NCBI GenBank assembly: GCA_017621515.1
Contig: JAGASY010000096.1
Coordinates: 1 to 64,000, forward strand
Reading direction: 5' to 3'
Source of the DNA: Bacteroidaceae bacterium
GTDB taxonomy: Bacteria; Bacteroidota; Bacteroidia; Bacteroidales; Bacteroidaceae
Length of the DNA: 64,000 bases
Shown here in pieces: positions 1-64,000 of the stretch. Numbering within the stretch: position 1 is the first letter of the stretch; every line of letters begins with the position of its first letter. The position numbers and the translations under genes are program-made. The notes beneath the pieces were generated by a model. It made no database searches and was not told where the DNA came from. It saw nothing but the letters and a program-made list of their open reading frames with translations.

Positions 1-114
1 CTGACGAAATTTGTTATAAAGTTGCGCATAAGCGGAGCAATAGTTCTTAGTAGTTTGGTCACCACTAATTTACTAATAATCTGTAAATTGCGCAACTTTC
101 TCATTTGTAAATAA
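1..114. other. Intergenic stretch with inverted repeat
   Basis: No gene is visible before the stop codon of the BspA-like gene. The words gttgcgcat (21-29) and ttgcgcaac (88-96) are inverted relative to each other and could fold into a long-range hairpin. Bases 54-66 read cttagtagtttgg, a word also present at the centre of the 0.8-kb repeats further along (for example near 6405). This could be a relic of that family or chance. The sequence shows no clear terminator. Confidence 0.3.
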
Positions 115-687
115 TTAAAATTTTAATTCAACCAACGAGTTGGTTGATGTATGGATAATTGCATTACAACCTTCGCGCGAGTCGTATTCTGTATTATCCT
201 CCGATACTTTTATAGAGGTGAGGGAGGAGCAATCATAGAAGGCGCTGCTTCCTATGCTTGTTACGCTTGAGGGGATGTCTATAGAGGTGAGAGAGGAGCA
301 ACGATAGAAGGCCTCCTTTCCTATGCTTGTTACGCTTGAGGGAATTTTTATAGAGGTGAGGGAGGAGCAATCATAGAAGGTGCTGCTTCCTATGCTTGTT
401 ACGCTTGAGGGGATATCTATAGAGGTGAGGGAGGAGCAACGATAGAAGGCACCGTATTCTATGCCCGTCACTGAGTATCTTTTACTTTCATATACAACCA
501 AGGAAGGGATGACGATGTCGCCACGATACCTCCCACTGGATTTTTGTGTCACCGACACGCTTTCCTTGTCTCCATTGATGTTGTAGCGGATGCCATCTAC
601 CTCGAACTTTTGTGCCCATGAAGCCATGGAGACAACCAAAAGGATTACTGCGGAGAGAATCTGCTTAAGTGCGTAGTTTTGTTTCAT
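115..687 (-). CDS. Short BspA-like leucine-rich repeat surface protein
   Basis: A 190-residue secreted protein. The chosen start (ATG at 685-687) gives a clean signal peptide (MKQNYALKQILSAVIL to about ASWAQ); the longer open frame upstream lacks one. After a region of about 45 residues come LRR_5/BspA-type repeats of 23 residues of the form CSSLTSIxIPSSVTSIG. The DNA repeats with a 69-base period (matching words at 211, 280 and 349), and alternate units resemble each other more closely, giving a 138-base higher-order unit. BspA proteins usually bind host or bacterial surfaces. The family normally carries more repeats and a C-terminal domain; here the frame stops a few residues after the last repeat, at a NAIIHTSTNSL motif that usually leads into another repeat, so it may be a truncated paralogue. 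No T9SS tail is seen. Confidence 0.75.
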   Translation of the reverse strand: MKQNYALKQILSAVILLVVSMASWAQKFEVDGIRYNINGDKESVSVTQKSSGRYRGDIVIPSLVVYESKRYSVTGIEYGAFYRCSSLTSIDIPSSVTSIGSSTFYDCSSLTSIKIPSSVTSIGKEAFYRCSSLTSIDIPSSVTSIGSSAFYDCSSLTSIKVSEDNTEYDSREGCNAIIHTSTNSLVELKF

Positions 688-846
688 TGTGTAATGTTTT
701 ATTATTAATGTATGTATCATTTCAGTACAGAAAGAGACCGTACAGCAGGTTGTGCCTGCAGTCTCTCTCGTAGATATTGTTGTGCGGAGGCATTCAGCCT
801 CCACGATTGTCGGAGTGGGGGAGTGGCTACGTTTCCGAAACCGTTT

Positions 847-854
847 CAAATATA
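847..854 (-). promoter_or_regulatory. Candidate -7 promoter box for the BspA-like gene
   Basis: Read on the minus strand this is TATATTTG, a perfect match to the Bacteroidales -7 consensus TAnnTTTG. No good TTTG is found 19-21 bases upstream. It would give a leader of about 155 bases containing the hairpins described for this region. Confidence 0.4.
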
Positions 855-1341
855 GTAAAATCATCAGTCCGACTTATCCCCTCTTATCTAAGAAATGTTA
901 AATTACGCAATATTTATTGCACTTTGTTCGCCGGGAACCTCAAAAGGGTATCGGGGAGGATAAAACGGGGCGGCGGGGAAAATGAGAATCCTCCTGCTCG
1001 CATTATTGCCTCCCCACTGCGGTTTGTTGGCTTCGACACCATCGCGCGAACACCCTGAAAGGGCCGCCATCAATACCCTTTTAGGGTTCTGTTGTGTGAT
1101 GCGCATTGTATGGTGGTGTTGCAACGTATCATAAGGCATTTCCCGGTTGCGCTGATGTTGCGTGGTGCAACGGGGATTGGGTAATTTATATGATTGGCAA
1201 CACACTCATAGGGTAGAAAGTTATCTGATGAATATCAGTTATCATCGTCTTTCTGCATACATTTATCCTTTTTATAAAATGCCTAAAAGAGATTTGCTAC
1301 TATTATTTGAAGATGATTTTGGGGTGACACGTTGATGAAAA

Positions 1342-1387
1342 CAGGAAAAAGGTGTATTCAACAGATATCTCCGCCGAATACACCTTT
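1342..1387 (-). terminator. Rho-independent terminator after yitT-rdgB
   Basis: A perfect 12-base stem (aaaggtgtattc at 1348-1359 with gaatacaccttt at 1376-1387) is followed, on the minus strand, by TTTTTCCTGTTTT. It lies about 60 bases past the stop codon of the fusion gene and ends the leuS transcription unit. Confidence 0.85.
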
Positions 1388-1445
1388 CTCTTTATCTGAC
1401 GTTGTGAAAACACCCTATGGATGTACTTCTACTTCACTTCCTATC

Positions 1446-2936
1446 TTACTTCAGGAAAGCGGCAAGCTTCTCGACAGCCAACGCACGATGGCTGATGGTG
1501 TTCTTGACTTCAGAACCCAGTTCTGCAAAAGTCTTGTCATAGCCTTCCGGAACAAATATCGGATCATATCCGAAACCTCCTTCGCCGTGCTTCTCTGTAG
1601 CAATCGTACCCTTTACGATGCCTTCGAAGAAGTGAGTCTGACCATTGTAGATGAGGGCGATGGAAGTGCGGAACTGTGCAGAACGGTCTGCCTTTCCTTC
1701 CAGATTGGCAAGAAGTTTCTGCATGTTCGCTTCGGAATCATGCCCTTCTCCGCCGGCATAGCGTGCAGAAAATACACCCGGTGCACCGTTCAAGGCACTG
1801 CACTCAAGACCCGTGTCGTCGGCAAAGCAGTCGAAACCGTAGAAGCGTTTGACAAACTGCGCCTTCTGCAACGCATTGCCTTCGAGAGTGTCAGCTGTCT
1901 CGGGAATGTCCGTCCGGCAACCAATCTCTGACAGACTGCGAACCTCGAACTTATCGCCGAGTATGGCGCGTATCTCAGTAAGCTTATGCTCGTTGTTGCT
2001 TGCAAACACAATCGTTTTCTTTCCCTTGTTCATCTTTTTGGCTTTTATCTCGTCAAATCCTTCTCCATACACACCCTGCACATTTCCCATGGAGACAAAT
2101 GCGTAAGGGTCAATGGATTTAATCATACGGAAGATGTTCACAGACTCGCTTTTGCGCACCAGTACAACAACCACTTTGCGCTCTGTTTTCGTGTACCATC
2201 CTGTTCCGTCGAGCACCGTCACCCCACGTCCTGTGGAATTGATGGCATCGGCAATCTTGGAATAGTTGCGCGAGAATATCATGAACTGCACGGACTGCCG
2301 TTTCCTGTTCACCACATAGTCGAGCGTGATGCTTGAGATGATGAGCGTGGCGAAACCGAATATTACGCGCTGCCAGTCGTGGAACACGAAATAGCAGGAC
2401 GACACGATAATCATGTCGCACACCATAATGATGGTGCCAAGGCTCATGTTCTTGTATTTGTTGACGATTGCGGCTATGATGTCAGTTCCGCCCGTGCTTC
2501 CGTTGTTGATGAAACAGATGGCAAGCCCCATGCCTTCAAGCACGGCACCGAAGACGCAAGCCATAAAAGCCTGATCGCCGCATACGCGCGGCAGTTCTCC
2601 GCCTTCTCCTTCGGCAATACGCTGTATGAGCCATATCAAGAAGGACAGCATGAGCACGGCATAGATGGTTCGTATGCAGAACTTTATACCCAAGACCTTG
2701 ATGGCAACAATCAGGAATATGGCATTGATGATGAGATAAGTGTTCTGCACCTCAAAACCGGTGGCATAGTAGATGATTGAACCTACACCTGCCATGCCTC
2801 CCGTAGTAATCTGGTAGGGAAGCATGAAGTAGGTGAGGGCAAAGGAATAGATCAGGAGTCCGAAAGTGATGAACAGATAATCCCGGATTCCCTGATACAG
2901 CGTCAATGTAATAGGTTTCAGAGCTATAGGTTTCAT
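1446..2936 (-). CDS. YitT-family membrane protein fused to RdgB/HAM1 NTP pyrophosphatase
   Basis: One uninterrupted 496-codon frame with two whole proteins. Residues 1-300 form a YitT/DUF161 membrane protein: five or so hydrophobic segments (about 18-40, 45-75, 85-105, 122-145, 165-200), then a cytoplasmic DUF2179 domain ending at [18 protein letters not shown]. Residues 302-496 are a full-length RdgB/HAM1 non-canonical purine NTP pyrophosphatase (dITP/XTP clean-up), with the start motif [18 protein letters not shown], a GFGYDPIF motif and SHRALA. The ATG of residue 302 (2031-2033) could serve as an internal start, giving a separate 195-residue RdgB of normal length, so the fusion may be translated as one product, two, or both. 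It begins 13 bases after leuS and shares its transcript. YitT function is unclear; the RdgB assignment is firm. Confidence 0.9.
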
Positions 2937-2949
2937 GTATTAAGTATGT

Positions 2950-5793
2950 TTATTTTTTCAGCACTACATTGACAATACGTTTCGGAACGACGATGACTTT
3001 CGCCACATTGAATCCGTCGATATACTTCTTCGACTGTTCGTTTTCGAGAACAGCCTTCTCTATGGCAGCGTTGTCTGCATCAGCCGGGAATGCCAACTGG
3101 AAGCGCGCTTTGCCATTGAAGCTTATGGTCAGATTCATGGAATCTTCCTTGAGATATTCCTCGTTCCATTCAGGCCATTGGGCATCGCACACAGATGTGT
3201 CGTGTCCCATAGCCTCCCAAAGTTCTTCGCAGAGATGAGGACAGAACGGCGCGAGAAGTATTGCCATTGTCTCCATCACGGTGCGGTTGTGGCTCTTGAG
3301 CGAATTGAGTTCGTTGAGACATATCATGAATGCAGAAACGGAAGTGTTGTAAGAGAAGTTCTCTATGTCTGCACTGATTTTCTTGATGAGCTTGTGCAGC
3401 GACTTCAGTTCTTCTTTTGTCGGTTCCGCATTGTCTGCCTGAAGTTTGCCTTCGCGGTCGAAGTACATTGTCCACAGCTTTTTCAGGAAGCGGTGGCAAC
3501 CGTCTATTCCGTTTGTGTCCCACGGCTTCGATTGCTCCACCGGTCCGAGGAACATTTCGTACAGACGCAGTGTGTCCGCACCGAATTTCTCCACAATCAT
3601 GTCTGGATTCACCACGTTGAACATGGATTTGGACATCTTCTCGATAGCCCATCCACAGACATATTTCCCATCTTCGAGGATGAACTCTGCTGTGGCATAT
3701 TCCGGTCTCCATGCCTTGAATGCCTCAATGTCGAGTATGTCGTTCGACACGATGTTCACATCCACATGGATAGGTGTTGTCTCGTATTCCTTTCTCAGGT
3801 TATAGCTTACGAAAGTGTTGGTGTCCTTTATGCGATAGACGAAGTTACTCCGTCCTTGTATCATGCCCTGATTGATGAGTTTCTGGAACGGCTCTTCTTT
3901 TGCACTGTATCCGTAATCATGCAGGAACTTGTTCCAGAAACGCGAGTAGATGAGATGTCCTGTCGCATGTTCCGTTCCGCCGACATAAAGGTCCACATTC
4001 TGCCAGTAGTCTCTCGCCTTGTCGCCGACAAGAGCTTCTGAGTTGTGCGGGTCCATATAGCGCAGATAGTAGGCTGACGAACCGGCAAATCCCGGCATGG
4101 TGTAAAGCTCGATAGGGAACACCTTCTCGTTGTCAATCTTGCTGTTCTCCACAATCTGTCCGTTCTCTTCGTCCCAAGCCCATTTGGTGGCATTACCAAG
4201 TGGCGGTTCTCCTGTCTCTGTCGGAAGGAACTTGTCAACCTCCGGCAGTTCGAGAGGCAGGTATTCGGCAGGAATCATGGTCGGTATTCCGTGCTTGTAA
4301 TATACAGGGAACGGTTCACCCCAGTATCTTTGGCGACTGAAGATGGCATCGCGCAAACGGTAGTTCACCTTCACGCGTCCGAGTCCGTGCTCACTGACAT
4401 ATTTCTTTGTGGCAGCAATAGCTTCTTTCACGGTCAGTCCGTTGAGCGACAGACCGGATGCTGACGCAGCGTCCTTGCGCGGACTGTTGCAGACGATTCC
4501 TTCCTTGGCATCGAAGCTCTCTTCGCTCACATCACAGCCCTCGATGAGAGGAATTATCGGCAGATTGAAGTGTTTGGCAAAAGCATAGTCGCGGCTGTCG
4601 TGCGCCGGCACTGCCATGATGGCTCCCGTACCGTAGCCTGCAAGCACATAGTCGCTGACCCATATAGGAATATCTTCGCCAGTCAGCGGGTTAGTGGCAT
4701 AGCTGCCTGTAAATACACCCGTCACCTTCTTGTCAATCATGCGCTCTCTTTCCGTGCGCTTCTTCACCTGTTCCAGATAGTCGTCAACAAGCGGCTTCTG
4801 TTCGTCGGTCGTCACAGTCTGCACCAGTTCGCTCTCTGGTGCAAGCACCATGAAAGTCACACCGAACATGGTATCCGCACGAGTGGTGAAGATGGTGAAA
4901 TATTTGTCTTCGCTATGGGCAATCTTGAAATTCACTTCCGTTCCTTCCGAGCGTCCGATCCAGTTACGCTGTGTCTCTTTCAAAGAGTCTGTCCACTCCA
5001 CTGTGTCGAGTCCGTCGAGCAGACGCTGAGAATAAGCTGACACACGCAGACACCACTGGCGCATCTTCTTCTGCACCACTGGATAGCCGCCGCGCACACT
5101 GACACCATCGACAACCTCGTCGTTGGCAAGCACTGTGCCGAGCTTAGGACACCAGTTCACCATTGTCTCTCCGAGAAAAGCGATGCGCCAGTTCATCAGC
5201 TTGTCGTTCTTCTCCTGTTCGCTCATGTCGTTCCATTCAGCCGCAGTGAAATGCAGCTCTTCTGATTGTGCAGCATTAATGCCTTCAGTTCCTTTTGCCG
5301 ACAGATGTTCTATGAGCTTGGAAATCGGCTGTGCCTTTTGCAAACTGTTGTCATAGTAACTCTCGAACATGAGCTGGAAAGCCCATTGAGTCCATTTATA
5401 GTAGTCAGGAGCACAAGTACGTATCTCTCTGTCCCAGTCGAATGAGAAACCTATCTTGTCGAGTTGTTCACGATAGTGATTGATGTTCTGAACAGTGGTC
5501 ACCTCCGGATGCTGACCGGTCTGTATGGCATATTGCTCTGCCGGCAGACCGTATGCGTCATATCCCATAGGGTTGAGCACATTAAATCCTTGCAGACGCT
5601 TGTAGCGTGCATAGATGTCGCTTGCGATGTATCCAAGCGGATGCCCCACATGGAGTCCCGCACCGGAAGGGTAAGGGAACATGTTGAGCACATAGAACTT
5701 CTTCTTGTTCTCATCCTCGGCAACTTTGTAGGTCTTGTTTTCCACCCATTTGCGTTGCCATTTCTTCTCAATTTCTCTGAAATTGTACTCCAT
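2950..5793 (-). CDS. leuS: Leucyl-tRNA synthetase
   Basis: Class I aminoacyl-tRNA synthetase that charges tRNA-Leu in the cytoplasm; 947 residues, close to the size usual for Bacteroidales enzymes. The HIGH motif is HVGH at residues 48-51 and the KMSKS motif is intact at about 719-723. The CP1 editing domain shows the threonine-rich TTRADTMFG motif and [16 protein letters not shown] charged insertion after residue 155 ([14 protein letters not shown] onward) precedes the [15 protein letters not shown] segment. I chose the ATG at 5791-5793 ([12 protein letters not shown]); an in-frame GTG two codons earlier is less likely. It is the first gene of a two-gene unit with the yitT-rdgB fusion and has a near-perfect Bacteroidales promoter upstream. 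Confidence 0.97.
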
Positions 5794-5863
5794 TATCACT
5801 TATATGTATTTTCTGTTTTCTTATGTAATTGGGCTACAGACAGAAGCCGTCTGTCTATCGTGG

Positions 5864-5895
5864 CAAAGGTACAAATCTTTTCATATATGGGCAAA
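5864..5895 (-). promoter_or_regulatory. Bacteroidales-type promoter of leuS
   Basis: On the minus strand TTTG (5892-5895), a spacer of exactly 20 bases, then TACCTTTG (5864-5871), matching TTTG-N20-TAnnTTTG. Transcription should start near 5859, giving a leader of about 65 bases. The leader holds a small hairpin (agacaga ... tctgtct, about 5838-5856). Confidence 0.75.
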
Positions 5896-6011
5896 TTTTA
5901 ACAGGCAGGTTTGAGAGTGGGGCTATCCGACCGCTTTATTTTCCCTGTTTCGCCGATAAAAATGTGCCGATGCGGAGGTTTTATATCATCAGTTAAAGCT
6001 GTGTGAATATA

Positions 6012-6815
6012 CCTCCATAATAAAATTTTTGACATCGTTTTTTGAAGGAGTGTTCAGTTTTGACAAAATAACACATATTCAACCCATTTTGATTTCCATT
6101 TTACCAATTTTATGTACTTATACTATCTTTTTGATTTTGTCAAATGTTAAAATTCCAAGCCCTCTGGCACGCGTCAAAATAAAGCACACTGAACTTTTGT
6201 CGAAGAACGCGGATTCTACGCGCATTTTCAAAAGCCTCAGAGAAATGTGAAATAGTGTTTCGTTTTTGAACGGTTCTTTTACATTTGTTTATATACAATG
6301 AAAAACTTTTGGAAAAAAACTACTAAGTTTTCAAATTTCCAGCGCACTGTCGTCACATTTTCAGCGCACTGTAATTTTATCTGCAGTGCGCTACAATTTT
6401 AAAAACTTAGTAGTTTGGAGAATTTTTCAGCGTAGAGTTTTTGAAAAAACATTGGGAATCGAAGAAAAAGGCTGTGGGCTTCGAATAAAATGTTAAGAAG
6501 TGTATAAATTCCTGTTTCGAAAGTGTGTCTGAACAAGAACTTAAAAGTGAGTGAATTTGGAAGTGTATTTGGAAGTTAAAACGATGGATTTGATTGTAAT
6601 ATGTTAATAATCAATAGATTATCAGAATATTCAAAATTCTCAAAAAATTGCATCCGGCACGTTTTTTTGAGTGTTTTGGGAAATTTTGTATTCTATTGAT
6701 TATCAACCGTTTATCTCAACAGCAAAATTTTCGTCTCTTCGCCGTCAGCAAAAAATCGCTCGAAATGTTAAATTTTCATTTTGGGCGAAAATATCATTTT
6801 GTCATTTTGAAAAAT
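6012..6815 (-). repeat. 0.8-kb intergenic repeat, copy 1 (reverse orientation)
   Basis: About 804 bases, collinear along the full length with copies at 14827-15630 and 45034-45839 when read on the minus strand. It is AT-rich. Conserved islands include tgatattttcgcccaaaat, aacgtgccggatgcaa, a central hairpin block at 6319-6416, gaaacactatttcacat, gtgccagagggctt, and a terminal gatgtcaaaaattttat. The centre has an outer stem aaactactaag/cttagtagttt (in either reading) enclosing three copies of a cagcgcactg-type word (6340-6393). There is no transposase, no clear terminal inverted repeat and no coding signal. It sits between the leuS promoter and porZ. It could be a structured RNA, a non-autonomous mobile element or a protein-binding site; the sequence does not decide which. 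Confidence 0.8.
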
Positions 6816-6883
6816 GATGTTTTGGCATGTTTACTCAATGTTATAGCTACTTACCAATCCGAATTGAATGTCCATGAACCACT

Positions 6884-6982
6884 TGTAGGGATGCACCCCG
6901 GTGCATCCGCCTCTATGACATGTATTTTTGCGAAGTTCGCGGAGTTCGCAAAGAAACGGATGCACCGGGGTGCATCCCTACA
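6884..6982. repeat. Perfect 26-bp inverted repeat with nested palindromes
   Basis: Left arm 6884-6909 and right arm 6957-6982 are exact reverse complements (26 of 26). Each arm contains the near-palindrome ggatgcaccccggtgcatcc, and the 47-base loop contains another exact stem, tttgcgaa/ttcgcaaa. The composition (GC-rich arms) contrasts with the AT-rich surroundings. It resembles REP-like or MITE-like palindromes. It lies in the 300 bases before the porZ promoter; nothing else is seen there. Confidence 0.8.
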
Positions 6983-7066
6983 TTGACAATCAATAATCAC
7001 CTCCCATAGCGGGGTAGTTACTTCATAAATATTTCAAACGAAACTTAAACTGTTTCAGAAATCGTT

Positions 7067-7095
7067 TTTGCTATTGGATAATAATAGTAACTTTG
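7067..7095 (+). promoter_or_regulatory. Candidate promoter of porZ
   Basis: TTTG (7067-7070), a 17-base spacer, then TAACTTTG (7088-7095). The -7 box is perfect; the spacer is a little shorter than the usual 19-21. The predicted start near 7100 leaves a short leader of about 24 bases. Confidence 0.5.
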
Positions 7096-7123
7096 TGGCA
7101 TATACATATAACATGACGATAAA

Positions 7124-9427
7124 ATGATGAGATATTTTTTTCTGACACTATTCCTGTTTGTGAGTTTAAGCACCTTTGCCGGATATGGCGATTGGACAGT
7201 GTATTCAGCCTATCATAACGCACAGCGTACCGTAGAAGTCGGAGGACGCATATTTGTACTCAGCGACGGAGGACTTTATTGTTACGACCCGGAAGACACC
7301 AGCGTGGAGACATTTGATAAAGCAACGGTGCTCAATGATAACAATATCTATGACATCGCTTTGTGTGAAAAGACCAATGAGCTGGTGATTTTGTATGTGA
7401 ATGGAAACATCGACTTCATGTCTCCGGACGGAAGCGTATTTAATGTGTCTGACCTGAAGACCTCTTCCTTAAGCGACAAGACCATCAATGATGTTCTTGT
7501 AGATAATGGTATAATCTATATTTCCACGAACAGCGGAATTGTGCTTGTGGATGTACAGAACAAAGTGTTCGGAAATTTTTATGCATTCGACAGCAATGTC
7601 TTCAGCATAGTTCTCAGCGATGGGGTTATTTATGCTGCCACGCGTGAGGGTGTATATAAGGGGGACACAAGGCAGAACTTGCTGGACCGCTCCAACTGGA
7701 CGAAACTTCAGGGCTATTCACTCAGAAACCTTGTCAACTTCAATGATACATTCTATGCTGTGACAAATTCCGGAATTTATGTGATTCCTGACAAATCGAC
7801 ATTCAGAATAAACAATATAACCAAAGAGTATTTCACCAAGTGGAGTATTGCCAATGACATGCTGCTGTTGTCGAATGCTTCTTCGTTTGCGTCAATAGAC
7901 ACAAACGGAAAGTTGATGTCATACGGTAATACAGGCATTGTCTCTGCTACTTATCACGGCGGAGGCTATTGGGCGGCTTGTGGTACTGGCGGCTTGAAGT
8001 GTTTCAAGTTCGATGGCTCCAGATTCGAGGAGACGGTTTCTTCTATCATACCTAACAGTCCTCTCCGCAACTACAGCTACCAGTTGCGTATGATGCCGGG
8101 TGAGCGTCTGCTCATTGCCGGAGGTGCATTCAATTATCCGGAGTTGAGAAGAGCCGGTACGGTGATGAGATATGAGGACAGAGAATGGTCTGCCTTTGAC
8201 GAAGAAAAAGTCATTGCAGCAGTGGGGGCAAATGCCTATGTAAAAGTGACCGATGTGGTTCAGGACCCGGCTGATCCCGACCATCATTTTGTCGGCACCG
8301 CCTCTTCCGGAATCTATGAGTTCAGAAACTACGAATTTGTGAGGAACTACACTTATACCAATTCTCCTCTTACTTCTATTCTTCCTAATGGTAGTAATCC
8401 CGGTCTGTACGTGCGTGCCACCGGACTTGAATATGACAAGGATGGGAATATCTGGATGTTCAACAATGAGTGCGACACCATCGTCAGGATATTGAAGAAC
8501 GACGGCAGTTGGAAGGCTTACTATTATGATGAGATTGCCGGCTACCCTACTTTCGACCACTACTTGTTTGACAGCAGAGGACTTGTATGGTTCAACAGCC
8601 GCCGTTCAACAAGTCAGGGAAGCCGTGCGGGAGTGTTTGTGCTTGATACTCATGGAACGATTGATGACGAAAGGGATGATACATACCGTTTCATCTACAG
8701 TTTCAATAATCAGGACGGCAAGAACTATCAGCCTTCTGAGTTCAACTGTATGACGGAAGACCTTAATGGTGCGATATGGTTTGGTACCAGTGCCGGATTG
8801 TTTGTGAGCTATAATCCGAGGGACGCGTTCTCTTCAAGTTTTTATTTCACTCAGGTGAAAGTTCCACGCAACGACGGAACCAACCTTGCCGACTATCTTT
8901 TGAGTGAAGTGCCGGTGAAGTGCATCACGGTGGATGGCGGAAACCGCAAATGGATAGGCACGTCGGGAAACGGAGTCTATCTCGTCAGTGCAGACGGATT
9001 GGAGACACTGGAACATTTCACCACAGAGAACAGTCCTCTTATCTCAGATGATATTTATTCCATTGCGATAAACGGTTCCACGGGAGAGGTGTTTATCGCC
9101 ACAAGCGATGGGCTTGTGTCGTATATGGGGAATGCCACAGACCCGGAAGAATCTTTTAATAAGGATGTCGTGAAAGTGTTCCCTAATCCGGTGCGTCCGG
9201 AATATCAGGGAAATGTCACGATTACGGGACTGAAGTATAACAGCAACGTGAAGATTGTGAATGCAGCGGGACGTCTTGTCCATGAAGGAACGTCGGTGGG
9301 AGGTGCATATACGTGGAACTGCACCACTTCGGCAGGCAAACGAGTCGGCTCCGGAGTTTATTATGTGCTTGCCGCAGATGAAGAAGGCAATGACGGAGTT
9401 GCAGGCAAGATTCTGATTGTAAGATGA
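7124..9427 (+). CDS. porZ: PorZ-like type IX secretion system protein
   Basis: A secreted 767-residue protein. After a signal peptide (MMRYFFLTLFLFVSLSTFA) come two beta-propeller regions: an N-terminal half with the segment VILYVNGNIDFMSPDG, typical of the PorZ propeller, and a second half with regulator-propeller blades such as GNIWMFNNE, GLVWFN, GAIWFGTSAGL and RKWIGTSGNGVY. It ends with a T9SS type A sorting-like domain (VKVFPNPVRPEYQGN onward, ending in KILIVR). In Porphyromonas gingivalis PorZ is part of the cell-surface complex that attaches T9SS cargo to anionic LPS; length and architecture fit. It suggests a working T9SS elsewhere in the genome. It is a single gene, convergent with comF 19 bases downstream. 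Confidence 0.8.
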   Translation: MMRYFFLTLFLFVSLSTFAGYGDWTVYSAYHNAQRTVEVGGRIFVLSDGGLYCYDPEDTSVETFDKATVLNDNNIYDIALCEKTNELVILYVNGNIDFMSPDGSVFNVSDLKTSSLSDKTINDVLVDNGIIYISTNSGIVLVDVQNKVFGNFYAFDSNVFSIVLSDGVIYAATREGVYKGDTRQNLLDRSNWTKLQGYSLRNLVNFNDTFYAVTNSGIYVIPDKSTFRINNITKEYFTKWSIANDMLLLSNASSFASIDTNGKLMSYGNTGIVSATYHGGGYWAACGTGGLKCFKFDGSRFEETVSSIIPNSPLRNYSYQLRMMPGERLLIAGGAFNYPELRRAGTVMRYEDREWSAFDEEKVIAAVGANAYVKVTDVVQDPADPDHHFVGTASSGIYEFRNYEFVRNYTYTNSPLTSILPNGSNPGLYVRATGLEYDKDGNIWMFNNECDTIVRILKNDGSWKAYYYDEIAGYPTFDHYLFDSRGLVWFNSRRSTSQGSRAGVFVLDTHGTIDDERDDTYRFIYSFNNQDGKNYQPSEFNCMTEDLNGAIWFGTSAGLFVSYNPRDAFSSSFYFTQVKVPRNDGTNLADYLLSEVPVKCITVDGGNRKWIGTSGNGVYLVSADGLETLEHFTTENSPLISDDIYSIAINGSTGEVFIATSDGLVSYMGNATDPEESFNKDVVKVFPNPVRPEYQGNVTITGLKYNSNVKIVNAAGRLVHEGTSVGGAYTWNCTTSAGKRVGSGVYYVLAADEEGNDGVAGKILIVR

Positions 9428-9446
9428 TGGCTGTGACGAATAATTC

Positions 9447-10223
9447 TTACACCAGCTTTTCTTTTATTATATAAGTGTAATCCTCTTCTATTATAGAAGC
9501 GGGCTCCTCTTCGTTTTCGTATGTGGAGGAAATATTGCTGTGTCCGGCGACACAAAGTGTTGCGATGGAAATCTTTACATCTTCCGCCTTGGTAAGTTCT
9601 TTGGCGCAAGAGCTGATTGTGGCACCGGTAGTCATCACATCATCCACGAGCAAAACGTACTTGCCGTGAATCCGTTCCGGACGAACTAATCGGAATATAT
9701 CCTCCACATTGTCCCAACGCTCATAGGGCATGAGGGCGGTCTGGGTCTGATTATCGACAACTCTTTTTACGACATTCCTCCATACAGGGATTCCAGTCTG
9801 CCGGCTGATGCCTCGGGCAATCCATTCGCTCTGATTGTATTCGCGTTTCCATTGCCTTTGCCGAGAGAGCGGAACCGGAATGATGCAGTCTATGCCGTCG
9901 AAGAAACCGCAATCCTTTATTTCTGCTGCAAAAATCTCTGAGACATATCGTCCCGTCTCAGGCGCATGGTGGTATTTCATGCTATATATGATGTCTCTGG
10001 TGCGTATTCCGTCATAAAACAAGAAAGAAGTGGCGCGCTCAATGGGCAGCTTTCCCCAGAAATACATTTCTATGGGACTGTGCTTGCACAGGTGATAGTT
10101 GGTGCGCGGAAGCATCCGCAGACAGGAAACACAAAGGTGTTTCTCTGTCGTCGAGAGTCTGCATCCACACATAAGGCACTGACGCGGAAAAATAAAATCG
10201 GCTATGTCACGGAAAATCTTCAT
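9447..10223 (-). CDS. ComF-family phosphoribosyltransferase-like protein
   Basis: 258 residues. The N-terminal zinc-finger-like part has two CxxC pairs (QCLMCGC and HLCVSCL, residues about 16-35). The C-terminal half is a type I phosphoribosyltransferase fold with the PRPP-binding signature VLLVDDVMTTGAT. The family includes ComF (natural transformation) and GntX; in Bacteroidetes the role is usually assigned as DNA uptake or phosphoribosyl transfer without direct proof. Its ATG overlaps the stop of the recX gene by four bases (ATGA), so the two are translationally coupled. The position after recX fits a DNA-uptake or recombination role. Confidence 0.88.
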   Translation of the reverse strand: MKIFRDIADFIFPRQCLMCGCRLSTTEKHLCVSCLRMLPRTNYHLCKHSPIEMYFWGKLPIERATSFLFYDGIRTRDIIYSMKYHHAPETGRYVSEIFAAEIKDCGFFDGIDCIIPVPLSRQRQWKREYNQSEWIARGISRQTGIPVWRNVVKRVVDNQTQTALMPYERWDNVEDIFRLVRPERIHGKYVLLVDDVMTTGATISSCAKELTKAEDVKISIATLCVAGHSNISSTYENEEEPASIIEEDYTYIIKEKLV

Positions 10224-10732
10224 GTGTTCATTTCTTCTTCAGAATCAAAATCCGCAGTTTCGCAATCGCAGTCTATGACTTTCATTATGCTTCCCATGTC
10301 GAAACCTCTTGACAAAGCGAACCTCATGAGCTTGGTTTTGATTTCATATTCCGACTTTCCCTTGGTGGTTTTTCTCTTGGTTTCGATAATCTTGCGCAGA
10401 GCTGCCATATATTCTTCGTCTTCTATTTCCGTTTTGGCATCTTCTATCAGGCATGAATCTATGCCCTTCATGCGAAGCTCACGCTCTATCCGTGCCATTC
10501 CCCAATGATTGTACCGGAATTTGTCGCGGACGAAAGCCCGCGCATATCGGGCTTCGTCTATATATTTCTCTTGCATAAGACGTGCCAACACATGTTCTTC
10601 CGCATTTTCTGGAAGCTCCCAGTTGTCCATTTTCCTCTTCATGTCGGCACGGCAATACTCCGCCGTGGCACAAAGAGCGGACAGCCGGATGTAGGCTTCC
10701 TGTTCCGACAGCACTTTTTTCTTTCTTTCCAT
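10220..10732 (-). CDS. recX: RecX-family regulator of RecA
   Basis: 170 residues of alpha-helical three-helix repeats typical of RecX: SEQEAYIRLSALCATAEYC, a YIDEARYARAFVRDKFRYNHWG segment and RIERELRMKGID. RecX binds RecA filaments and limits recombinase activity. The C-terminal tail is acidic (DCDCETADFDSEEEMN). It lies 66 bases after prmC and overlaps comF by four bases. The spacer before it is strikingly purine-rich on the coding strand. recA is not in the window. Confidence 0.85.
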   Translation of the reverse strand: MERKKKVLSEQEAYIRLSALCATAEYCRADMKRKMDNWELPENAEEHVLARLMQEKYIDEARYARAFVRDKFRYNHWGMARIERELRMKGIDSCLIEDAKTEIEDEEYMAALRKIIETKRKTTKGKSEYEIKTKLMRFALSRGFDMGSIMKVIDCDCETADFDSEEEMNT

Positions 10733-10798
10733 TTCTGTGATTCTTCTTTTTTCTTCCCTGTTTCCTCTTCTCCTTCTGTTCTTTCTCCCTTTCAGTGT

Positions 10799-11665
10799 CT
10801 ATTCTCCTCCCTTGAAAATACCTTTTATCATGCGCTCTTTGTTCATGAAATCTCGCTTTGTTTCAATCTGCGTGAAACCAAATGTGCGCATAAGGTCGGC
10901 TGTTTCGAGGCTGAATCTGCTATTGATTTCAAAATACAGAGCACCGCCGGGGTACAACATCTTTGTCGCTTTTTCGGCTATGGCTCGATAAAACAGCAGC
11001 GGATCGTTGTCCGGAACAAACAATGCCGTACTCGGTTCATGTTCCAACACGTTCCTTTCCATACCAGTACGTTCTTCCTCGCAGATGTACGGCGGATTAC
11101 TTACAATGGCAGAGTACCTGCACGTCATATCCATTTCAAAGAGTGGAGCAAGCACATCCCTTTGTCTGAACACGACCTCCGCCCCGATAATTTCTGCATT
11201 CTTTTCCGCTATTCGGAGAGCTGTTTCCGATATGTCCCATGCCTCCACCTTGGCTCCACAGAGCCTGCGAGCAAGAGAAATGGCAATGCAACCGCTTCCA
11301 GTACCTATATCAAGCAGTCGGAGAGACTGCTTATTCACCGTATCTGTATAGTCTTGACATATCCACTCCATAAGCTCTTCTGTCTCAGGACGCGGAATGA
11401 GCACACCCGGAGCCACATTGAACGTATGTCCGCAGAAATCCGCTTTACCGAGAACGTATTGGACAGGCTCTCCGTTGGCTATGCGTTCCGCCATTCTGTA
11501 TAATTCCGCCACGGTGCCATTGTCCAGACATTCGTCTTTGCCCATGACGACATCCGTCATTCCGAGTCCGCAGTGTTTCTCTAACAGCAAGAAACTTATT
11601 GCTGAGGATTCATGTTCACCATACAATTCTATGAACTTGTCTTTTAATGTCTTGTAAATCTTCAT
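10799..11665 (-). CDS. prmC: Release factor glutamine N5-methyltransferase
   Basis: 288-residue SAM-dependent methyltransferase that methylates the glutamine of the GGQ motif in peptide chain release factors. Visible motifs are an N-terminal helical domain, PVQYVLGKADFCG, LIPRPETEELMEWI, the SAM-binding LLDIGTGSGCIAISLA, and the substrate-binding AIVSNPPYI. I chose the ATG at 11663-11665 (MKIYKTLKDKF); an open frame continues 32 codons upstream into the preceding gene but is not family-like. It starts 7 bases after the membrane-bound AraC regulator and precedes recX-comF, forming one likely transcript. Confidence 0.93.
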   Translation of the reverse strand: MKIYKTLKDKFIELYGEHESSAISFLLLEKHCGLGMTDVVMGKDECLDNGTVAELYRMAERIANGEPVQYVLGKADFCGHTFNVAPGVLIPRPETEELMEWICQDYTDTVNKQSLRLLDIGTGSGCIAISLARRLCGAKVEAWDISETALRIAEKNAEIIGAEVVFRQRDVLAPLFEMDMTCRYSAIVSNPPYICEEERTGMERNVLEHEPSTALFVPDNDPLLFYRAIAEKATKMLYPGGALYFEINSRFSLETADLMRTFGFTQIETKRDFMNKERMIKGIFKGGE

Positions 11666-11672
11666 GCACAAA

Positions 11673-14591
11673 TTAGTTTGTATGAGGGCTATCCGATATG
11701 TTGTCAGGCGCTTTCGGGTTGCGCTCGTTCTCCTGTCTGTATTGTGAAGGGGAAACACCATACATTTCCTTGAAGCACTTGCTGAAATAGCGCGGAGTGC
11801 CGAAGCCGATACGATCCACCAGTTCTGCCACCGAACAATCTTCCGACTGCAAAATGTCCGCCGCCTTCTTCAGACGTATGCTGCGTATAAATTCAGACGG
11901 TTTCTGCCCCGTAAGATTCTGGAGTTTCCGGTAGAGATTCATGCGGCTCATGCAGAGGTCGCTACTGAACTGTTCCACGCTGTACTCCGCATTGTCAAGA
12001 TTCTGCTCCACGACTGCCGTGGCGCGTCGGATAAACTCCTCGTCCTGTCGGGATGTATGCGGAGTATCCTTCTCTTCATCGTTCTTCTTTGCTCTGTGAT
12101 GCTCCTCTTTTTCTTCTTCCGGTTTCGTGACGAGAAGCGCACTCTCCAGCATTTCCGTTTCCTCTTTCTTCCGTCTGTGCAGACGGAGTGCGGCGAGAAT
12201 AAGGATGAGAGCCGCAGCATACACAACGTATGCCTGCCATGTAGCATACCACGGCGACTTGCGGTAAACGGTAAACCACTCCGTTGTGGTAGTTCTATAC
12301 CTGTTTCCACCAGTCACACTCACTTCCATCCTATTTTCTCCGTATGGAAGATTGTGCAGCACAATACTGTTGACTCCTTCCGGCAGCACAGTCCATTCCT
12401 CATCCGTCTCCATCCTGTATGCAAACCGGAGACTGTCGGCATGAAGATACTCAAAAGCCGATACAAACAGTTCTGCCTCATTGTCATCGGCGGAGAACTC
12501 AATCCGTGTCTCTCCTGTACCTATCATCTGCACTTTCCCATTTACTTTTATGCCGGTCACTGCTATTCGGGGAGAACAAAATTGGCTTTCCGCCTGCTCC
12601 ACAGAGGCAATCATGCAGAAAGCTCCGAGTCCGCCAAGACAGATGCTGTCCTCTTCAAGACAAATGGTGTGAAAATAATCCATGTTGATGTCAGCGTCCG
12701 AGCTATATAAAATATGTACAGCCCCCGTCTTTGGAGAATATTCGCGCAGATATTTGTCCGACAGAATCCACAGATTGCCATACTTGTCCGCCACGATTTT
12801 CTTTATTCCGTCACCATTACTGTTGCCAGCCTTTTCATCGTCAACAGGATGTTTCTCTCCTTTCGGCAGACAGAATACATTTCCTTCGGACGTAGCAGCC
12901 CATACACATCCGTCGGATGTGATGGTGAGCGAGGTGAATGCCGCGTCATTGCTTGGTTTTCCAACATCGATTCTTTGAGGAACTTTCCGGCTTCGCTCCA
13001 TCCTGCACAAGCCCATATTATCTGCAATGAAATACACCGTCCCTTCTTTGTCACAGGCAATCTCTTTGACACATCCCGTATTGTATGCCATTGTGGTCAG
13101 TTTTCCGTCAGCCTCATTATAACAGCACAGGGAGTTGTCCGTCCCGATATACAATAGCTGCTCGCCCCTGTCGTACAGTGTATTTATCCTGTGTGCAGTG
13201 CTTGCCCGTTCCTCTTCTTTCCACAGAATATGTCCTCCCTCGTTCCATACGCGGAATATATGTCTGCCGTTGCATGCCCAGATACCTTTGTCTGAGCTTC
13301 TTTTCGTGATGCACTTGCCGATGGACAGCGGAAAGGGTGAAGCATTGCGGTTGGCAAAAACCATTCTCCCGGTGTATGAGTCATAGAGAGAAAGCTGTGT
13401 GCGTCCCTGCCATATCCAGAAGAAGCGAGAGTCTTCGCGTGCAATCATATCAACCATGACCCTATAGCCCACGGAGTCGGACATGGCCTTCACTTCATCG
13501 CGGCGCATACGGTTGTCTTTCTGATACACAATGAATGTGTGCGGCGAGTATCCCGGCACCCAGATGTTGCCGGCATTGTCCGCAATGATATTATCAAGAA
13601 TCTTTTTTCCTTCGGGAAGGAATGTCCTCGTGTCTATGGCGACAAGACTGTCCCCTCTCACTTCGTATGCGTAGAGATTGTCCATTGCGGCAGCCCACAG
13701 TATGTTCCTCGGCTTGTCATACACCATGTTGAACACCTGACTGCGGAAACTCCCTTCTCCGTCACTACCGACAGTACAGGCTTGGCGCAAGATGCTGATG
13801 CTGTCATTCTGCTTATCGAAATTATATTTCACGATGCCCTGTCCCCATGTCGCCACCCACAGACCACCGTGTCGTGGGTCTGGAACGATGAAGTTGGGAC
13901 GCAATGTCCGGTCCCATTTCATGGCAATGAAGCTCCGGCTTGCGGCATCGAACCGCACGAGCCCTCCGTGGCATTGTATGGCAACCACTCCCACCGAGGC
14001 GGTTTCGGCGAAGTTCGTCACATTGACAGCCCTGCCTTCCCATTCCGACTTGAACACGCAGAACGTCTTTCCGTCGGAGTCATAGCGGTAGATGTTCGCT
14101 CCGGTTCCAATCCATACAGCACTGTCGGAGGAGGTGAACATACATCCGGTCCATGCATCGCGCAGTTCATTGTCTTCAATTCTGCATATAGTATAGTTCT
14201 TTTTGTCAAGAATGTATGTCCCGGCCTTTGTACCGAACCATATACGTCCGTGTCCGTCTTCCGTCATGCAGGTAATGTCATTGCTTGCAAGCAGCGAAGG
14301 AGTATTGCGGTCGGAACGGAAGACCTCCACATTGTAGCCGTCGTCGCGGCATAGTCCGCCCCCTTCTGTGGCATACCACATGTAGCCTTCCGAGTCTTGC
14401 AGAATGCGGTGTACATTGGCAACAGGGAGTTGTCCCTGATTGGGGAGTTCTTTGATGCCAAAGACATAACGCTTGGAAGAAAGCAATGTCGGATTTCCTC
14501 CGTGGCATGTCTCGGCGGCATTGCCGTGTGCCGAAACAACAATGGTCAGGAAGATGAATACAATAAAGTAAATGTGTTTATATCGTAGCAT
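11673..14591 (-). CDS. Membrane-bound propeller/Y_Y_Y sensor with AraC-type DNA-binding domain
   Basis: About 972 residues. Signal or anchor segment MLRYKHIYFIVFIFLTI, then a large periplasmic region of regulator-propeller blades (GYMWYATEGGGLCRDDGY, GRIWFGTKAGTYIL, GGLWVATWGQGIVKY and others) and a Y_Y_Y-like module (LRFAYRMETDEEWTVLPEG). Next come one transmembrane helix (AYVVYAAALILILAALRL, about 785-805), a charged 45-residue linker, and a C-terminal AraC/HTH_18 domain (about 850-960) with SPSQYRQEN. Hybrid two-component sensors of Bacteroidetes have the same ends but also a histidine kinase and receiver; here both are absent, so signalling would be direct across the membrane. ATG at 14591 fits the promoter box best; ATG at 14606 is possible, and the TTG at 14621 overlaps the promoter. 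The inducer is unknown. Confidence 0.85.
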   Translation of the reverse strand: MLRYKHIYFIVFIFLTIVVSAHGNAAETCHGGNPTLLSSKRYVFGIKELPNQGQLPVANVHRILQDSEGYMWYATEGGGLCRDDGYNVEVFRSDRNTPSLLASNDITCMTEDGHGRIWFGTKAGTYILDKKNYTICRIEDNELRDAWTGCMFTSSDSAVWIGTGANIYRYDSDGKTFCVFKSEWEGRAVNVTNFAETASVGVVAIQCHGGLVRFDAASRSFIAMKWDRTLRPNFIVPDPRHGGLWVATWGQGIVKYNFDKQNDSISILRQACTVGSDGEGSFRSQVFNMVYDKPRNILWAAAMDNLYAYEVRGDSLVAIDTRTFLPEGKKILDNIIADNAGNIWVPGYSPHTFIVYQKDNRMRRDEVKAMSDSVGYRVMVDMIAREDSRFFWIWQGRTQLSLYDSYTGRMVFANRNASPFPLSIGKCITKRSSDKGIWACNGRHIFRVWNEGGHILWKEEERASTAHRINTLYDRGEQLLYIGTDNSLCCYNEADGKLTTMAYNTGCVKEIACDKEGTVYFIADNMGLCRMERSRKVPQRIDVGKPSNDAAFTSLTITSDGCVWAATSEGNVFCLPKGEKHPVDDEKAGNSNGDGIKKIVADKYGNLWILSDKYLREYSPKTGAVHILYSSDADINMDYFHTICLEEDSICLGGLGAFCMIASVEQAESQFCSPRIAVTGIKVNGKVQMIGTGETRIEFSADDNEAELFVSAFEYLHADSLRFAYRMETDEEWTVLPEGVNSIVLHNLPYGENRMEVSVTGGNRYRTTTTEWFTVYRKSPWYATWQAYVVYAAALILILAALRLHRRKKEETEMLESALLVTKPEEEKEEHHRAKKNDEEKDTPHTSRQDEEFIRRATAVVEQNLDNAEYSVEQFSSDLCMSRMNLYRKLQNLTGQKPSEFIRSIRLKKAADILQSEDCSVAELVDRIGFGTPRYFSKCFKEMYGVSPSQYRQENERNPKAPDNISDSPHTN

Positions 14592-14618
14592 GACTTGTTC
14601 TCTCATCTTATTTCTTGA

Positions 14619-14626
14619 CAAAGATA
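14619..14626 (-). promoter_or_regulatory. Candidate -7 box for the membrane AraC regulator
   Basis: Minus strand TATCTTTG, a perfect TAnnTTTG, about 28 bases before the chosen start codon. No good -33 TTTG is seen. It argues against the longer TTG-initiated frame, whose start codon lies inside this box. The 200 bases upstream to copy 2 of the long repeat hold no gene; two direct words ttagtgattgtattcga and ttagtgagtgcattcac occur near 14768-14812. Confidence 0.45.
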
Positions 14627-14826
14627 ATGCTTTTTGCTCTTATATAGTCCGGTACGCGTGCAAAAAACATAGAGGAAATTAGGGGAAGGCTGTCATAATA
14701 ATGTCACCAAGAATTTCTGAACCGTTCTTGAGACACGTTCTTTCACAGACTATATCTGTGTGTTTCTTAGTGATTGTATTCGATTGTTTTTTAGTGAGTG
14801 CATTCACAAAAAAATAGCTAAAACCG

Positions 14827-15630
14827 ACTTTTTCAAAATGACAAAATGATATTTTCGCCCAAAATGAAAATTTAACACTTGAAGCGACTTTGGGACAAAA
14901 GCGAAAAGACAAAATTTTCAGAGCAAAGACAAACTATTGAAAATCAAATGAATACAAAAATTCTCAAAATGCTCAAAAAAACGTGCTGGACGCAAATTTT
15001 CGAGATTTCTGAATATTCTGATAATCTATTGACTATCAACATGCTACAACCAAAACTACTGCTTTCACCTCTAAATGTCACCCAAAATCCACTCACTTTT
15101 AAGTTTCTGTTCAGACACTCTTCCAAAGCAGCGATTTATACACTTCTTAACATTTTATCCGAAGTCCACAGCCTTTTTCTCCGATTCCCAATGTTTTTTC
15201 AAAAACTCTACGCTGAAAATTTCTCCAAACTACTAAGTTTTTAAAATTGTAGCGCACTGTAAACAAAATTACAGTGCGCTGGAAATGTGACGACAGTGCG
15301 CTGGAAATTTGAAAACTTAGTAGTTTTTTTCAAAAGACTCTTCGCCAAGGATAAATAAATGTAAAAGAATTGCTCTAAAACGAAACACTATTTCACATTT
15401 TCCGAAAGCATTTGAAAATGCGCGTAGAAGTCCCGATCTCCGAGAAAAGTTCGGCGCGCCTCATTTTGACGCGTGCCAGAGGGCTTAGGATTTTAACATT
15501 TGGCAAAACCAAAAAGAAAGCATTTTAATGTAAAACGGGTAAGTAAGAAAATGAAATTGCGGAATTTTTGACATTTTGTCAAAACGCAATACCCCTCCAA
15601 AAAACGATGTCAAAAATTTTTTTATGGGGC
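14827..15630 (+). repeat. 0.8-kb intergenic repeat, copy 2
   Basis: About 804 bases, the same element as copy 1 but in the opposite orientation, collinear from actttttcaaaatgac to atttttttatggggc. The central block (15228-15328) has an outer stem aaactactaagttttt / gaaaacttagtagttt enclosing a perfect 10-base hairpin agcgcactgt/acagtgcgct plus one more cagtgcgctg. Near the right end is another perfect inverted repeat, ttttgacattttgtcaaaa. It is placed between two divergent transcription units. No gene is accepted inside. Confidence 0.82.
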
Positions 15631-15848
15631 TTTAAATATGCCAAAATCTATATTCAAATCAGACGCTTTTCAATCAGAAATATCGGGATTGTCTCCAATC
15701 AGATATAAACATTTGATACACATAATGATGCCGCGCAGTCTGACAGACAGATTCAGACTACTTCTTCCGCTACAGTTTCTGTTATTATAATATTATAATT
15801 GTGATGAAAATAATATCATAATAATTCTTCCTGAGTGGGTTAATTCCT

Positions 15849-15856
15849 TATCTTTG
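15849..15856 (+). promoter_or_regulatory. Candidate -7 box for the TonB/WG lipoprotein operon
   Basis: TATCTTTG matches TAnnTTTG exactly; no -33 TTTG is evident. It would give a leader of about 155 bases. The rest of 15631-16019 contains no gene; it is AT-rich, with an ataatattataat run near 15786. Confidence 0.4.
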
Positions 15857-16019
15857 CCATCAAATACTTTTATTCTGTACTGGATTAAGGAAAAACAGAA
15901 GCGCAATCTTTTTCTTGAATTTGAAACACTCAAGACATAGGGGATGGCAGACCTGCACTTCTGCATTATGAACTTGTCAAAGATGGTTTTGGGTTTGCGA
16001 ACCGTCGCACTTTTATGCT

Positions 16020-17030
16020 ATGAAAAAGGTGAATTGGCTTATCTCGCTGATGGTCGTTGTCTTTGCGGCTAACTCTGCTCTTGCGCAGGATGTTCCCAAA
16101 CAGCGAGGCTTGCTGCAAATGTTTAATCTTAGTGGACCGGTAAAGAAAGCGGTCTTTGTGACAAATGTAAGTTTTCTCGGTTTTCCGGAGAAAGAAAAAG
16201 TAGTGGAGTTTTCTGAGGGGGGGTATCCGGAAGATTTTTTTGGAGAAGAATTTGAAATAGTCGATAGAAACGATGAGAAGTTTGTCGTCAAGGAAGGCAA
16301 CAAGACGCATACATGGCTTTTTGTGGGCATTGGAGATGAAGTCCGTGTCAAGAAATATTTGTATGAGTCTCCTGAAATGAATGCCTCTTTCTCTTTGACA
16401 TACGCAGGAAAGGACGTATCGCAAGAACAGTTCCAAGGAGTCGTTCCTGCCACGGGTGATAAATTTGAATCACTGGTGTATTACACGGTGCTTGACAGAG
16501 ACAAATATGGCAATTGGACACGGCGCAAGGCAAAAATAAGTGGCAGTAAGGAGGTCAATGCCGTGGAGTCGTGCTTGATTACTTATTACACACCCGAGGA
16601 AATTGCTAAAGGTCTTGTTCCGCCTCCACCGCCTGTTGTTCCTGAAATTTCGGAAATACTGCTTATAGATGAAGATAAGTCGGAAGAATCTCTTGAAGAG
16701 GACGTGGATGACGATGCCGTATATGAAATAGTCGAGCAGATGCCGAGTTATCCGGGCGGCGAAAGTGCCATATTCTCGCATATAGCTCGAAATCTTCGCT
16801 ATCCGATGCTTGCGGCTGAAAACGGTGTGCAGGGGCGGGTGGTTGTGACGGTTGTCGTTAATAAAGATGGTTCATTAACCATTTCGGACACAAGTGGAGT
16901 AGATGACCCGTCTCTTGTCAAAGAGGCTGAACGCGTGATAAGAACATTATCTAAATTCACTCCCGGCAAACAGAACGGGAAGGTTGTAAAGGTAAAAATG
17001 AATATCCCTGTTAATTTTATATTGAAATAA
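16020..17030 (+). CDS. Periplasmic protein with C-terminal TonB domain
   Basis: 336 residues. A cleavable signal peptide (MKKVNWLISLMVVVFAANSALAQ) replaces the membrane anchor of true TonB. Residues 25-195 are a domain I do not recognise (mostly beta-like, with a VVEFSEGGYP segment). They are followed by a short proline run (PPPPPVVP, about 201-208), an acidic linker, and a TonB C-terminal domain (about 250-336: QMPSYPGGESAIFSHIARN, then NGVQGRVVVTVVVNKDGSL and FTPGKQNGK). Such domains contact TonB-box peptides or peptidoglycan. First of three genes spaced by four bases each; the downstream partners are lipoproteins, suggesting an envelope complex. Confidence 0.75.
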   Translation: MKKVNWLISLMVVVFAANSALAQDVPKQRGLLQMFNLSGPVKKAVFVTNVSFLGFPEKEKVVEFSEGGYPEDFFGEEFEIVDRNDEKFVVKEGNKTHTWLFVGIGDEVRVKKYLYESPEMNASFSLTYAGKDVSQEQFQGVVPATGDKFESLVYYTVLDRDKYGNWTRRKAKISGSKEVNAVESCLITYYTPEEIAKGLVPPPPPVVPEISEILLIDEDKSEESLEEDVDDDAVYEIVEQMPSYPGGESAIFSHIARNLRYPMLAAENGVQGRVVVTVVVNKDGSLTISDTSGVDDPSLVKEAERVIRTLSKFTPGKQNGKVVKVKMNIPVNFILK

Positions 17031-17034
17031 TATT

Positions 17035-18000
17035 ATGAGAATCAAGAATGTTTTAGTGCTCTTATTGACCATGACTGTGCTGGCTGCATGTTCTTCTGTG
17101 GCTGACAAGCCTGTTACCGAGCCGTTGACAGAGAAAGAGAAGCAGGATTTGTTTGATGGTGGCTTTTTGCCTGCTGCCTGGCAGTTGGCAGATGAATTGG
17201 CTATCTCCGGACTTACGCAGATTACCAAGGACTATTTCAGCGAGATAACATACCGTCGTGCCAACAACTATTTCAGGGCGTTGTTCGATTGGATTCCTAC
17301 CGAGGCGGAGGCTGAATGGGAACGTCTCTATAAGGCAAAGCTCGACTCTGTACCGGTCATCATGGCTGCATATGCGAAAGATGTGGAGAATAATCTGCCT
17401 GAGAAGAAGTATCTTGACGTGAAATGGAGAGCATCGCTCCAAGGTGACGGCTACGTCACGGACAATGCAGACATTGTGTTCACGCTTACACCGAAGAAGC
17501 AGCCGATAGAGGATTTTTATTTGACGTATGGCTTGATTAATAGGGAGGATTCGGCATCAGTAATGAAATTTGCTACACTGCTTCATGAATGTAATTCGAT
17601 TCACGGCACTCATGTGTCAAAACCTACTGAATTCAAATCGTGGTTGCAATACCGCGATAACGAGATTGATGAAGAAGACTTTAATCGTCTGACCACCGAG
17701 CAGCTTATGAAAAAATATTACTGGGGCATGATTCTTCGGATTAAAATCGGAGGAAAGTGGTATTCGAAAAATGATTACATTTATTCGCTTCCGGTGAGTG
17801 TGCGCCGTTATTGGGACGAGGAGAAGAAATCCAGCTCTTGGGAAAGCTTGTGGAAGGAAACTTGTACGAAAGATGTGGCACAGGAATATTTCAATATCGA
17901 GATTCCCGATAAGGACGATTTTGTTGAACAGAAACGAGAAGAGTTTGCGCAGCAGCTTGACTCTTTGGTTTATGAAGCAGTTCAAAGAGTAAAACATTAA
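17035..18000 (+). CDS. Lipoprotein of unknown function
   Basis: 321 residues with a lipoprotein signal (VLAAC, lipid-bearing Cys19). The mature protein is soluble-looking, charged and rich in W and Y (for example YYWGMILRIKIGGKWYSKNDYIY), with no motif I recognise. After the cysteine comes SSVADKP, without the acidic export signal of surface lipoproteins, so a periplasmic-facing location is more likely. Middle gene of a tight three-gene unit (four bases on each side) between a TonB-domain protein and a WG-repeat lipoprotein. The end of the frame (LDSLVYEAVQRVKH) is intact. Confidence 0.7.
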   Translation: MRIKNVLVLLLTMTVLAACSSVADKPVTEPLTEKEKQDLFDGGFLPAAWQLADELAISGLTQITKDYFSEITYRRANNYFRALFDWIPTEAEAEWERLYKAKLDSVPVIMAAYAKDVENNLPEKKYLDVKWRASLQGDGYVTDNADIVFTLTPKKQPIEDFYLTYGLINREDSASVMKFATLLHECNSIHGTHVSKPTEFKSWLQYRDNEIDEEDFNRLTTEQLMKKYYWGMILRIKIGGKWYSKNDYIYSLPVSVRRYWDEEKKSSSWESLWKETCTKDVAQEYFNIEIPDKDDFVEQKREEFAQQLDSLVYEAVQRVKH

Positions 18001-18004
18001 GGTT

Positions 18005-19954
18005 ATGAAATCAAAATGCTGTAATGTGGTAGCCGGGCTTGCATGTGTCTTGCTTGGCGGATGTTCCGGTCCGGGTGCGGATGTCGGAAAATCGATTGTG
18101 GATGTCGATATGATACCGGTGGAAATGTATGGATTGTGGGGTTTTGTCAATCGGAACGGCGAAACGGTGATAGAACCTGAATACAGAAAAGTCTCTCCTT
18201 TTGTGGACGGCATATCGGCTGTGTTTCTTGATGGTGATGGTGTAGAAACGGGATGGGGATTGATTGACACGGAGGGCGATTATGTCATCCGTCCCAGCTA
18301 CAACGGTTTGACAATCCCTTCTGAAGGTGTTGTCTGGGCGATGGATGGCGATGTGCCGGTAGCTCTTGATGCGAAAGGGGAGAAGCTGTTTGAACTCCCT
18401 CAGGCAGATGCAGTGTGGGCTTACTCCGACGGAATGGCGCGTTTCACGTGTCCCGACAATGTGGGTAATCGAGTCTATGGCTTTGTGGACAGAAGCGGAA
18501 AGGTGGTTGTTGAACCTGTTTTCGAGAGTGCGGAAGACTTTTCCGAAGGATTTGCCGAGGTGAGAAAGAACGGCAAGGAGTATTATATTAATAAGAAAGG
18601 GGAAAATGCTTTTGGAAGTCAAACTTTTGCGGGGACAAGAAGGTTCGTAGGCGGACGTGCAGCCGTTCTTCTCGATGAGAAAGAAGGTGTTTCGGGTGTG
18701 ATAGACAGCAAAGGCGAATTGCAATTCACAAAGCGAGGTGGTGTGCTGCTCTATGGCAGTGATAGCTATGTTTTTTATACTCGTGACGGTTTTGGTTTGG
18801 TGGACGCAAAAGGTGAGGTTGTGGTGCCGCCTCTATATGAAGATATAGAGCCTTTCTATGATAATGATTTGGCACTTGTACAACTTGGGAACAGGTTTGG
18901 GTATGTGAATAGGACAGGAAAAATCCAGATAGACCCGCAATGGAGGTTGGCGAAAAGTTTCGTCAACAATGAATTTGCTTTTGCTGCAACTGATGACATG
19001 TGGGGAATGATAAACCGTGATGGCAAGTATATAGTCGAACCGCAGTGGGACGATGTGTCGGATGAATATGTAAACGCTTGCAACGGTGCTCCATTTGTGA
19101 GCAATGTTGTGTCGGACTACTATTTCGTGAATTGTGCTGCTGTGGCAATCTATAACTTCATCAAAGACGGAAAAATTGACGAATGGGATTTGACTTGGAC
19201 GGCGGAGGACATTGCCAAACATATAGGCATGAGCCGTTACATGTTTGGCAGATATGGACGTGAGCATTTGCTGAAGCGTGATACTATCGGTACGAAATAC
19301 GACCCTGTGAATGTATTGATTTATTTGCGTGGCGAGTTCTTCAAAAACCAGAGCGGCAAGTCGTTTGCGCCGCTTGATTATGTAGAAGGTGTGAAGCCCG
19401 ACAATGTGATGATTCAGTTCTGGCAGGATGACTACAAGAGAGATTATTCTTATTTGTTGTTTGCCAAACTTGAACAGGTGTTCGGTCTTGAGCATTATGC
19501 CGACGGAAGTGGGCAATATGGCATTGGACAGTTGGCGGGCTATCCGGTGCTGCTGAGTGAATATGTTTATCCATACGTGGGAAGAAAAGGAATTCAGATT
19601 GAGTTCGGCAATGGCATTGATTTTCCGTCAGAAAAGTATGTGGACGATAGTGCCGGTGATGATTATGTGGAAGAATCTACTTATGAGGGAACGATAGGTG
19701 AAACTCCGATAGTGATGGAAGTTGCTTCTCATGGAGATGGTTCGATGTCTGGACGCTATCGTTATAAGTCGAATACTGAATGGATAGACCTGTCGGGAAG
19801 CAACAATGATGGTGTAATAGATTTTACCGAAAAGGTGGACGGAAAAGTTACTGGTGCATTCTCGCTGGCTTTGAATGATTTTAATCTCATCGGTACATGG
19901 ACAAATCAAAATAAAACAGAAGTGTTAAAGGTTGAACTTCATTATGTGGAATAA
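18005..19954 (+). CDS. WG-repeat lipoprotein
   Basis: 649 residues, lipobox LLGGC (Cys20). Residues about 40-350 contain WG (KWG) repeats such as YGLWGFVNRNGETVIEPEY, GWGLIDTEGDYVIRPSY, RFGYVNRTGKIQIDPQW and MWGMINRDGKYIVEPQW, which form a propeller-like or solenoid fold of unclear binding role. The middle (about 355-560) is an unrecognised domain with YNFIKDGKIDEWDLTW. The C-terminal 80 residues look like a small beta domain (YEGTIGETPIVMEVASHGDG ... FNLIGTWTNQNK). Last gene of the three-gene unit; the hairpin at about 20030-20061 lies 75 bases after it. Confidence 0.8.
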   Translation: MKSKCCNVVAGLACVLLGGCSGPGADVGKSIVDVDMIPVEMYGLWGFVNRNGETVIEPEYRKVSPFVDGISAVFLDGDGVETGWGLIDTEGDYVIRPSYNGLTIPSEGVVWAMDGDVPVALDAKGEKLFELPQADAVWAYSDGMARFTCPDNVGNRVYGFVDRSGKVVVEPVFESAEDFSEGFAEVRKNGKEYYINKKGENAFGSQTFAGTRRFVGGRAAVLLDEKEGVSGVIDSKGELQFTKRGGVLLYGSDSYVFYTRDGFGLVDAKGEVVVPPLYEDIEPFYDNDLALVQLGNRFGYVNRTGKIQIDPQWRLAKSFVNNEFAFAATDDMWGMINRDGKYIVEPQWDDVSDEYVNACNGAPFVSNVVSDYYFVNCAAVAIYNFIKDGKIDEWDLTWTAEDIAKHIGMSRYMFGRYGREHLLKRDTIGTKYDPVNVLIYLRGEFFKNQSGKSFAPLDYVEGVKPDNVMIQFWQDDYKRDYSYLLFAKLEQVFGLEHYADGSGQYGIGQLAGYPVLLSEYVYPYVGRKGIQIEFGNGIDFPSEKYVDDSAGDDYVEESTYEGTIGETPIVMEVASHGDGSMSGRYRYKSNTEWIDLSGSNNDGVIDFTEKVDGKVTGAFSLALNDFNLIGTWTNQNKTEVLKVELHYVE

Positions 19955-20024
19955 ATAGCATGATGTTTCTTATGGTAAGATGAGGTATGGAAAGCTATGC
20001 AGATGTCCGTATGAGCATGTAAAG

Positions 20025-20061
20025 TAAAAACGGCTGTCCGCCATTTACAGGTGGACAGCCG
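20025..20061 (-). terminator. Terminator of the blaI-blaR1-like operon (possibly bidirectional)
   Basis: An almost perfect stem, cggctgtccgcc (20031-20042) with ggtggacagccg (20050-20061). Read on the minus strand it is followed by TTTTTAC, as expected for a terminator of the minus-strand operon ending at 20207. It may also stop the plus-strand WG operon, but there is no T-run in that direction. Confidence 0.75.
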
Positions 20062-20206
20062 GTAATATGTGAGAGGCAAAAAATGACAGATGCTATGCAG
20101 TTGGGATAGTCTTGCGTTATAGGGGCACGTTCTTTAGAACATTAATTTGCCGTTGGCTCTCTTTGTTATGCTCCTTCGGGTCATGAAGGAACAGCTCGTG
20201 AGAAAC

Positions 20207-21697
20207 TTATCTGTATCTATGTACAGTTACTTCTGGTGCATTCACTTTTTCCTCTTGCTTGTTCTGCAACGGAGAGTTTGAATTAAGTCTAAAACATACC
20301 GGTATAGTGAAATATGAACTTACTGGCTTGCCTTTTATCTTCCCGGGTTTCCATTTGTTCAATCCTTTTATGCAGCGAATCGCTTCCGCATCGAGTGAAG
20401 GGTGTACACTTTTTACCACTTTCATATCTGCTACATTGCCAGCTTTGTCGATGGTAAGTTTCACATATACGCGACCTTCGATGCCTTTATTAAGTGCGTC
20501 AGTAGGATATTTCAGGTTCAGGGCAAGGTATTTAAACATGTCTTCCTGTCCTTCGGAATATTCCGGAAGCTCTTCTACCATGCTATATACCTTTGTTGTG
20601 TCTTTGGCTACAGGCTGCTCCGCAACTGATGTGGCTGGAACATCTGATTCGGCATGTTGACTCTCTTTTTCTACAGACGGAACATTTACCTTCGTAGGTG
20701 TGGATTCCGTGTTTTTTGTTACAAGAGATACAAAATCCGTACTCTTTAGATTCATTTCTGAGACTAAATTGCTAACTTTGGCATCGTCAATGGCGTTTGC
20801 ACTGTTTTCGAACTCTGTTGTGGCGAATGCGCTAAGAGCTAACATTGCCGCAGGGGCAACGTACAGAACCTTTGTACGTGACCACGGATTTGATTTTTTC
20901 TTCATCATCATAGTGATACGATTTTTAAGTAAACTGTGATTAAAGCTGTTGGCGAAAGCGTAGGAAACTGAGCCGACAGCTTTTTTTATTAATAGCATCT
21001 GGTAAGAACGTGCGTTGACTCCTTGTTCCAGAACGTATCTGTCTGCCTCATATTCATGGACATCACGCAGCTCTGAAGAGAGTATCCACACGAAGGGATT
21101 GAACCATTGCAAGACTTCTATTATTGATATGACACACACATCGAGCGAGTGTCTGTAGATGATATGCCCTTTCTCGTGTGTGATTATTTCCTGTTTATGG
21201 GCATTATAGTCGTTTTGGGAAATGACTATGGAGTGCATCCAGCTGAAGGACGGGACATCGCTCAAATGACAATATATACGTATTCCGTCTTCTTTGCTTG
21301 TCCAAATATTCCCTTTTCGCATGAAACTGTACATTCGTAAAAGTCCTGAAAGCTTGGCTGTGAAGCATACAGTCGTTCCCAAGAGATAGACTGTTACCAC
21401 CAGTTCTGCCCACCCGAATGTGAATGTATGGGTTGCCGCTGTGTCGTCCATGACTGTGGCAACAGGTATATCTGCCAATACGATGGCTGTTTCTACCACA
21501 GTCAATGGCTCACTATAAAATGAGGCGAACTGACTGATGTTGACCAATGGGAGCAGGAGTGACAGTAGCATGACTGCAAGTAATAGAATGCGGTTCAGGC
21601 GGAAATAGGTCTCATGCCGCATCAACAGCAGGTAGGGGATGAAGAGCATTGTCAGACAAATTGCCGACTTGATGGCATATATACAGATAGTTCCCAT
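20207..21697 (-). CDS. BlaR1-like M56 metallopeptidase with TonB C-terminal domain
   Basis: 496 residues. Transmembrane segments lie near 8-27, 36-55, 95-115 and 265-285. A zinc-peptidase domain carries THEKGHIIYRHS (HExxH at 174-178) and a downstream HEYEADRYV that would supply the third ligand. Unlike BlaR1/MecR1 there is no penicillin-binding sensor domain. Instead the periplasmic tail ends in a TonB-C domain (about 395-480: EGRVYVKLTIDKAGN, ADMKVVKSVHPSLDAEAIR, WKPGKIKGKPV). It follows the BlaI/MecI repressor gene by 47 bases, the classic repressor-protease pair in which the peptidase triggers loss of repression. The signal and the regulated genes are unknown; beta-lactam resistance should not be assumed. 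Confidence 0.88.
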   Translation of the reverse strand: MGTICIYAIKSAICLTMLFIPYLLLMRHETYFRLNRILLLAVMLLSLLLPLVNISQFASFYSEPLTVVETAIVLADIPVATVMDDTAATHTFTFGWAELVVTVYLLGTTVCFTAKLSGLLRMYSFMRKGNIWTSKEDGIRIYCHLSDVPSFSWMHSIVISQNDYNAHKQEIITHEKGHIIYRHSLDVCVISIIEVLQWFNPFVWILSSELRDVHEYEADRYVLEQGVNARSYQMLLIKKAVGSVSYAFANSFNHSLLKNRITMMMKKKSNPWSRTKVLYVAPAAMLALSAFATTEFENSANAIDDAKVSNLVSEMNLKSTDFVSLVTKNTESTPTKVNVPSVEKESQHAESDVPATSVAEQPVAKDTTKVYSMVEELPEYSEGQEDMFKYLALNLKYPTDALNKGIEGRVYVKLTIDKAGNVADMKVVKSVHPSLDAEAIRCIKGLNKWKPGKIKGKPVSSYFTIPVCFRLNSNSPLQNKQEEKVNAPEVTVHRYR

Positions 21698-21744
21698 AAA
21701 AATGAATGTTTTAAAGTCGTGAAAAAAAGGATTGCGGAAGAAAT

Positions 21745-22128
21745 CTATTGGTTGTTGACGAGGTTTATAAGCTCCTTAATGTCTGATTCCGATAGTTTTT
21801 CTTCGCGTACAAAAAAGCTCAGGAATGACGATGCTGAACCGTCAAATATGCTGCTTTTGATTTCCGACATGACTCTGCGCCTGTACTCGTCTTTTGACAG
21901 TGTAGGGCTGAATATGTTTTGTCTTTTGCCTTTCTGTTCTTTCTTGCATTTCAGGAATCCTTTCATATTCAGTATCTTCATGAAAGTGGCGATTGTGGTA
22001 TATGCCGGTTTCGGCTCCTCATACTTTTCGATGACATCGTTTACGTAGCACCACTTGTCAGATAGGCTCCAGACAATGTTCATCACTTGCATTTCTGCCT
22101 TTGTCAATGTTTGCCATTTCTTTTCCAT
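21745..22128 (-). CDS. BlaI/MecI/CopY-family transcriptional repressor
   Basis: 127 residues. Winged-helix DNA-binding domain at the N-terminus (LTKAEMQVMNIVWSLSDKWC, PAYTTIATFMKILNMKGFL) and a helical dimerisation tail. Family members bind palindromic operators and are inactivated by proteolysis through the partner M56 peptidase, which is the next gene. The promoter region just upstream carries an exact 16-base palindrome likely to be its operator, implying autorepression of the pair. Confidence 0.92.
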   Translation of the reverse strand: MEKKWQTLTKAEMQVMNIVWSLSDKWCYVNDVIEKYEEPKPAYTTIATFMKILNMKGFLKCKKEQKGKRQNIFSPTLSKDEYRRRVMSEIKSSIFDGSASSFLSFFVREEKLSESDIKELINLVNNQ

Positions 22129-22165
22129 ATAGTTGTTTCGTTTGGTTTACATGTTTCTGATGTCG

Positions 22166-22207
22166 CAAATGTAAAAACTAAAATCTATTCTTACTAAAAT
22201 TTTAGTA
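22166..22207 (-). promoter_or_regulatory. Promoter and palindromic operator of the blaI-like operon
   Basis: On the minus strand TACATTTG (22166-22173) is a perfect -7 box. About 18 bases upstream of it lies tactaaaattttagta (22192-22207), an exact 16-base palindrome overlapping the expected -33 position. Further half-sites actaaaa (about 22178) and ttttagta (about 22242) flank it. This placement fits a repressor blocking polymerase binding. Confidence 0.65.
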
Positions 22208-22819
22208 GAAAAGTTTATGGTGGAACGAAGTTTTAACTTTCATTTTTAGTAGGTGATAGGGGTGGTCTGCATTATGCCATTTGTGCGGTTTTACGTTGTG
22301 TGGCTTACTCTTAGTGGGGGACTGAAAATAAAGATTGGTGTCATATATATAATAAGGTATAGAATTTGATTTTGATAAGTCTTTCTTGGGGCTGTTTGCT
22401 ATTAGGGCAATTAGGCGGGTGGATGTGTGGATGCTTGATGGGATGTTTTATATGAGAACAGGCTTTAGACTTTTCGGGTGTTATAGGTGTTGTATATCGG
22501 CTTATGCAGACACTTTCTGTCACTCCGTGAAAAAAGGGGTAATGGGTGTATTTATGCCAACTAATAGGGCATTATTCGCGGTGAGAATTGCATTTTGTTG
22601 TACTTTTGTTGTTAAATAAAATTAAAAATACCGCTTTAAGGCGGCTCTTGGCCAAATAAAAAACTTTTTATTTCAATAATAATATGCTATTTGATAGAAA
22701 ATTACTAATTTTGCACCGCTTTTTGGTGTGTTGTGTCCCTTTACCAAGTGTATGAGGACATTACAGTTAATGCGAAATAATGAAAATAATATAAATATAA
22801 AAATTAAAAATTAAACAAA
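22208..22819. other. Intergenic region and leader before the str operon
   Basis: No accepted gene; short open frames at 22341-22619 have no recognisable content. Two -7 boxes for the rpsL operon are visible on the plus strand: TACTTTTG (22601-22608) and TAATTTTG (22706-22713), neither with a well-spaced TTTG. Between them lie the near-palindrome ccgctttaaggcgg (22631-22644) and an exact inverted repeat aaataaaaa / tttttattt (22655-22674). The proximal box would give a leader of about 100 bases. Confidence 0.5.
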
Positions 22820-23227
22820 ATGCCTACTATTCAGCAATTAGTAAGAAAAGGAAGACAGGTGCTGGTAGATAAGAGTAAATCTCCAGCTTTGGACTCTTGT
22901 CCTCAGCGTCGTGGAGTTTGCGTGCGTGTCTATACAACAACACCTAAGAAGCCTAATTCAGCGATGAGAAAGGTCGCTCGTGTTCGTTTGACAAACAAGA
23001 AAGAGGTGAACTCTTACATTCCGGGAGAAGGCCACAACCTTCAGGAGCACTCAATCGTGCTTGTACGTGGAGGACGTGTAAAGGACCTTCCGGGTGTACG
23101 TTATCACATCATTCGCGGTGCACTTGATACTGCAGGTGTTGCAAGCCGCACACAGCGTCGTTCTAAGTATGGAGCAAAGCGTCCTAAAGCAGGTGCAAAA
23201 CCAGCTGCAGGAGGAAAGAAGAAGTAA
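22820..23227 (+). CDS. rpsL: Ribosomal protein uS12
   Basis: 135 residues; decoding-centre protein of the small subunit. The [13 protein letters not shown] and [17 protein letters not shown] segments are intact, and the lysines at the classical streptomycin-resistance positions are wild-type. A lysine/alanine-rich tail ([11 protein letters not shown]) extends the C-terminus. First gene of the ribosomal run; followed by an unusually long 139-base spacer before rpsG. Confidence 0.98.
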
Positions 23228-23366
23228 ATCTTTCAAATTTAAAATTAACGTTTAACTAAGTTTTTGGTTTGTTGGAACGCTAAAAAGGGTTGAGTAAATG
23301 TTCCGGTGGAAATGTTGAAGAAAACACAGATTGCAACCTCAGACTGAAGAAAATTCAAAACAAACA
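23228..23366 (+). promoter_or_regulatory. Long rpsL-rpsG spacer, possible S7 regulatory site
   Basis: 139 bases without a gene, the longest spacer in the ribosomal run. It contains a possible stem ggaac (23274-23278) / gttcc (about 23299-23303) enclosing an AG-rich loop. In E. coli the S7 feedback site lies in this same spacer. The stem is weak, so this rests mainly on position. Confidence 0.35.
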
Positions 23367-23843
23367 ATGAGAAAAGCTAAACCAAAGAAGCGCGTGATCC
23401 TTCCGGATCCGGTTTATGGTGATGTTAAGGTTACTAAGTTTGTTAATAACCTTATGTATGACGGAAAGAAGAGCATCGCTTATTCTATTTTCTACAATGC
23501 TCTTAAGACTGTAGAGACAAAGATGAAGAACGAAGAGAAGTCTTCAGTGGAAATCTGGAAGAAGGCTCTTGAGAACATCACTCCGCAGGTGGAGGTTAAG
23601 AGCCGCCGTATCGGTGGTGCCACATTCCAGGTTCCTACGGAAATCCGTCCTGATCGTAAAGAGGCTATTTCAATGAAGAACATGATTCTTTTCGCACGTA
23701 AGCGTTCAGGAAAGAGCATGGCTGAGAAACTTGCTTCTGAAATCATGGATGCGTTCAACGAGCAGGGTGGCGCATTCAAGCGTAAGGAAGATATGCACCG
23801 TATGGCAGAAGCTAACCGTGCATTCGCTCACTTCAGATTCTAA
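23367..23843 (+). CDS. rpsG: Ribosomal protein uS7
   Basis: 158 residues; nucleates assembly of the 3' major domain of 16S rRNA. The start [15 protein letters not shown] is the conserved N-terminus in Bacteroidetes; an in-frame ATG 12 codons earlier is not family-like. The C-terminus [18 protein letters not shown] is intact. It lies between the long spacer and fusA (32 bases downstream). Confidence 0.97.
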
Positions 23844-23875
23844 AATTAACAAGCAAAAAGAGACAAACTTATATT

Positions 23876-25993
23876 ATGGCAAAACGTGATTTGCATTTGA
23901 CGCGTAACATCGGTATCATGGCGCATATCGATGCGGGCAAAACTACTACTTCTGAGCGTATCTTGTTCTACACTGGTTTGACACACAAAATCGGTGAGGT
24001 GCATGATGGTGCTGCTACAATGGACTGGATGGCTCAGGAGCAGGAGCGCGGTATCATTATTACTTCTGCTGCAACTACTACATACTGGAACTGGGCTGGA
24101 AACAAGTACAAGATTAATTTGATTGACACTCCGGGACACGTGGATTTCACTGCAGAGGTAGAGCGTTCTCTTCGTATCCTTGATGGAGCTGTTGCTACAT
24201 ATTGTGCTGTCGGAGGTGTAGAGCCTCAGTCAGAGACTGTATGGCGTCAGGCTGATAAATATAATGTTCCTCGTATTGGTTACGTGAACAAGATGGACCG
24301 TTCTGGTGCAGACTTCTTTGAAGTTGTTCGCCAGATGAGAGAAGTACTTGGTGCTAATCCGTGTCCGGTTGTTATTCCTGTTGGTGCAGAAGAGAAGTTC
24401 AAGGGTGTTGTTGACCTTATCAAGATGAAGGCTATCCTTTGGCACGACGAGACAATGGGTGCAGAATATTCTGTTGAGGATATTCCTGCAGACCTTGTTG
24501 ACGAGGCTGAAGAGTGGCGTGGAAAGATGCTTGAGACTGTAGCAGAATATGACGATGCTCTCATGGAGAAGTTCTTCGACGATCCTTCTACAATCACAGA
24601 AGAGGAGATTCTCCGTGCACTTCGTGCTGCAACAGTGGCTATGGCATGTACTCCAATGCTTTGCGGTTCTTCATTTAAGAACAAGGGTGTACAGACACTT
24701 CTTGACTATGTTTGTGCTTTCTTGCCTTCTCCGCTCGATACTCCTAACGTAGTAGGTACAAACCCTTCTACAAAAGAAGAGGAAGATCGTAAGCCGGATG
24801 AGGATGACAAGACTGCAGCTCTTGCATTCAAGATTGCTACTGACCCATACGTTGGTCGTCTTACATTTATCCGTGTTTATTCTGGTAAAGTGGAAGCTGG
24901 TTCGTATGTGTTCAACACTCGTTCAGGAAAGAAAGAGCGCGTAAGCCGTTTGTTCCAGATGCACTCTAACCACCAGAATCCTGTAGAGGTTATCAGTGCC
25001 GGTGATATAGGTGCAGCTGTTGGTCTTAAGGATATTCACACTGGTGATACACTTTGCGACGAGGCAGCTCCTATCGTACTTGAGTCAATGGACTTCCCAG
25101 ATCCGGTTATCGGTATCGCTGTTGAGCCTAAGACTCAGAAAGACCTTGATAAGCTTTCTGTAGGTCTTGCAAAGCTTGCAGAGGAAGACCCTACATTTAC
25201 AGTTCACACTGATGAGCAGAGCGGTCAGACCGTTATCTCAGGTATGGGTGAGCTTCACCTTGATATTATTATCGACCGTTTGAAGCGTGAGTTCAAGGTT
25301 GAATGTAATCAGGGTAAGCCACAGGTTAACTATAAGGAGGCTATTACTAAGACTGTAAATCTCCGTGAGGTTTATAAGAAGCAGTCTGGTGGTCGCGGTA
25401 AGTTCGCTGATATCATTGTTAATGTAGGACCTGTTGATGAAGACTTCAAAGAAGGCGGACTCCAGTTCGTTGATGAAGTTAAGGGTGGTAACATTCCAAA
25501 GGAATTTATACCGTCTGTACAGAAGGGATTTGCAAACGCAATGAAGAATGGTGTGCTTGGCGGATACCCGATGGATTCAATGAAGGTTACTCTTGTCGAT
25601 GGTTCTTTCCATCCGGTTGACTCAGATCAGCTTTCATTTGAGATTTGTGCACTTCAAGCTTACAAGAACGCATGTGCACAGGCTAAACCTGTACTCATGG
25701 AGCCAATCATGAAGCTTGAGGTTGTTACTCCAGAAGAAAACATGGGTGATGTAATTGGCGACTTGAACAAGCGTCGTGGACAGGTAGAAGGTATGGAGTC
25801 AAGCCGTTCTGGTGCTCGTATCGTTAAGGCTCTGGTTCCGCTTGCTGAAATGTTCGGTTATGTAACAGCTCTCCGTACAATTACTTCAGGTCGTGCAACT
25901 TCTTCTATGCAGTATGACCACCACTCTCCTGTATCAAGCACAATTGCAAAGGCTGTGCTTCAGGAGTGCAATGGACGCGTAGATCTCGTGTAA
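23876..25993 (+). CDS. fusA: Elongation factor G
   Basis: 705-residue GTPase that drives ribosomal translocation and, with RRF, ribosome recycling. G1 [13 protein letters not shown]2 region with [16 protein letters not shown]3 DTPGHVDF and G4 [10 protein letters not shown] are all present, followed by domains II-V ([19 protein letters not shown] in domain V). Length is normal for a single-copy EF-G. Third gene of the str-type group. A tuf gene does not follow, unlike E. coli; a 130-base structured spacer leads to rpsJ. Confidence 0.98.
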
Positions 25994-25998
25994 TTTAT

Positions 25999-26099
25999 GT
26001 CTGTTGACAGAAATGTCATCGGGCTTCATATAAAAGGATAGGGAGGTGCAAGTTAGCAAACGACTCTTAACTTGCATACCTCCTTCTCTTGCAAGTATT
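25999..26099 (+). promoter_or_regulatory. Structured leader before the S10 operon
   Basis: Two hairpins fill the spacer. The small one is tctgttgacaga (about 26001-26012). The large one pairs ggaggtgcaagtta (from 26042) with taacttgcatacctcc (ending 26083). A third segment, ttgcaagt (26089-26096), is complementary to acttgca in the second strand, so two exclusive foldings are possible. There is no T-run, so it is not a plain terminator. It sits where E. coli has the L4-responsive S10 leader. Confidence 0.55.
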
Positions 26100-26123
26100 A
26101 TAATTAACTAAATAATAAACAAA

Positions 26124-26429
26124 ATGAGTCAGAAGATTCGTATTAAACTTAAGTCTTACGATCACAACTTGGTGGACAAGTCTGCTGAGAAAATCGTAAA
26201 GACGGTGAAGGCAACAGACGCTATTGTCAGCGGTCCTATTCCATTGCCAACACACAAGCGTATTTACACTGTAAACCGCAGTACTTTCGTAAACAAGAAG
26301 TCTCGTGAACAGTTTGAACTTTGCACTTACAAGAGACTTATTGACATTTACAGCTCTACAACAAAGACTGTAGATGCTCTTATGAAACTTGAGTTGCCAA
26401 GTGGTGTTGAAGTAGAGATTAAAGTTTAA
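26124..26429 (+). CDS. rpsJ: Ribosomal protein uS10
   Basis: 101 residues; small-subunit head protein, also the NusB partner NusE in transcription antitermination. The conserved segments [37 protein letters not shown] and HFxS-equivalent [17 protein letters not shown] are present. First gene of the S10 group; a 130-base leader precedes it and rplC follows after 33 bases. Confidence 0.97.
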
Positions 26430-26462
26430 TATTTTGAGAACAACTAATTAAAAACAATTGAA

Positions 26463-27077
26463 ATGCCAGGATTATTAGGAAAAAAAATCGGAATGACATC
26501 CGTTTTCAGTGCCGATGGTAAGAATCTGCCATGCACTGTTATCGAAGTAGGTCCTTGTGTTGTAACTCAAATCAAAAGTGTTGAGAAAGACGGCTATGCT
26601 GCTGTTCAGGTAGGCTTTCAGGAAGCTAAGGAAAAGAACACAACTAAGCCTATGATGGGACACTTCCAGAAAGCAGGTACAACTCCAAAGAGACACTTGG
26701 CCGAGTTCACTTTTGACGAGGAGCACAACTTGGGTGATGTAATCACAGTTGAACTTTTCAATGACGCTCCTTATGTTGACGTTGTGGGAACTTCTAAAGG
26801 TAAGGGATTCCAGGGTGTTGTTAAACGTCATGGTTTCGGTGGTGTAGGTCAGATGACACACGGTCAGGATGACCGTCAGCGTAAGCCGGGTTCTATCGGT
26901 GCGTGTGCAACACCATCACGTGTGTTCAAGAACGTACCTATGGCCGGTCAAATGGGAAATGCGCAGGTAACAACACACAACCTGCAGGTGATTAAGATTA
27001 TACCGGAGCACAATCTTCTTCTTGTAAAGGGTTCTGTTCCTGGATACAATGGTTCAATCGTAATAATTAAGAAGTAA
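26463..27077 (+). CDS. rplC: Ribosomal protein uL3
   Basis: 204 residues; binds near the peptidyl-transferase centre of 23S rRNA. Conserved [13 protein letters not shown] start, central [15 protein letters not shown] and the loop around [13 protein letters not shown] are present. Its stop codon shares a base with the rplD start (TAATG), indicating tight translational coupling. Confidence 0.97.
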
Positions 27078-27706
27078 TGGAAGTTTCAGTTTTGAACATT
27101 AATGGTGAGGATACTGGAAAGAAGGTTGAATTGAACGATGCTATCTTCGGAATTGAGCCTAATGATCATGTTATATACCTTGCCGTAAAGCAGTATCTCG
27201 CAGCACAGCGTCAGGGAACTCATAAGTCAAAAGAGAGAAGCGAAATATCTGGTTCCACTCGTAAACTTATCCGTCAGAAAGGTGGCGGCGGTGCACGTCG
27301 TGGTGATATAAAGTCTCCTCTTCTCAGAGGCGGTGGCCGCGTTTTCGGTCCAAGACCACGCGACTATTGGTTTAAACTTAACAAGAAGGTGAAGAGCCTT
27401 GCACGTAAGAGTGCGCTTTCTTACAAGGCACAGCAAAACGCTATTATAGTAGTTGAAGACTTCAATTTTGAAGCTCCAAAGACTAAAGATTTTGTAAAAA
27501 TGCAAAATAATCTCAAAATTGAGGGTAAGAAGCTTTTGCTCGTTTTGCCGGAGAATAATAAAAACGTATATTTGTCTGCTCGTAACATACAGCGCGTTGA
27601 AGTTATGACTGCGTCTGCACTCAACACTTACAAAGTGATGAATGCAAACGTTCTTGTCGTTACTGAAAGTGCGCTTAATTTGGTGGACGAAACTTTTAAC
27701 AAGTAA
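27077..27706 (+). CDS. rplD: Ribosomal protein uL4
   Basis: 209 residues; large-subunit protein whose loop lines the exit tunnel. The long basic loop is visible ([20 protein letters not shown], then [13 protein letters not shown]). In E. coli L4 is the regulator of the S10 operon, making it the candidate ligand of the leader before rpsJ. It overlaps the rplC stop by one base. Confidence 0.97.
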
Positions 27707-27718
27707 GGAGGCTGTAAT

Positions 27719-28012
27719 ATGGGTTATATAATCAAACCGTTGATCACTGAGAAAATGACGGCTATCACAGAGAAGCAGAACAATAAGTTCGGCTTTATTG
27801 TGAATCCTAAGGCCAATAAGATTGAGATTAAAAAAGAGATAGAAGCTAAATACAATGTAAATGTGGTTTCGGTTAACACCATGAACTATGCCGGCAAAAC
27901 TAAAAGCCGTTACACAAAGGCAGGTGTTATCAAGGGTAGAACTAATGCTTTCAAGAAAGCTATAGTAACTCTCCGTGAAGGCGAAACTATTGATTTCTAT
28001 AGTAACATTTAA
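27719..28012 (+). CDS. rplW: Ribosomal protein uL23
   Basis: 97 residues; sits at the tunnel exit and docks trigger factor and [21 protein letters not shown] start and the [19 protein letters not shown] basic segment are typical. A strong Shine-Dalgarno sequence, aaggagg (27705-27711), lies 7 bases before the ATG, unusual for this phylum. Confidence 0.96.
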
Positions 28013-28020
28013 TAAGTAAA

Positions 28021-28845
28021 ATGGGTATTCGTAAATTCAGACCAATTACTCCAGGTCAAAGACACAAAGCTATTGGTACATTTGATGATGTTACTACATC
28101 TGTACCAGAAAAAACTCTTGTGTACGGTAAGCGTAGCACAGGTGGTCGCAACAACCAAGGTCGTATGACTGTTAGATACAGAGGTGGCGGTCACAAGAGA
28201 CTCTATCGTATTATCGACTTCAAGAGAGATAAAGACGGAATACCGGCAGTAGTGAAGACTATTGAGTACGATCCGAACCGTTCGGCACGTATCGCATTGC
28301 TCTTCTATGCTGACGGTGAAAAACGTTATATCGTTGCTCCTAATGGATTGAAGGTTGGCACAACCATCATGTCTGGAGAAAATGCTGCTCCAGATCTTGG
28401 AAACTCACTTCCGCTCCAGAACATACCGGTCGGTACTGTAATACACAACATCGAACTGTGTCCTGGACAAGGTGCCAAGATGGTAAGATCTGCCGGCAAT
28501 TTTGCTCAGTTAACTTCTCGTGAGGGACGTTTTTGCGTAATTAAGCTTCCTTCAGGTGAAATTCGTAAGGTGCTCAGTACTTGTAAGGCTACTATCGGTA
28601 GCGTAAGCAACTCAGACCATGCACTTGAGTCTTCAGGTAAGGCTGGACGCTCTCGCTGGTTGGGACGTCGTCCTCACAACCGTGGTGTTGTTATGAACCC
28701 AATCGATCACCCTATGGGTGGTGGTGAAGGACGTCACACCGGAGGACATCCACGTTCACGCAATGGTTTGTATGCTAAGGGTCTCAAGACGCGTGCGCCT
28801 AAGAAGAGCTCTAACAAGTACATTATTGAAAGACGTAAAAAATAA
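28021..28845 (+). CDS. rplB: Ribosomal protein uL2
   Basis: 274 residues; required for subunit joining and peptidyl transfer. Intact motifs are [19 protein letters not shown], the [18 protein letters not shown] segment and the C-terminal [20 protein letters not shown] with the essential histidine. Located 8 bases after rplW and 19 before rpsS. Confidence 0.98.
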
Positions 28846-28864
28846 AAAGTTAATTGAGTAAAAT

Positions 28865-29134
28865 ATGAGTCGTTCATTAAAAAAAGGTCCATACATAAAT
28901 GTAAAGCTCGAAAAGAAAGTGCTTGCTATGAATGAGAGCGGCAAGAAGAGCGTTATAAAGACATGGGCGAGAGCTTCAATGATTTCTCCTGATTTTGTGG
29001 GGCATACCATTGCGGTTCACAACGGAAATAAATTTATTCCTGTTTACATTACTGAGAATATGGTTGGTCACAAGCTCGGTGAATTTTCACTTACTCGTAC
29101 TTTCCGTGGACATGCAGGTAACAAGAAGAAGTAA
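28865..29134 (+). CDS. rpsS: Ribosomal protein uS19
   Basis: 89 residues; head protein near the A-site finger. The start [11 protein letters not shown] and the segments [21 protein letters not shown] and [16 protein letters not shown] are the family pattern. It lies between rplB and rplV in the standard order. Confidence 0.97.
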
Positions 29135-29168
29135 ACAGGCTACAACTTGATAAAAAGAAAATTATATA

Positions 29169-29570
29169 ATGGGAGCAAGGAAACACATAATGGCCCAGAA
29201 AATTAAAGAGGCCAAAAAGACTACTTATTATGCTATTCTTCGCAACATCCCTTCATCACCTCGCAAGATGCGCTATGTTGCAGACCTTGTAAGAGGAATG
29301 GAAGTTGGCAAAGCTCTGGCAACTCTGAAATTCTGCTCAAAAGATGCTTCTAAAGACTTGGAGAAGGTATTGCGTTCTGCGATTGCAAACTGGGAACAGA
29401 AGAACGAGCGTAAGGCTGAGAATGGCGAATTGTATATTAGCAAGGTATTTGTTGATGAGGGTGCTACGCTTAAGCGTATGAGACCTGCTCCACAGGGAAG
29501 AGGTTATAGAATACGCAAGCGTTCGAATCACGTTACTGTTTTTGTGGACGCTAAAACTACTAATGACTGA
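29169..29570 (+). CDS. rplV: Ribosomal protein uL22
   Basis: 133 residues; its extended beta-hairpin lines the exit tunnel and contacts macrolide sites. The hairpin [20 protein letters not shown] is intact. The start MGARKHI matches the N-terminus typical of Bacteroidales L22; an internal ATG seven codons in is less likely. Followed by rpsC after 8 bases. Confidence 0.96.
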
Positions 29571-29578
29571 AAGTAATT

Positions 29579-30301
29579 ATGGGACAGAAATGTAATCCAA
29601 TAAGTAACCGTCTCGGAATAATAAGAGGCTGGGACTCTAACTGGTTCGGAGGAAGTAACTTCGGAGACAATCTTCTTGAGGACAGCAAAATCCGCAAGTA
29701 TCTTAATGTTCGTCTTGCTAAGGCAAGTGTGTCTAAAATTGTTATCGAGCGTACACTTAAACTTGTGACAATCACAATCTGCACAGCTCGCCCGGGTGCA
29801 ATCATCGGAAAAGGTGGACAGGACGTTGAAAAACTGAAAGAGGAACTCAAGAAAGTTACAGATAAGGACGTTCAGATTAATATCTTTGAAATTAAGCGTC
29901 CGGAACTTGATGCTGTGATTGTTGCTAATAATATTGCACGCCAGCTTGAAGGTAAAATAGCTTACAGACGTGCTATTAAAAGTGCCATTGCAAATACAAT
30001 GAGATCTGGTGCTGAAGGTATAAAGATTCAGATATCTGGTCGTCTTAACGGTGCTGAAATGTCACGTTCTGAGATGTATAAGGAGGGACGTACTCCGCTC
30101 CATACTTTCAGAGCAGACATTGATTACTGTCTTGCAGAAGCACTGACAAAGGTTGGACTTCTTGGCATTAAGGTTTGGATATGCAGAGGAGAAGTGTTTG
30201 GTAAGAAGGATTTGACTCCTGATTATACTCAGACAAAAGAGACTGGCCGCAGCAATAACGGCGGCGGTAGGAGATTCAGAAACAGAAAGTCAAACCGCTA
30301 A
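29579..30301 (+). CDS. rpsC: Ribosomal protein uS3
   Basis: 240 residues; mRNA-entry protein. The type II KH domain has the GxxG loop [17 protein letters not shown] and the C-terminal domain ends with [18 protein letters not shown] and GVKVWI-like [13 protein letters not shown] basic, glycine-rich tail ([16 protein letters not shown]) closes the protein. Standard position between rplV and rplP. Confidence 0.97.
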
Positions 30302-30313
30302 TTTTTTTGAATT

Positions 30314-30745
30314 ATGTTACAGCCAAAAAGACAGAAATATAGAAGACCGCAAAAAGGCCGTGGTCGTTGGAAAGGTGTTTCACATAGAGGTACTGAATTG
30401 GCATTTGGTAGTTTTGGTATAAAGGCTTTGCAGACACGTTGGATTACTGCACGCCAAATAGAGGCAGCGCGTGTGGCTATTACACGTTATATGCAGCGTC
30501 AGGGACAGGTTTGGATTAGAATTTTCCCGGACAAACCAATTACTAAAAAACCGGCTGACGTGCGAATGGGTAAAGGTAAGGGAGATCCGTATGCTTATGT
30601 ATTTCCTGCTAAACCGGGACGTATTCTTTTTGAAGTTGAAGGAGTCTCTTATGAAATCGCAAAAGAAGCATTGCGTCTTGGTGCACAGAAACTTCCGACA
30701 ACTACTAAGTTTATTGTAAGGCGTGATTACGACAAAAATGCTTGA
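30314..30745 (+). CDS. rplP: Ribosomal protein uL16
   Basis: 143 residues; organises the A-site and the GTPase-associated region. The starting segment [14 protein letters not shown] and the conserved [21 protein letters not shown] and [16 protein letters not shown] are present. Its TGA stop at 30743-30745 is 2 bases from the rpmC start. Confidence 0.97.
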
Positions 30746-30747
30746 TT

Positions 30748-30942
30748 ATGAAAATTTCGGAAATAAGAGAACTTACAACTGCAGAACTTGCAGAGCGTAT
30801 TGATACAGAAGTTGCAAATTATAGCAATATGAAGTTCAACCACCATATTTCTCCTCTGGAGGATTATTCACAGATTAAGAAATTGCGTCGTGATATTGCT
30901 CGGATGAAGTGTGAGTTGCGTCAGAGAGAACTTAATAAATAA
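30748..30942 (+). CDS. rpmC: Ribosomal protein uL29
   Basis: 64 residues; small helical hairpin protein at the tunnel exit. Start chosen at the ATG 30748 (MKISEIRELTTAEL); a TTG two codons earlier overlaps the rplP stop and is unlikely. The C-terminal KKLRRDIARMKCELRQRE helix is typical. Confidence 0.95.
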   Translation: MKISEIRELTTAELAERIDTEVANYSNMKFNHHISPLEDYSQIKKLRRDIARMKCELRQRELNK

Positions 30943-30954
30943 AATTGCGGCTAC

Positions 30955-31212
30955 ATGGAAGTTAGAAATTTAAGAAAACAGAGAATGGGTGTGGTAACAA
31001 GCAATAAGATGGACAAGACCATAGTTGTTGCTGCTAAATTTAAGGAAAAGCACCCTATTTATGGTAAGTTTGTCAGCAAGACAAAGAAATACCATGCTCA
31101 TGATGAGAATAATGAGTGTAACATTGGTGACTCAGTGTTGATTATGGAGACTCGTCCATTGAGCAAAACTAAAAGATGGAGATTAGTACAAATCGTAGAA
31201 AGGGCTAAGTAA
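30955..31212 (+). CDS. rpsQ: Ribosomal protein uS17
   Basis: 85 residues; primary 16S rRNA-binding OB-fold protein. The signatures [19 protein letters not shown] and [20 protein letters not shown] are present. Three bases separate it from rplN. Confidence 0.97.
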
Positions 31213-31215
31213 AAT

Positions 31216-31581
31216 ATGATACAGACAGAATCAAGATTGACAGTTGCTGACAACAGCGGTGCACGTGAGGTTCTTTGTATAAGAGTTCTCGGAGGTACAA
31301 GAAGACGTTATGCTTCTGTTGGAGATGTGATTGTTGTAGCAGTTAAGAATGTTATCCCTTCAAGTGAAATAAAGAAGGGTGCAGTATCAAAGGCTTTGAT
31401 TGTACGTACAAAGAAGGAGATTCGTCGTGCTGATGGTTCGTACATTCGTTTTGATGATAATGCATGTGTTCTTTTGAACAATGCCGGTGAGATGAGAGGT
31501 AGCCGTATATTTGGTCCTGTAGCTCGTGAACTCCGTGCTGCTAACATGAAGGTTGTTTCTTTGGCTACAGAGGTTCTTTAA
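31216..31581 (+). CDS. rplN: Ribosomal protein uL14
   Basis: 121 residues; large-subunit interface protein forming bridge B8. Start [19 protein letters not shown] and the C-terminal [19 protein letters not shown] are canonical. Standard order between rpsQ and rplX. Confidence 0.98.
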
Positions 31582-31600
31582 TTTATAAAGATTCATAGTA

Positions 31601-31918
31601 ATGAGTAAGTTACATATAAAGAAAGGTGACACGGTTTACGTGAATGCTGGCAATTACAAAGGTCAGACAGGTAAAGTTCTTTCTGTGCTTGTTAAGGAGC
31701 AGCGTGCCGTTGTTGAGGGTGTTAACATTGTGTCAAAGAGCACAAAGCCAAGTGCAAAGCATCCGCAGGGAGGAATTATTAAGCAGGAAGCACCTATCCA
31801 TATTTCTAATCTTAACGTACTTGATCCTAAGACAGGAAAACCTACACGTATTGGAAGAAGGATTGGTGAGAATGGCAAATTAGTTCGTTATGCTAAAAAA
31901 TCAGGGGAGGAGATTTAA
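31601..31918 (+). CDS. rplX: Ribosomal protein uL24
   Basis: 105 residues; early assembly initiator of the 50S subunit with a KOW motif ([20 protein letters not shown]). Its stop shares one base with the rplE start (TAATG). A GGAGG-type Shine-Dalgarno for rplE lies inside its last codons. Confidence 0.97.
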
Positions 31919-32472
31919 TGAGTACTACTGCTAATCTAAAGAACGTATATGCTGAGCAGATTATGCCGGCATTGATGAAACAGTTTAATTATTCTTCTCC
32001 TATGCAGATTCCTGTATTGAAGAAGATTGTTGTGAATCAGGGATTGGGTAAAGCTACGGCTGACAAGAAAATCATCGAGGTTGCTATGGCTGAACTCGCA
32101 CAGATTACAGGTCAGAAGCCTGTAGCTACATTGTCTAAGAAGGATATCTCTAACTTCCGTCTTCGTAAGAAGATGCCTATTGGAGTTATGGTTACTCTTC
32201 GCAGAAATACAATGTATGAATTCCTTGAGAAACTTATTCGTGTATCTCTTCCTCGTATCCGTGACTTCAAGGGTATAAGCACGAACTTTGACGGACGTGG
32301 TAATTATACTCTTGGTATTCAGGAGCAGATTATATTCCCGGAAATCAATATCGATCAGGTTGATAAGATTATGGGTATGAATATTACTTTCGTTACATCT
32401 GCTAAGACTGATGAGGAAGCTTATGCTCTTCTTAAAGCATTTGGATTACCGTTTAAGGATGCAAAAAAATAA
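31918..32472 (+). CDS. rplE: Ribosomal protein uL5
   Basis: 184 residues; binds 5S rRNA and bridges to S13. Conserved [34 protein letters not shown], and the [18 protein letters not shown] segment are visible. In E. coli the S8 repressor site overlaps the start of this gene; here the longer spacer of this region lies before rpsH instead. One-base overlap with rplX, 5 bases before rpsN. Confidence 0.98.
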
Positions 32473-32477
32473 CAGAT

Positions 32478-32777
32478 ATGGCAAAAGAATCAATGAAGGC
32501 TCGCGAAGTTAAGCGAGCAAAACTTGTGGCTAAATATGCAGCAAAGCGCGCCGCTTTGAAGAAGATTGTAAACACTGGTGATCCGATGGAAGCTTATGAG
32601 GCAGCTCGTAAACTTCAGAGCATACCAGCTAATGCTAATCCTATTCGTCTGCATAACAGATGTAAGATTACAGGACGTCCAAGAGGATATATGCGTCAGT
32701 TTGGACTTTCACGTATTCAGTTCCGTGAGATGGCTTCTGCTGGTCTTATACCTGGTGTAAAGAAATCAAGCTGGTAA
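32478..32777 (+). CDS. rpsN: Ribosomal protein uS14
   Basis: 99 residues, the longer zinc-free form: the CxxC pairs of the short form are absent. The C-terminal [24 protein letters not shown] and PGVKKSSW match the family. Followed by the only spacer above 35 bases inside the spc group. Confidence 0.97.
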
Positions 32778-32799
32778 ACAATTTTTATTTTAAATATTG

Positions 32800-32814
32800 T
32801 CGGGAAAATCCCGA
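32800..32814 (+). promoter_or_regulatory. Hairpin in the rpsN-rpsH spacer
   Basis: tcggga (32800-32805) and tcccga (32809-32814) form a perfect 6-base stem with a 3-base loop, followed by an AT-rich run up to the rpsH start. The 53-base spacer is out of line with its neighbours. It could be an S8 feedback site, a weak terminator or an RNA-processing site. Confidence 0.4.
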
Positions 32815-32830
32815 TTAATTTAATTTTATT

Positions 32831-33226
32831 ATGACAGATCCTATAGCAGATTATTTGACGAGGTTGAGAAATGCCATTATGGCTAAGCACAAGGTTGTGG
32901 AAGTTCCAGCCTCTAATTTGAAAAAGGAAATTACAAAAATCCTTTTTGAAAAGGGTTATTTGTTGAACTACAAGTTCGTTGAAGAAGGACCTCAGGGCAC
33001 AATAAAGATTGCCTTGAAGTATGATCCGGAAACAAAGACTAATGCAATTGTTAGTTTGAAGAGAGTTTCTCGTCCGGGTCTTCGTAAGTACACTGGCTAC
33101 AAAGACATGCCACGTGTCATAAATGGATTGGGTATTGCTATAATATCTACTTCCAAGGGTGTGATGACCGATAAGGAGGCTTCAGAACTGAAAATTGGTG
33201 GTGAAGTTCTTTGTTATGTATATTAA
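32831..33226 (+). CDS. rpsH: Ribosomal protein uS8
   Basis: 131 residues; central-domain 16S rRNA binder and, in E. coli, the feedback regulator of the spc operon. Start MTDPIADYLTRLRNA and the C-terminal GLGIAIISTSKGVMTDKEA and GGEVLCYVY are typical. Preceded by a 53-base spacer with a hairpin. Confidence 0.98.
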   Translation: MTDPIADYLTRLRNAIMAKHKVVEVPASNLKKEITKILFEKGYLLNYKFVEEGPQGTIKIALKYDPETKTNAIVSLKRVSRPGLRKYTGYKDMPRVINGLGIAIISTSKGVMTDKEASELKIGGEVLCYVY

Positions 33227-33243
33227 TGTAAGGATGATATATA

Positions 33244-33813
33244 ATGTCTAGAATTGGTAAATTGCCTATTATTATTCCTGCAGGAGTAACTGTTACTCAT
33301 AAGGATGACATTGTAACTGTAAAAGGTCCTAAAGGAGAACTCTCCCAATATGTAAATCCTGCTATAAATGTTGTGATTGAGGACGGAAAGTTGACAATGG
33401 AGGAAAATGTGGAAATGATGGTTGATAATCCAAAACAGCGTCATGCGTTTCATGGATTGTACCGTGCTCTTGTTAACAACATGGTTATAGGAGTTTCTGA
33501 GGGATACAAGAAGACACTTCAGTTGGTTGGTGTTGGTTATCGTGTTTCAAATACAGGTAACGTTCTTGATTTTGCTTTGGGATATTCTCACTCCATTTGT
33601 TTCGAATTGCCTAAAGAAATCAAGGTTGAAACAAAATCTGAGAGAAATCAGGATCCTCTAATCATGCTCGAGTCTTGTGACAAACAGTTGCTGGGTATGG
33701 TATGTGCTAAGATTCGCTCGTTCCGTATGCCTGAACCTTACAAAGGAAAGGGTATTCGTTTCCAGGGTGAGGTAATTAGAAGAAAGTCTGGTAAGTCAGC
33801 AAGTGCTAAATAA
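33244..33813 (+). CDS. rplF: Ribosomal protein uL6
   Basis: 189 residues; supports the sarcin-ricin loop region. Conserved [17 protein letters not shown] start and [19 protein letters not shown] end (Bacteroidetes version of the YKGKGIRY motif). Spacers of 17 bases on each side. Confidence 0.97.
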
Positions 33814-33830
33814 TTTTTAATTGTACGAGT

Positions 33831-34172
33831 ATGATAACAAAGTTAGAAAGACGTATTAAAATTAAATATAGAATACGCAATAAGATTTCTGGTACTGCTG
33901 AACGTCCAAGAATGTCTGTATTCAGAAGTAATAAGCAGATTTATGTACAGATTATAGATGATGAGAAGGCAAATACTCTTGTTGCTGCATCATCGCTCGG
34001 TATGGAAAAATGCACTAAGTGTGAGCAGGCTGCTAAAGTTGGTGAACTGATTGCGAAAAAGGCTATTGAAGCTGGTATTACAACTGTAGTATTTGATCGT
34101 AACGGTTATTTGTACCATGGGAGAATTAAGGAGGTAGCTGATGCTGCCCGTAACGCTGGACTTAAATTTTAA
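33831..34172 (+). CDS. rplR: Ribosomal protein uL18
   Basis: 113 residues; 5S rRNA-binding protein. [20 protein letters not shown] and the C-terminal [20 protein letters not shown] segment (family FDRxGYxYHG) are clear. 8 bases before rpsE. Confidence 0.97.
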
Positions 34173-34180
34173 TTGAAATT

Positions 34181-34690
34181 ATGGTTAATAGAGTTAAGAT
34201 AGGAAACGACGTCGAACTGAAAGATCGATTGGTTGCTATTAATCGTGTTACAAAAGTTACAAAGGGTGGTAGAACATTCACATTCGCAGCCATTGTAGTT
34301 GTTGGAAACGGTGATGGTGTGATTGGCTACGGTCTTGGAAAGGCTGGCGAAGTGACAGCTGCTATTGCAAAAGGTGTTGAAGCTGCAAAGAAGAATCTGG
34401 TTAAAGTTCCTGTTCTCAAAGGTACTGTTCCTCATGAAGCTTATGCCAAGTTTGGTGGTGCACGTGTACTTGTTATGCCTGCTTCTGCCGGTACTGGTGT
34501 AGTTGCAGGCGGTGCAATGCGTGCAGTTTTCGAAAGTGTTGGTATTACTGATGTTCTTGCAAAATCTAAGGGTTCTTCAAATCCGCATAATCTGGTGAAG
34601 GCTACTATTGAAGCTCTTGCTAATATGCGTGATCCTAAGACCGTAGCACAGAACCGCGGTGTTAGTTTAACTAAAGTTTTTAGAGGATAA
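34181..34690 (+). CDS. rpsE: Ribosomal protein uS5
   Basis: 169 residues; contributes to decoding fidelity and mRNA helicase activity. The double-stranded RNA-binding fold shows [20 protein letters not shown] and [14 protein letters not shown]; the C-terminal domain has [20 protein letters not shown]. Standard position between rplR and rpmD. Confidence 0.98.
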
Positions 34691-34703
34691 AGGAGGATTG
34701 GTA

Positions 34704-34880
34704 ATGGCTACAATTAAGATTAAGCAGATAAGAAGTCGTGTCGGTCGACCAGTTGATCAGAAACGTACTCTAGATTCATTAGGCTTGAAAAAAATGAATA
34801 AGGTTGTTGAACATGAGGATACTCCTTCGTTGAGAGGTATGATTCGTAAAGTTCATCATCTTGTAGAGGTTGTAGATTAA
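34704..34880 (+). CDS. rpmD: Ribosomal protein uL30
   Basis: 58 residues. Start chosen at ATG 34704 (MATIKIKQIRSRVGRP); a TTG two codons upstream is less likely because a full Shine-Dalgarno, aggagg (34691-34696), is ideally spaced for the ATG. The tail HEDTPSLRGMIRKVHHLVEV is typical. Confidence 0.95.
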   Translation: MATIKIKQIRSRVGRPVDQKRTLDSLGLKKMNKVVEHEDTPSLRGMIRKVHHLVEVVD

Positions 34881-34908
34881 TTGAACTAATTTAATTTTTG
34901 AGAATAAA

Positions 34909-35355
34909 ATGGAACTACATAATTTGAAACCAGCAGAAGGCTCAACACATAATAGCAAACGTGTTGGACGTGGATATGGTTCTGGTAAGGGACGTACATC
35001 TACACGTGGACATAAGGGTGCTAAAGCAAGATCTGGTTACAAGAAGAAAATTGGTTTTGAAGGAGGACAGATGCCTTTGCAGCGTCGTGTACCTAAATTC
35101 GGATTTAAAAATATCAACAGAATTGAGTATAAGGCTGTCAATCTTGATGACATTCAGAAATTAGCTGATAACAAGGAACTGACAAAAATCACTCTTGCTG
35201 ATATTATTGAAGCTGGATTGGCAAATTCAAAACAGTTCGTAAAAGTTTTAGGTGATGGCGAGTTGACCTCTAAACTGGAAATTGAAGCTCATGCTTTCTC
35301 ACAGAAAGCTGAAGCAGCGATTACAGAAGAGGGTGGCAATGCTGTAAAACTTTAA
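34909..35355 (+). CDS. rplO: Ribosomal protein uL15
   Basis: 148 residues; late-assembly large-subunit protein. The glycine/arginine-rich N-terminal extension (RVGRGYGSGKGRTSTRGHKG) and GFEGGQMPLQRRVPKFGF are canonical. Four bases before secY. Confidence 0.97.
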   Translation: MELHNLKPAEGSTHNSKRVGRGYGSGKGRTSTRGHKGAKARSGYKKKIGFEGGQMPLQRRVPKFGFKNINRIEYKAVNLDDIQKLADNKELTKITLADIIEAGLANSKQFVKVLGDGELTSKLEIEAHAFSQKAEAAITEEGGNAVKL

Positions 35356-35359
35356 AATA

Positions 35360-36736
35360 ATGGGAAAAGCAATCGATAAACTTAAGAATATCAAGATTGT
35401 TAAGACATTGTCTAACATAGGGAAAATTGAGGATCTCCGTACGAGACTCCTCGTTACCCTTATGTTTGTTGTCATATACCGTTTTGGTTCCTATGTTGTT
35501 TTGCCCGGTATTGATACTGAGGCACTTCAAGGTCTGCGTAATCAGACGGAAGGCGGACTGATGTCTTTGCTTGATATGTTCTCAGGTGGAGCTTTTTCTA
35601 AGGCATCTATTTTTGCACTTGGAATCATGCCATATATATCTGCTTCAATTGTGATGCAGTTGCTTGGCATTGCTGTACCTTTCTTCCAGAAAATGCAGCG
35701 TGAAGGTGAGAGTGGTAGAAGAAAGATGAATCAATATACTCGTTATTTGACAATTCTGATTTTGCTATTTCAGGGGCCTTCATATCTTTTCAACTTGAGA
35801 TTGCAGACTGGAGGTACAGCTCTTTATCCATCATTGGATTGGACTTGGTTTCTGATTACAGCAACAATTATCTTGGCTGCAGGAAGTATGTTCATTTTGT
35901 GGCTGGGTGAAAGAATTACGGATAAGGGCATAGGAAATGGTATTTCTTTGATTATCATGATTGGTATTATTGCTCGTTTTCCACAGGCTTTTATTCAGGA
36001 ACTTACAACTCGTTTCTCTTCTCCGGGGCAGGGTGGTCTCATTGTTCTGCTTGTAGAGATTGTTGTACTTCTTGCTGTTATTGCAGCTGCAATCTTGCTT
36101 GTGCAAGGTGTACGTAGAGTGCCGGTACAGTATGCAAAGAAAGTTGTTGGAAATAGACAATATGGTGGTGCACGTCAGTATATACCATTGAAGCCTTATG
36201 CTGCGAATGTGATGCCTATTATATTTGCTCAGGCTATAATGTTTATTCCTGTAACTGTAGCAGGATATGTGTCTGGTGGAAAACTGAGTCCGTTTATGAG
36301 TCTGTTGATTGACACAACGAGTGGAATTTACAATTTAATATTTGCTATATTGATTGTTGTTTTCACATATTTGTATACTGCTATAACTATCAATCCGACT
36401 CAGATGGCAGAAGATATGAAGCGAAACAATGGTTTTATTCCAGGAGTGAAACCTGGTAAGAATACGGCTGATTTCCTTGATAGGATAATGTCTCGTATAA
36501 CATTGCCGGGATCTTTGTTTTTGGCTTTTATTGCTATCATGCCTGCATTTGCTGATTTGTTCGGGGTACAGCGTGAATTTGCGCAGTTCTTTGGTGGTAC
36601 ATCATTGTTGATTCTTGTTGGTGTGGTTCTTGATACTCTTCAGCAGATTGAGAGTCATTTGATGATGAGACATTATGATGGACTTCTTGAGACAGGACGT
36701 ATCAGAGGTGCACATGCTGCTAATGGTGCTTATTAA
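35360..36736 (+). CDS. secY: Protein translocase subunit SecY
   Basis: 458 residues, ten transmembrane helices; central pore of the SecYEG channel for export and membrane insertion. The plug-region segment DMFSGGAFSKASIFALGIMP, the GIGNGISLIIM motif and the cytoplasmic loop FIPGVKPGKNTADFLDRI are present. Position between rplO and map is the usual Bacteroidetes arrangement, linking translation and secretion genes. Confidence 0.98.
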   Translation: MGKAIDKLKNIKIVKTLSNIGKIEDLRTRLLVTLMFVVIYRFGSYVVLPGIDTEALQGLRNQTEGGLMSLLDMFSGGAFSKASIFALGIMPYISASIVMQLLGIAVPFFQKMQREGESGRRKMNQYTRYLTILILLFQGPSYLFNLRLQTGGTALYPSLDWTWFLITATIILAAGSMFILWLGERITDKGIGNGISLIIMIGIIARFPQAFIQELTTRFSSPGQGGLIVLLVEIVVLLAVIAAAILLVQGVRRVPVQYAKKVVGNRQYGGARQYIPLKPYAANVMPIIFAQAIMFIPVTVAGYVSGGKLSPFMSLLIDTTSGIYNLIFAILIVVFTYLYTAITINPTQMAEDMKRNNGFIPGVKPGKNTADFLDRIMSRITLPGSLFLAFIAIMPAFADLFGVQREFAQFFGGTSLLILVGVVLDTLQQIESHLMMRHYDGLLETGRIRGAHAANGAY

Positions 36737-36744
36737 GTAAGAAG

Positions 36745-37542
36745 ATGGTATATCTTAAAACTGACGAGGAAGTAGAGCTTTTACGAGAGGCTAATCTGTT
36801 GGTTGGAAGAGTGCTGGCTGAGATTGCCAAGATTATCAGGCCGGGTGTAACAACAAAGCAGCTTGATATTTTGGCTGAGACTTTCATCAGAGATAATGGG
36901 GCGGAACCTACATTCAAAGGATTTCCAAACCCTTATGGTGAACCGTTTCCTGCTAGCATTTGTACTTCGGTGAACAATCAGGTCGTACATGGTATTCCTA
37001 ATGACGAACCTTTGAAAGAAGGTGACATAGTGTCTGTGGATTGTGGTACATTGTTAAATGGTTTCTGTGGTGATTCTTGTTATACCTTTGCTGTTGGTGA
37101 AGTTTCTGATGATGTCAGAAGATTGTTAGATACAACAAAAGAGGCATTATACAAGGGAATTGAACAGGCTGTTGTTGGTCATAGACTGGGAGATATTTCA
37201 TATTCAATTCAAACTCATTGCGAGAAGAACGGATATGGAGTTGTCAGAGAGTTTGTTGGTCATGGAATCGGTCATGAAATGCATGAACCTCCACAAGTTC
37301 CTAATTATGGAAAGCGAGGTAATGGTATGCTTTTGAAGAACGGTCTTTGTATTGCGATAGAACCAATGATAACTATGGGGACTAAAGATATCTATTTGCA
37401 GTCTGATTGTTGGGGAGTTGTAACTCGTGATAATAAACCTGCTGCACATTTTGAACATTCAGTTTGTGTGCGTAAGGGAAAGGCTGATATTTTGTCGTCA
37501 TTTGAAGAAATAGAAAAAATATTAGGAGATAAATCATTTTAG
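36745..37542 (+). CDS. map: Methionine aminopeptidase, type I
   Basis: 265 residues; removes the initiator methionine from nascent proteins. The dimetal site ligands are visible in VSVDCGTLLNGFCGDSCYTF (two Asp), GHGIGHEMHEPP (His), CIAIEPM (Glu) and HFEHSVCV (Glu). VHGIPN carries the substrate-binding His. No extra N-terminal zinc finger. Between secY and infA, with spacers of 8 and 3 bases. Confidence 0.97.
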   Translation: MVYLKTDEEVELLREANLLVGRVLAEIAKIIRPGVTTKQLDILAETFIRDNGAEPTFKGFPNPYGEPFPASICTSVNNQVVHGIPNDEPLKEGDIVSVDCGTLLNGFCGDSCYTFAVGEVSDDVRRLLDTTKEALYKGIEQAVVGHRLGDISYSIQTHCEKNGYGVVREFVGHGIGHEMHEPPQVPNYGKRGNGMLLKNGLCIAIEPMITMGTKDIYLQSDCWGVVTRDNKPAAHFEHSVCVRKGKADILSSFEEIEKILGDKSF

Positions 37543-37545
37543 ACT

Positions 37546-37764
37546 ATGGCTAAGCAGTCAGCAATTGAGCAGGATGGAACTATTATAGAGGCATTATCTA
37601 ATGCAATGTTTCGTGTAGAATTGGAGAACGGTCATGAGATTATCGCTCACATATCTGGTAAGATGAGGATGCATTACATCAAAATTCTTCCTGGTGATAA
37701 GATACGTGTAGAGATGTCTCCTTATGACTTGTCTAAAGGAAGAATAGTATTCAGATATAAATAA
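37546..37764 (+). CDS. infA: Translation initiation factor IF-1
   Basis: 72-residue OB-fold protein that blocks the A-site during initiation. The sequence [20 protein letters not shown] and [19 protein letters not shown] is the family signature. 13 bases before rpmJ. Confidence 0.98.
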
Positions 37765-37777
37765 AAAGAATCAATAT

Positions 37778-37894
37778 ATGAAAACAAGAGCATCTTTGAA
37801 GAAGCGTACACCAGATTGCGTTATCGTTAGACGTAAAGGACGTTTGTTTGTAATTAATAAGAAGAATCCTAAGTATAAGTTACGTCAGGGATGA
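37778..37894 (+). CDS. rpmJ: Ribosomal protein bL36
   Basis: A 38-codon gene. The translation begins [19 protein letters not shown] and ends NPKYKLRQG, the standard L36 pattern. Only one cysteine is present, so this is the zinc-free form. It lies between infA and rpsM as expected (spacers of 13 and 32 bases). Confidence 0.97.
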
Positions 37895-37926
37895 TTCTGT
37901 TGTTAGAGAATAAATAAAGAAGATAT

Positions 37927-38307
37927 ATGGCAATAAGAATTGTTGGTGTAGACCTCCCGCAGAACAAGAGAGGTGAAATTGCGTTGACATACATTTATGG
38001 TATTGGTCGCAGTAGTTCAGCTAAAATATTGGACAAAGCTGGTGTAGATAAGGATTTGAAAGTCAAGGATTGGAATGATGAACAGGCTGGAAAAATCCGT
38101 GAAATAATTGCTAAGGAGTATAAGGTTGAAGGTGACCTTCGTTCTGAAGTACAGCTTAATATTAAGCGTTTGATGGACATAGGCTGTTACCGTGGAATAC
38201 GTCATCGTATCGGACTCCCTGTTCGTGGTCAGAGTACTAAGAATAACGCTCGTACTCGCAAGGGTAAGAAAAAGACTGTTGCAAACAAGAAAAAAGCTAC
38301 TAAATAA
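37927..38307 (+). CDS. rpsM: Ribosomal protein uS13
   Basis: 126 residues; head protein contacting P-site tRNA and bridge B1. Start [20 protein letters not shown] and the basic tail [20 protein letters not shown] are typical. First gene of the alpha group; 9 bases before rpsK. Confidence 0.98.
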
Positions 38308-38316
38308 TAATCAGAT

Positions 38317-38706
38317 ATGGCAAAGAAAACAACTTCTGCTAAGAAGAGAAATGTCAAGGTTGATGCACAGGGACAACTTCATGTTCATTCGTCATTCAAC
38401 AATATCATTGTTACTTTGGCAAATAGTGAAGGACAGGTTATCTCATGGTCTTCAGCAGGCAAAATGGGATTCAGAGGTTCTAAGAAGAACACACCTTATG
38501 CAGCGCAGATGGCAGCTCAGGATTGTGCTAAGGTTGCCTATGACCTTGGCTTGAGAAAGGTTGTTGCTTATGTGAAGGGTCCGGGTAACGGTCGTGAATC
38601 TGCTATTCGTGGTGTTCATGGTGTTGGCATCGAAGTTACAGAGATTATCGACGTAACTCCACTTCCACATAACGGATGTCGTCCTCCTAAGAGAAGAAGA
38701 GTATAA
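38317..38706 (+). CDS. rpsK: Ribosomal protein uS11
   Basis: 129 residues; platform protein near the E-site. [19 protein letters not shown] and the C-terminal [18 protein letters not shown] are canonical. Followed by a 108-base structured spacer before rpsD. Confidence 0.98.
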
Positions 38707-38722
38707 TTATTATTTATTTGCG

Positions 38723-38790
38723 TATTCCATTGTCATTTTTTTTGACTACATCCTTCCTTTCTGTAGTCGCGGCTGCAATGCAATGGGATA
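38723..38790 (+). promoter_or_regulatory. Candidate S4-responsive mRNA structure before rpsD
   Basis: A nested hairpin. The outer stem pairs tattccattg (38723-38732) with caatgggata (38781-38790), one mismatch. The inner stem pairs gactaca (38744-38750) with tgtagtc (38762-38768), perfect. An asymmetric internal loop lies between them (T-run on the left, gcggctgcaatg on the right). It ends 24 bases before the rpsD start. S4 is the feedback regulator of the alpha operon in E. coli, so this is a likely autoregulatory element. Confidence 0.6.
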
Positions 38791-38814
38791 TGCTTTCAAA
38801 AACCAGAAAGAATA

Positions 38815-39420
38815 ATGGCTAGATATATTGGACCTAAATCAAGAATATCTCGTCGCTTCGGCGAAGCAATTTTTGGACCGGATAAAGTTTTGTCTAAGAG
38901 AAACTATCCTGCAGGTCAGCATGGTAACAACCGTCGTAAGAAATCTTCTGAGTATGGTCTCATGCTTGCGGAGAAACAGAAGGCAAAATATACTTATGGT
39001 GTGCTTGAGCGTCAGTTCCGTAATTTGTTTGAAAAGGCAGCTTCTACTCCGGGTATTACTGGTGAGGTGCTGTTGCAGAAACTGGAGGCACGTCTTGACA
39101 ATGTAGTGTATCGTCTTGGCATGGCTCCTACTCGTGCTGCTGCTCGTCAGTTGGTTAGTCACAAGCATATTACCGTTGATGGTAAAGTAGTGAATATCCC
39201 TTCTTTCTCAGTAAAGCCTGGACAGGTTGTTGCTGTTCGTGAAAAAGCAAAGTCACTTGAAGTTATTGCTGCTTCTTTGGCAGGCTTTAACCACAGCAAG
39301 TACCCTTGGATTGAATGGGACGAGAATATCATGGGTGGAAAGTTCCTACATTTGCCAGAGCGTGCTGACATCCCAGAGAATATTAAAGAGCAGATGATTG
39401 TCGAGTTGTACTCTAAATAA
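38815..39420 (+). CDS. rpsD: Ribosomal protein uS4
   Basis: 201 residues; primary 16S binder that initiates 30S assembly. The N-terminus [20 protein letters not shown] lacks a zinc-binding cysteine cluster (the zinc-free form). The S4 RNA-binding domain ([37 protein letters not shown]) is intact. A structured leader precedes it and rpoA follows after 9 bases. Confidence 0.98.
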
Positions 39421-39429
39421 TAATTAACA

Positions 39430-40422
39430 ATGGCGGTATTAGCATTTCAAAAACCAGAAAAAGTAATAATGTTGGAAGCCGATGACAAGTACGGAAAGTT
39501 TGAGTTCCGTCCTTTGGAACCGGGCTTTGGAATTACCATTGGTAATTCACTTCGCCGCATTCTTCTTTCTTCCCTTGAAGGTTATGCCATTAACACGGTT
39601 CGTATAGCTGGTGTTGAGCATGAATTTTCTACAATTCCGGGAGTGAAGGAGGATGTCACCAACATTATCTTGAATCTGAAGCAAGTTAGATTCAAGCAAA
39701 TAGTGGATGAAAATGAGTCTGAACGAATTTCCATTGCTATTGAAAATTCAACAGAGTTTAAGGCAGGAGATATAAATAAGTATCTCAGTGGATTTGGAGT
39801 GTTAAATCCTGATTTGGTAATTTGTCATTTAGATCCTCAAGCGACTTTGGATATAGAATTAAGTATTAACAAGGGACGTGGTTATGTTCCTTCTGAGGAG
39901 AACAGAGAGTTCTGCAATGAAGTGAATGAAATAGCTATCGATTCCATTTATACTCCTATACGCAACGTCAAGTTCGCAGTTGAGAACTATCGTGTACAGC
40001 AGAAGACTGACTATGAGAAGTTGGTACTTGAAATTACAACTGATGGTTCTATTCATCCGAAAGATGCTTTGAAAGAGGCAGCGAAGATTCTTATTTATCA
40101 TTTCATGTTGTTCTCTGATGAGAAGATTACTCTTGAGAACAATGATCTTGATGGTAATGAGGAATTCGATGAAGAGGTATTGCGTATGCGCCAGTTGCTT
40201 AAGACTAAACTCGTTGAAATGGATCTTTCAGTCCGTGCGCTTAATTGCTTGAAGGCGGCGGACGTTGAAACCCTTGGCGATTTGGTACAATTCAACAAAA
40301 CAGATTTGCTTAAGTTCCGCAACTTTGGAAAGAAGTCACTCACAGAGCTTGACGACTTGCTTGAGAGCTTGAACCTATCGTTCGGAACAGATATTTCTAA
40401 GTATAAATTAGACAAAGATTAA
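39430..40422 (+). CDS. rpoA: RNA polymerase alpha subunit
   Basis: 330 residues. The N-terminal dimerisation domain shows [20 protein letters not shown] and the C-terminal domain (about 250-315) carries [19 protein letters not shown] and [16 protein letters not shown], used for upstream-element and activator contacts. Length is standard for Bacteroidetes. Second to last gene of the run. Confidence 0.98.
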
Positions 40423-40425
40423 AAG

Positions 40426-40908
40426 ATGAGACATAATAAGAAATTTAACCATCTGGGTCGTAAGGCTTCTCACAGGGCAGCGATGTTGGCTAATATGGCC
40501 ATTTCTTTGATTGAGCATAAGAGAATTACAACGACTCTTCAAAAAGCGAAAGCTCTCCGTATGTATGTTGAGCCGCTGATTACAAAATCAAAGGATGACA
40601 CCACTGCTTCTCGTCGTGTTGTTTTCAGCTATTTGCAGAACAAGTATGCAATTACTGAACTTTTCGGTACTATCGCAACTAAAGTTGCAGATCGTCCGGG
40701 TGGATACACACGTATCATCAAGCTTGGTAAGCGTGCATCTGATGATGCTGATATGGCATTCATCGAGCTTGTTGACTTCGATGAGAACATGGCGAAGACC
40801 GAAGTTAAGAAGACACGTACTCGTCGTTCAAGAAAGTCTTCTTCTAAAGCTGAGACACCAGTTGAGGAGACTGCAGCAGAAACACAGGCAGAAGCTGTAG
40901 CAGAATAA
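40426..40908 (+). CDS. rplQ: Ribosomal protein bL17
   Basis: 160 residues. The core [20 protein letters not shown] and [19 protein letters not shown] is family-typical. An acidic and alanine-rich C-terminal tail ([16 protein letters not shown]) after a basic stretch makes it longer than the E. coli protein, as often seen in Bacteroidetes. Last gene of the run; a terminator follows after about 75 bases. Confidence 0.97.
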
Positions 40909-40982
40909 GTAATGACATTTTACTGTAATTAAGTATTTGCACTTTTATTGTTTACTTTAAGTTATAGTAATCTCTTTATAAG

Positions 40983-41024
40983 CATGGTTCTATTTCCTTT
41001 ACGAAGTAGGACCATGTTTTTTTT
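40983..41024 (+). terminator. Rho-independent terminator of the ribosomal operon
   Basis: The stem catggttcta/taggaccatg closes a loop of about 14 bases and is followed by eight T residues. It is the expected end of the long str-S10-spc-alpha transcript. Confidence 0.93.
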
Positions 41025-41535
41025 GTTGTACTTGTCCAGAAAGAGCTGACTTGATGCTGTTTTTAATTTTTGCAGTTAAAGGGAAGTTTTTGAATAAGGG
41101 TGTCTGTATATGTTCGACCCCAGTTCGGTAATATGATTCTTTTAGAAATATCAGATTCATTTTAGTTTATCGCCTTTTATATGGCACTTTTGTTTACAAG
41201 GTTCGCCAGAATTTTTTTTGTTTTAGAGTTTTTTGGGGGAAGGTATGTAAAATACTTGAAAATTAGATGCTTGTTGCTAATGAATAACAGTGCTGCTTCT
41301 TATTAAAAGATCTATTTATTATAAAATACGGATTATTTTAGAAATATTATAGAATCTCTTTGTTTTTATTTCTTTATATTTGTCCCTGAGATATAGAAAG
41401 ATTGCTATACTTACAGTTAATCCATTCCTATATCTTTGGTTGTGAGATAATAAGATTCTGAGGCGGTCTGATGGTACAGAATCTGATTCGTCTCGTTAAT
41501 TGTGGTGTTATTCCACACAATAATCAAACAAATAT
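41025..41535. other. AT-rich intergenic region with candidate promoters
   Basis: No gene seen. Two perfect -7 boxes for the next operon are present: TATATTTG (41375-41382) and TATCTTTG (41431-41438); neither has TTTG at the right distance. A short stem ttgtgg/ccacaa-like lies at about 41498-41520, just before the PagL-like gene. Confidence 0.4.
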
Positions 41536-42954
41536 ATGAGTGCGAAAGCCTTTCACCTGATTTGTATTTTTCTTGTCCTATTTGTTTCTACGACACAAGT
41601 GCTTGCATGGACAGACGATATGTCTTCCTGTCTGACAGAGGTGTTTATGCCTTCTCATGATAAATTCCTTACAGATAGAACCATTGCAGGCAGTGCTTTC
41701 TTTTCTGATACAACCGTTCTTTGTTCTGCTGATGTATGTGGAAAGGAATGTAAGGATGCTGTCCATTCTTGTATCGATGACTTTAATCTCACTTCCGCCA
41801 CTTTTGGTACATCGTCCAGCTCTGCCTTCGAAACTTCTTGCGTGGATGATTTGTCCTCAACCTCTGCAAGTGTTGATACATCTTCTACCTCTGCCTTTGG
41901 AGGGCATCGTATAGAGTTTACCTTCAATCCCTCTTTGATTTTTCATACCAACAAGTTTTTGCGTGGAGACAACCCAGAGTACAGAGTGATGAATCGTGCC
42001 ATTACTTACAAGCTGAAGTATGCCTTTGTTTCACTTCCCCAAGAAAAGACTTTTGTCCATCCGGAATGCTATCAAGGCATTGGAGTGGCACATCATCATT
42101 TCAATGCACAGTTGGGAAATCCTTTCTCCGTCTTTTTGTTCCAAGGAGTCAGAATTGCCAAGTTCTCCTCTTCCCTTACTTTGAATTATGAATGGAACTT
42201 AGGACTTGCAATGGGATGGAATCCGTACAACGCAGTCACTAACAGCAGCAATCGGATTATTGGTTCAAAAGTCACTGCTTATATTGATGCCGAATTTTAT
42301 CTCAGTTGGATTGTTTCCCGAAACATAGATTTGAACATGGGAGTCTCGCTGTCCCATTTCTCCAACGGAAATACCCAAATACCGAATGCCGGACTTAATG
42401 TTGGAGGCGCAAATATCGGACTTGCATATTACATCGACCGTAAGCAACCTCGTGCCTTCTCCCATGCGACACAGCCTTTTTCAGCCTATCTGACATACGA
42501 CCTTCTTCTCTTCGGCTCATGGCGAAGCAAGGGATTCTATACAGAGGACGGTCCGATGTCACTTCCCGGCACGTATGCCGTATGTGGGTTTAATTTTGCC
42601 CCGATGTACAACTTTTCTCCCATGTTCAGAGCCGGCCTTTCACTTGACGGGGCATACGACCAGAGTGCAAACATAAGGACGGAACATGAGCGTCTGTCTG
42701 TGTGGCGACAGATGGCATTAGGATTGTCGGCACGTGCAGAATTTGTCATGCCTTACTTTACGATTGCTGCCGGAGTCGGAACCAATGTGATAAACTCTAA
42801 AGGCGACATGAGCGGAATCTATCAGGTGCTTGCACTGAAGATAGACCTGTTTCACGATACATTTCTCCATATAGGCTACACGTTGCATAATCTGAAGACT
42901 CCCAACTATCTTATGCTTGGACTTGGCTACAGATTTGGCAACAGAAAACCATAA
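41536..42954 (+). CDS. PagL-like outer-membrane barrel with unusual N-terminal extension
   Basis: 472 residues. Signal peptide to about residue 24 (QVLAW). Residues 25-121 are a low-complexity stretch rich in Ser, Thr, Asp and Cys, with near-repeats such as SSTSASVDTSSTSAF. From 122 the protein is a beta-barrel like the acyloxyacyl hydrolase/PagL lipid A 3-O-deacylase family. The motif SHFSNGNTQIPNAGLN matches the PagL active-site segment: His274 and Ser276 align with the catalytic His and Ser, but the position of the catalytic Glu is Asn288. It ends in a typical outer-membrane strand (LMLGLGYRFGNRKP). A role in lipid A remodelling is possible but uncertain. The CotH gene starts 31 bases later, so the two are probably co-transcribed. 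Confidence 0.7.
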   Translation: MSAKAFHLICIFLVLFVSTTQVLAWTDDMSSCLTEVFMPSHDKFLTDRTIAGSAFFSDTTVLCSADVCGKECKDAVHSCIDDFNLTSATFGTSSSSAFETSCVDDLSSTSASVDTSSTSAFGGHRIEFTFNPSLIFHTNKFLRGDNPEYRVMNRAITYKLKYAFVSLPQEKTFVHPECYQGIGVAHHHFNAQLGNPFSVFLFQGVRIAKFSSSLTLNYEWNLGLAMGWNPYNAVTNSSNRIIGSKVTAYIDAEFYLSWIVSRNIDLNMGVSLSHFSNGNTQIPNAGLNVGGANIGLAYYIDRKQPRAFSHATQPFSAYLTYDLLLFGSWRSKGFYTEDGPMSLPGTYAVCGFNFAPMYNFSPMFRAGLSLDGAYDQSANIRTEHERLSVWRQMALGLSARAEFVMPYFTIAAGVGTNVINSKGDMSGIYQVLALKIDLFHDTFLHIGYTLHNLKTPNYLMLGLGYRFGNRKP

Positions 42955-42985
42955 CATTTCTTAGGTATAAATAAAAATCTGATAT

Positions 42986-44863
42986 ATGAAAGAATTTCTA
43001 CGCACACTCTGCCTCTGTGCAGTTTTCCTGTTTACTCTCGGCAGCCAAGCGCAAGATTGGTTCCGGGTGAGTATTCATGACATGGATGAGGAGTGGCATT
43101 TTCCTTATCGCATTGAGCATGTACCCTATTTTGAGTTCAACGAAGGTCTTGATACCTTGAAGGCATATCGTTACGGAACGGACGAGACAGAGACCGGATA
43201 CAGCCATATCCCTTTTGCAGTATCCTCGCTTGATAGCATTTCTTTCTTTTCCTCGCCCGAAGCCTTTACGCAGAACCGTTACAAGGCTTTTGCCATGAAC
43301 ATTGTTACAGAAGACATGTCTCCTGTCGATTCAAAAGAGCAGTATGTCCCTTGCTATATCTCCATCGACGGAAAAGGCGAATTTCCTGACTATTCAGGTT
43401 CGGCACGCATACGCGGACGAGGCAATTCCACATGGCTCTGGTATCCTAAAAAGCCCTATCGCATCAAGCTCGATGTGAAAGAGAATATTCTGGGATTGAA
43501 AAAGAATAAAGACTGGGTGCTTCTTGCCAACTATCGCGACCCGACCGATCTCATGAATACATTCGCTTTTGAAACGGCACAATGGCTTGGGATGCCGTTC
43601 ACGAACCACACCCGTTATGTGGAGGTTTTTCTGAATACGGACTATATCGGGCTTTACCAACTTACAGAACAAGTAGAGCAGGGGAACAATCGGGTGGATA
43701 TTTCCGAAGAAGGAGGTGTGTTGCTCAGCTTCGACCTTGATGACGGACCGGATTTGAGTCCTTCTGCCACAGACAACTTCTATTCCGAGGTCTATAAGAT
43801 GCCTATGTGCATTAAGTTTCCGGATGATCCTACGGAGGAGCAGATAAGTCAGATACGTTCAGAACTCTCCGAACTCGAAGCTGCTGTTAGGAAGCACGAC
43901 TATGAGAAAGTCTCAGAACTCATGGACATGCAAACGTTCATTTCTATGCTTCAACTGCAAGAATACCTTTACAATGTCGATTTCACAGCTCCACGCAGTG
44001 TCTATATGTTTCGTGATGCCGGAGGCAAATACACGATGGGGCCTGTGTGGGACTGGGATGCCGGATACGATTTCGACTGGGGCAGTGAACATAACTTTTT
44101 TGCTTCATATCGCAAGCTGATGATGGGAACAGACCCGCTTCACCAAAACGGAGCTTATTCTCTCCCGAGATTCTTTACAGACATGTTCGGCTCTTCCCGC
44201 TTTATTTCCGAATACAAAGAGGCATGGAACCGCATATCCTCTTCGATATTTACCCGCAACTGGGCTGAATGCGAGAAGTTTGTGGATTGCATGAATGAAG
44301 GAGCTTTTGCACGCGACTCCAAGCGTTGGTACATCGGTAAGCAGGTCGGCACAGAAATCAGCAAAATGAAGTCGTGGTTGAACAATCGTGCCGATTATAT
44401 GACAACGGTCATCAACTCATATCCTTTGCCGTTGGAAAAAGTTATTGTTGGAAAGATAGAGAAGGCATTGTCTCTCCGTTATGCCGATGGCTATGGGCAG
44501 TCCGTTACAGTGGATATAGATATGGCAGAGCTCGCTGATATTCTCGGAATTACTCCGGATGCGCTTCTTGCCTCCGACAATATTGTCATTGTTCCTTTGA
44601 TGCTCGACGGCTCAGAAGGAATCAATAAAACTAATGGAGTGTTTGGAGGATGGTTTGATGCCAACGGCGAACCATACACGTGGGACAGTGGACATGTCTA
44701 TATAGAGGTGCTCTATGACTTGTTCTCTTGGAACTGCGGTGTTCGTACAGATGCCGGGCATTGTGTTCGCGGACATAAACACACTGTCACAATGCAATAT
44801 CAGTATCGTGATACAGATTGTATTAAGGCCGTGAATGTAGAAGTGACATTCACAGTTGAGTAA
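42986..44863 (+). CDS. Secreted CotH-kinase family protein
   Basis: 625 residues with a signal peptide (to about residue 22, GSQAQ). N-terminal module with the motif VSSLDSISFFSSPEA. The CotH-like kinase domain covers about 110-420: SARIRGRGNSTWLWYPKK, YRIKLD, WVLLANYRDPTDLMNT, IGLYQLTEQVEQGNNRVD, and the metal-binding GPVWDWDAGYDFDWG. The C-terminal 120 residues resemble DUF4859 (GINKTNGVFGGWFDANGEPY). Spore-coat CotH proteins phosphorylate partner proteins; secreted bacterial homologues are mostly uncharacterised and ATP would be scarce outside the cell, so the substrate is open. Second gene after the PagL-like barrel. Confidence 0.85.
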   Translation: MKEFLRTLCLCAVFLFTLGSQAQDWFRVSIHDMDEEWHFPYRIEHVPYFEFNEGLDTLKAYRYGTDETETGYSHIPFAVSSLDSISFFSSPEAFTQNRYKAFAMNIVTEDMSPVDSKEQYVPCYISIDGKGEFPDYSGSARIRGRGNSTWLWYPKKPYRIKLDVKENILGLKKNKDWVLLANYRDPTDLMNTFAFETAQWLGMPFTNHTRYVEVFLNTDYIGLYQLTEQVEQGNNRVDISEEGGVLLSFDLDDGPDLSPSATDNFYSEVYKMPMCIKFPDDPTEEQISQIRSELSELEAAVRKHDYEKVSELMDMQTFISMLQLQEYLYNVDFTAPRSVYMFRDAGGKYTMGPVWDWDAGYDFDWGSEHNFFASYRKLMMGTDPLHQNGAYSLPRFFTDMFGSSRFISEYKEAWNRISSSIFTRNWAECEKFVDCMNEGAFARDSKRWYIGKQVGTEISKMKSWLNNRADYMTTVINSYPLPLEKVIVGKIEKALSLRYADGYGQSVTVDIDMAELADILGITPDALLASDNIVIVPLMLDGSEGINKTNGVFGGWFDANGEPYTWDSGHVYIEVLYDLFSWNCGVRTDAGHCVRGHKHTVTMQYQYRDTDCIKAVNVEVTFTVE

Positions 44864-44913
44864 ATGTTTTTGTTTGGGCTTTTGTTTGTTAGGTAATGAG
44901 TACATACAGTGTC

Positions 44914-44983
44914 TAAGTGGGTGTATTTACATACTCTTCCGTTACATGATAACGACGGAAAAGTATGTAAATACACTCACTTA
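44914..44983. repeat. 70-bp palindrome with TAAGTG ends
   Basis: Arms 44914-44942 and 44955-44983 (29 bases each) are inverted with about three mismatches around a 12-base loop. The outer sequence taagtgggtgtatt is shared with the ends of the larger palindrome at 48656-48925. It starts 51 bases after the cotH stop and could act as a terminator, but there is no T-run. Confidence 0.7.
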
Positions 44984-45033
44984 AACAAAATCATATCCCC
45001 CCACATAAGTAGCAGTAAAACACGTTAAAAACA

Positions 45034-45839
45034 ACTTTTTCAATTTGACAAAATGATATTTTCGCCCAAAATGAGAATTTAACATTTGGAGCGGTTTTTT
45101 GCAGAGGATAAAAAGATAAATTTTTTTTATTCGAAGGTAAATTATTGAAAATCAATATAATACGAAAAATTTCAAAATATTCAAAAAAACGTGTCGGACG
45201 CAATTTTTCGATGGAACCCTTTATTTTGATAATATATTGATTATTAATATTTTATAGTAAGAATTACCATTTTTACTCTCAAATTCTCTCAAAAGTGCAC
45301 TCACTTTTAAGTTCTTATTCAGCCACTCTTCTGAAACAGCAAATTATACACTTATTAACATTTCGCCCGAAGCTCGCAGTCTTTTTCTCCACAGCGCACT
45401 GCAATTTTATTTTCTGCGCACTGTTTTCAAATTTTCAGCGCACAGTGAGAGAAATTCTACTGCGCTGCAAATAAAATTGCAGTGCGCTGTGAAGAAAAAA
45501 ACTGTGCGCTGGAAATTTGAAAACTTAGTAGTTTTTTTCTAATAACTCTCTGCCGGGAGTGAATTAATGTAAAAGAACTATTCCAAAATGAAACACTATT
45601 TCACAATTCGCAGAGGTATTTGAAAATGTGTGTAGAATCCTCGTTCTTCGAGAAAAGTTCGATGCGCTTCATTTTGGAGCGTTCCAGAGGGCTTGGAATT
45701 TTAACATTTGACAAAATCAAAAAGATGATATTTGAATGTAAAAACTGCAATCTGAAACTAAAAATGGCAAATATACTCTCATTATGTCAGAAAATAATTT
45801 TGTTAAAAAGTGTATATAAAAATTTTTGCTATGGAGTGG
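45034..45839 (+). repeat. 0.8-kb intergenic repeat, copy 3
   Basis: About 806 bases, same orientation as copy 2 and collinear with it, but the last 100 bases are more diverged. The left aaactactaag arm of the central hairpin is missing. Instead the centre is expanded to about six cagcgcactg-type words, and a perfect 21-base inverted repeat appears (45390-45410 with 45471-45491). The right word gaaaacttagtagtttt remains. No transposase is present, and I accept no gene inside. Confidence 0.78.
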
Positions 45840-45886
45840 TTGCAGACTGTCTTTTTGTATTCGACAGACGCATAAATAATTTTAGA

Positions 45887-46066
45887 AGCTGTTTTAAATT
45901 TATTTTCGAGGAATTTTGAGAGGATTTTTTGAGTTGTTCTCTCAAGTTGAGGAGGGAGCATAGCGGGTTATGTGACCGACGGGACTTGGAGAAAACGGCC
46001 AAAAAGACCCTCTAAATTTCCAAAAGACGGTCTGTAATAACTTTTCGTAATAAATTTAAAACAGCT
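45887..46066. repeat. 180-bp nested inverted repeat
   Basis: The whole segment folds back on itself. Outer arms are agctgttttaaattta (45887) with taaatttaaaacagct (ending 46066). The next layer is ggaattttgagagg with ccctctaaatttcc; then gttgttctctcaagt with acttggagaaaac; the tip is cata/tatg around gcgggt. The inner third is GC-rich while the outer part is AT-rich. It lies 47 bases after copy 3. It may be a structured RNA or a short non-autonomous mobile element. Confidence 0.75.
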
Positions 46067-46137
46067 AATGCCATTAAAATATATACACCGTTTCCAATAA
46101 AGCCAGACAAAAATAATGCATGTCTCCCAAAAAATCG

Positions 46138-46145
46138 TAAATTTG
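46138..46145 (+). promoter_or_regulatory. Candidate -7 box for the T9SS-tail/GH43 operon
   Basis: TAAATTTG matches TAnnTTTG; no good -33 TTTG. The leader of about 100 bases contains a stem agaatga/tcattct (about 46207-46233) close to the start codon. Confidence 0.35.
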
Positions 46146-46250
46146 CGCATGAAAGCGGATGCGAATGTCATACAGAACGCATTTGCATATTGGGAATAAA
46201 TCTCGGAGAATGAATGTTTTGCAGACTCATTCTTCACAAATCGTAATATT

Positions 46251-46751
46251 ATGAGGAAGAAAATGATGCTTGCCGCACTTTTATGTGCAGTCTTTGTCTG
46301 TAATCCTTGTTCGGCTTCAGATGACGACTATGATTTATATCTTCTCAGTTCAGAGGGGGAGTATGTGAGCCTTGGGTATTCGACTCTGCGAAGTTTGAGC
46401 TTTGCCCAGATGCGCGAGGACGGTGTGACTGTGAATAAGATGCTCGTAAACCGTGTTGACGGGACATCCGATGAGTTTAATCTGCTTACTTACGATGCAA
46501 TAGTTTTTGAATCTGTGGCAACAGGAATCAACGGTTTGCCGGACGGATCGGCAGGTGATGCCGTTCTGGAGCTGCACGACGGAAAGGTGTATTGCCATGC
46601 TGGTGGTGAAGTCAGAGTTTGTCTGCTCGACGGGCGAGTGGTCAAGACATTGACTGTGAAGAATGGCGAGACATTTTCCATTGATGCACTTGCGTCAGGG
46701 ACATATATCGTAAACATAAATGGCAAATCCGTAAAAATTCAGAAAAGATGA
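46251..46751 (+). CDS. Small secreted protein with T9SS-like C-terminal domain
   Basis: 166 residues. Signal peptide (MRKKMMLAALLCAVFVCNPCSA), then about 70 residues with a NRVDGTSDEFNLLTYDAIVFE segment. The C-terminal domain resembles T9SS type A sorting tails: VRVCLLDGRVVKTLTVKNGE, LASGTYIVNINGKSVKIQKR. There is no catalytic domain. Its last codons overlap the GH43 gene start by four bases (ATGA), so the two are coupled. It may be an accessory or carrier protein on the surface; the function is not known. Confidence 0.75.
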   Translation: MRKKMMLAALLCAVFVCNPCSASDDDYDLYLLSSEGEYVSLGYSTLRSLSFAQMREDGVTVNKMLVNRVDGTSDEFNLLTYDAIVFESVATGINGLPDGSAGDAVLELHDGKVYCHAGGEVRVCLLDGRVVKTLTVKNGETFSIDALASGTYIVNINGKSVKIQKR

Positions 46752-48637
46752 AGAAGACAATACTTCCTTTGGCTTTCTCAATGGCCGTTTCGTTGTATAG
46801 TGTGGCCCAAGTGGCAGAAATACCGGAAAAAGTGTATGTCAATCGTGGCGGTACGGCAAACAAGACGGATGTATATGACATGAATTATGTCAGCCGCATC
46901 GGACTTACTCATGGGGCGCGTGTGGTGATAAATGATTCCCTCCGTTTGGAATTTACAGATGGTTCCAACAAGAGATATACTCTCAGAAGTTTAGACAGTT
47001 TGACTTTCTATGCTCCGGAAGCTCTTATGCGCCAGCATATAGAGTATCAGGACAAGCATTTCTCCACTTTCTATCCTACATACAGCGACAACTATCTCAA
47101 TGTGGCAGGATGGAATCAGCGGGCACAATGGCAGCTTGCCAACATACATGACCCTTCTGTCATGAAGGCTGCCGACGGATATTTCTATATGTCGCAGACC
47201 GATGCCGGCTATGGAAATCCGCAGGCGGGAAAAGGGCATTATTATATGCGCCGCTCAAAAGATCTTGTCAACTGGGAGCCTGTGACCTCCTATAATAATT
47301 CGTGTCCTATGCCGGAGGCTGGTCCTGCATGGCTTCTCGACTCAATCAATTCCGTGAGAGAGCGCAGGGGAGTGCCTTTGATTGCTGCCGACGGACTTGG
47401 CGGACGCGGATATTGGGCACCGACCATTCGCCGTGTCAATGACAATCTCTACCGAATGTATTACAGCGTTGTGGTGGATGGCAATTACATCAAGACCGGA
47501 GGAACCACATTCGATGGAAGCTGGAACGAACCTGCATGGATAGGACTGATGGAAACCGACAATCCTGCTTCGGGCAAGTGGGAGGATAAGGGGGCTGTGC
47601 TGTGCTCCGCTTCAGACAAAGGGAAGGACGCTTATTCACGCAGCAGCACAAGCGACTGGAATGCTTACAGCCGATGGAATGCCATTGACCCGAGTTATAT
47701 CATCACACCGGAAGGCGAACACTGGATGCTCTATGGTTCGTGGCATAGTGGAATTGCTGCCATTCAGCTTGACCCTGAAACGGGTAAGACGATGGAACCG
47801 CTGGGCGATCCGTGGAACATCGGTACGGGACAAAAATCTACATACGGACGTCTGGTGGCAACGCGCAACAAGTCTTCACGTTGGCAAGGTTCTGAAGGTC
47901 CGGAAGTGATATACAACCCGGAGACAGGATATTACTACTTATTCCTTGCATACGATGAGCTTGCTGTCGCATATAACACGCGAGTGGTACGTGCAAAGAG
48001 TATCACCGGACCTTATCTCGGCATGAACGGGACGAATGTCACGACTGTCGGAGGGGATGCTTATCCGGTGGTGACACATCCATATAAGTTTGATGGAAAA
48101 GATATTGACGGATGGGTCGGCTTCTCACACTGTGCGGTTTTTGATGATGGGCAGGGAAACTGGTTCTATTGTTCTCAGGCACGCAAACCGGAAAATTATG
48201 AGGGCAATGCTTATTCCAATGCCCTGATGATGGGGCATGTACGCAAAATCTATTGGACTTCGACCGGATGGCCAGTCGTTTCTCCTGAGAGGTATGCCGA
48301 TGTGGAACAGGCTCCTATCACACGTGATGACCTTGTGGGCAACTGGGAGCTTATAGACATGAGCTACAGCTATGGCAAGCAAAAGACTTCTTCTGAACTC
48401 GTGGTAAAAGCTTCGAGCGTATCGGCAAACCGTGTAAGCCTTTCCGGGGCACTTACCGGAACTGCTGCATTTGATTCCGACAATAACAGACTTAATGTCA
48501 CTTTGTCGTCCGGAACAAAAATTGAACTCTGTCTCGGACGAGAGCTTGACTGGGAGTCTTCCCCGCGTAAGGCAACAATCGTGTGTGGCGGATATACTGC
48601 TAATGGCACGAAAACTTATTGGGGAAAGAAGAAGTAG
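46748..48637 (+). CDS. Glycoside hydrolase family 43, probable endo-alpha-1,5-L-arabinanase
   Basis: 629 residues with a signal peptide (to about residue 21). Residues 25-95 are a small beta module with YTLRSLDSLTFYAPEAL. The GH43 five-blade propeller (about 125-500) has the three catalytic acids: Asp135 (NIHDPSVMKA, base), Asp314 (NAIDPSYI, pKa modulator) and Glu383 (GSEGPEV, acid). The C-terminal part (about 520-625: LVGNWELIDMSYSYG onward) fits the beta domain seen in GH43 arabinanases. Activity on arabinan is inferred from this architecture; other arabinose- or xylose-linked substrates cannot be excluded. Coupled to the preceding small T9SS-tail gene and upstream of the SusCD/FAS1 operon. 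Confidence 0.85.
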   Translation: MKKTILPLAFSMAVSLYSVAQVAEIPEKVYVNRGGTANKTDVYDMNYVSRIGLTHGARVVINDSLRLEFTDGSNKRYTLRSLDSLTFYAPEALMRQHIEYQDKHFSTFYPTYSDNYLNVAGWNQRAQWQLANIHDPSVMKAADGYFYMSQTDAGYGNPQAGKGHYYMRRSKDLVNWEPVTSYNNSCPMPEAGPAWLLDSINSVRERRGVPLIAADGLGGRGYWAPTIRRVNDNLYRMYYSVVVDGNYIKTGGTTFDGSWNEPAWIGLMETDNPASGKWEDKGAVLCSASDKGKDAYSRSSTSDWNAYSRWNAIDPSYIITPEGEHWMLYGSWHSGIAAIQLDPETGKTMEPLGDPWNIGTGQKSTYGRLVATRNKSSRWQGSEGPEVIYNPETGYYYLFLAYDELAVAYNTRVVRAKSITGPYLGMNGTNVTTVGGDAYPVVTHPYKFDGKDIDGWVGFSHCAVFDDGQGNWFYCSQARKPENYEGNAYSNALMMGHVRKIYWTSTGWPVVSPERYADVEQAPITRDDLVGNWELIDMSYSYGKQKTSSELVVKASSVSANRVSLSGALTGTAAFDSDNNRLNVTLSSGTKIELCLGRELDWESSPRKATIVCGGYTANGTKTYWGKKK

Positions 48638-48655
48638 GAAGTTTGCAGGTAGAAC

Positions 48656-48925
48656 TTAAGTGAATGTGTTCGACGGACTCCTCATGTTATTTTGGCAGTT
48701 GTATTTAACAGACTCCTCCGTCGCTACCGCGCCACCTCCCCTAACTTAGGGGAGAAGCCAAGTTACCATGTTGGTTGTCAATGCTATACACCTGCATCAT
48801 AGTCTTTTTTAAGGTGAGGTATATAGGCTCCTCCCTGTTAGGGGAGGTGGCGCGGTAGCGACGGAGGAGTCTGTTAAATGCAACTGCCAAAATAACATGA
48901 GGAGTCGTCGAATACACCCACTTAA
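48656..48925. repeat. 270-bp MITE-like palindrome
   Basis: Arms of about 90 bases at each end are inverted copies with roughly five differences, both containing agactcctccgtcgctaccg (in either reading) and ending in ttaagtg. The central 85 bases are unrelated to the arms. A smaller stem ctcccctaa/ttaggggag sits at the inner end of the left arm. It lies 19 bases after the GH43 stop. No open frame spans it. The remaining 360 bases before the FAS1 gene contain only the promoter. Confidence 0.85.
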
Positions 48926-49156
48926 ACTCTTGTTTTAATGCGTGAAGAATCTGCCAATTTTAGTCCAAAAACAACTTCTCTATTTGTGAAAAACACTTTA
49001 CTTAAATGTTAAATAACCTGTTTATTGTTAATTCTGTGATCTGCTGTTTAAGGTGTATTAAATACCTATGTTCCTTGCTGATATATTCCTTTTTGGGGCT
49101 TTTCTGTTTCGGCGATTGTTAAAATTCTAACCTGACTTCAAACTTTGTAGTAAAAA

Positions 49157-49188
49157 ATTGTTTTTCTAATAGAATTTTCGTTCCTTTG
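49157..49188 (+). promoter_or_regulatory. Candidate promoter of the FAS1/Sus operon
   Basis: ATTG (49157-49160), a spacer of exactly 20 bases, then TTCCTTTG (49181-49188): one mismatch in each box from TTTG-N20-TAnnTTTG. Predicted start near 49194 gives a leader of about 100 bases. No sigma/anti-sigma or hybrid sensor gene lies next to it. Confidence 0.5.
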
Positions 49189-49291
49189 CATTGGGCATAT
49201 AGTAGCATGAAACTTGCGTCTGTGTGCATAATCTTAAAGGAGTGAGAATAAATTAATTAACAAATAGAGAGAAATAATCTATTCTAATATT

Positions 49292-52057
49292 ATGTTGTAT
49301 AACTTTCAGAGGAGAAAACTATGCAGACACCTTCTGGTAGGAGGTGCATTGTGTGCTGCAGGTGTTATGTCGTTCTCTTGCAAAGATGGTTATGACCTTG
49401 ATTCTGAACAGCCGACAGGCTTGAACAGTATCTATGGTTATATGGAGCAAAGAGGAGACTTTAAGAATTTCCTGCACCTGATTGATGATCTTGGAGAGAC
49501 TGAAACGCTGTCCAAGTCTGGTTCTAAGACCCTGTTTGTTGCCAATGATGATGCCTTTTCAAGGTTCTATCAGAGCAACTCATGGGGTGTGAAGCGTTAT
49601 GAGGATTTGAGTGAGGCGCAGAAAAAGATGCTTTTGCGTTCAGCGATGATCGACAACCCTTATACGACAAGTATGCTTTCCAGCCTTGGAGGCGATGCCG
49701 GTATCGTAGAAGGTGAGTGTATGCGCCGCAGTTCGTCGCAGAGCATTTACGACTCGGTGGCTATTTACAAGAAGACGGATGCAGAAATCCCGACAACGAC
49801 AGCATGGAAGCTGCTCAGCAAGGATGAGTTTGTGCTCTTCAAGGATGCTTCCGGTGCAGCGCCTATGATTCATTTCATGCCGCGCTTCTTGGAACAGAAC
49901 TACATCACAAGTGAGGATGTGGACTTTCTCTATAATGACCCTGCAGGTACGCGACAGAGTGATGATGCATACGTGAACAGGGCAAAGATTATTGATGCAA
50001 ACATTTTCTGTAAGAACGGATTTGTGCATGAAGTGAATGAGGTGATTCTTCCACTTGATAATATGGCGGAGGTGATACGTAAATCTCCTGCCACACAAAA
50101 GTTCAGTTCGCTTCTTGAACGCTACAGTGCTCCGATTTATGTGGGAAGGACTGCTACGGATGCTTACAATGAGAATAAGGGTACTCACTATGATTCTGTG
50201 TATGCAAAGCGTTATTTCTCAAATCTCTCTGCTCCAACCACTACTACAATTACATCCGGTTCTTCGACAATAACCACTATAAGTAATGTGTTGGATAAGG
50301 ATAATGACGGAAACTTGTTTGATGGACTGCTGAAATTTGATCCGGGGTGGAATACGTATGCTCCGAACAACTCTACTTCTATGGAAAATATGGCTGTCAT
50401 GCTTGTTCCGACCGATGCCGCTCTTGAAGACTGGTGGAACAACGGAGGTGGTTCTGTGCTTAAGGACAGATATGGTTCATGGGATGCTGTGCCAAACACG
50501 GTGTTGGCTGCACTCATCAACAACAACATGTTGACTTCGTTCACATCTTCTGTTCCAAGCAAGTTCAAGACTATCCTTGATGATGCTAACATGGAGATGG
50601 GAGTGAGCAAAGAAAACATAGACAGTGTGCTTCTCGGATGTAACGGTGCTGTATATGTAACAAATAAGGTATATACACCTACAACCTATTCTTCTGTCTT
50701 GTTCCCTGCACTCATCAACGAGAACATGCTCATCTTCTATAGGGCCGTGAAATTGCTCAACTACGATGCTTACCTTAATTCAATGGTGACAAAGTATAGT
50801 CTTTTCATTCCTACAAATGATGGATTGCTTTCATACGTGGATCCTGTGTCATTCGGATTGAATAAGACGGTCATTTGGGAGTTCCAGCTTGATGAGACTG
50901 CGAAGTCTGAGTATCAGACGATATTTGCTAATACATACGAATATGTTCAGCAGCCTGACGGAACATGGGCTAAAGGTGATTTCATCAGAAAGGTTACACC
51001 TTCCAGTGCACCTCTTTATGGTTTCCCTGGTGGAAGTGATGCTGTTTACGACCGTCTTCGTGACATACTTGAACATGCCATTGTCATTGGCGATATTGAG
51101 GATGGAAAGCATTTCTACCGAACTAAAGGAAATTCTTTTGTCAAGGTGGAAGGTAAGGTTGATGTGAACAATCCGAGCCAGTTGAAAGTCTATGGCGGCT
51201 GGCAGGTGGAACAGAACGCACCTCTTGCTGTGAGCGAGATATATAATATGGAAAACGGAAAGGCTTATATACTTGATGAGGCACCTGTTCAGACTTCGTC
51301 AAATGCTTTGAGCGACTTCTTGGCAGGCAATGATGAGTTTTCTGAATTCTATGAGTACGTTTCAACGGTTGGTGCATTTGCTCAGACTGTAACACTCAAC
51401 TCTTGGACTTCTGCTTCTAAGAAGGGTAACTTGATCTATGTACCGGCGGATACCAAGAAAGAAAACATAAATTATCTGTTCAACTCATACCATTATACAG
51501 TTTATGCACCGACTAATGCTGCGATGCAGGAAGCTTATGAAGCAGGTCTTCCTACAATAGAAATGTATGATGAAGCTGTTAGTATGGATGAAGAGGGTGA
51601 GACCACAGACTCTGCTGCTCACTTGAGAAGGGTTATGCTCAATTTCATTAAGTATCATGTACAGGATAATTCTGTGTTTATCGACAAAGGATTTGAGAGT
51701 GGTAACTATGAAACATCAAGAACCAATGCAGCTACCGGACGTCCTTATAAACTTGCTGTGACTGTTGACGGTACGGACTTGACGGTCAAGGGTGTATATA
51801 GTGGAGCGCAGAAAGTGAACAAGAGCGTATGCTATAATGGTATGATACGTGAATGTTGGATGAACACATCAAGTGTTTCTGCTTCTACTCGTGCCGATGC
51901 AGTACAGATTTCCACATCTTCTACAGCTGTGGTTCATGCCGTTGACCATCCGTTGTTGTATAGCTCTAAGCAGTTTATATACGACCCTAACGATATCCTT
52001 ACAGGTGATGAAGAGGGTGGAGAAGGTGAAGAAGAGGAAGCTAAACTACGTAAATAA
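49292..52057 (+). CDS. Surface lipoprotein with about four fasciclin (FAS1) domains
   Basis: 921 residues. Lipobox SFSC with Cys30, followed by the acidic KDGYDLDSE that marks export to the surface in Bacteroidetes. FAS1-like domains are about 44-250 (KTLFVANDDAF, NGFVHEVNEVILP), 258-470 (VMLVPTDAAL, NGAVYVTNKVYTP), 475-680 (SLFIPTNDGL) and 685-895 (YTVYAPTNAAM, NGMIRECWM). FAS1 domains mediate adhesion or ligand binding and are not known enzymes. An acidic tail (DEEGGEGEEEEAKLRK) ends the protein. First gene of the operon, 8 bases before susC. In standard polysaccharide loci the accessory lipoproteins are SusE/F-type; the FAS1 type is less common. Confidence 0.8.
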   Translation: MLYNFQRRKLCRHLLVGGALCAAGVMSFSCKDGYDLDSEQPTGLNSIYGYMEQRGDFKNFLHLIDDLGETETLSKSGSKTLFVANDDAFSRFYQSNSWGVKRYEDLSEAQKKMLLRSAMIDNPYTTSMLSSLGGDAGIVEGECMRRSSSQSIYDSVAIYKKTDAEIPTTTAWKLLSKDEFVLFKDASGAAPMIHFMPRFLEQNYITSEDVDFLYNDPAGTRQSDDAYVNRAKIIDANIFCKNGFVHEVNEVILPLDNMAEVIRKSPATQKFSSLLERYSAPIYVGRTATDAYNENKGTHYDSVYAKRYFSNLSAPTTTTITSGSSTITTISNVLDKDNDGNLFDGLLKFDPGWNTYAPNNSTSMENMAVMLVPTDAALEDWWNNGGGSVLKDRYGSWDAVPNTVLAALINNNMLTSFTSSVPSKFKTILDDANMEMGVSKENIDSVLLGCNGAVYVTNKVYTPTTYSSVLFPALINENMLIFYRAVKLLNYDAYLNSMVTKYSLFIPTNDGLLSYVDPVSFGLNKTVIWEFQLDETAKSEYQTIFANTYEYVQQPDGTWAKGDFIRKVTPSSAPLYGFPGGSDAVYDRLRDILEHAIVIGDIEDGKHFYRTKGNSFVKVEGKVDVNNPSQLKVYGGWQVEQNAPLAVSEIYNMENGKAYILDEAPVQTSSNALSDFLAGNDEFSEFYEYVSTVGAFAQTVTLNSWTSASKKGNLIYVPADTKKENINYLFNSYHYTVYAPTNAAMQEAYEAGLPTIEMYDEAVSMDEEGETTDSAAHLRRVMLNFIKYHVQDNSVFIDKGFESGNYETSRTNAATGRPYKLAVTVDGTDLTVKGVYSGAQKVNKSVCYNGMIRECWMNTSSVSASTRADAVQISTSSTAVVHAVDHPLLYSSKQFIYDPNDILTGDEEGGEGEEEEAKLRK

Positions 52058-52065
52058 ATTCAGCC

Positions 52066-55000
52066 ATGAAAAGAATAATATCAATGCTTTTGCTGTTTGC
52101 TTGCTTTTGCACATTCACTAAGGCGCAAGTAGCAGCGGGCGACGTAATTTCAGGTAATGTCTCCGATGATATAGAACCGTTGATGATGGTGAATGTGGTC
52201 GAGGTTGACAATAACAAGCGTATCGTTGCCCACGGAGTTACTGATATCAACGGTAACTTCTCATTTCGTGTAGTTAATCCGAAGGATAAGATTCAGATTT
52301 CTTATATTGGATATAAGACTGTAGTCCTTCCTATTGACAAAAAAGTATTTAAAATAAAAATGCAGAGTGCCACTCAGTTGCAGGAGGTGGTGATAAAGGC
52401 AGTCAAGAAGACAGAGACAAGTGGACTTGCCATTCCTGTAACAGAAATGTCTGTGGCTTCTCAGACCATCAGCATGAAGGAGTTTGAAGGTCTTGCCATG
52501 ACAAGTGTGGATGAAGCTCTCCAAGGACGTATTGCCGGTCTCGATATCGTGGCAAATTCCGGTAACCTTGGAGCTGGTACGACTATGCGTCTTCGTGGTG
52601 TCAGCACCATCAACGGTAATGCCAACCCGCTTATCGTGGTGAACGGCAATGTTTGGACAAACGATGCTGACGCTGACTTTGATTATAACAATGCAAATGA
52701 GGAAAAGTTCGCAGAACTCTTGAATGTAAACCCTGAGGATATTGAAACCATCAGTGTGCTTAAGGATGCTGCTGCAACAGCAATCTGGGGTTCACAGGGT
52801 GCAAACGGTGTTATCGAAATCAAGACAAAGCGTGGACAGAAAGGAAAGACAAAGGTACAGTATTCTTATCGTTTCACTGGTGCATGGTCTCCTGAAGGAC
52901 TCAAGGTGTTGAACGGTGATGATTATACAATGTATCTTAAAGAGGCTTATTTCAATCCTGGTTTGAACAATTCTTATTCTGACAAGAACAGTGGACTTTA
53001 TGTTTGGGAGTTGAACTACGATAAGGATAAGCCAGACTACCAGATGTTCAATAACAATACGGATTGGCGTAAGGAGGTGACTCAGTTCGGTGCAAATCAC
53101 CAGCATTTTATCTCTCTTACCGGTGGTGGTGAGAAAGCACGCTTCCGTGTATCTGGAGGTTATGACAACCAGAACGGTACTGTCATCAAGCAGCATCTCG
53201 ATCGTTTTACTACTCGTGTAGCTCTCGACTACTATGTATCTGACCGTATTACTGTGTCAACAAACTTTGACTTGACTTACACTAAGAATCAGAAGAACTA
53301 TAAGACAAACGGAAAGAATGCAAACGATGGCGACGATCTTCTTGCCATTGCATATAAGAAGATGCCTAACCTTGCTGTATATGAAGAGGACGCAGATGGA
53401 GTGCCAACTGGACAGTATTATACGATGAACAGAACGTTGACGTCTTCAAGGTTGAGTGACCAGCTTAAGATTCCAAATCCAGTAGCCGTAGCTAATCTGG
53501 CAAAGAATGACGAGAAGACACTCAAACTTTCTCCTGAATTTATTTTGAAGTATGACTTGTTGGGTATAGAGGCAGGACAAACGAAGTTGACTTACGAAGG
53601 ACGTATCATCTTTGATATCTTCTCGAAGGACGAGGAGGCTTTCTTGCCGGCAATGTTGTCTTCTGAAGGATGGTCGGGTGAATATGCAAACCGTGCTTCC
53701 AATGAATCATATAAGAGTCATGGTTTGACAACTACTCATACGCTCACTTTCCAGCCGCATTTCAATAATGAGGATAACTCTTTGCTTGTCCTTGCACGTA
53801 TGCAGTATTTGGACGGTAGCTCTACCGGACAGTATGTGCAGAAGTACGGTCTTGCAACCAGTGATATCACTTCTGCGATAAGTGATGGTGTCATCAAGGA
53901 TTTCAGCAACTCTTTCGGTCAGTGGAAGAGCAACTATTACACGATGCAGGTTCACTATGCTTACAAAGGACGTTATGCTATCACTGCAACAGCACGTTAT
54001 GACGGCTCTACTAAGTTTGGTGCTGAAAATCGTTGGGGACTTTTCCCTGCTGTTTCTGCTCGATGGAACATTTCTGATGAACCGTGGATGGAGAAAGTGA
54101 AATGGCTCAGTATGTTGTCTATCCGTCCGGGTTGGGGTATTGTAGGACGCCAGCCGGGTGCAGAATACCTCTTCTACAGTAAATATGGTTCAGGAAGTTC
54201 TTATGTGGGCAATACATCAATTCAACCGAACAACATACGCTTGTCGGGATTGAAATGGGAAAGTAAAGAGACATGGAACCTCGGTTTCGACTTCGGATTC
54301 TTTGATGACATGATTAATGGTGACATTTCCATCTATACACAGAAGACTACTGACTTGCTGATGGAGCATCGTAGAATACCAAGTTCAAGTGGATTCTCTG
54401 AACTTGCATGGTCTAATGTAGGAGCTATGCGCAATACGGGATGGGAATTCAACATTAATGGAAATCGTGTGGTAAAGGCTGGCAAGTTCAGCATGAACTT
54501 TAATATTACATTTGCAAACAACCGTAATGAAATCCTTGAAATGGATCCTACTGTGTTGGAAGGTATAAACGGAGATTTTACATACGAGAATGGAAAATAC
54601 CTTTCACGTGTACAGCTTAATAATCCTCTTGGGTCAATATATGGATTCCGCTATAAAGGTGTATATCAGTATAGTGAATACAGCGAAGAAGAAATCAAAG
54701 GCTTGAGCGGTCCTAATGCTCCGGTAGCACGTAATGCTAATGGAGAGGTGATTTTTGATGAGAATGGTCGTGCAAAGCCTATGATGTTCAACTACGGTGG
54801 TACTGGAGAATATGAATTTAAGGGTGGTGATGCTATGTATGAGGATATCAACCACGACGGACAAATAAATGAACTTGATATTGTTTATCTTGGTAGTTCA
54901 CTTCCAAAACTTACTGGTGGTTTCGGTACTAAGCTTACGTATGACAGATGGTCGCTCAATCTTCAGTTCAACTATCGTGTAGGCAATAAGATTATCAATC

Positions 55001-55392
55001 GTGCACGTATGAATGCAGAAGGAATGTATGATAATAACAACCAGACACAGGGTGTTAACTGGCGTTGGCACTCAGAAGGTGATGTTGCTTTGGTGCCTCG
55101 TGCATTGTATCAGACTGGTTTTAACTGGCTTGGAAGTGACCGCTTTGTTGAGGATGGTTCATTCTTGCGTTTGAATTATGCACAGCTTTCATACGCAATG
55201 CCTTCTAAGCTTATCAAGCAGTGGGGACTTAGCCAGTTGAGTTTCTATCTTACAGTGAACAATGTATTCTGTATCACCAAATATTCTGGTGCAGATCCGG
55301 AAGTTGCGCAGGCTGGTTGGAATCCTTGTTATGATGATTCACGTACTCCGCGTCAGAGATCGTTTACTTTTGGTGCAACAATTGCATTCTAA
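52066..55392 (+). CDS. SusC/RagA-family TonB-dependent transporter
   Basis: 1108 residues. Signal peptide (to about 20), a carboxypeptidase-D regulatory-like domain (about 25-105: GNVSDDIEPLMMVNVVEV, ISYIGYKTVVLPID), a plug with SVDEALQGRIAGLDIVANSG, the MRLRGVSTINGNANPLIVVN segment and ISVLKDAAATAIWGSQGANG, then a 22-strand barrel ending in PRQRSFTFGATIAF. No N-terminal STN domain, so probably no direct anti-sigma signalling. It imports an oligomer, glycan or peptide, with SusD as lid; the cargo cannot be told from sequence. 8 bases after the FAS1 gene, 14 before susD. Confidence 0.95.
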   Translation: MKRIISMLLLFACFCTFTKAQVAAGDVISGNVSDDIEPLMMVNVVEVDNNKRIVAHGVTDINGNFSFRVVNPKDKIQISYIGYKTVVLPIDKKVFKIKMQSATQLQEVVIKAVKKTETSGLAIPVTEMSVASQTISMKEFEGLAMTSVDEALQGRIAGLDIVANSGNLGAGTTMRLRGVSTINGNANPLIVVNGNVWTNDADADFDYNNANEEKFAELLNVNPEDIETISVLKDAAATAIWGSQGANGVIEIKTKRGQKGKTKVQYSYRFTGAWSPEGLKVLNGDDYTMYLKEAYFNPGLNNSYSDKNSGLYVWELNYDKDKPDYQMFNNNTDWRKEVTQFGANHQHFISLTGGGEKARFRVSGGYDNQNGTVIKQHLDRFTTRVALDYYVSDRITVSTNFDLTYTKNQKNYKTNGKNANDGDDLLAIAYKKMPNLAVYEEDADGVPTGQYYTMNRTLTSSRLSDQLKIPNPVAVANLAKNDEKTLKLSPEFILKYDLLGIEAGQTKLTYEGRIIFDIFSKDEEAFLPAMLSSEGWSGEYANRASNESYKSHGLTTTHTLTFQPHFNNEDNSLLVLARMQYLDGSSTGQYVQKYGLATSDITSAISDGVIKDFSNSFGQWKSNYYTMQVHYAYKGRYAITATARYDGSTKFGAENRWGLFPAVSARWNISDEPWMEKVKWLSMLSIRPGWGIVGRQPGAEYLFYSKYGSGSSYVGNTSIQPNNIRLSGLKWESKETWNLGFDFGFFDDMINGDISIYTQKTTDLLMEHRRIPSSSGFSELAWSNVGAMRNTGWEFNINGNRVVKAGKFSMNFNITFANNRNEILEMDPTVLEGINGDFTYENGKYLSRVQLNNPLGSIYGFRYKGVYQYSEYSEEEIKGLSGPNAPVARNANGEVIFDENGRAKPMMFNYGGTGEYEFKGGDAMYEDINHDGQINELDIVYLGSSLPKLTGGFGTKLTYDRWSLNLQFNYRVGNKIINRARMNAEGMYDNNNQTQGVNWRWHSEGDVALVPRALYQTGFNWLGSDRFVEDGSFLRLNYAQLSYAMPSKLIKQWGLSQLSFYLTVNNVFCITKYSGADPEVAQAGWNPCYDDSRTPRQRSFTFGATIAF

Positions 55393-55406
55393 TTTAGATT
55401 ACAGTT

Positions 55407-57260
55407 ATGAAGAATATAAAAAATAAAATAAGAATCTTAGGTTTGGCAGCTTTCGCCGGTCTTGCAGTTACTTCCTGTGATCTTGAAATGTTGCCACTGA
55501 ATGAGGTTGTCCTTGAAAATTATTGGACAAACAAATCGGATGTCGAGAGTGTAGTAACTTCTTGCTATACCGGTATGTCTAATACGGATTTTATTTCAAA
55601 ACTAATCACTTGGAGTGAACTCCGTTCTGATAATGTGCAGGCTGGTTTAAGGGCTACAGAAAAAGTTGATTATAGAAATATGATTAATGGTAATCTGCTT
55701 GAGTCTAACGGACCTGCATGTGACTGGGCAGTAGTCTATACTGCAATTAATCGCTGTAATACAGTGATTGCATACGCTCCTCAGGTGCAGGAAAAAGACC
55801 CGAATTATACAGAATCGGATCTTAAAGCGAATCTTGCAGAGGTGAAAGCCATTCGTGCATTATGCTATTTCTATTTGATTCGTACATATAAGGATGTGCC
55901 TTTTATCCTGGATCCTTCTATTGACGATACGCAGGAATTTCAGCTTCCTGCATCAAAGCATGAGAACATTCTTGATTCTTTGATTATGGATTTGGAAGAA
56001 GTCAAGGAATTTGCGCCACGCAAATATGTAACAGAGATTGACAATACGGCACGTATTACCCGCAATGCCATTTATTCTTTGCTTGCAGATATGTATCTGT
56101 GGAGAGCCTCTGATGCGAATGTTTCTCCTGCAAAAGCATGCGAAGATTATTTGAAGTGTGTGGAGTATTGTGACAAGGTAATTGAATATAAGATTAAACA
56201 GTATGATGTTGACGAATTTGGTACACTCAAGCGTCAAGTAAGTACTACATGTTATAATACTTATGGTTATCCACTACTTTCGGAAGTATCAAATTCCACG
56301 ATTTCTACAGGAGGAGGTACTGCATTGGAAGTACCGGAAGGTTATACAAAGATATTCTGTGATGGCAACAGCTTTGAGAGCATATTTGAGTTGACATTCC
56401 CGGACAATCAATCTGAAAGAAATGACGCTATCAAAGACTTCTATGGTTCGTTAGAAACTGTAGGTGCATATTTGGAGGCAAGTGAGAATCTTATTGGGGA
56501 AAGTGGTATATCATCAACATATTCTACTGGTACATCCAATATATTTACTTGTATGGATCGCCGTGCTGCGGAAGGATTTACTTATCCGGGTGAGAGCGGC
56601 AATTATCATATTCGTAAATATGTGGCACGCACGGTTGGTGTAAAGGTAGGTACAAATGTTTCAAATTGGGCTGCCGGAGAAATGAGTTATCGTAGTGCTA
56701 ATACTGCAAACTGGATTATTTACCGTTTGACTGACATCATGTTGATGAAGGCGGAGGCTGAAGTTCAGCTTGCCGGTTATATATCCCAGAATGCAGATAG
56801 CGACAATACGGAAGGTGGAGACGAGACGGTGGAAACCAAAGCTGCGTATGGTAATGTATATTCTACTGCTCAGGAGTATTATGATGATGCGTTCAACATT
56901 GTTTGTGCTGTATATTACCGTGCTTCTACACCGACTTCTACAACCAATATCATAGACCAGAGTCAGTTTACAACACAGACTGATTATGTGAATCTGGTGG
57001 AAGCGGAACGTCGTCGTGAATTGCTCTTTGAGGGAAAGCGTTATTATGACCTTGTACGTAGAGCACGTCGCGAAGGTAATACGGGGCATTATGCTGAATG
57101 CTTGAGCGGAAAATTTGCCAGCAATGCGAATGTGATGAAAATCAAGATGGCGATGTTGGACTTCATGTACACTCCGTATTATGAGTCGGAACTGGATGCA
57201 AATCCGAAACTGGTACAGAATCCTGCTTATGTACAAGATAAAACAACTGTAAAAAATTAA
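55407..57260 (+). CDS. SusD/RagB-family surface lipoprotein
   Basis: 617 residues. Lipobox VTSC (Cys24) and a helix-rich SusD fold: SYWTN-like ENYWTNKSDVESVVTSCY, EVKAIRALCYFYLIRTYKDVPF, LADMYLWRAS, LTDIMLMKAEAEV, and the C-terminal EAERRRELLFEGKRYYDLVRR. It caps the SusC barrel and captures ligand. Partner of the preceding transporter and followed 6 bases later by the second FAS1 lipoprotein. Confidence 0.95.
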   Translation: MKNIKNKIRILGLAAFAGLAVTSCDLEMLPLNEVVLENYWTNKSDVESVVTSCYTGMSNTDFISKLITWSELRSDNVQAGLRATEKVDYRNMINGNLLESNGPACDWAVVYTAINRCNTVIAYAPQVQEKDPNYTESDLKANLAEVKAIRALCYFYLIRTYKDVPFILDPSIDDTQEFQLPASKHENILDSLIMDLEEVKEFAPRKYVTEIDNTARITRNAIYSLLADMYLWRASDANVSPAKACEDYLKCVEYCDKVIEYKIKQYDVDEFGTLKRQVSTTCYNTYGYPLLSEVSNSTISTGGGTALEVPEGYTKIFCDGNSFESIFELTFPDNQSERNDAIKDFYGSLETVGAYLEASENLIGESGISSTYSTGTSNIFTCMDRRAAEGFTYPGESGNYHIRKYVARTVGVKVGTNVSNWAAGEMSYRSANTANWIIYRLTDIMLMKAEAEVQLAGYISQNADSDNTEGGDETVETKAAYGNVYSTAQEYYDDAFNIVCAVYYRASTPTSTTNIIDQSQFTTQTDYVNLVEAERRRELLFEGKRYYDLVRRARREGNTGHYAECLSGKFASNANVMKIKMAMLDFMYTPYYESELDANPKLVQNPAYVQDKTTVKN

Positions 57261-57266
57261 TGGATT

Positions 57267-59339
57267 ATGAAGATGTTTTTGAAAATAAGGAATCTTGCTT
57301 TTATAGCGTTACTGTTCTCCATGATGCAGGCAATCACTGTGGGTTGTTCTGATGATCCGGGTTCAGATAACTATTATACCTTTACCGGTGAAATGGCAAA
57401 GGATTATCTTAGTGAGCGTGAACAGTTCAGCGAGTTTGTCGCTATTCTTGATCGTTCTAAGGTGCTTGATTTGCTGGGAACCTATGGTGAATATACTGTA
57501 TTTGCTCCTACTAATGATGCGATAGACTTGTATTTGTCCGGACTTGGACTGGAATCTGTAAATCAACTTACAAAGGAAGATTGCGATACCATCGCTTATA
57601 CGCATATTATTAAGCAGGCTTTTTATACGACTGACTATACGGAAGGAGAGTCTTTGACAAATATGCTCGACAGACCGATAAGCGTGACATATCTCGCTGA
57701 TTCCTTATCTGTTCCGGGTGAAATATTGCTTTCATATTATTTGAACAACTCTTCTAAGTTTGAGCTGATGGATGACTCTGTGAAGAATGGTGTTGTCCAT
57801 ACAATAGATAAGGTGTTGGTTTCATCTACAGATATGCTTCCTGATATGATTGGCAAAGACCCTAATGCAACCTTGTTCTATGAGGCTTTGCATGCAACGG
57901 GACTTGATTTGTTGATGATGGACTGGAAGGATGATTCGTATGCAACTCCAAGTGTGGATTCTATAGCCATTGGACTTCCTATAAAGACAGCGAGTGAGAT
58001 TGATATTGTATATTACAGTAAGAACCGTGAAATTAAATATACGGCATTTGTGGAACCGGACTCTGTATTCCGTGCTCACGGTGTGGAGTCTTTGGAGGAC
58101 ATGAAGAGGCTGGCTGCTGAAATATATGACGACATGTATCCGGAAGATGCACAGGTGACAGATTTGACAGATAGAAGGAACTCTTTGAACCGTTTCATCT
58201 CATACCATTTGTTGGATCGTTTGGCTGAATATGATGGTATGGCTGTAGAGAACAATGAATTGTTCAAGAATAACTTCAAGCACAGACTTTGGGATGTAGC
58301 AGATTGGTATGAGACTATGATGCCACACAGTATCATGAAGATTTCTCATCCGACAACTGGTGACAAAGGTACTGGAGACCTTGGCATATTCTTGAATCGT
58401 CGTGGTCTCGGTAAGAATCCGGATGGAAGAGGTGTCTTTGTGCCGGGTGCACGAGTATATACTTCGAGTGAAGCCGGAGGTGACCATAATGCCAGAAACG
58501 GTATTTATCATTATATCAGTGACATTATTTCATACGGACGTGAGACACAGGAGGTGGTTCTCAATGAGCGTATCCGTATTGACGCAACAACTCTTTCACC
58601 TGACTTTATGTCGAGTGGAGCACGTGGACATTATGCAAGAAGCGGTCCTTTCAATAACAGATATGCTCTATGGTCAAACTCTAAAGATCCGAATGTGAAT
58701 GGTACCCATGCTGTTGGATTCAAGGTTGGTTATGTGAAGAACTTTACATTCCAGAACCCGGAAACACACATTCATGTGAGAAACCGTTTCTTAAACTTCT
58801 GGTCATACGGTGGTGATGAGTTGACCATTTCTGGAAATTATGACTTTACGTTTAAGCTTCCTCCTCTGCCGGAAGGTACGTATGAGTTCCGTATAGCTAC
58901 TTGTATTGATTTCCCAGGTCGTGGAATTATTCAGGTTTATTTCCAATATGGTGATGATGGTGCTTTACAACCTTGTGGTATTCCGTTTGACATGCGTATG
59001 AATGCAAATAATATTGGATGGCGCAGTGATGAGGCTTTGGGTGATGAGGAAGCTATTGCAGCCTTCGATAAGTCTTTCCATAACAACGGATGGATGAAGG
59101 GACCTGATTCATACTGTTCATCAGATCAGAACACTGCTGCTCGTGGAGGTGCTTTCAGAACATTTAACAATACTTTGCGTAAGGTGATTACTCAGTTCCA
59201 TACTGATGGTAAGACTAACTGCTATATAAGAGTACAGCAGAAATTGGAATCTGATGACTCAGAGTTTGCTTTTGACTACATTGAGCTTGTTCCAAGTAGT
59301 GTGTATAACAATGAGGCATTCCCGGAAGACAAACACTAA
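57267..59339 (+). CDS. Surface lipoprotein with FAS1 domains and a C-terminal beta domain
   Basis: 690 residues. Lipobox TVGC (Cys27) followed by SDDPGSD, an acidic surface-export signal. The first FAS1 domain (about 45-195) has YTVFAPTNDAIDLYL and NGVVHTIDKVLVS. A second FAS1-like region (about 200-425) includes NSLNRFISYHLLDRL and NGIYHYISDIISYG. The C-terminal 250 residues (NFTFQNPETHIHVRNRF ... LPEGTYEFRIATCIDFPGRG) look like a beta-sandwich, possibly carbohydrate- or protein-binding; I do not recognise the family with confidence. In the operon between susD and the third FAS1 gene; a strong hairpin follows. Confidence 0.78.
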   Translation: MKMFLKIRNLAFIALLFSMMQAITVGCSDDPGSDNYYTFTGEMAKDYLSEREQFSEFVAILDRSKVLDLLGTYGEYTVFAPTNDAIDLYLSGLGLESVNQLTKEDCDTIAYTHIIKQAFYTTDYTEGESLTNMLDRPISVTYLADSLSVPGEILLSYYLNNSSKFELMDDSVKNGVVHTIDKVLVSSTDMLPDMIGKDPNATLFYEALHATGLDLLMMDWKDDSYATPSVDSIAIGLPIKTASEIDIVYYSKNREIKYTAFVEPDSVFRAHGVESLEDMKRLAAEIYDDMYPEDAQVTDLTDRRNSLNRFISYHLLDRLAEYDGMAVENNELFKNNFKHRLWDVADWYETMMPHSIMKISHPTTGDKGTGDLGIFLNRRGLGKNPDGRGVFVPGARVYTSSEAGGDHNARNGIYHYISDIISYGRETQEVVLNERIRIDATTLSPDFMSSGARGHYARSGPFNNRYALWSNSKDPNVNGTHAVGFKVGYVKNFTFQNPETHIHVRNRFLNFWSYGGDELTISGNYDFTFKLPPLPEGTYEFRIATCIDFPGRGIIQVYFQYGDDGALQPCGIPFDMRMNANNIGWRSDEALGDEEAIAAFDKSFHNNGWMKGPDSYCSSDQNTAARGGAFRTFNNTLRKVITQFHTDGKTNCYIRVQQKLESDDSEFAFDYIELVPSSVYNNEAFPEDKH

Positions 59340-59373
59340 AATTTTATAATAATTGATATTTGAAATCTGATAA

Positions 59374-59408
59374 TTCTGTCAGCTGTTCTTCTGGAACGGC
59401 TGACAGAA
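59374..59408 (+). other. Intercistronic hairpin between the two downstream FAS1 genes
   Basis: ttctgtcagc (59374-59383) pairs perfectly with gctgacagaa (59399-59408). There is no T-run behind it. In a 105-base gap inside the operon it could stabilise the upstream mRNA or attenuate downstream expression. Confidence 0.6.
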
Positions 59409-59444
59409 TAAAGAAAGATTTTTCGATAAAAGAGTATAGAGGAT

Positions 59445-61082
59445 ATGAATAAAAAACTAATAAGAACAATCCACGCAGGAGTGGCAACGGCTATGGTTGT
59501 GGCTACATGCTATTCTTGTTCTGATACATGGGATGATCATTATGATGCCAATGCTGGTGGAGTGAGTGATGTGTCTCTATATCAACAATTGAGCACAACC
59601 GATTCATTGAGCGATTTCTGTGAAGTGGTTAAGGCTACAGGCTATGACGAGGTGCTTAATAAGGAACAGATTTATACAGTCTTTGCACCTGTCAATGGCT
59701 CTTTTGACAAAGTTGCTTTGATGGCACAGATTGAAGCTGGTGGCAAAGAAACTGTAATCAGACAGTTTATAAAAAACCATATTACTCGTTATAATTATTC
59801 CATTTCTGAGGGAAACAATAAGGATCTGATGATGCTCAATGACAAAAAGCTTGCCATAAAAGGGGCTTTTGTCGATGGGAAACTTGTTTCTTCAAGAAAC
59901 AATCTTTGTAAGAACGGCATTTTGCATGTAGTGCATGCAGAATTACCTTTCCGACCAAACATTTACGAACAGTTGGAGTCTGATACGGATTTGTCTGACA
60001 TGTATCAGTTCCTTTTGTCATACGAAGAGGACTCTCTTGACGAGGCACGCAGTGTATATCGTGGTGTGGATGAGAATGGTAACCGTATTTATGTGGATTC
60101 TGTGATGATTGCTAACAACAAGGTGATGAATATGCTTGATGCAATTATCAACAATGAGGATTCAAGCTATTGGGCGATAGGTATAACAAATGAAGCTTAT
60201 CGTAAACGTTATGAGCAGACAAAGAGTTTGTTTAATTTGCATTCCAGTATTGTAGGACGTGATTCTCTTCAGGAACTATATGCAAATATATATACAATGA
60301 GGGATTGCTATTTTAATATGAATGCAAATATTCATTACACGGACTCTTTGATGTCTTCTACATATTCAAAGTTCACCCCAGAGCAGAATGTGTATTATAA
60401 TCCATTTGCAGAAAATGGAGTATTGGCTAATCCGGCTGAAATCGTGGAGTGCAGTAATGGACGTTTGTATAAATATGATGAGATTCCTTTTTCTATATAT
60501 GAATCTTTCTTCACTAAAGTAAAGGTGGAACCGGAATTTGTAAGAAATATAAATACGGATGAGCAATATTTGAAGACATGTACGTATTCTCCGATAACGT
60601 GGACTTTTGAGGACGGTTCATCACGGATGTTTTTGGATGTTGTGCCTACCACTACTTCTGCAAATCCGACTATACCTTTTAAGGTGAATAGTGTATTATC
60701 CGGTACTTATGATATTTATGTAGTAATGGCTTCATCTATTTATGGTACAAGTGATAGATTAACGGAGGCAGGAGAAGCTAAACCTTGTCAGTTTAAGGCA
60801 AACCTTTTCATAAAGGATGCAAACGGCAATTTCCCTAAATCAAGAACATACGCTTGTGGTGGTGGAAAGAATTACAACAATGATGTGAATAATGATATAG
60901 ACACTGTGTTTATTGATACATATACTTTTCCTGAAACATTCTTTGGAGAAAGTGAGGCGGGTATTATGTTCCAATTGCAGTCTTATGTAAGTTCTCCGCA
61001 GAGAAAGACTTATTCTCGCGAGTTGGTTATAGAGTCTATTATATTCAAACCTCACAAAGATGAAGTTATTGATGAAGAATAA
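59445..61082 (+). CDS. Third FAS1-domain surface lipoprotein
   Basis: 545 residues. Lipobox CYSC with Cys25, then SDTWDDHYD. The FAS1 domain (about 45-170) has IYTVFAPVNGSFDKV and NGILHVVHAELPF. The middle (about 170-370) resembles a degenerate second FAS1. The C-terminal 170 residues (SRMFLDVVPTTTSANPTIPF ... SRELVIESIIFKPH) form a beta-rich domain like the tail of the 690-residue neighbour. Ten bases separate it from the second susC, suggesting it is the partner of that transporter in place of SusD. Confidence 0.75.
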   Translation: MNKKLIRTIHAGVATAMVVATCYSCSDTWDDHYDANAGGVSDVSLYQQLSTTDSLSDFCEVVKATGYDEVLNKEQIYTVFAPVNGSFDKVALMAQIEAGGKETVIRQFIKNHITRYNYSISEGNNKDLMMLNDKKLAIKGAFVDGKLVSSRNNLCKNGILHVVHAELPFRPNIYEQLESDTDLSDMYQFLLSYEEDSLDEARSVYRGVDENGNRIYVDSVMIANNKVMNMLDAIINNEDSSYWAIGITNEAYRKRYEQTKSLFNLHSSIVGRDSLQELYANIYTMRDCYFNMNANIHYTDSLMSSTYSKFTPEQNVYYNPFAENGVLANPAEIVECSNGRLYKYDEIPFSIYESFFTKVKVEPEFVRNINTDEQYLKTCTYSPITWTFEDGSSRMFLDVVPTTTSANPTIPFKVNSVLSGTYDIYVVMASSIYGTSDRLTEAGEAKPCQFKANLFIKDANGNFPKSRTYACGGGKNYNNDVNNDIDTVFIDTYTFPETFFGESEAGIMFQLQSYVSSPQRKTYSRELVIESIIFKPHKDEVIDEE

Positions 61083-61092
61083 TCTTGATACA

Positions 61093-64000
61093 ATGAAAAA
61101 TATGCTATTATATCCAAACAGAAATATGCAGCAGGTTTGTAAGTATGGACTTGCAGCAATGATTTTCTTCATGGGAACATTTCCTATGTCGGCTCAGGAT
61201 GAGGCGGAAGCTCCTGTGGCTCCTGCAAAGCGTGAAGTGAAGTCGCAGAAAAAATATCCTATGGTTGAAATTAAGGGTAAGGTTTTAGATGCTGCTACAG
61301 GAGAACCTCTTGCTGGTGTGCAGATAAAAGCCTTTAACAATAGTTTTTATACGGCTATGACAGACGAGGACGGTACTTATACAATTAGTGTGCCCGTTTT
61401 TGTTACATCTTTGAGTGCTAAACTGGATGGTTATAGCTTGATTCAGACACCAATAGGAGGACGTACTGAGAATGTGGACATGAATCTGTATTCTGATAAA
61501 TTTCTTGGAGACTATACATCACATGTTTCTGCAAGTAAATCTGTTGGTACTACCGGATTTGAACAATCTACAGCCGTTTCTATAGAACAGGAAATTCAGA
61601 ACAGATTGGGAGCTGATGTCCGTTCTATCTCTCGTTCTGCTGTTCCCGGAGTAGGTATGTCTATGTTCATAAACGGTTATAACTCTTTGAATGCAAATGC
61701 GCAGCCGTTGATTGTGATAGATGGTGTCATACATGACATGCTCTATGACAAGGACATGATACACGAGGGATATTTCAATAATATTCTTGCAGGTGTCAGC
61801 ATGGATGATATTGAAAGCGTGGAAGTATTGAAGAATGGTACAGCCATTTATGGTGCTAAAGCTGCAAATGGTGTTATCTTGATTAATACTAAGCGCAACA
61901 AGAGTATGGCTACGCGGATTGACGTGAATCTCTCTGCTGGAGTTGAACTTGTGCCGAAGTCTATGGACATGATGAATGCGTCTCAATATCGTGCTTATAC
62001 TTCTGAACTTTTAGGCTCGACAGGAACAAAGCTTACAGACTTTAAGTTTCTTAACGATGATCCTAACTATTATTATTATAATATGTACCATAATAATACA
62101 GATTGGGTTGATGAAGTCTATAAGGAAGCGATAACACAGAACTATGGCATACATATTCAGGGTGGTGATGATGTGGCAAATTATAACCTTTCTGTAGGAT
62201 ATACAAATGCACAGGCAACATTGAAAGAGAATGATTTTACTCGTTTCAACATTCGTTTTAACACGGATATAGTGTTGAGTAAGTGGATTACTACTCGCTT
62301 TGACGCTTCATATTCGAATATTACACGTAATTTGCGTGATAACGGATTGTCTTCCGATTTCTCAAGCGTATCGGTGGCTGCTCCCGGATTCCTTGCTTTG
62401 GCAAAGGCTCCGTTCTTGAGTCCTTATGACTTTTCAACAGATGGTAAGCCTTCTACATTCTATTCAGATGCAGATACCTATCTTAGCGAGGTGCTTGGAA
62501 GTTCTGCTTCGCTTGCCAATCCGGTGGCAATTCTGAAGAATGCTGATGACAAGAATAAGAACTCTGTTGACAATACCATTGTGAATATTGCAGTGACTCC
62601 GAAATGGCAGCCTACAAAGAACTTCTCTGTACAGGAGAGATTCAGTTATACAATGGAGAGTTTTAATGAAGACTATTATACTCCTGTGATAGGTATGCCT
62701 TCATTCAATCTTGAAAATAAGGGACGGATAGATAATACGAAGTCTTCTTTGTTTACGAAGCATAATGCCATATTCAGCGATACCCGTTTCGATTGGGCTA
62801 TACCTCTTGGTGCTCATCGTCTGGATGTCTTTGGAGGTGTTCGATATATGAACGACACTTTCTCTTCTTCTAATTTTTATGGCTACAACACTGGTAATGA
62901 CAAGACTCCGAACCTTTCTACAGGCCTTCAATATAAGGAGACTATAGGTGTAGATGATTCATGGAACTCTCTTGCTTATTATGCGAATGTAGATTATAAT
63001 TATAAGGAGAAATATTATTTGCAGGGTTCATTGTCAATGGAAACTTCTTCGCGTTTCGGTAAGGAAACTGATGCTGGCTTGAAGTTCTGTAATGTGGCAT
63101 GGGGACTTTTCCCTTCTATTCAGGGTGCATGGGTTATAAGTAATGAGTCTTGGTTTCATCCGAACAAAGGTGTGAATATGCTGAAAGTGAATGCAGGTTT
63201 TGAATCTGTAGGTAACGATGCTATTGACAACAATGCAACTATTACTTATATGGCTGGTAAGAGTTTCCTTGGAAACAGTGTATCTGGTATAGGTATAACA
63301 AACATTGGAAATACTAAGTTGCGTTGGGAAACGACAAACCGTTTCAATGCTGGACTTGAAGGTAATTTCATCAACAATCGTTTGAATTTGAAATTTAATT
63401 ATTTCTATTCAAAGACAAACAATCTTTTGACGCTTGGTACACTTGCTTATGTGGCTGGTCTGGAAGATTATTGGACTAACGACGGAGCTATGAAAAATCA
63501 GGGATTTGATTTTGCTTTCAATGCAAAAGTCGTTGATGCTCCAAAGTTCAAGTTTGAATTGGGTGCAAGTATGGGACACTACAAGAATGAGTTGACAAAA
63601 CTTCCTGAAGGCAAAAAAGAATTTACTACGGACATGTATAATGCGACAATATTGTCTAAGGTGGGTATGCCGGTTGGTGTTTTCTATGGCTATAAGACAA
63701 ATGGAGTATTTGAAACTACTGAGGAGGCAACTGCTGCAGGTCTGTATATGGTTAATTCTACTGGTGGCAGAGAATATTTCAAGGCCGGTGATATGCGATT
63801 TGTCGATTTTACAGGAGAAGGAGAAATAAGTGATGCAGATAGAACTGTGATAGGCGATCCTAATCCGGATATATATGGTAATATACATGCTAATTTCTTT
63901 ATCGGAAAGCATTGGGCTGTTTCTGCTAATTTCAATTATTGTATTGGCAACGATATTTATAATTACCAGCGTGCATTACTTGAATCCGGTTCTGCTTTCA
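61093..64000 (+). CDS. Second SusC/RagA-family transporter (cut by window end)
   Basis: 969 codons to the window end with no stop. The start MKNMLLYPNRNMQQVCKYG leads to a signal peptide (MIFFMGTFPMSAQ). A carboxypeptidase-D-like domain follows (about 56-145: IKGKVLDAATGEPLAGVQIK, DEDGTYTISVP), then the plug (about 150-270) with GYNSLNANAQPLIVIDGVI and SVEVLKNGTAIYGAKAANGV, and barrel strands to the edge. It differs clearly from the first SusC, so the operon carries two distinct transporters. Whether a SusD follows beyond 64000 cannot be seen. Confidence 0.93.
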   Translation, partial: MKNMLLYPNRNMQQVCKYGLAAMIFFMGTFPMSAQDEAEAPVAPAKREVKSQKKYPMVEIKGKVLDAATGEPLAGVQIKAFNNSFYTAMTDEDGTYTISVPVFVTSLSAKLDGYSLIQTPIGGRTENVDMNLYSDKFLGDYTSHVSASKSVGTTGFEQSTAVSIEQEIQNRLGADVRSISRSAVPGVGMSMFINGYNSLNANAQPLIVIDGVIHDMLYDKDMIHEGYFNNILAGVSMDDIESVEVLKNGTAIYGAKAANGVILINTKRNKSMATRIDVNLSAGVELVPKSMDMMNASQYRAYTSELLGSTGTKLTDFKFLNDDPNYYYYNMYHNNTDWVDEVYKEAITQNYGIHIQGGDDVANYNLSVGYTNAQATLKENDFTRFNIRFNTDIVLSKWITTRFDASYSNITRNLRDNGLSSDFSSVSVAAPGFLALAKAPFLSPYDFSTDGKPSTFYSDADTYLSEVLGSSASLANPVAILKNADDKNKNSVDNTIVNIAVTPKWQPTKNFSVQERFSYTMESFNEDYYTPVIGMPSFNLENKGRIDNTKSSLFTKHNAIFSDTRFDWAIPLGAHRLDVFGGVRYMNDTFSSSNFYGYNTGNDKTPNLSTGLQYKETIGVDDSWNSLAYYANVDYNYKEKYYLQGSLSMETSSRFGKETDAGLKFCNVAWGLFPSIQGAWVISNESWFHPNKGVNMLKVNAGFESVGNDAIDNNATITYMAGKSFLGNSVSGIGITNIGNTKLRWETTNRFNAGLEGNFINNRLNLKFNYFYSKTNNLLTLGTLAYVAGLEDYWTNDGAMKNQGFDFAFNAKVVDAPKFKFELGASMGHYKNELTKLPEGKKEFTTDMYNATILSKVGMPVGVFYGYKTNGVFETTEEATAAGLYMVNSTGGREYFKAGDMRFVDFTGEGEISDADRTVIGDPNPDIYGNIHANFFIGKHWAVSANFNYCIGNDIYNYQRALLESGSAF

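Follow-up and report, generated by a model that had tools for sequence, protein, structure and literature searches.

REP/BIME elements occur in hundreds of intergenic palindromic copies, the REPs being 20–40 bp long, and roles in DNA supercoiling have been proposed for them. In the ParB-parS, MatP-matS, Noc and SlmA systems, palindromic chromosomal sites recruit a spreading or bridging protein; these sites are single and short, number in the tens and are regionally biased. Phased direct arrays of about 20–22 bp beside AT-rich DNA are found at iteron plasmid origins and at ParR/TubR-type centromeres. Within the order Bacteroidales, P. gingivalis carries BrickBuilt, a MITE of 84–991 nt present in 19 copies and made of 1 to 22.8 spacer-less units of 23 nt, with terminal inverted repeats like those of ISPg1 and some target-site duplications (PMC4596501). 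BrickBuilt is always intergenic and has no coding capacity, its sequence is limited to the species, its loci are conserved between strains, and one member, BrickBuilt_12, adjoins leuS (PMC4596501, Table 1 therein).

Here we analysed a non-coding 0.8-kb element in a 64,000-nt stretch of a Bacteroidaceae genome (the window; contig C69 of genome G000, 3.39 Mb in 133 contigs). The coordinates and end-to-end collinearity that the earlier note gave for three segments proved right (copies A, B and C in the table), and the near-identical islands it quoted are present in the window copies. Its count of three holds for the window segments and greatly understates the family. A profile built from oriented copies detected 94 copies in the 1.17 Mb of contigs that it covered, which scales to about 270 copies per genome and about 6% of G000 DNA. 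About two thirds of G000, and most of a second genome of the same genus (G001, 270 contigs) and of a more distant one (G002, also of this genus), were searched by pattern only; in G000 the island pattern CCAGAGGGCTTNGNATTTTAACA gave at least 184 matches against 0 for the reversed control. By blastn in G000, 40 matches scored among 302 candidates had 76–88% identity and nearly all spanned most or the whole of the query, with E values between copies down to 1e-234. These E values and the 184 matches against none in the control contradict a match confined to low-complexity AT sequence, which the earlier note had allowed for. Most of the 74 aligned full copies were 804 ± ~10 bp long; their mean pairwise identity was 0.74, and the islands were more than 95% conserved. 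In copies that are 74% identical, near-invariant islands and an unchanging length point to selection. Truncated or decayed copies were almost absent from the profile search of 1.17 Mb.

Table. Copies of the 0.8-kb element in the window, their parts and the longest interval lacking the element
Feature	Position	Strand	Context or basis
Copy A, 0.8-kb element	6012–6815	-	Between leuS (2950–5799, -) and PorZ-like gene (7124–9427, +)
Copy A central array, three CAGYGCRCTG-type sites at 6340, 6362, 6384	6340–6393	-	22-bp register
Copy B, 0.8-kb element	14827–15630	+	Between HTH/regulator-propeller gene (11673–14621, -) and TonB-domain gene (16020–17030, +)
Copy B central array, sites at 15250, 15272, 15294	15250–15303	+	22-bp register
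Copy B outer sites AACTACTAAG / CTTAGTAGTT	15228 / 15316		Inverted pair on the same 22-bp register; direct reading
Copy B near-invariant island TGATATTTTCGCCCAAAAT	14847–14865	+	Alignments
Copy B near-invariant island GAAACACTATTTCACAT	15382–15398	+	Alignments
Copy B near-invariant island GTGCCAGAGGGCTT...ATTTTAACATT	15473–15500	+	Alignments; pattern with 184 genome matches, 0 in control
Copy C, 0.8-kb element, second array subtype	45034–45839	+	Between CotH-domain gene (42986–44863, +) and 46251–46751 (+)
Copy C central array, six sites at 45392, 45414, 45436, 45458, 45480, 45502	45392–45511	+	All 22 bp apart
Longest element-free interval in the window (29 kb)	15646–44917		Holds ribosomal-protein cluster (S12 at 22820, L2 at 28021)

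The location between genes reported for the window copies extends to the whole family, with three weak overlaps with short predicted ORFs. Free flanks of typically 100–500 bp lie on either side of the element, and none of the orientations of the neighbouring genes is strongly favoured (24 ++, 21 -+, 14 +- and 11 --). The lack of coding bias was borne out by the alignment of copies, in which column variability carried no lag-3 signal. The lack of a terminal inverted repeat was likewise confirmed at the aligned ends of the 74 copies; a short motif, TGACAAAATG, is inverted subterminally, at distances of about 11 and about 60 bp from the two ends, as read directly in the window copies, and is degenerate in copy C. 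An origin from a plasmid or phage was rejected, as blastn against PLSDB and INPHARED gave no match to the element and IMG/VR gave none to its pattern. It is best explained as a DNA site rather than a gene. Like a MITE it is non-coding, short, intergenic and high in copy number; we did not class it as one because terminal repeats were looked for in the 74 aligned copies and are lacking. Other repeats adjoin the window copies: a REP-like palindrome (TAGGGATGCACCCCGGTGCATCC with its complement) at 6905–6985 next to copy A, an inverted repeat at 44915–44985 next to copy C and, beside copy C, a segment of about 180 bp with inverted ends (45886–46066; AGCTGTTTTAAATTTATT ... AATAAATTTAAAACAGCT) that has the appearance of a small MITE-like element in its own right.

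The centre of each copy is an array of 10-bp palindromes, CAGYGCRCTG, in strict 22-bp register. Throughout the 1.17 Mb, all close site spacings were 22, 44, 66 or 88 bp (72, 20, 24 and 8 cases, respectively), and 215 of the 220 exact sites lay inside elements. Two array subtypes were distinguished, one with about three sites (27 of the 74 copies, including copies A and B) and one with up to five or six (46 of the 74, including copy C). The three-site subtype has two further outer sites, read in copy B, that form an inverted pair on the same register. The 12-bp spacers between palindromes are variable in this genus; palindromic spacers, tried as a general rule, were seen in Parabacteroides and are absent here.

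By anatomy, the element resembles BrickBuilt: both occur in Bacteroidales, are intergenic and non-coding, have sequences limited to the species, have a leader and a tail around an array with a period of about two helical turns, and have a copy beside leuS. Unlike BrickBuilt, it is present in about 270 copies and has a constant length of 0.8 kb, and in place of spacer-less 23-nt units in variable number it has three to six 10-bp palindromes separated by variable 12-bp spacers; it also differs in the lack of any terminal inverted repeat or target-site duplication found, in its even spacing and in its concerted evolution across species. It departs from REP/BIME elements in being conserved over 804 bp rather than 20–40 bp, in its phased arrays and in an exclusion distance between copies. 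The likeness to ParB- or MatP-type sites is one of anatomy alone, namely phased palindromes, which here form arrays within 0.8-kb elements and are spread evenly in about 270 copies. In contrast to iterons and ParR/TubR-type centromeres, the element lacks adjacent replication or partition genes and has hundreds of chromosomal copies. Literature searches on evenly spaced bacterial repeats returned nothing relevant besides BrickBuilt, and the library searched contained no element of fixed length that is evenly spaced over the whole chromosome and has a phased palindrome array specific to the species. What is new beside the known elements may be the spacing rule and the concerted evolution; by anatomy alone the element is BrickBuilt-like.

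A large structured RNA, one of the options in the earlier note, would have to be encoded in hundreds of copies. Fixed length and patchy conservation would suit such a gene, and the array could fold into hairpins, its outer arms being inverted repeats. However, windowed RNAalifold analysis of 40 copies on both strands, compared with column shuffles, gave a consensus energy of about 0 kcal/mol nearly everywhere and no conserved fold outside the array palindromes. Mutual information between columns, calculated as a covariation check, was dominated by the two array haplotypes and not by base pairs. In addition, the strict 22-bp register suits a constraint of the DNA helix better than hairpin loops, and Rfam held no match to the element; the sole Rfam match in the window was an S4-Bacteroidia ribosomal-protein leader elsewhere (38744–38775). 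An RNA gene is accordingly a very improbable reading of the element.

Next, we examined the spacing of the copies. The 76 intervals on long contigs had a minimum of 6296 bp, a mean of 13.0 kb and a CV of 0.48. By contrast, 5000 random placements into 283 eligible intergenic gaps gave minima of about 0.7 kb and a CV of 0.82 that never fell below 0.60. Intervals shorter than 6.3 kb made up 1.3% of those observed and at least 25% in every one of the 5000 placements (expected share over both interval sets, 25–41%). The second set, meant to offset the bias from choosing long contigs, comprised 32 other contigs and is a supporting one, its positions being taken from pattern lists that miss some copies: the 47 intervals between listed copies had a minimum of 5.3 kb, and none was below 5 kb, versus 35% expected. 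The longest element-free interval in the window contains long ribosomal-protein operons, which leave no room for a copy.

Neutral repeats could become spaced in this way if harmful recombination purged close copies and the well-spaced ones survived. Copies do appear to recombine, since junctions of rearrangements between the species coincide with elements (G000 C99:56611 and C41:13044 versus G001 C164:13094-13214; G002 C91:11762 and 15585). However, inverted pairs, between which recombination causes no deletion, keep the same exclusion distance (minimum spacing 6.9 kb for copies in the same orientation and 6.3 kb for opposite ones, on long contigs), and the selection indicated by the islands and the constant length also counts against neutrality, making this explanation improbable, if less so than an RNA gene.

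CAGYGCRCTG sites lying outside the 0.8-kb elements led to a second family, of 0.25 kb, with 15 copies in the gaps between the 0.8-kb elements. It has four inner 11-bp palindromes and outer CAGTGCGCTG-type sites, and single arrays mix palindrome variants. A 22-bp register was rejected for this family, the measured distance between inner palindromes being 21 bp. The short copies lie farther from the long elements than expected by chance (minimum distance, p = 0.0002; mean distance, p = 0.003; length of the host gap, p = 0.006), and the two families combined have a mean spacing of 11.0 kb with a CV of 0.43.

A mobile element subject to target immunity could also become evenly spaced. According to this explanation, a non-autonomous BrickBuilt/MITE-like family saturated the genome, cis immunity shown by its transposase barred it from landing within about 6 kb of a resident copy, and gene conversion later made the copies alike. 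It would account for the spacing together with gains and losses of copies, and it fits both the BrickBuilt-like anatomy (leader, two-turn tandem array, tail, intergenic position, leuS copy) and the restriction of the high copy number to the genus. Against it stand the scarcity of truncated or decayed copies and the spacing of the short family, which is kept relative to the 0.8-kb family. A search for a TniB/TnsC-type ATPase (PF05621) yielded only borderline hits, which were also present in 13 of 14 control genomes and are probably ordinary AAA proteins.

The sister species allowed the history of individual sites to be followed. The G001 assembly breaks at elements, many of its contigs ending in a copy. 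About nine G001 copies were found at G000 sites, as were about six of seven testable G002 copies; the site upstream of leuS (copy A) is occupied in both (G001 C52/C82; G002 C39 and C104), and the copy C site is occupied in G002 (C60:59909-60944). Most testable sites are common to species whose genes differ by 7–30%, which argues against a mobile family. On the other side, the empty-site comparison proposed in the earlier note did turn up one empty G001 site (C33), corresponding to the G000 copy at C54:21.9k; G001 has a copy some 2 kb from there. Neither a terminal inverted repeat nor a target-site duplication was seen at this one empty site, whose flanks are too diverged to show a duplication. 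One further G000/G001 junction lacked a copy, and at one shared site the element apparently has opposite orientations (G000 C41:2230-3074 versus G001 C41:8323-8725). The idea of an old mobile family, also raised in the earlier note, therefore draws support from the empty site, the alternative site nearby and the BrickBuilt likeness, and loses it through the missing terminal repeats and the few decayed copies; we consider it the main alternative to a protein-bound anchor and a rather unlikely one.

Although sites are largely shared, the sequences of the copies have changed together within each species. In their core and array, orthologous G000 and G001 copies were no closer than random pairs, whereas the outer right edge kept an ortholog signal in four of eight cases (ranks 1, 1, 2 and 3 of 74). 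At the same sites, the G001 palindrome is CACCGCGGTG, in 22-bp register, versus CAGYGCRCTG in G000, and the CACCGCGGTG pair was not found in G000 or G002. G002 has its own 0.8-kb family, 75–83% identical within itself and only faintly similar to the G000 family. These comparisons show concerted evolution at fixed sites, with core and array homogenised within each species and edges inherited vertically, a pattern that points to gene conversion as the probable means of homogenisation. The 0.25-kb family is also present in G001, where its outer sites remain of the CAGYGCRCTG kind, so the motifs of the two families need not change together. Copies in G001 (C164:1-60) and G002 (f2 consensus 200-350) are often flanked by a palindromic repeat (CTCCCCTAAGTTAGGGGAG ... 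CGACGGAGGAGTCTGTC), part of which is also found in G000 flanks.

The register, the fixed length, a spacing independent of orientation and family, the lack of a fold outside the array and the lack of an Rfam match favour protein-bound DNA over RNA. Among the options in the earlier note, a protein-recruiting site is the best supported, by the register, fixed length, even spacing, conserved sites and indifference to gene orientation. Judged from sequence, the 0.8-kb element appears to be a chromosome-wide anchoring site of an undescribed kind, and not an RNA or an ordinary junk repeat. We give about an even chance to its being a protein-bound anchor, evenly spaced along the chromosome and homogenised by gene conversion. 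In the mechanism that we propose, an oligomerising DNA-binding protein would load on the central array, whose palindromes, two helical turns (22 bp) apart, would present about the same face of the DNA. Along with proteins bound to the conserved islands on its flanks, it would form a nucleoprotein anchor or domain boundary. Such anchors would be kept between operons every ~7–15 kb, with the short 0.25-kb type serving in gaps. Gene conversion among copies would keep them alike within a species, so that the palindrome and the protein reading it could change together while the sites stay. The array-binding protein, its lattice, the anchoring function and co-evolution with the palindrome are what we infer from the sequence patterns. 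Sites that differ between sister species, one of them empty, count against an anchor, as do the mixed palindrome variants in short-family arrays, which make a less orderly picture than a single fixed recognition sequence. If the element is an architectural site, it would provide sequence coordinates for chromosomal domains of about 10 kb in a major order of gut bacteria; if it belongs instead to a mobile family showing target immunity, that family would be an unusually saturated case. That about 270 palindromic arrays have changed in concert between sister species is an evolutionary puzzle in itself.

To examine the prevalence of such arrays, other Bacteroidales were searched. Five further genera of the family, sampled over 80 kb each, showed no high-copy 0.8-kb form, which therefore cannot be needed universally. 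Across 1.88 Mb from other Bacteroidales, pairs of exact 10-bp palindromes that share at least 8 of 10 bases and are 14–39 bp apart numbered six at 22 bp, one at 30 bp and none at other distances, and runs of three or more palindromes numbered seven at 22 bp versus one in total at the remaining periods between 15 and 33; some of these runs and pairs, above all those in L097 and L147, are of little length and could represent coding sequence or simple repeats. Parabacteroides sp. PF5-9 (L133) and a Tannerellaceae MAG (L136) both have clear arrays immediately upstream of leuS. Genome-wide, Parabacteroides sp. PF5-9 has 58 pair matches of a GACAATTGTC-type array and 406 of a GAGGTACCTC-type array, with 0 in the control for each. 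The two Parabacteroides families are interleaved, with a minimum spacing of 7.1 kb among the matches listed (44 intervals, CV 0.55), which uniform placement never reached in 5000 trials; as only listed matches were used, the true spacing is tighter, and pairs below that minimum are possible. In the Tannerellaceae MAG, TCCGTACGGA arrays are present on about 15 contigs. We tentatively suggest, at somewhat less than an even chance, that Bacteroidales chromosomes carry, every 7–15 kb, periodic nucleoprotein anchors on palindrome arrays phased at two helical turns, which belong to one family or to two that interleave. This would be a bacterial counterpart to a regular system of domain boundaries, in which recognition sequence and protein would turn over together while sites and spacing are inherited.

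Two minor observations concern other genomes. A Prevotellaceae MAG (L149) contains a low-coding repeat of 0.1–0.3 kb at three places within 22 kb (186-475, 9501-9597 and 21507-21793), about 10 kb apart; this repeat is a different one, and no phased array was seen in it. Other 22-bp palindrome arrays occur in other genera at L330 895-961 (G033), L083 20124-20180, L124 3374-3430 and L091 19902-19968, with other motifs (ACGTGCACGT, CTTGGCCAAG, ACTGTACAGT and GCTCGCGAGC).
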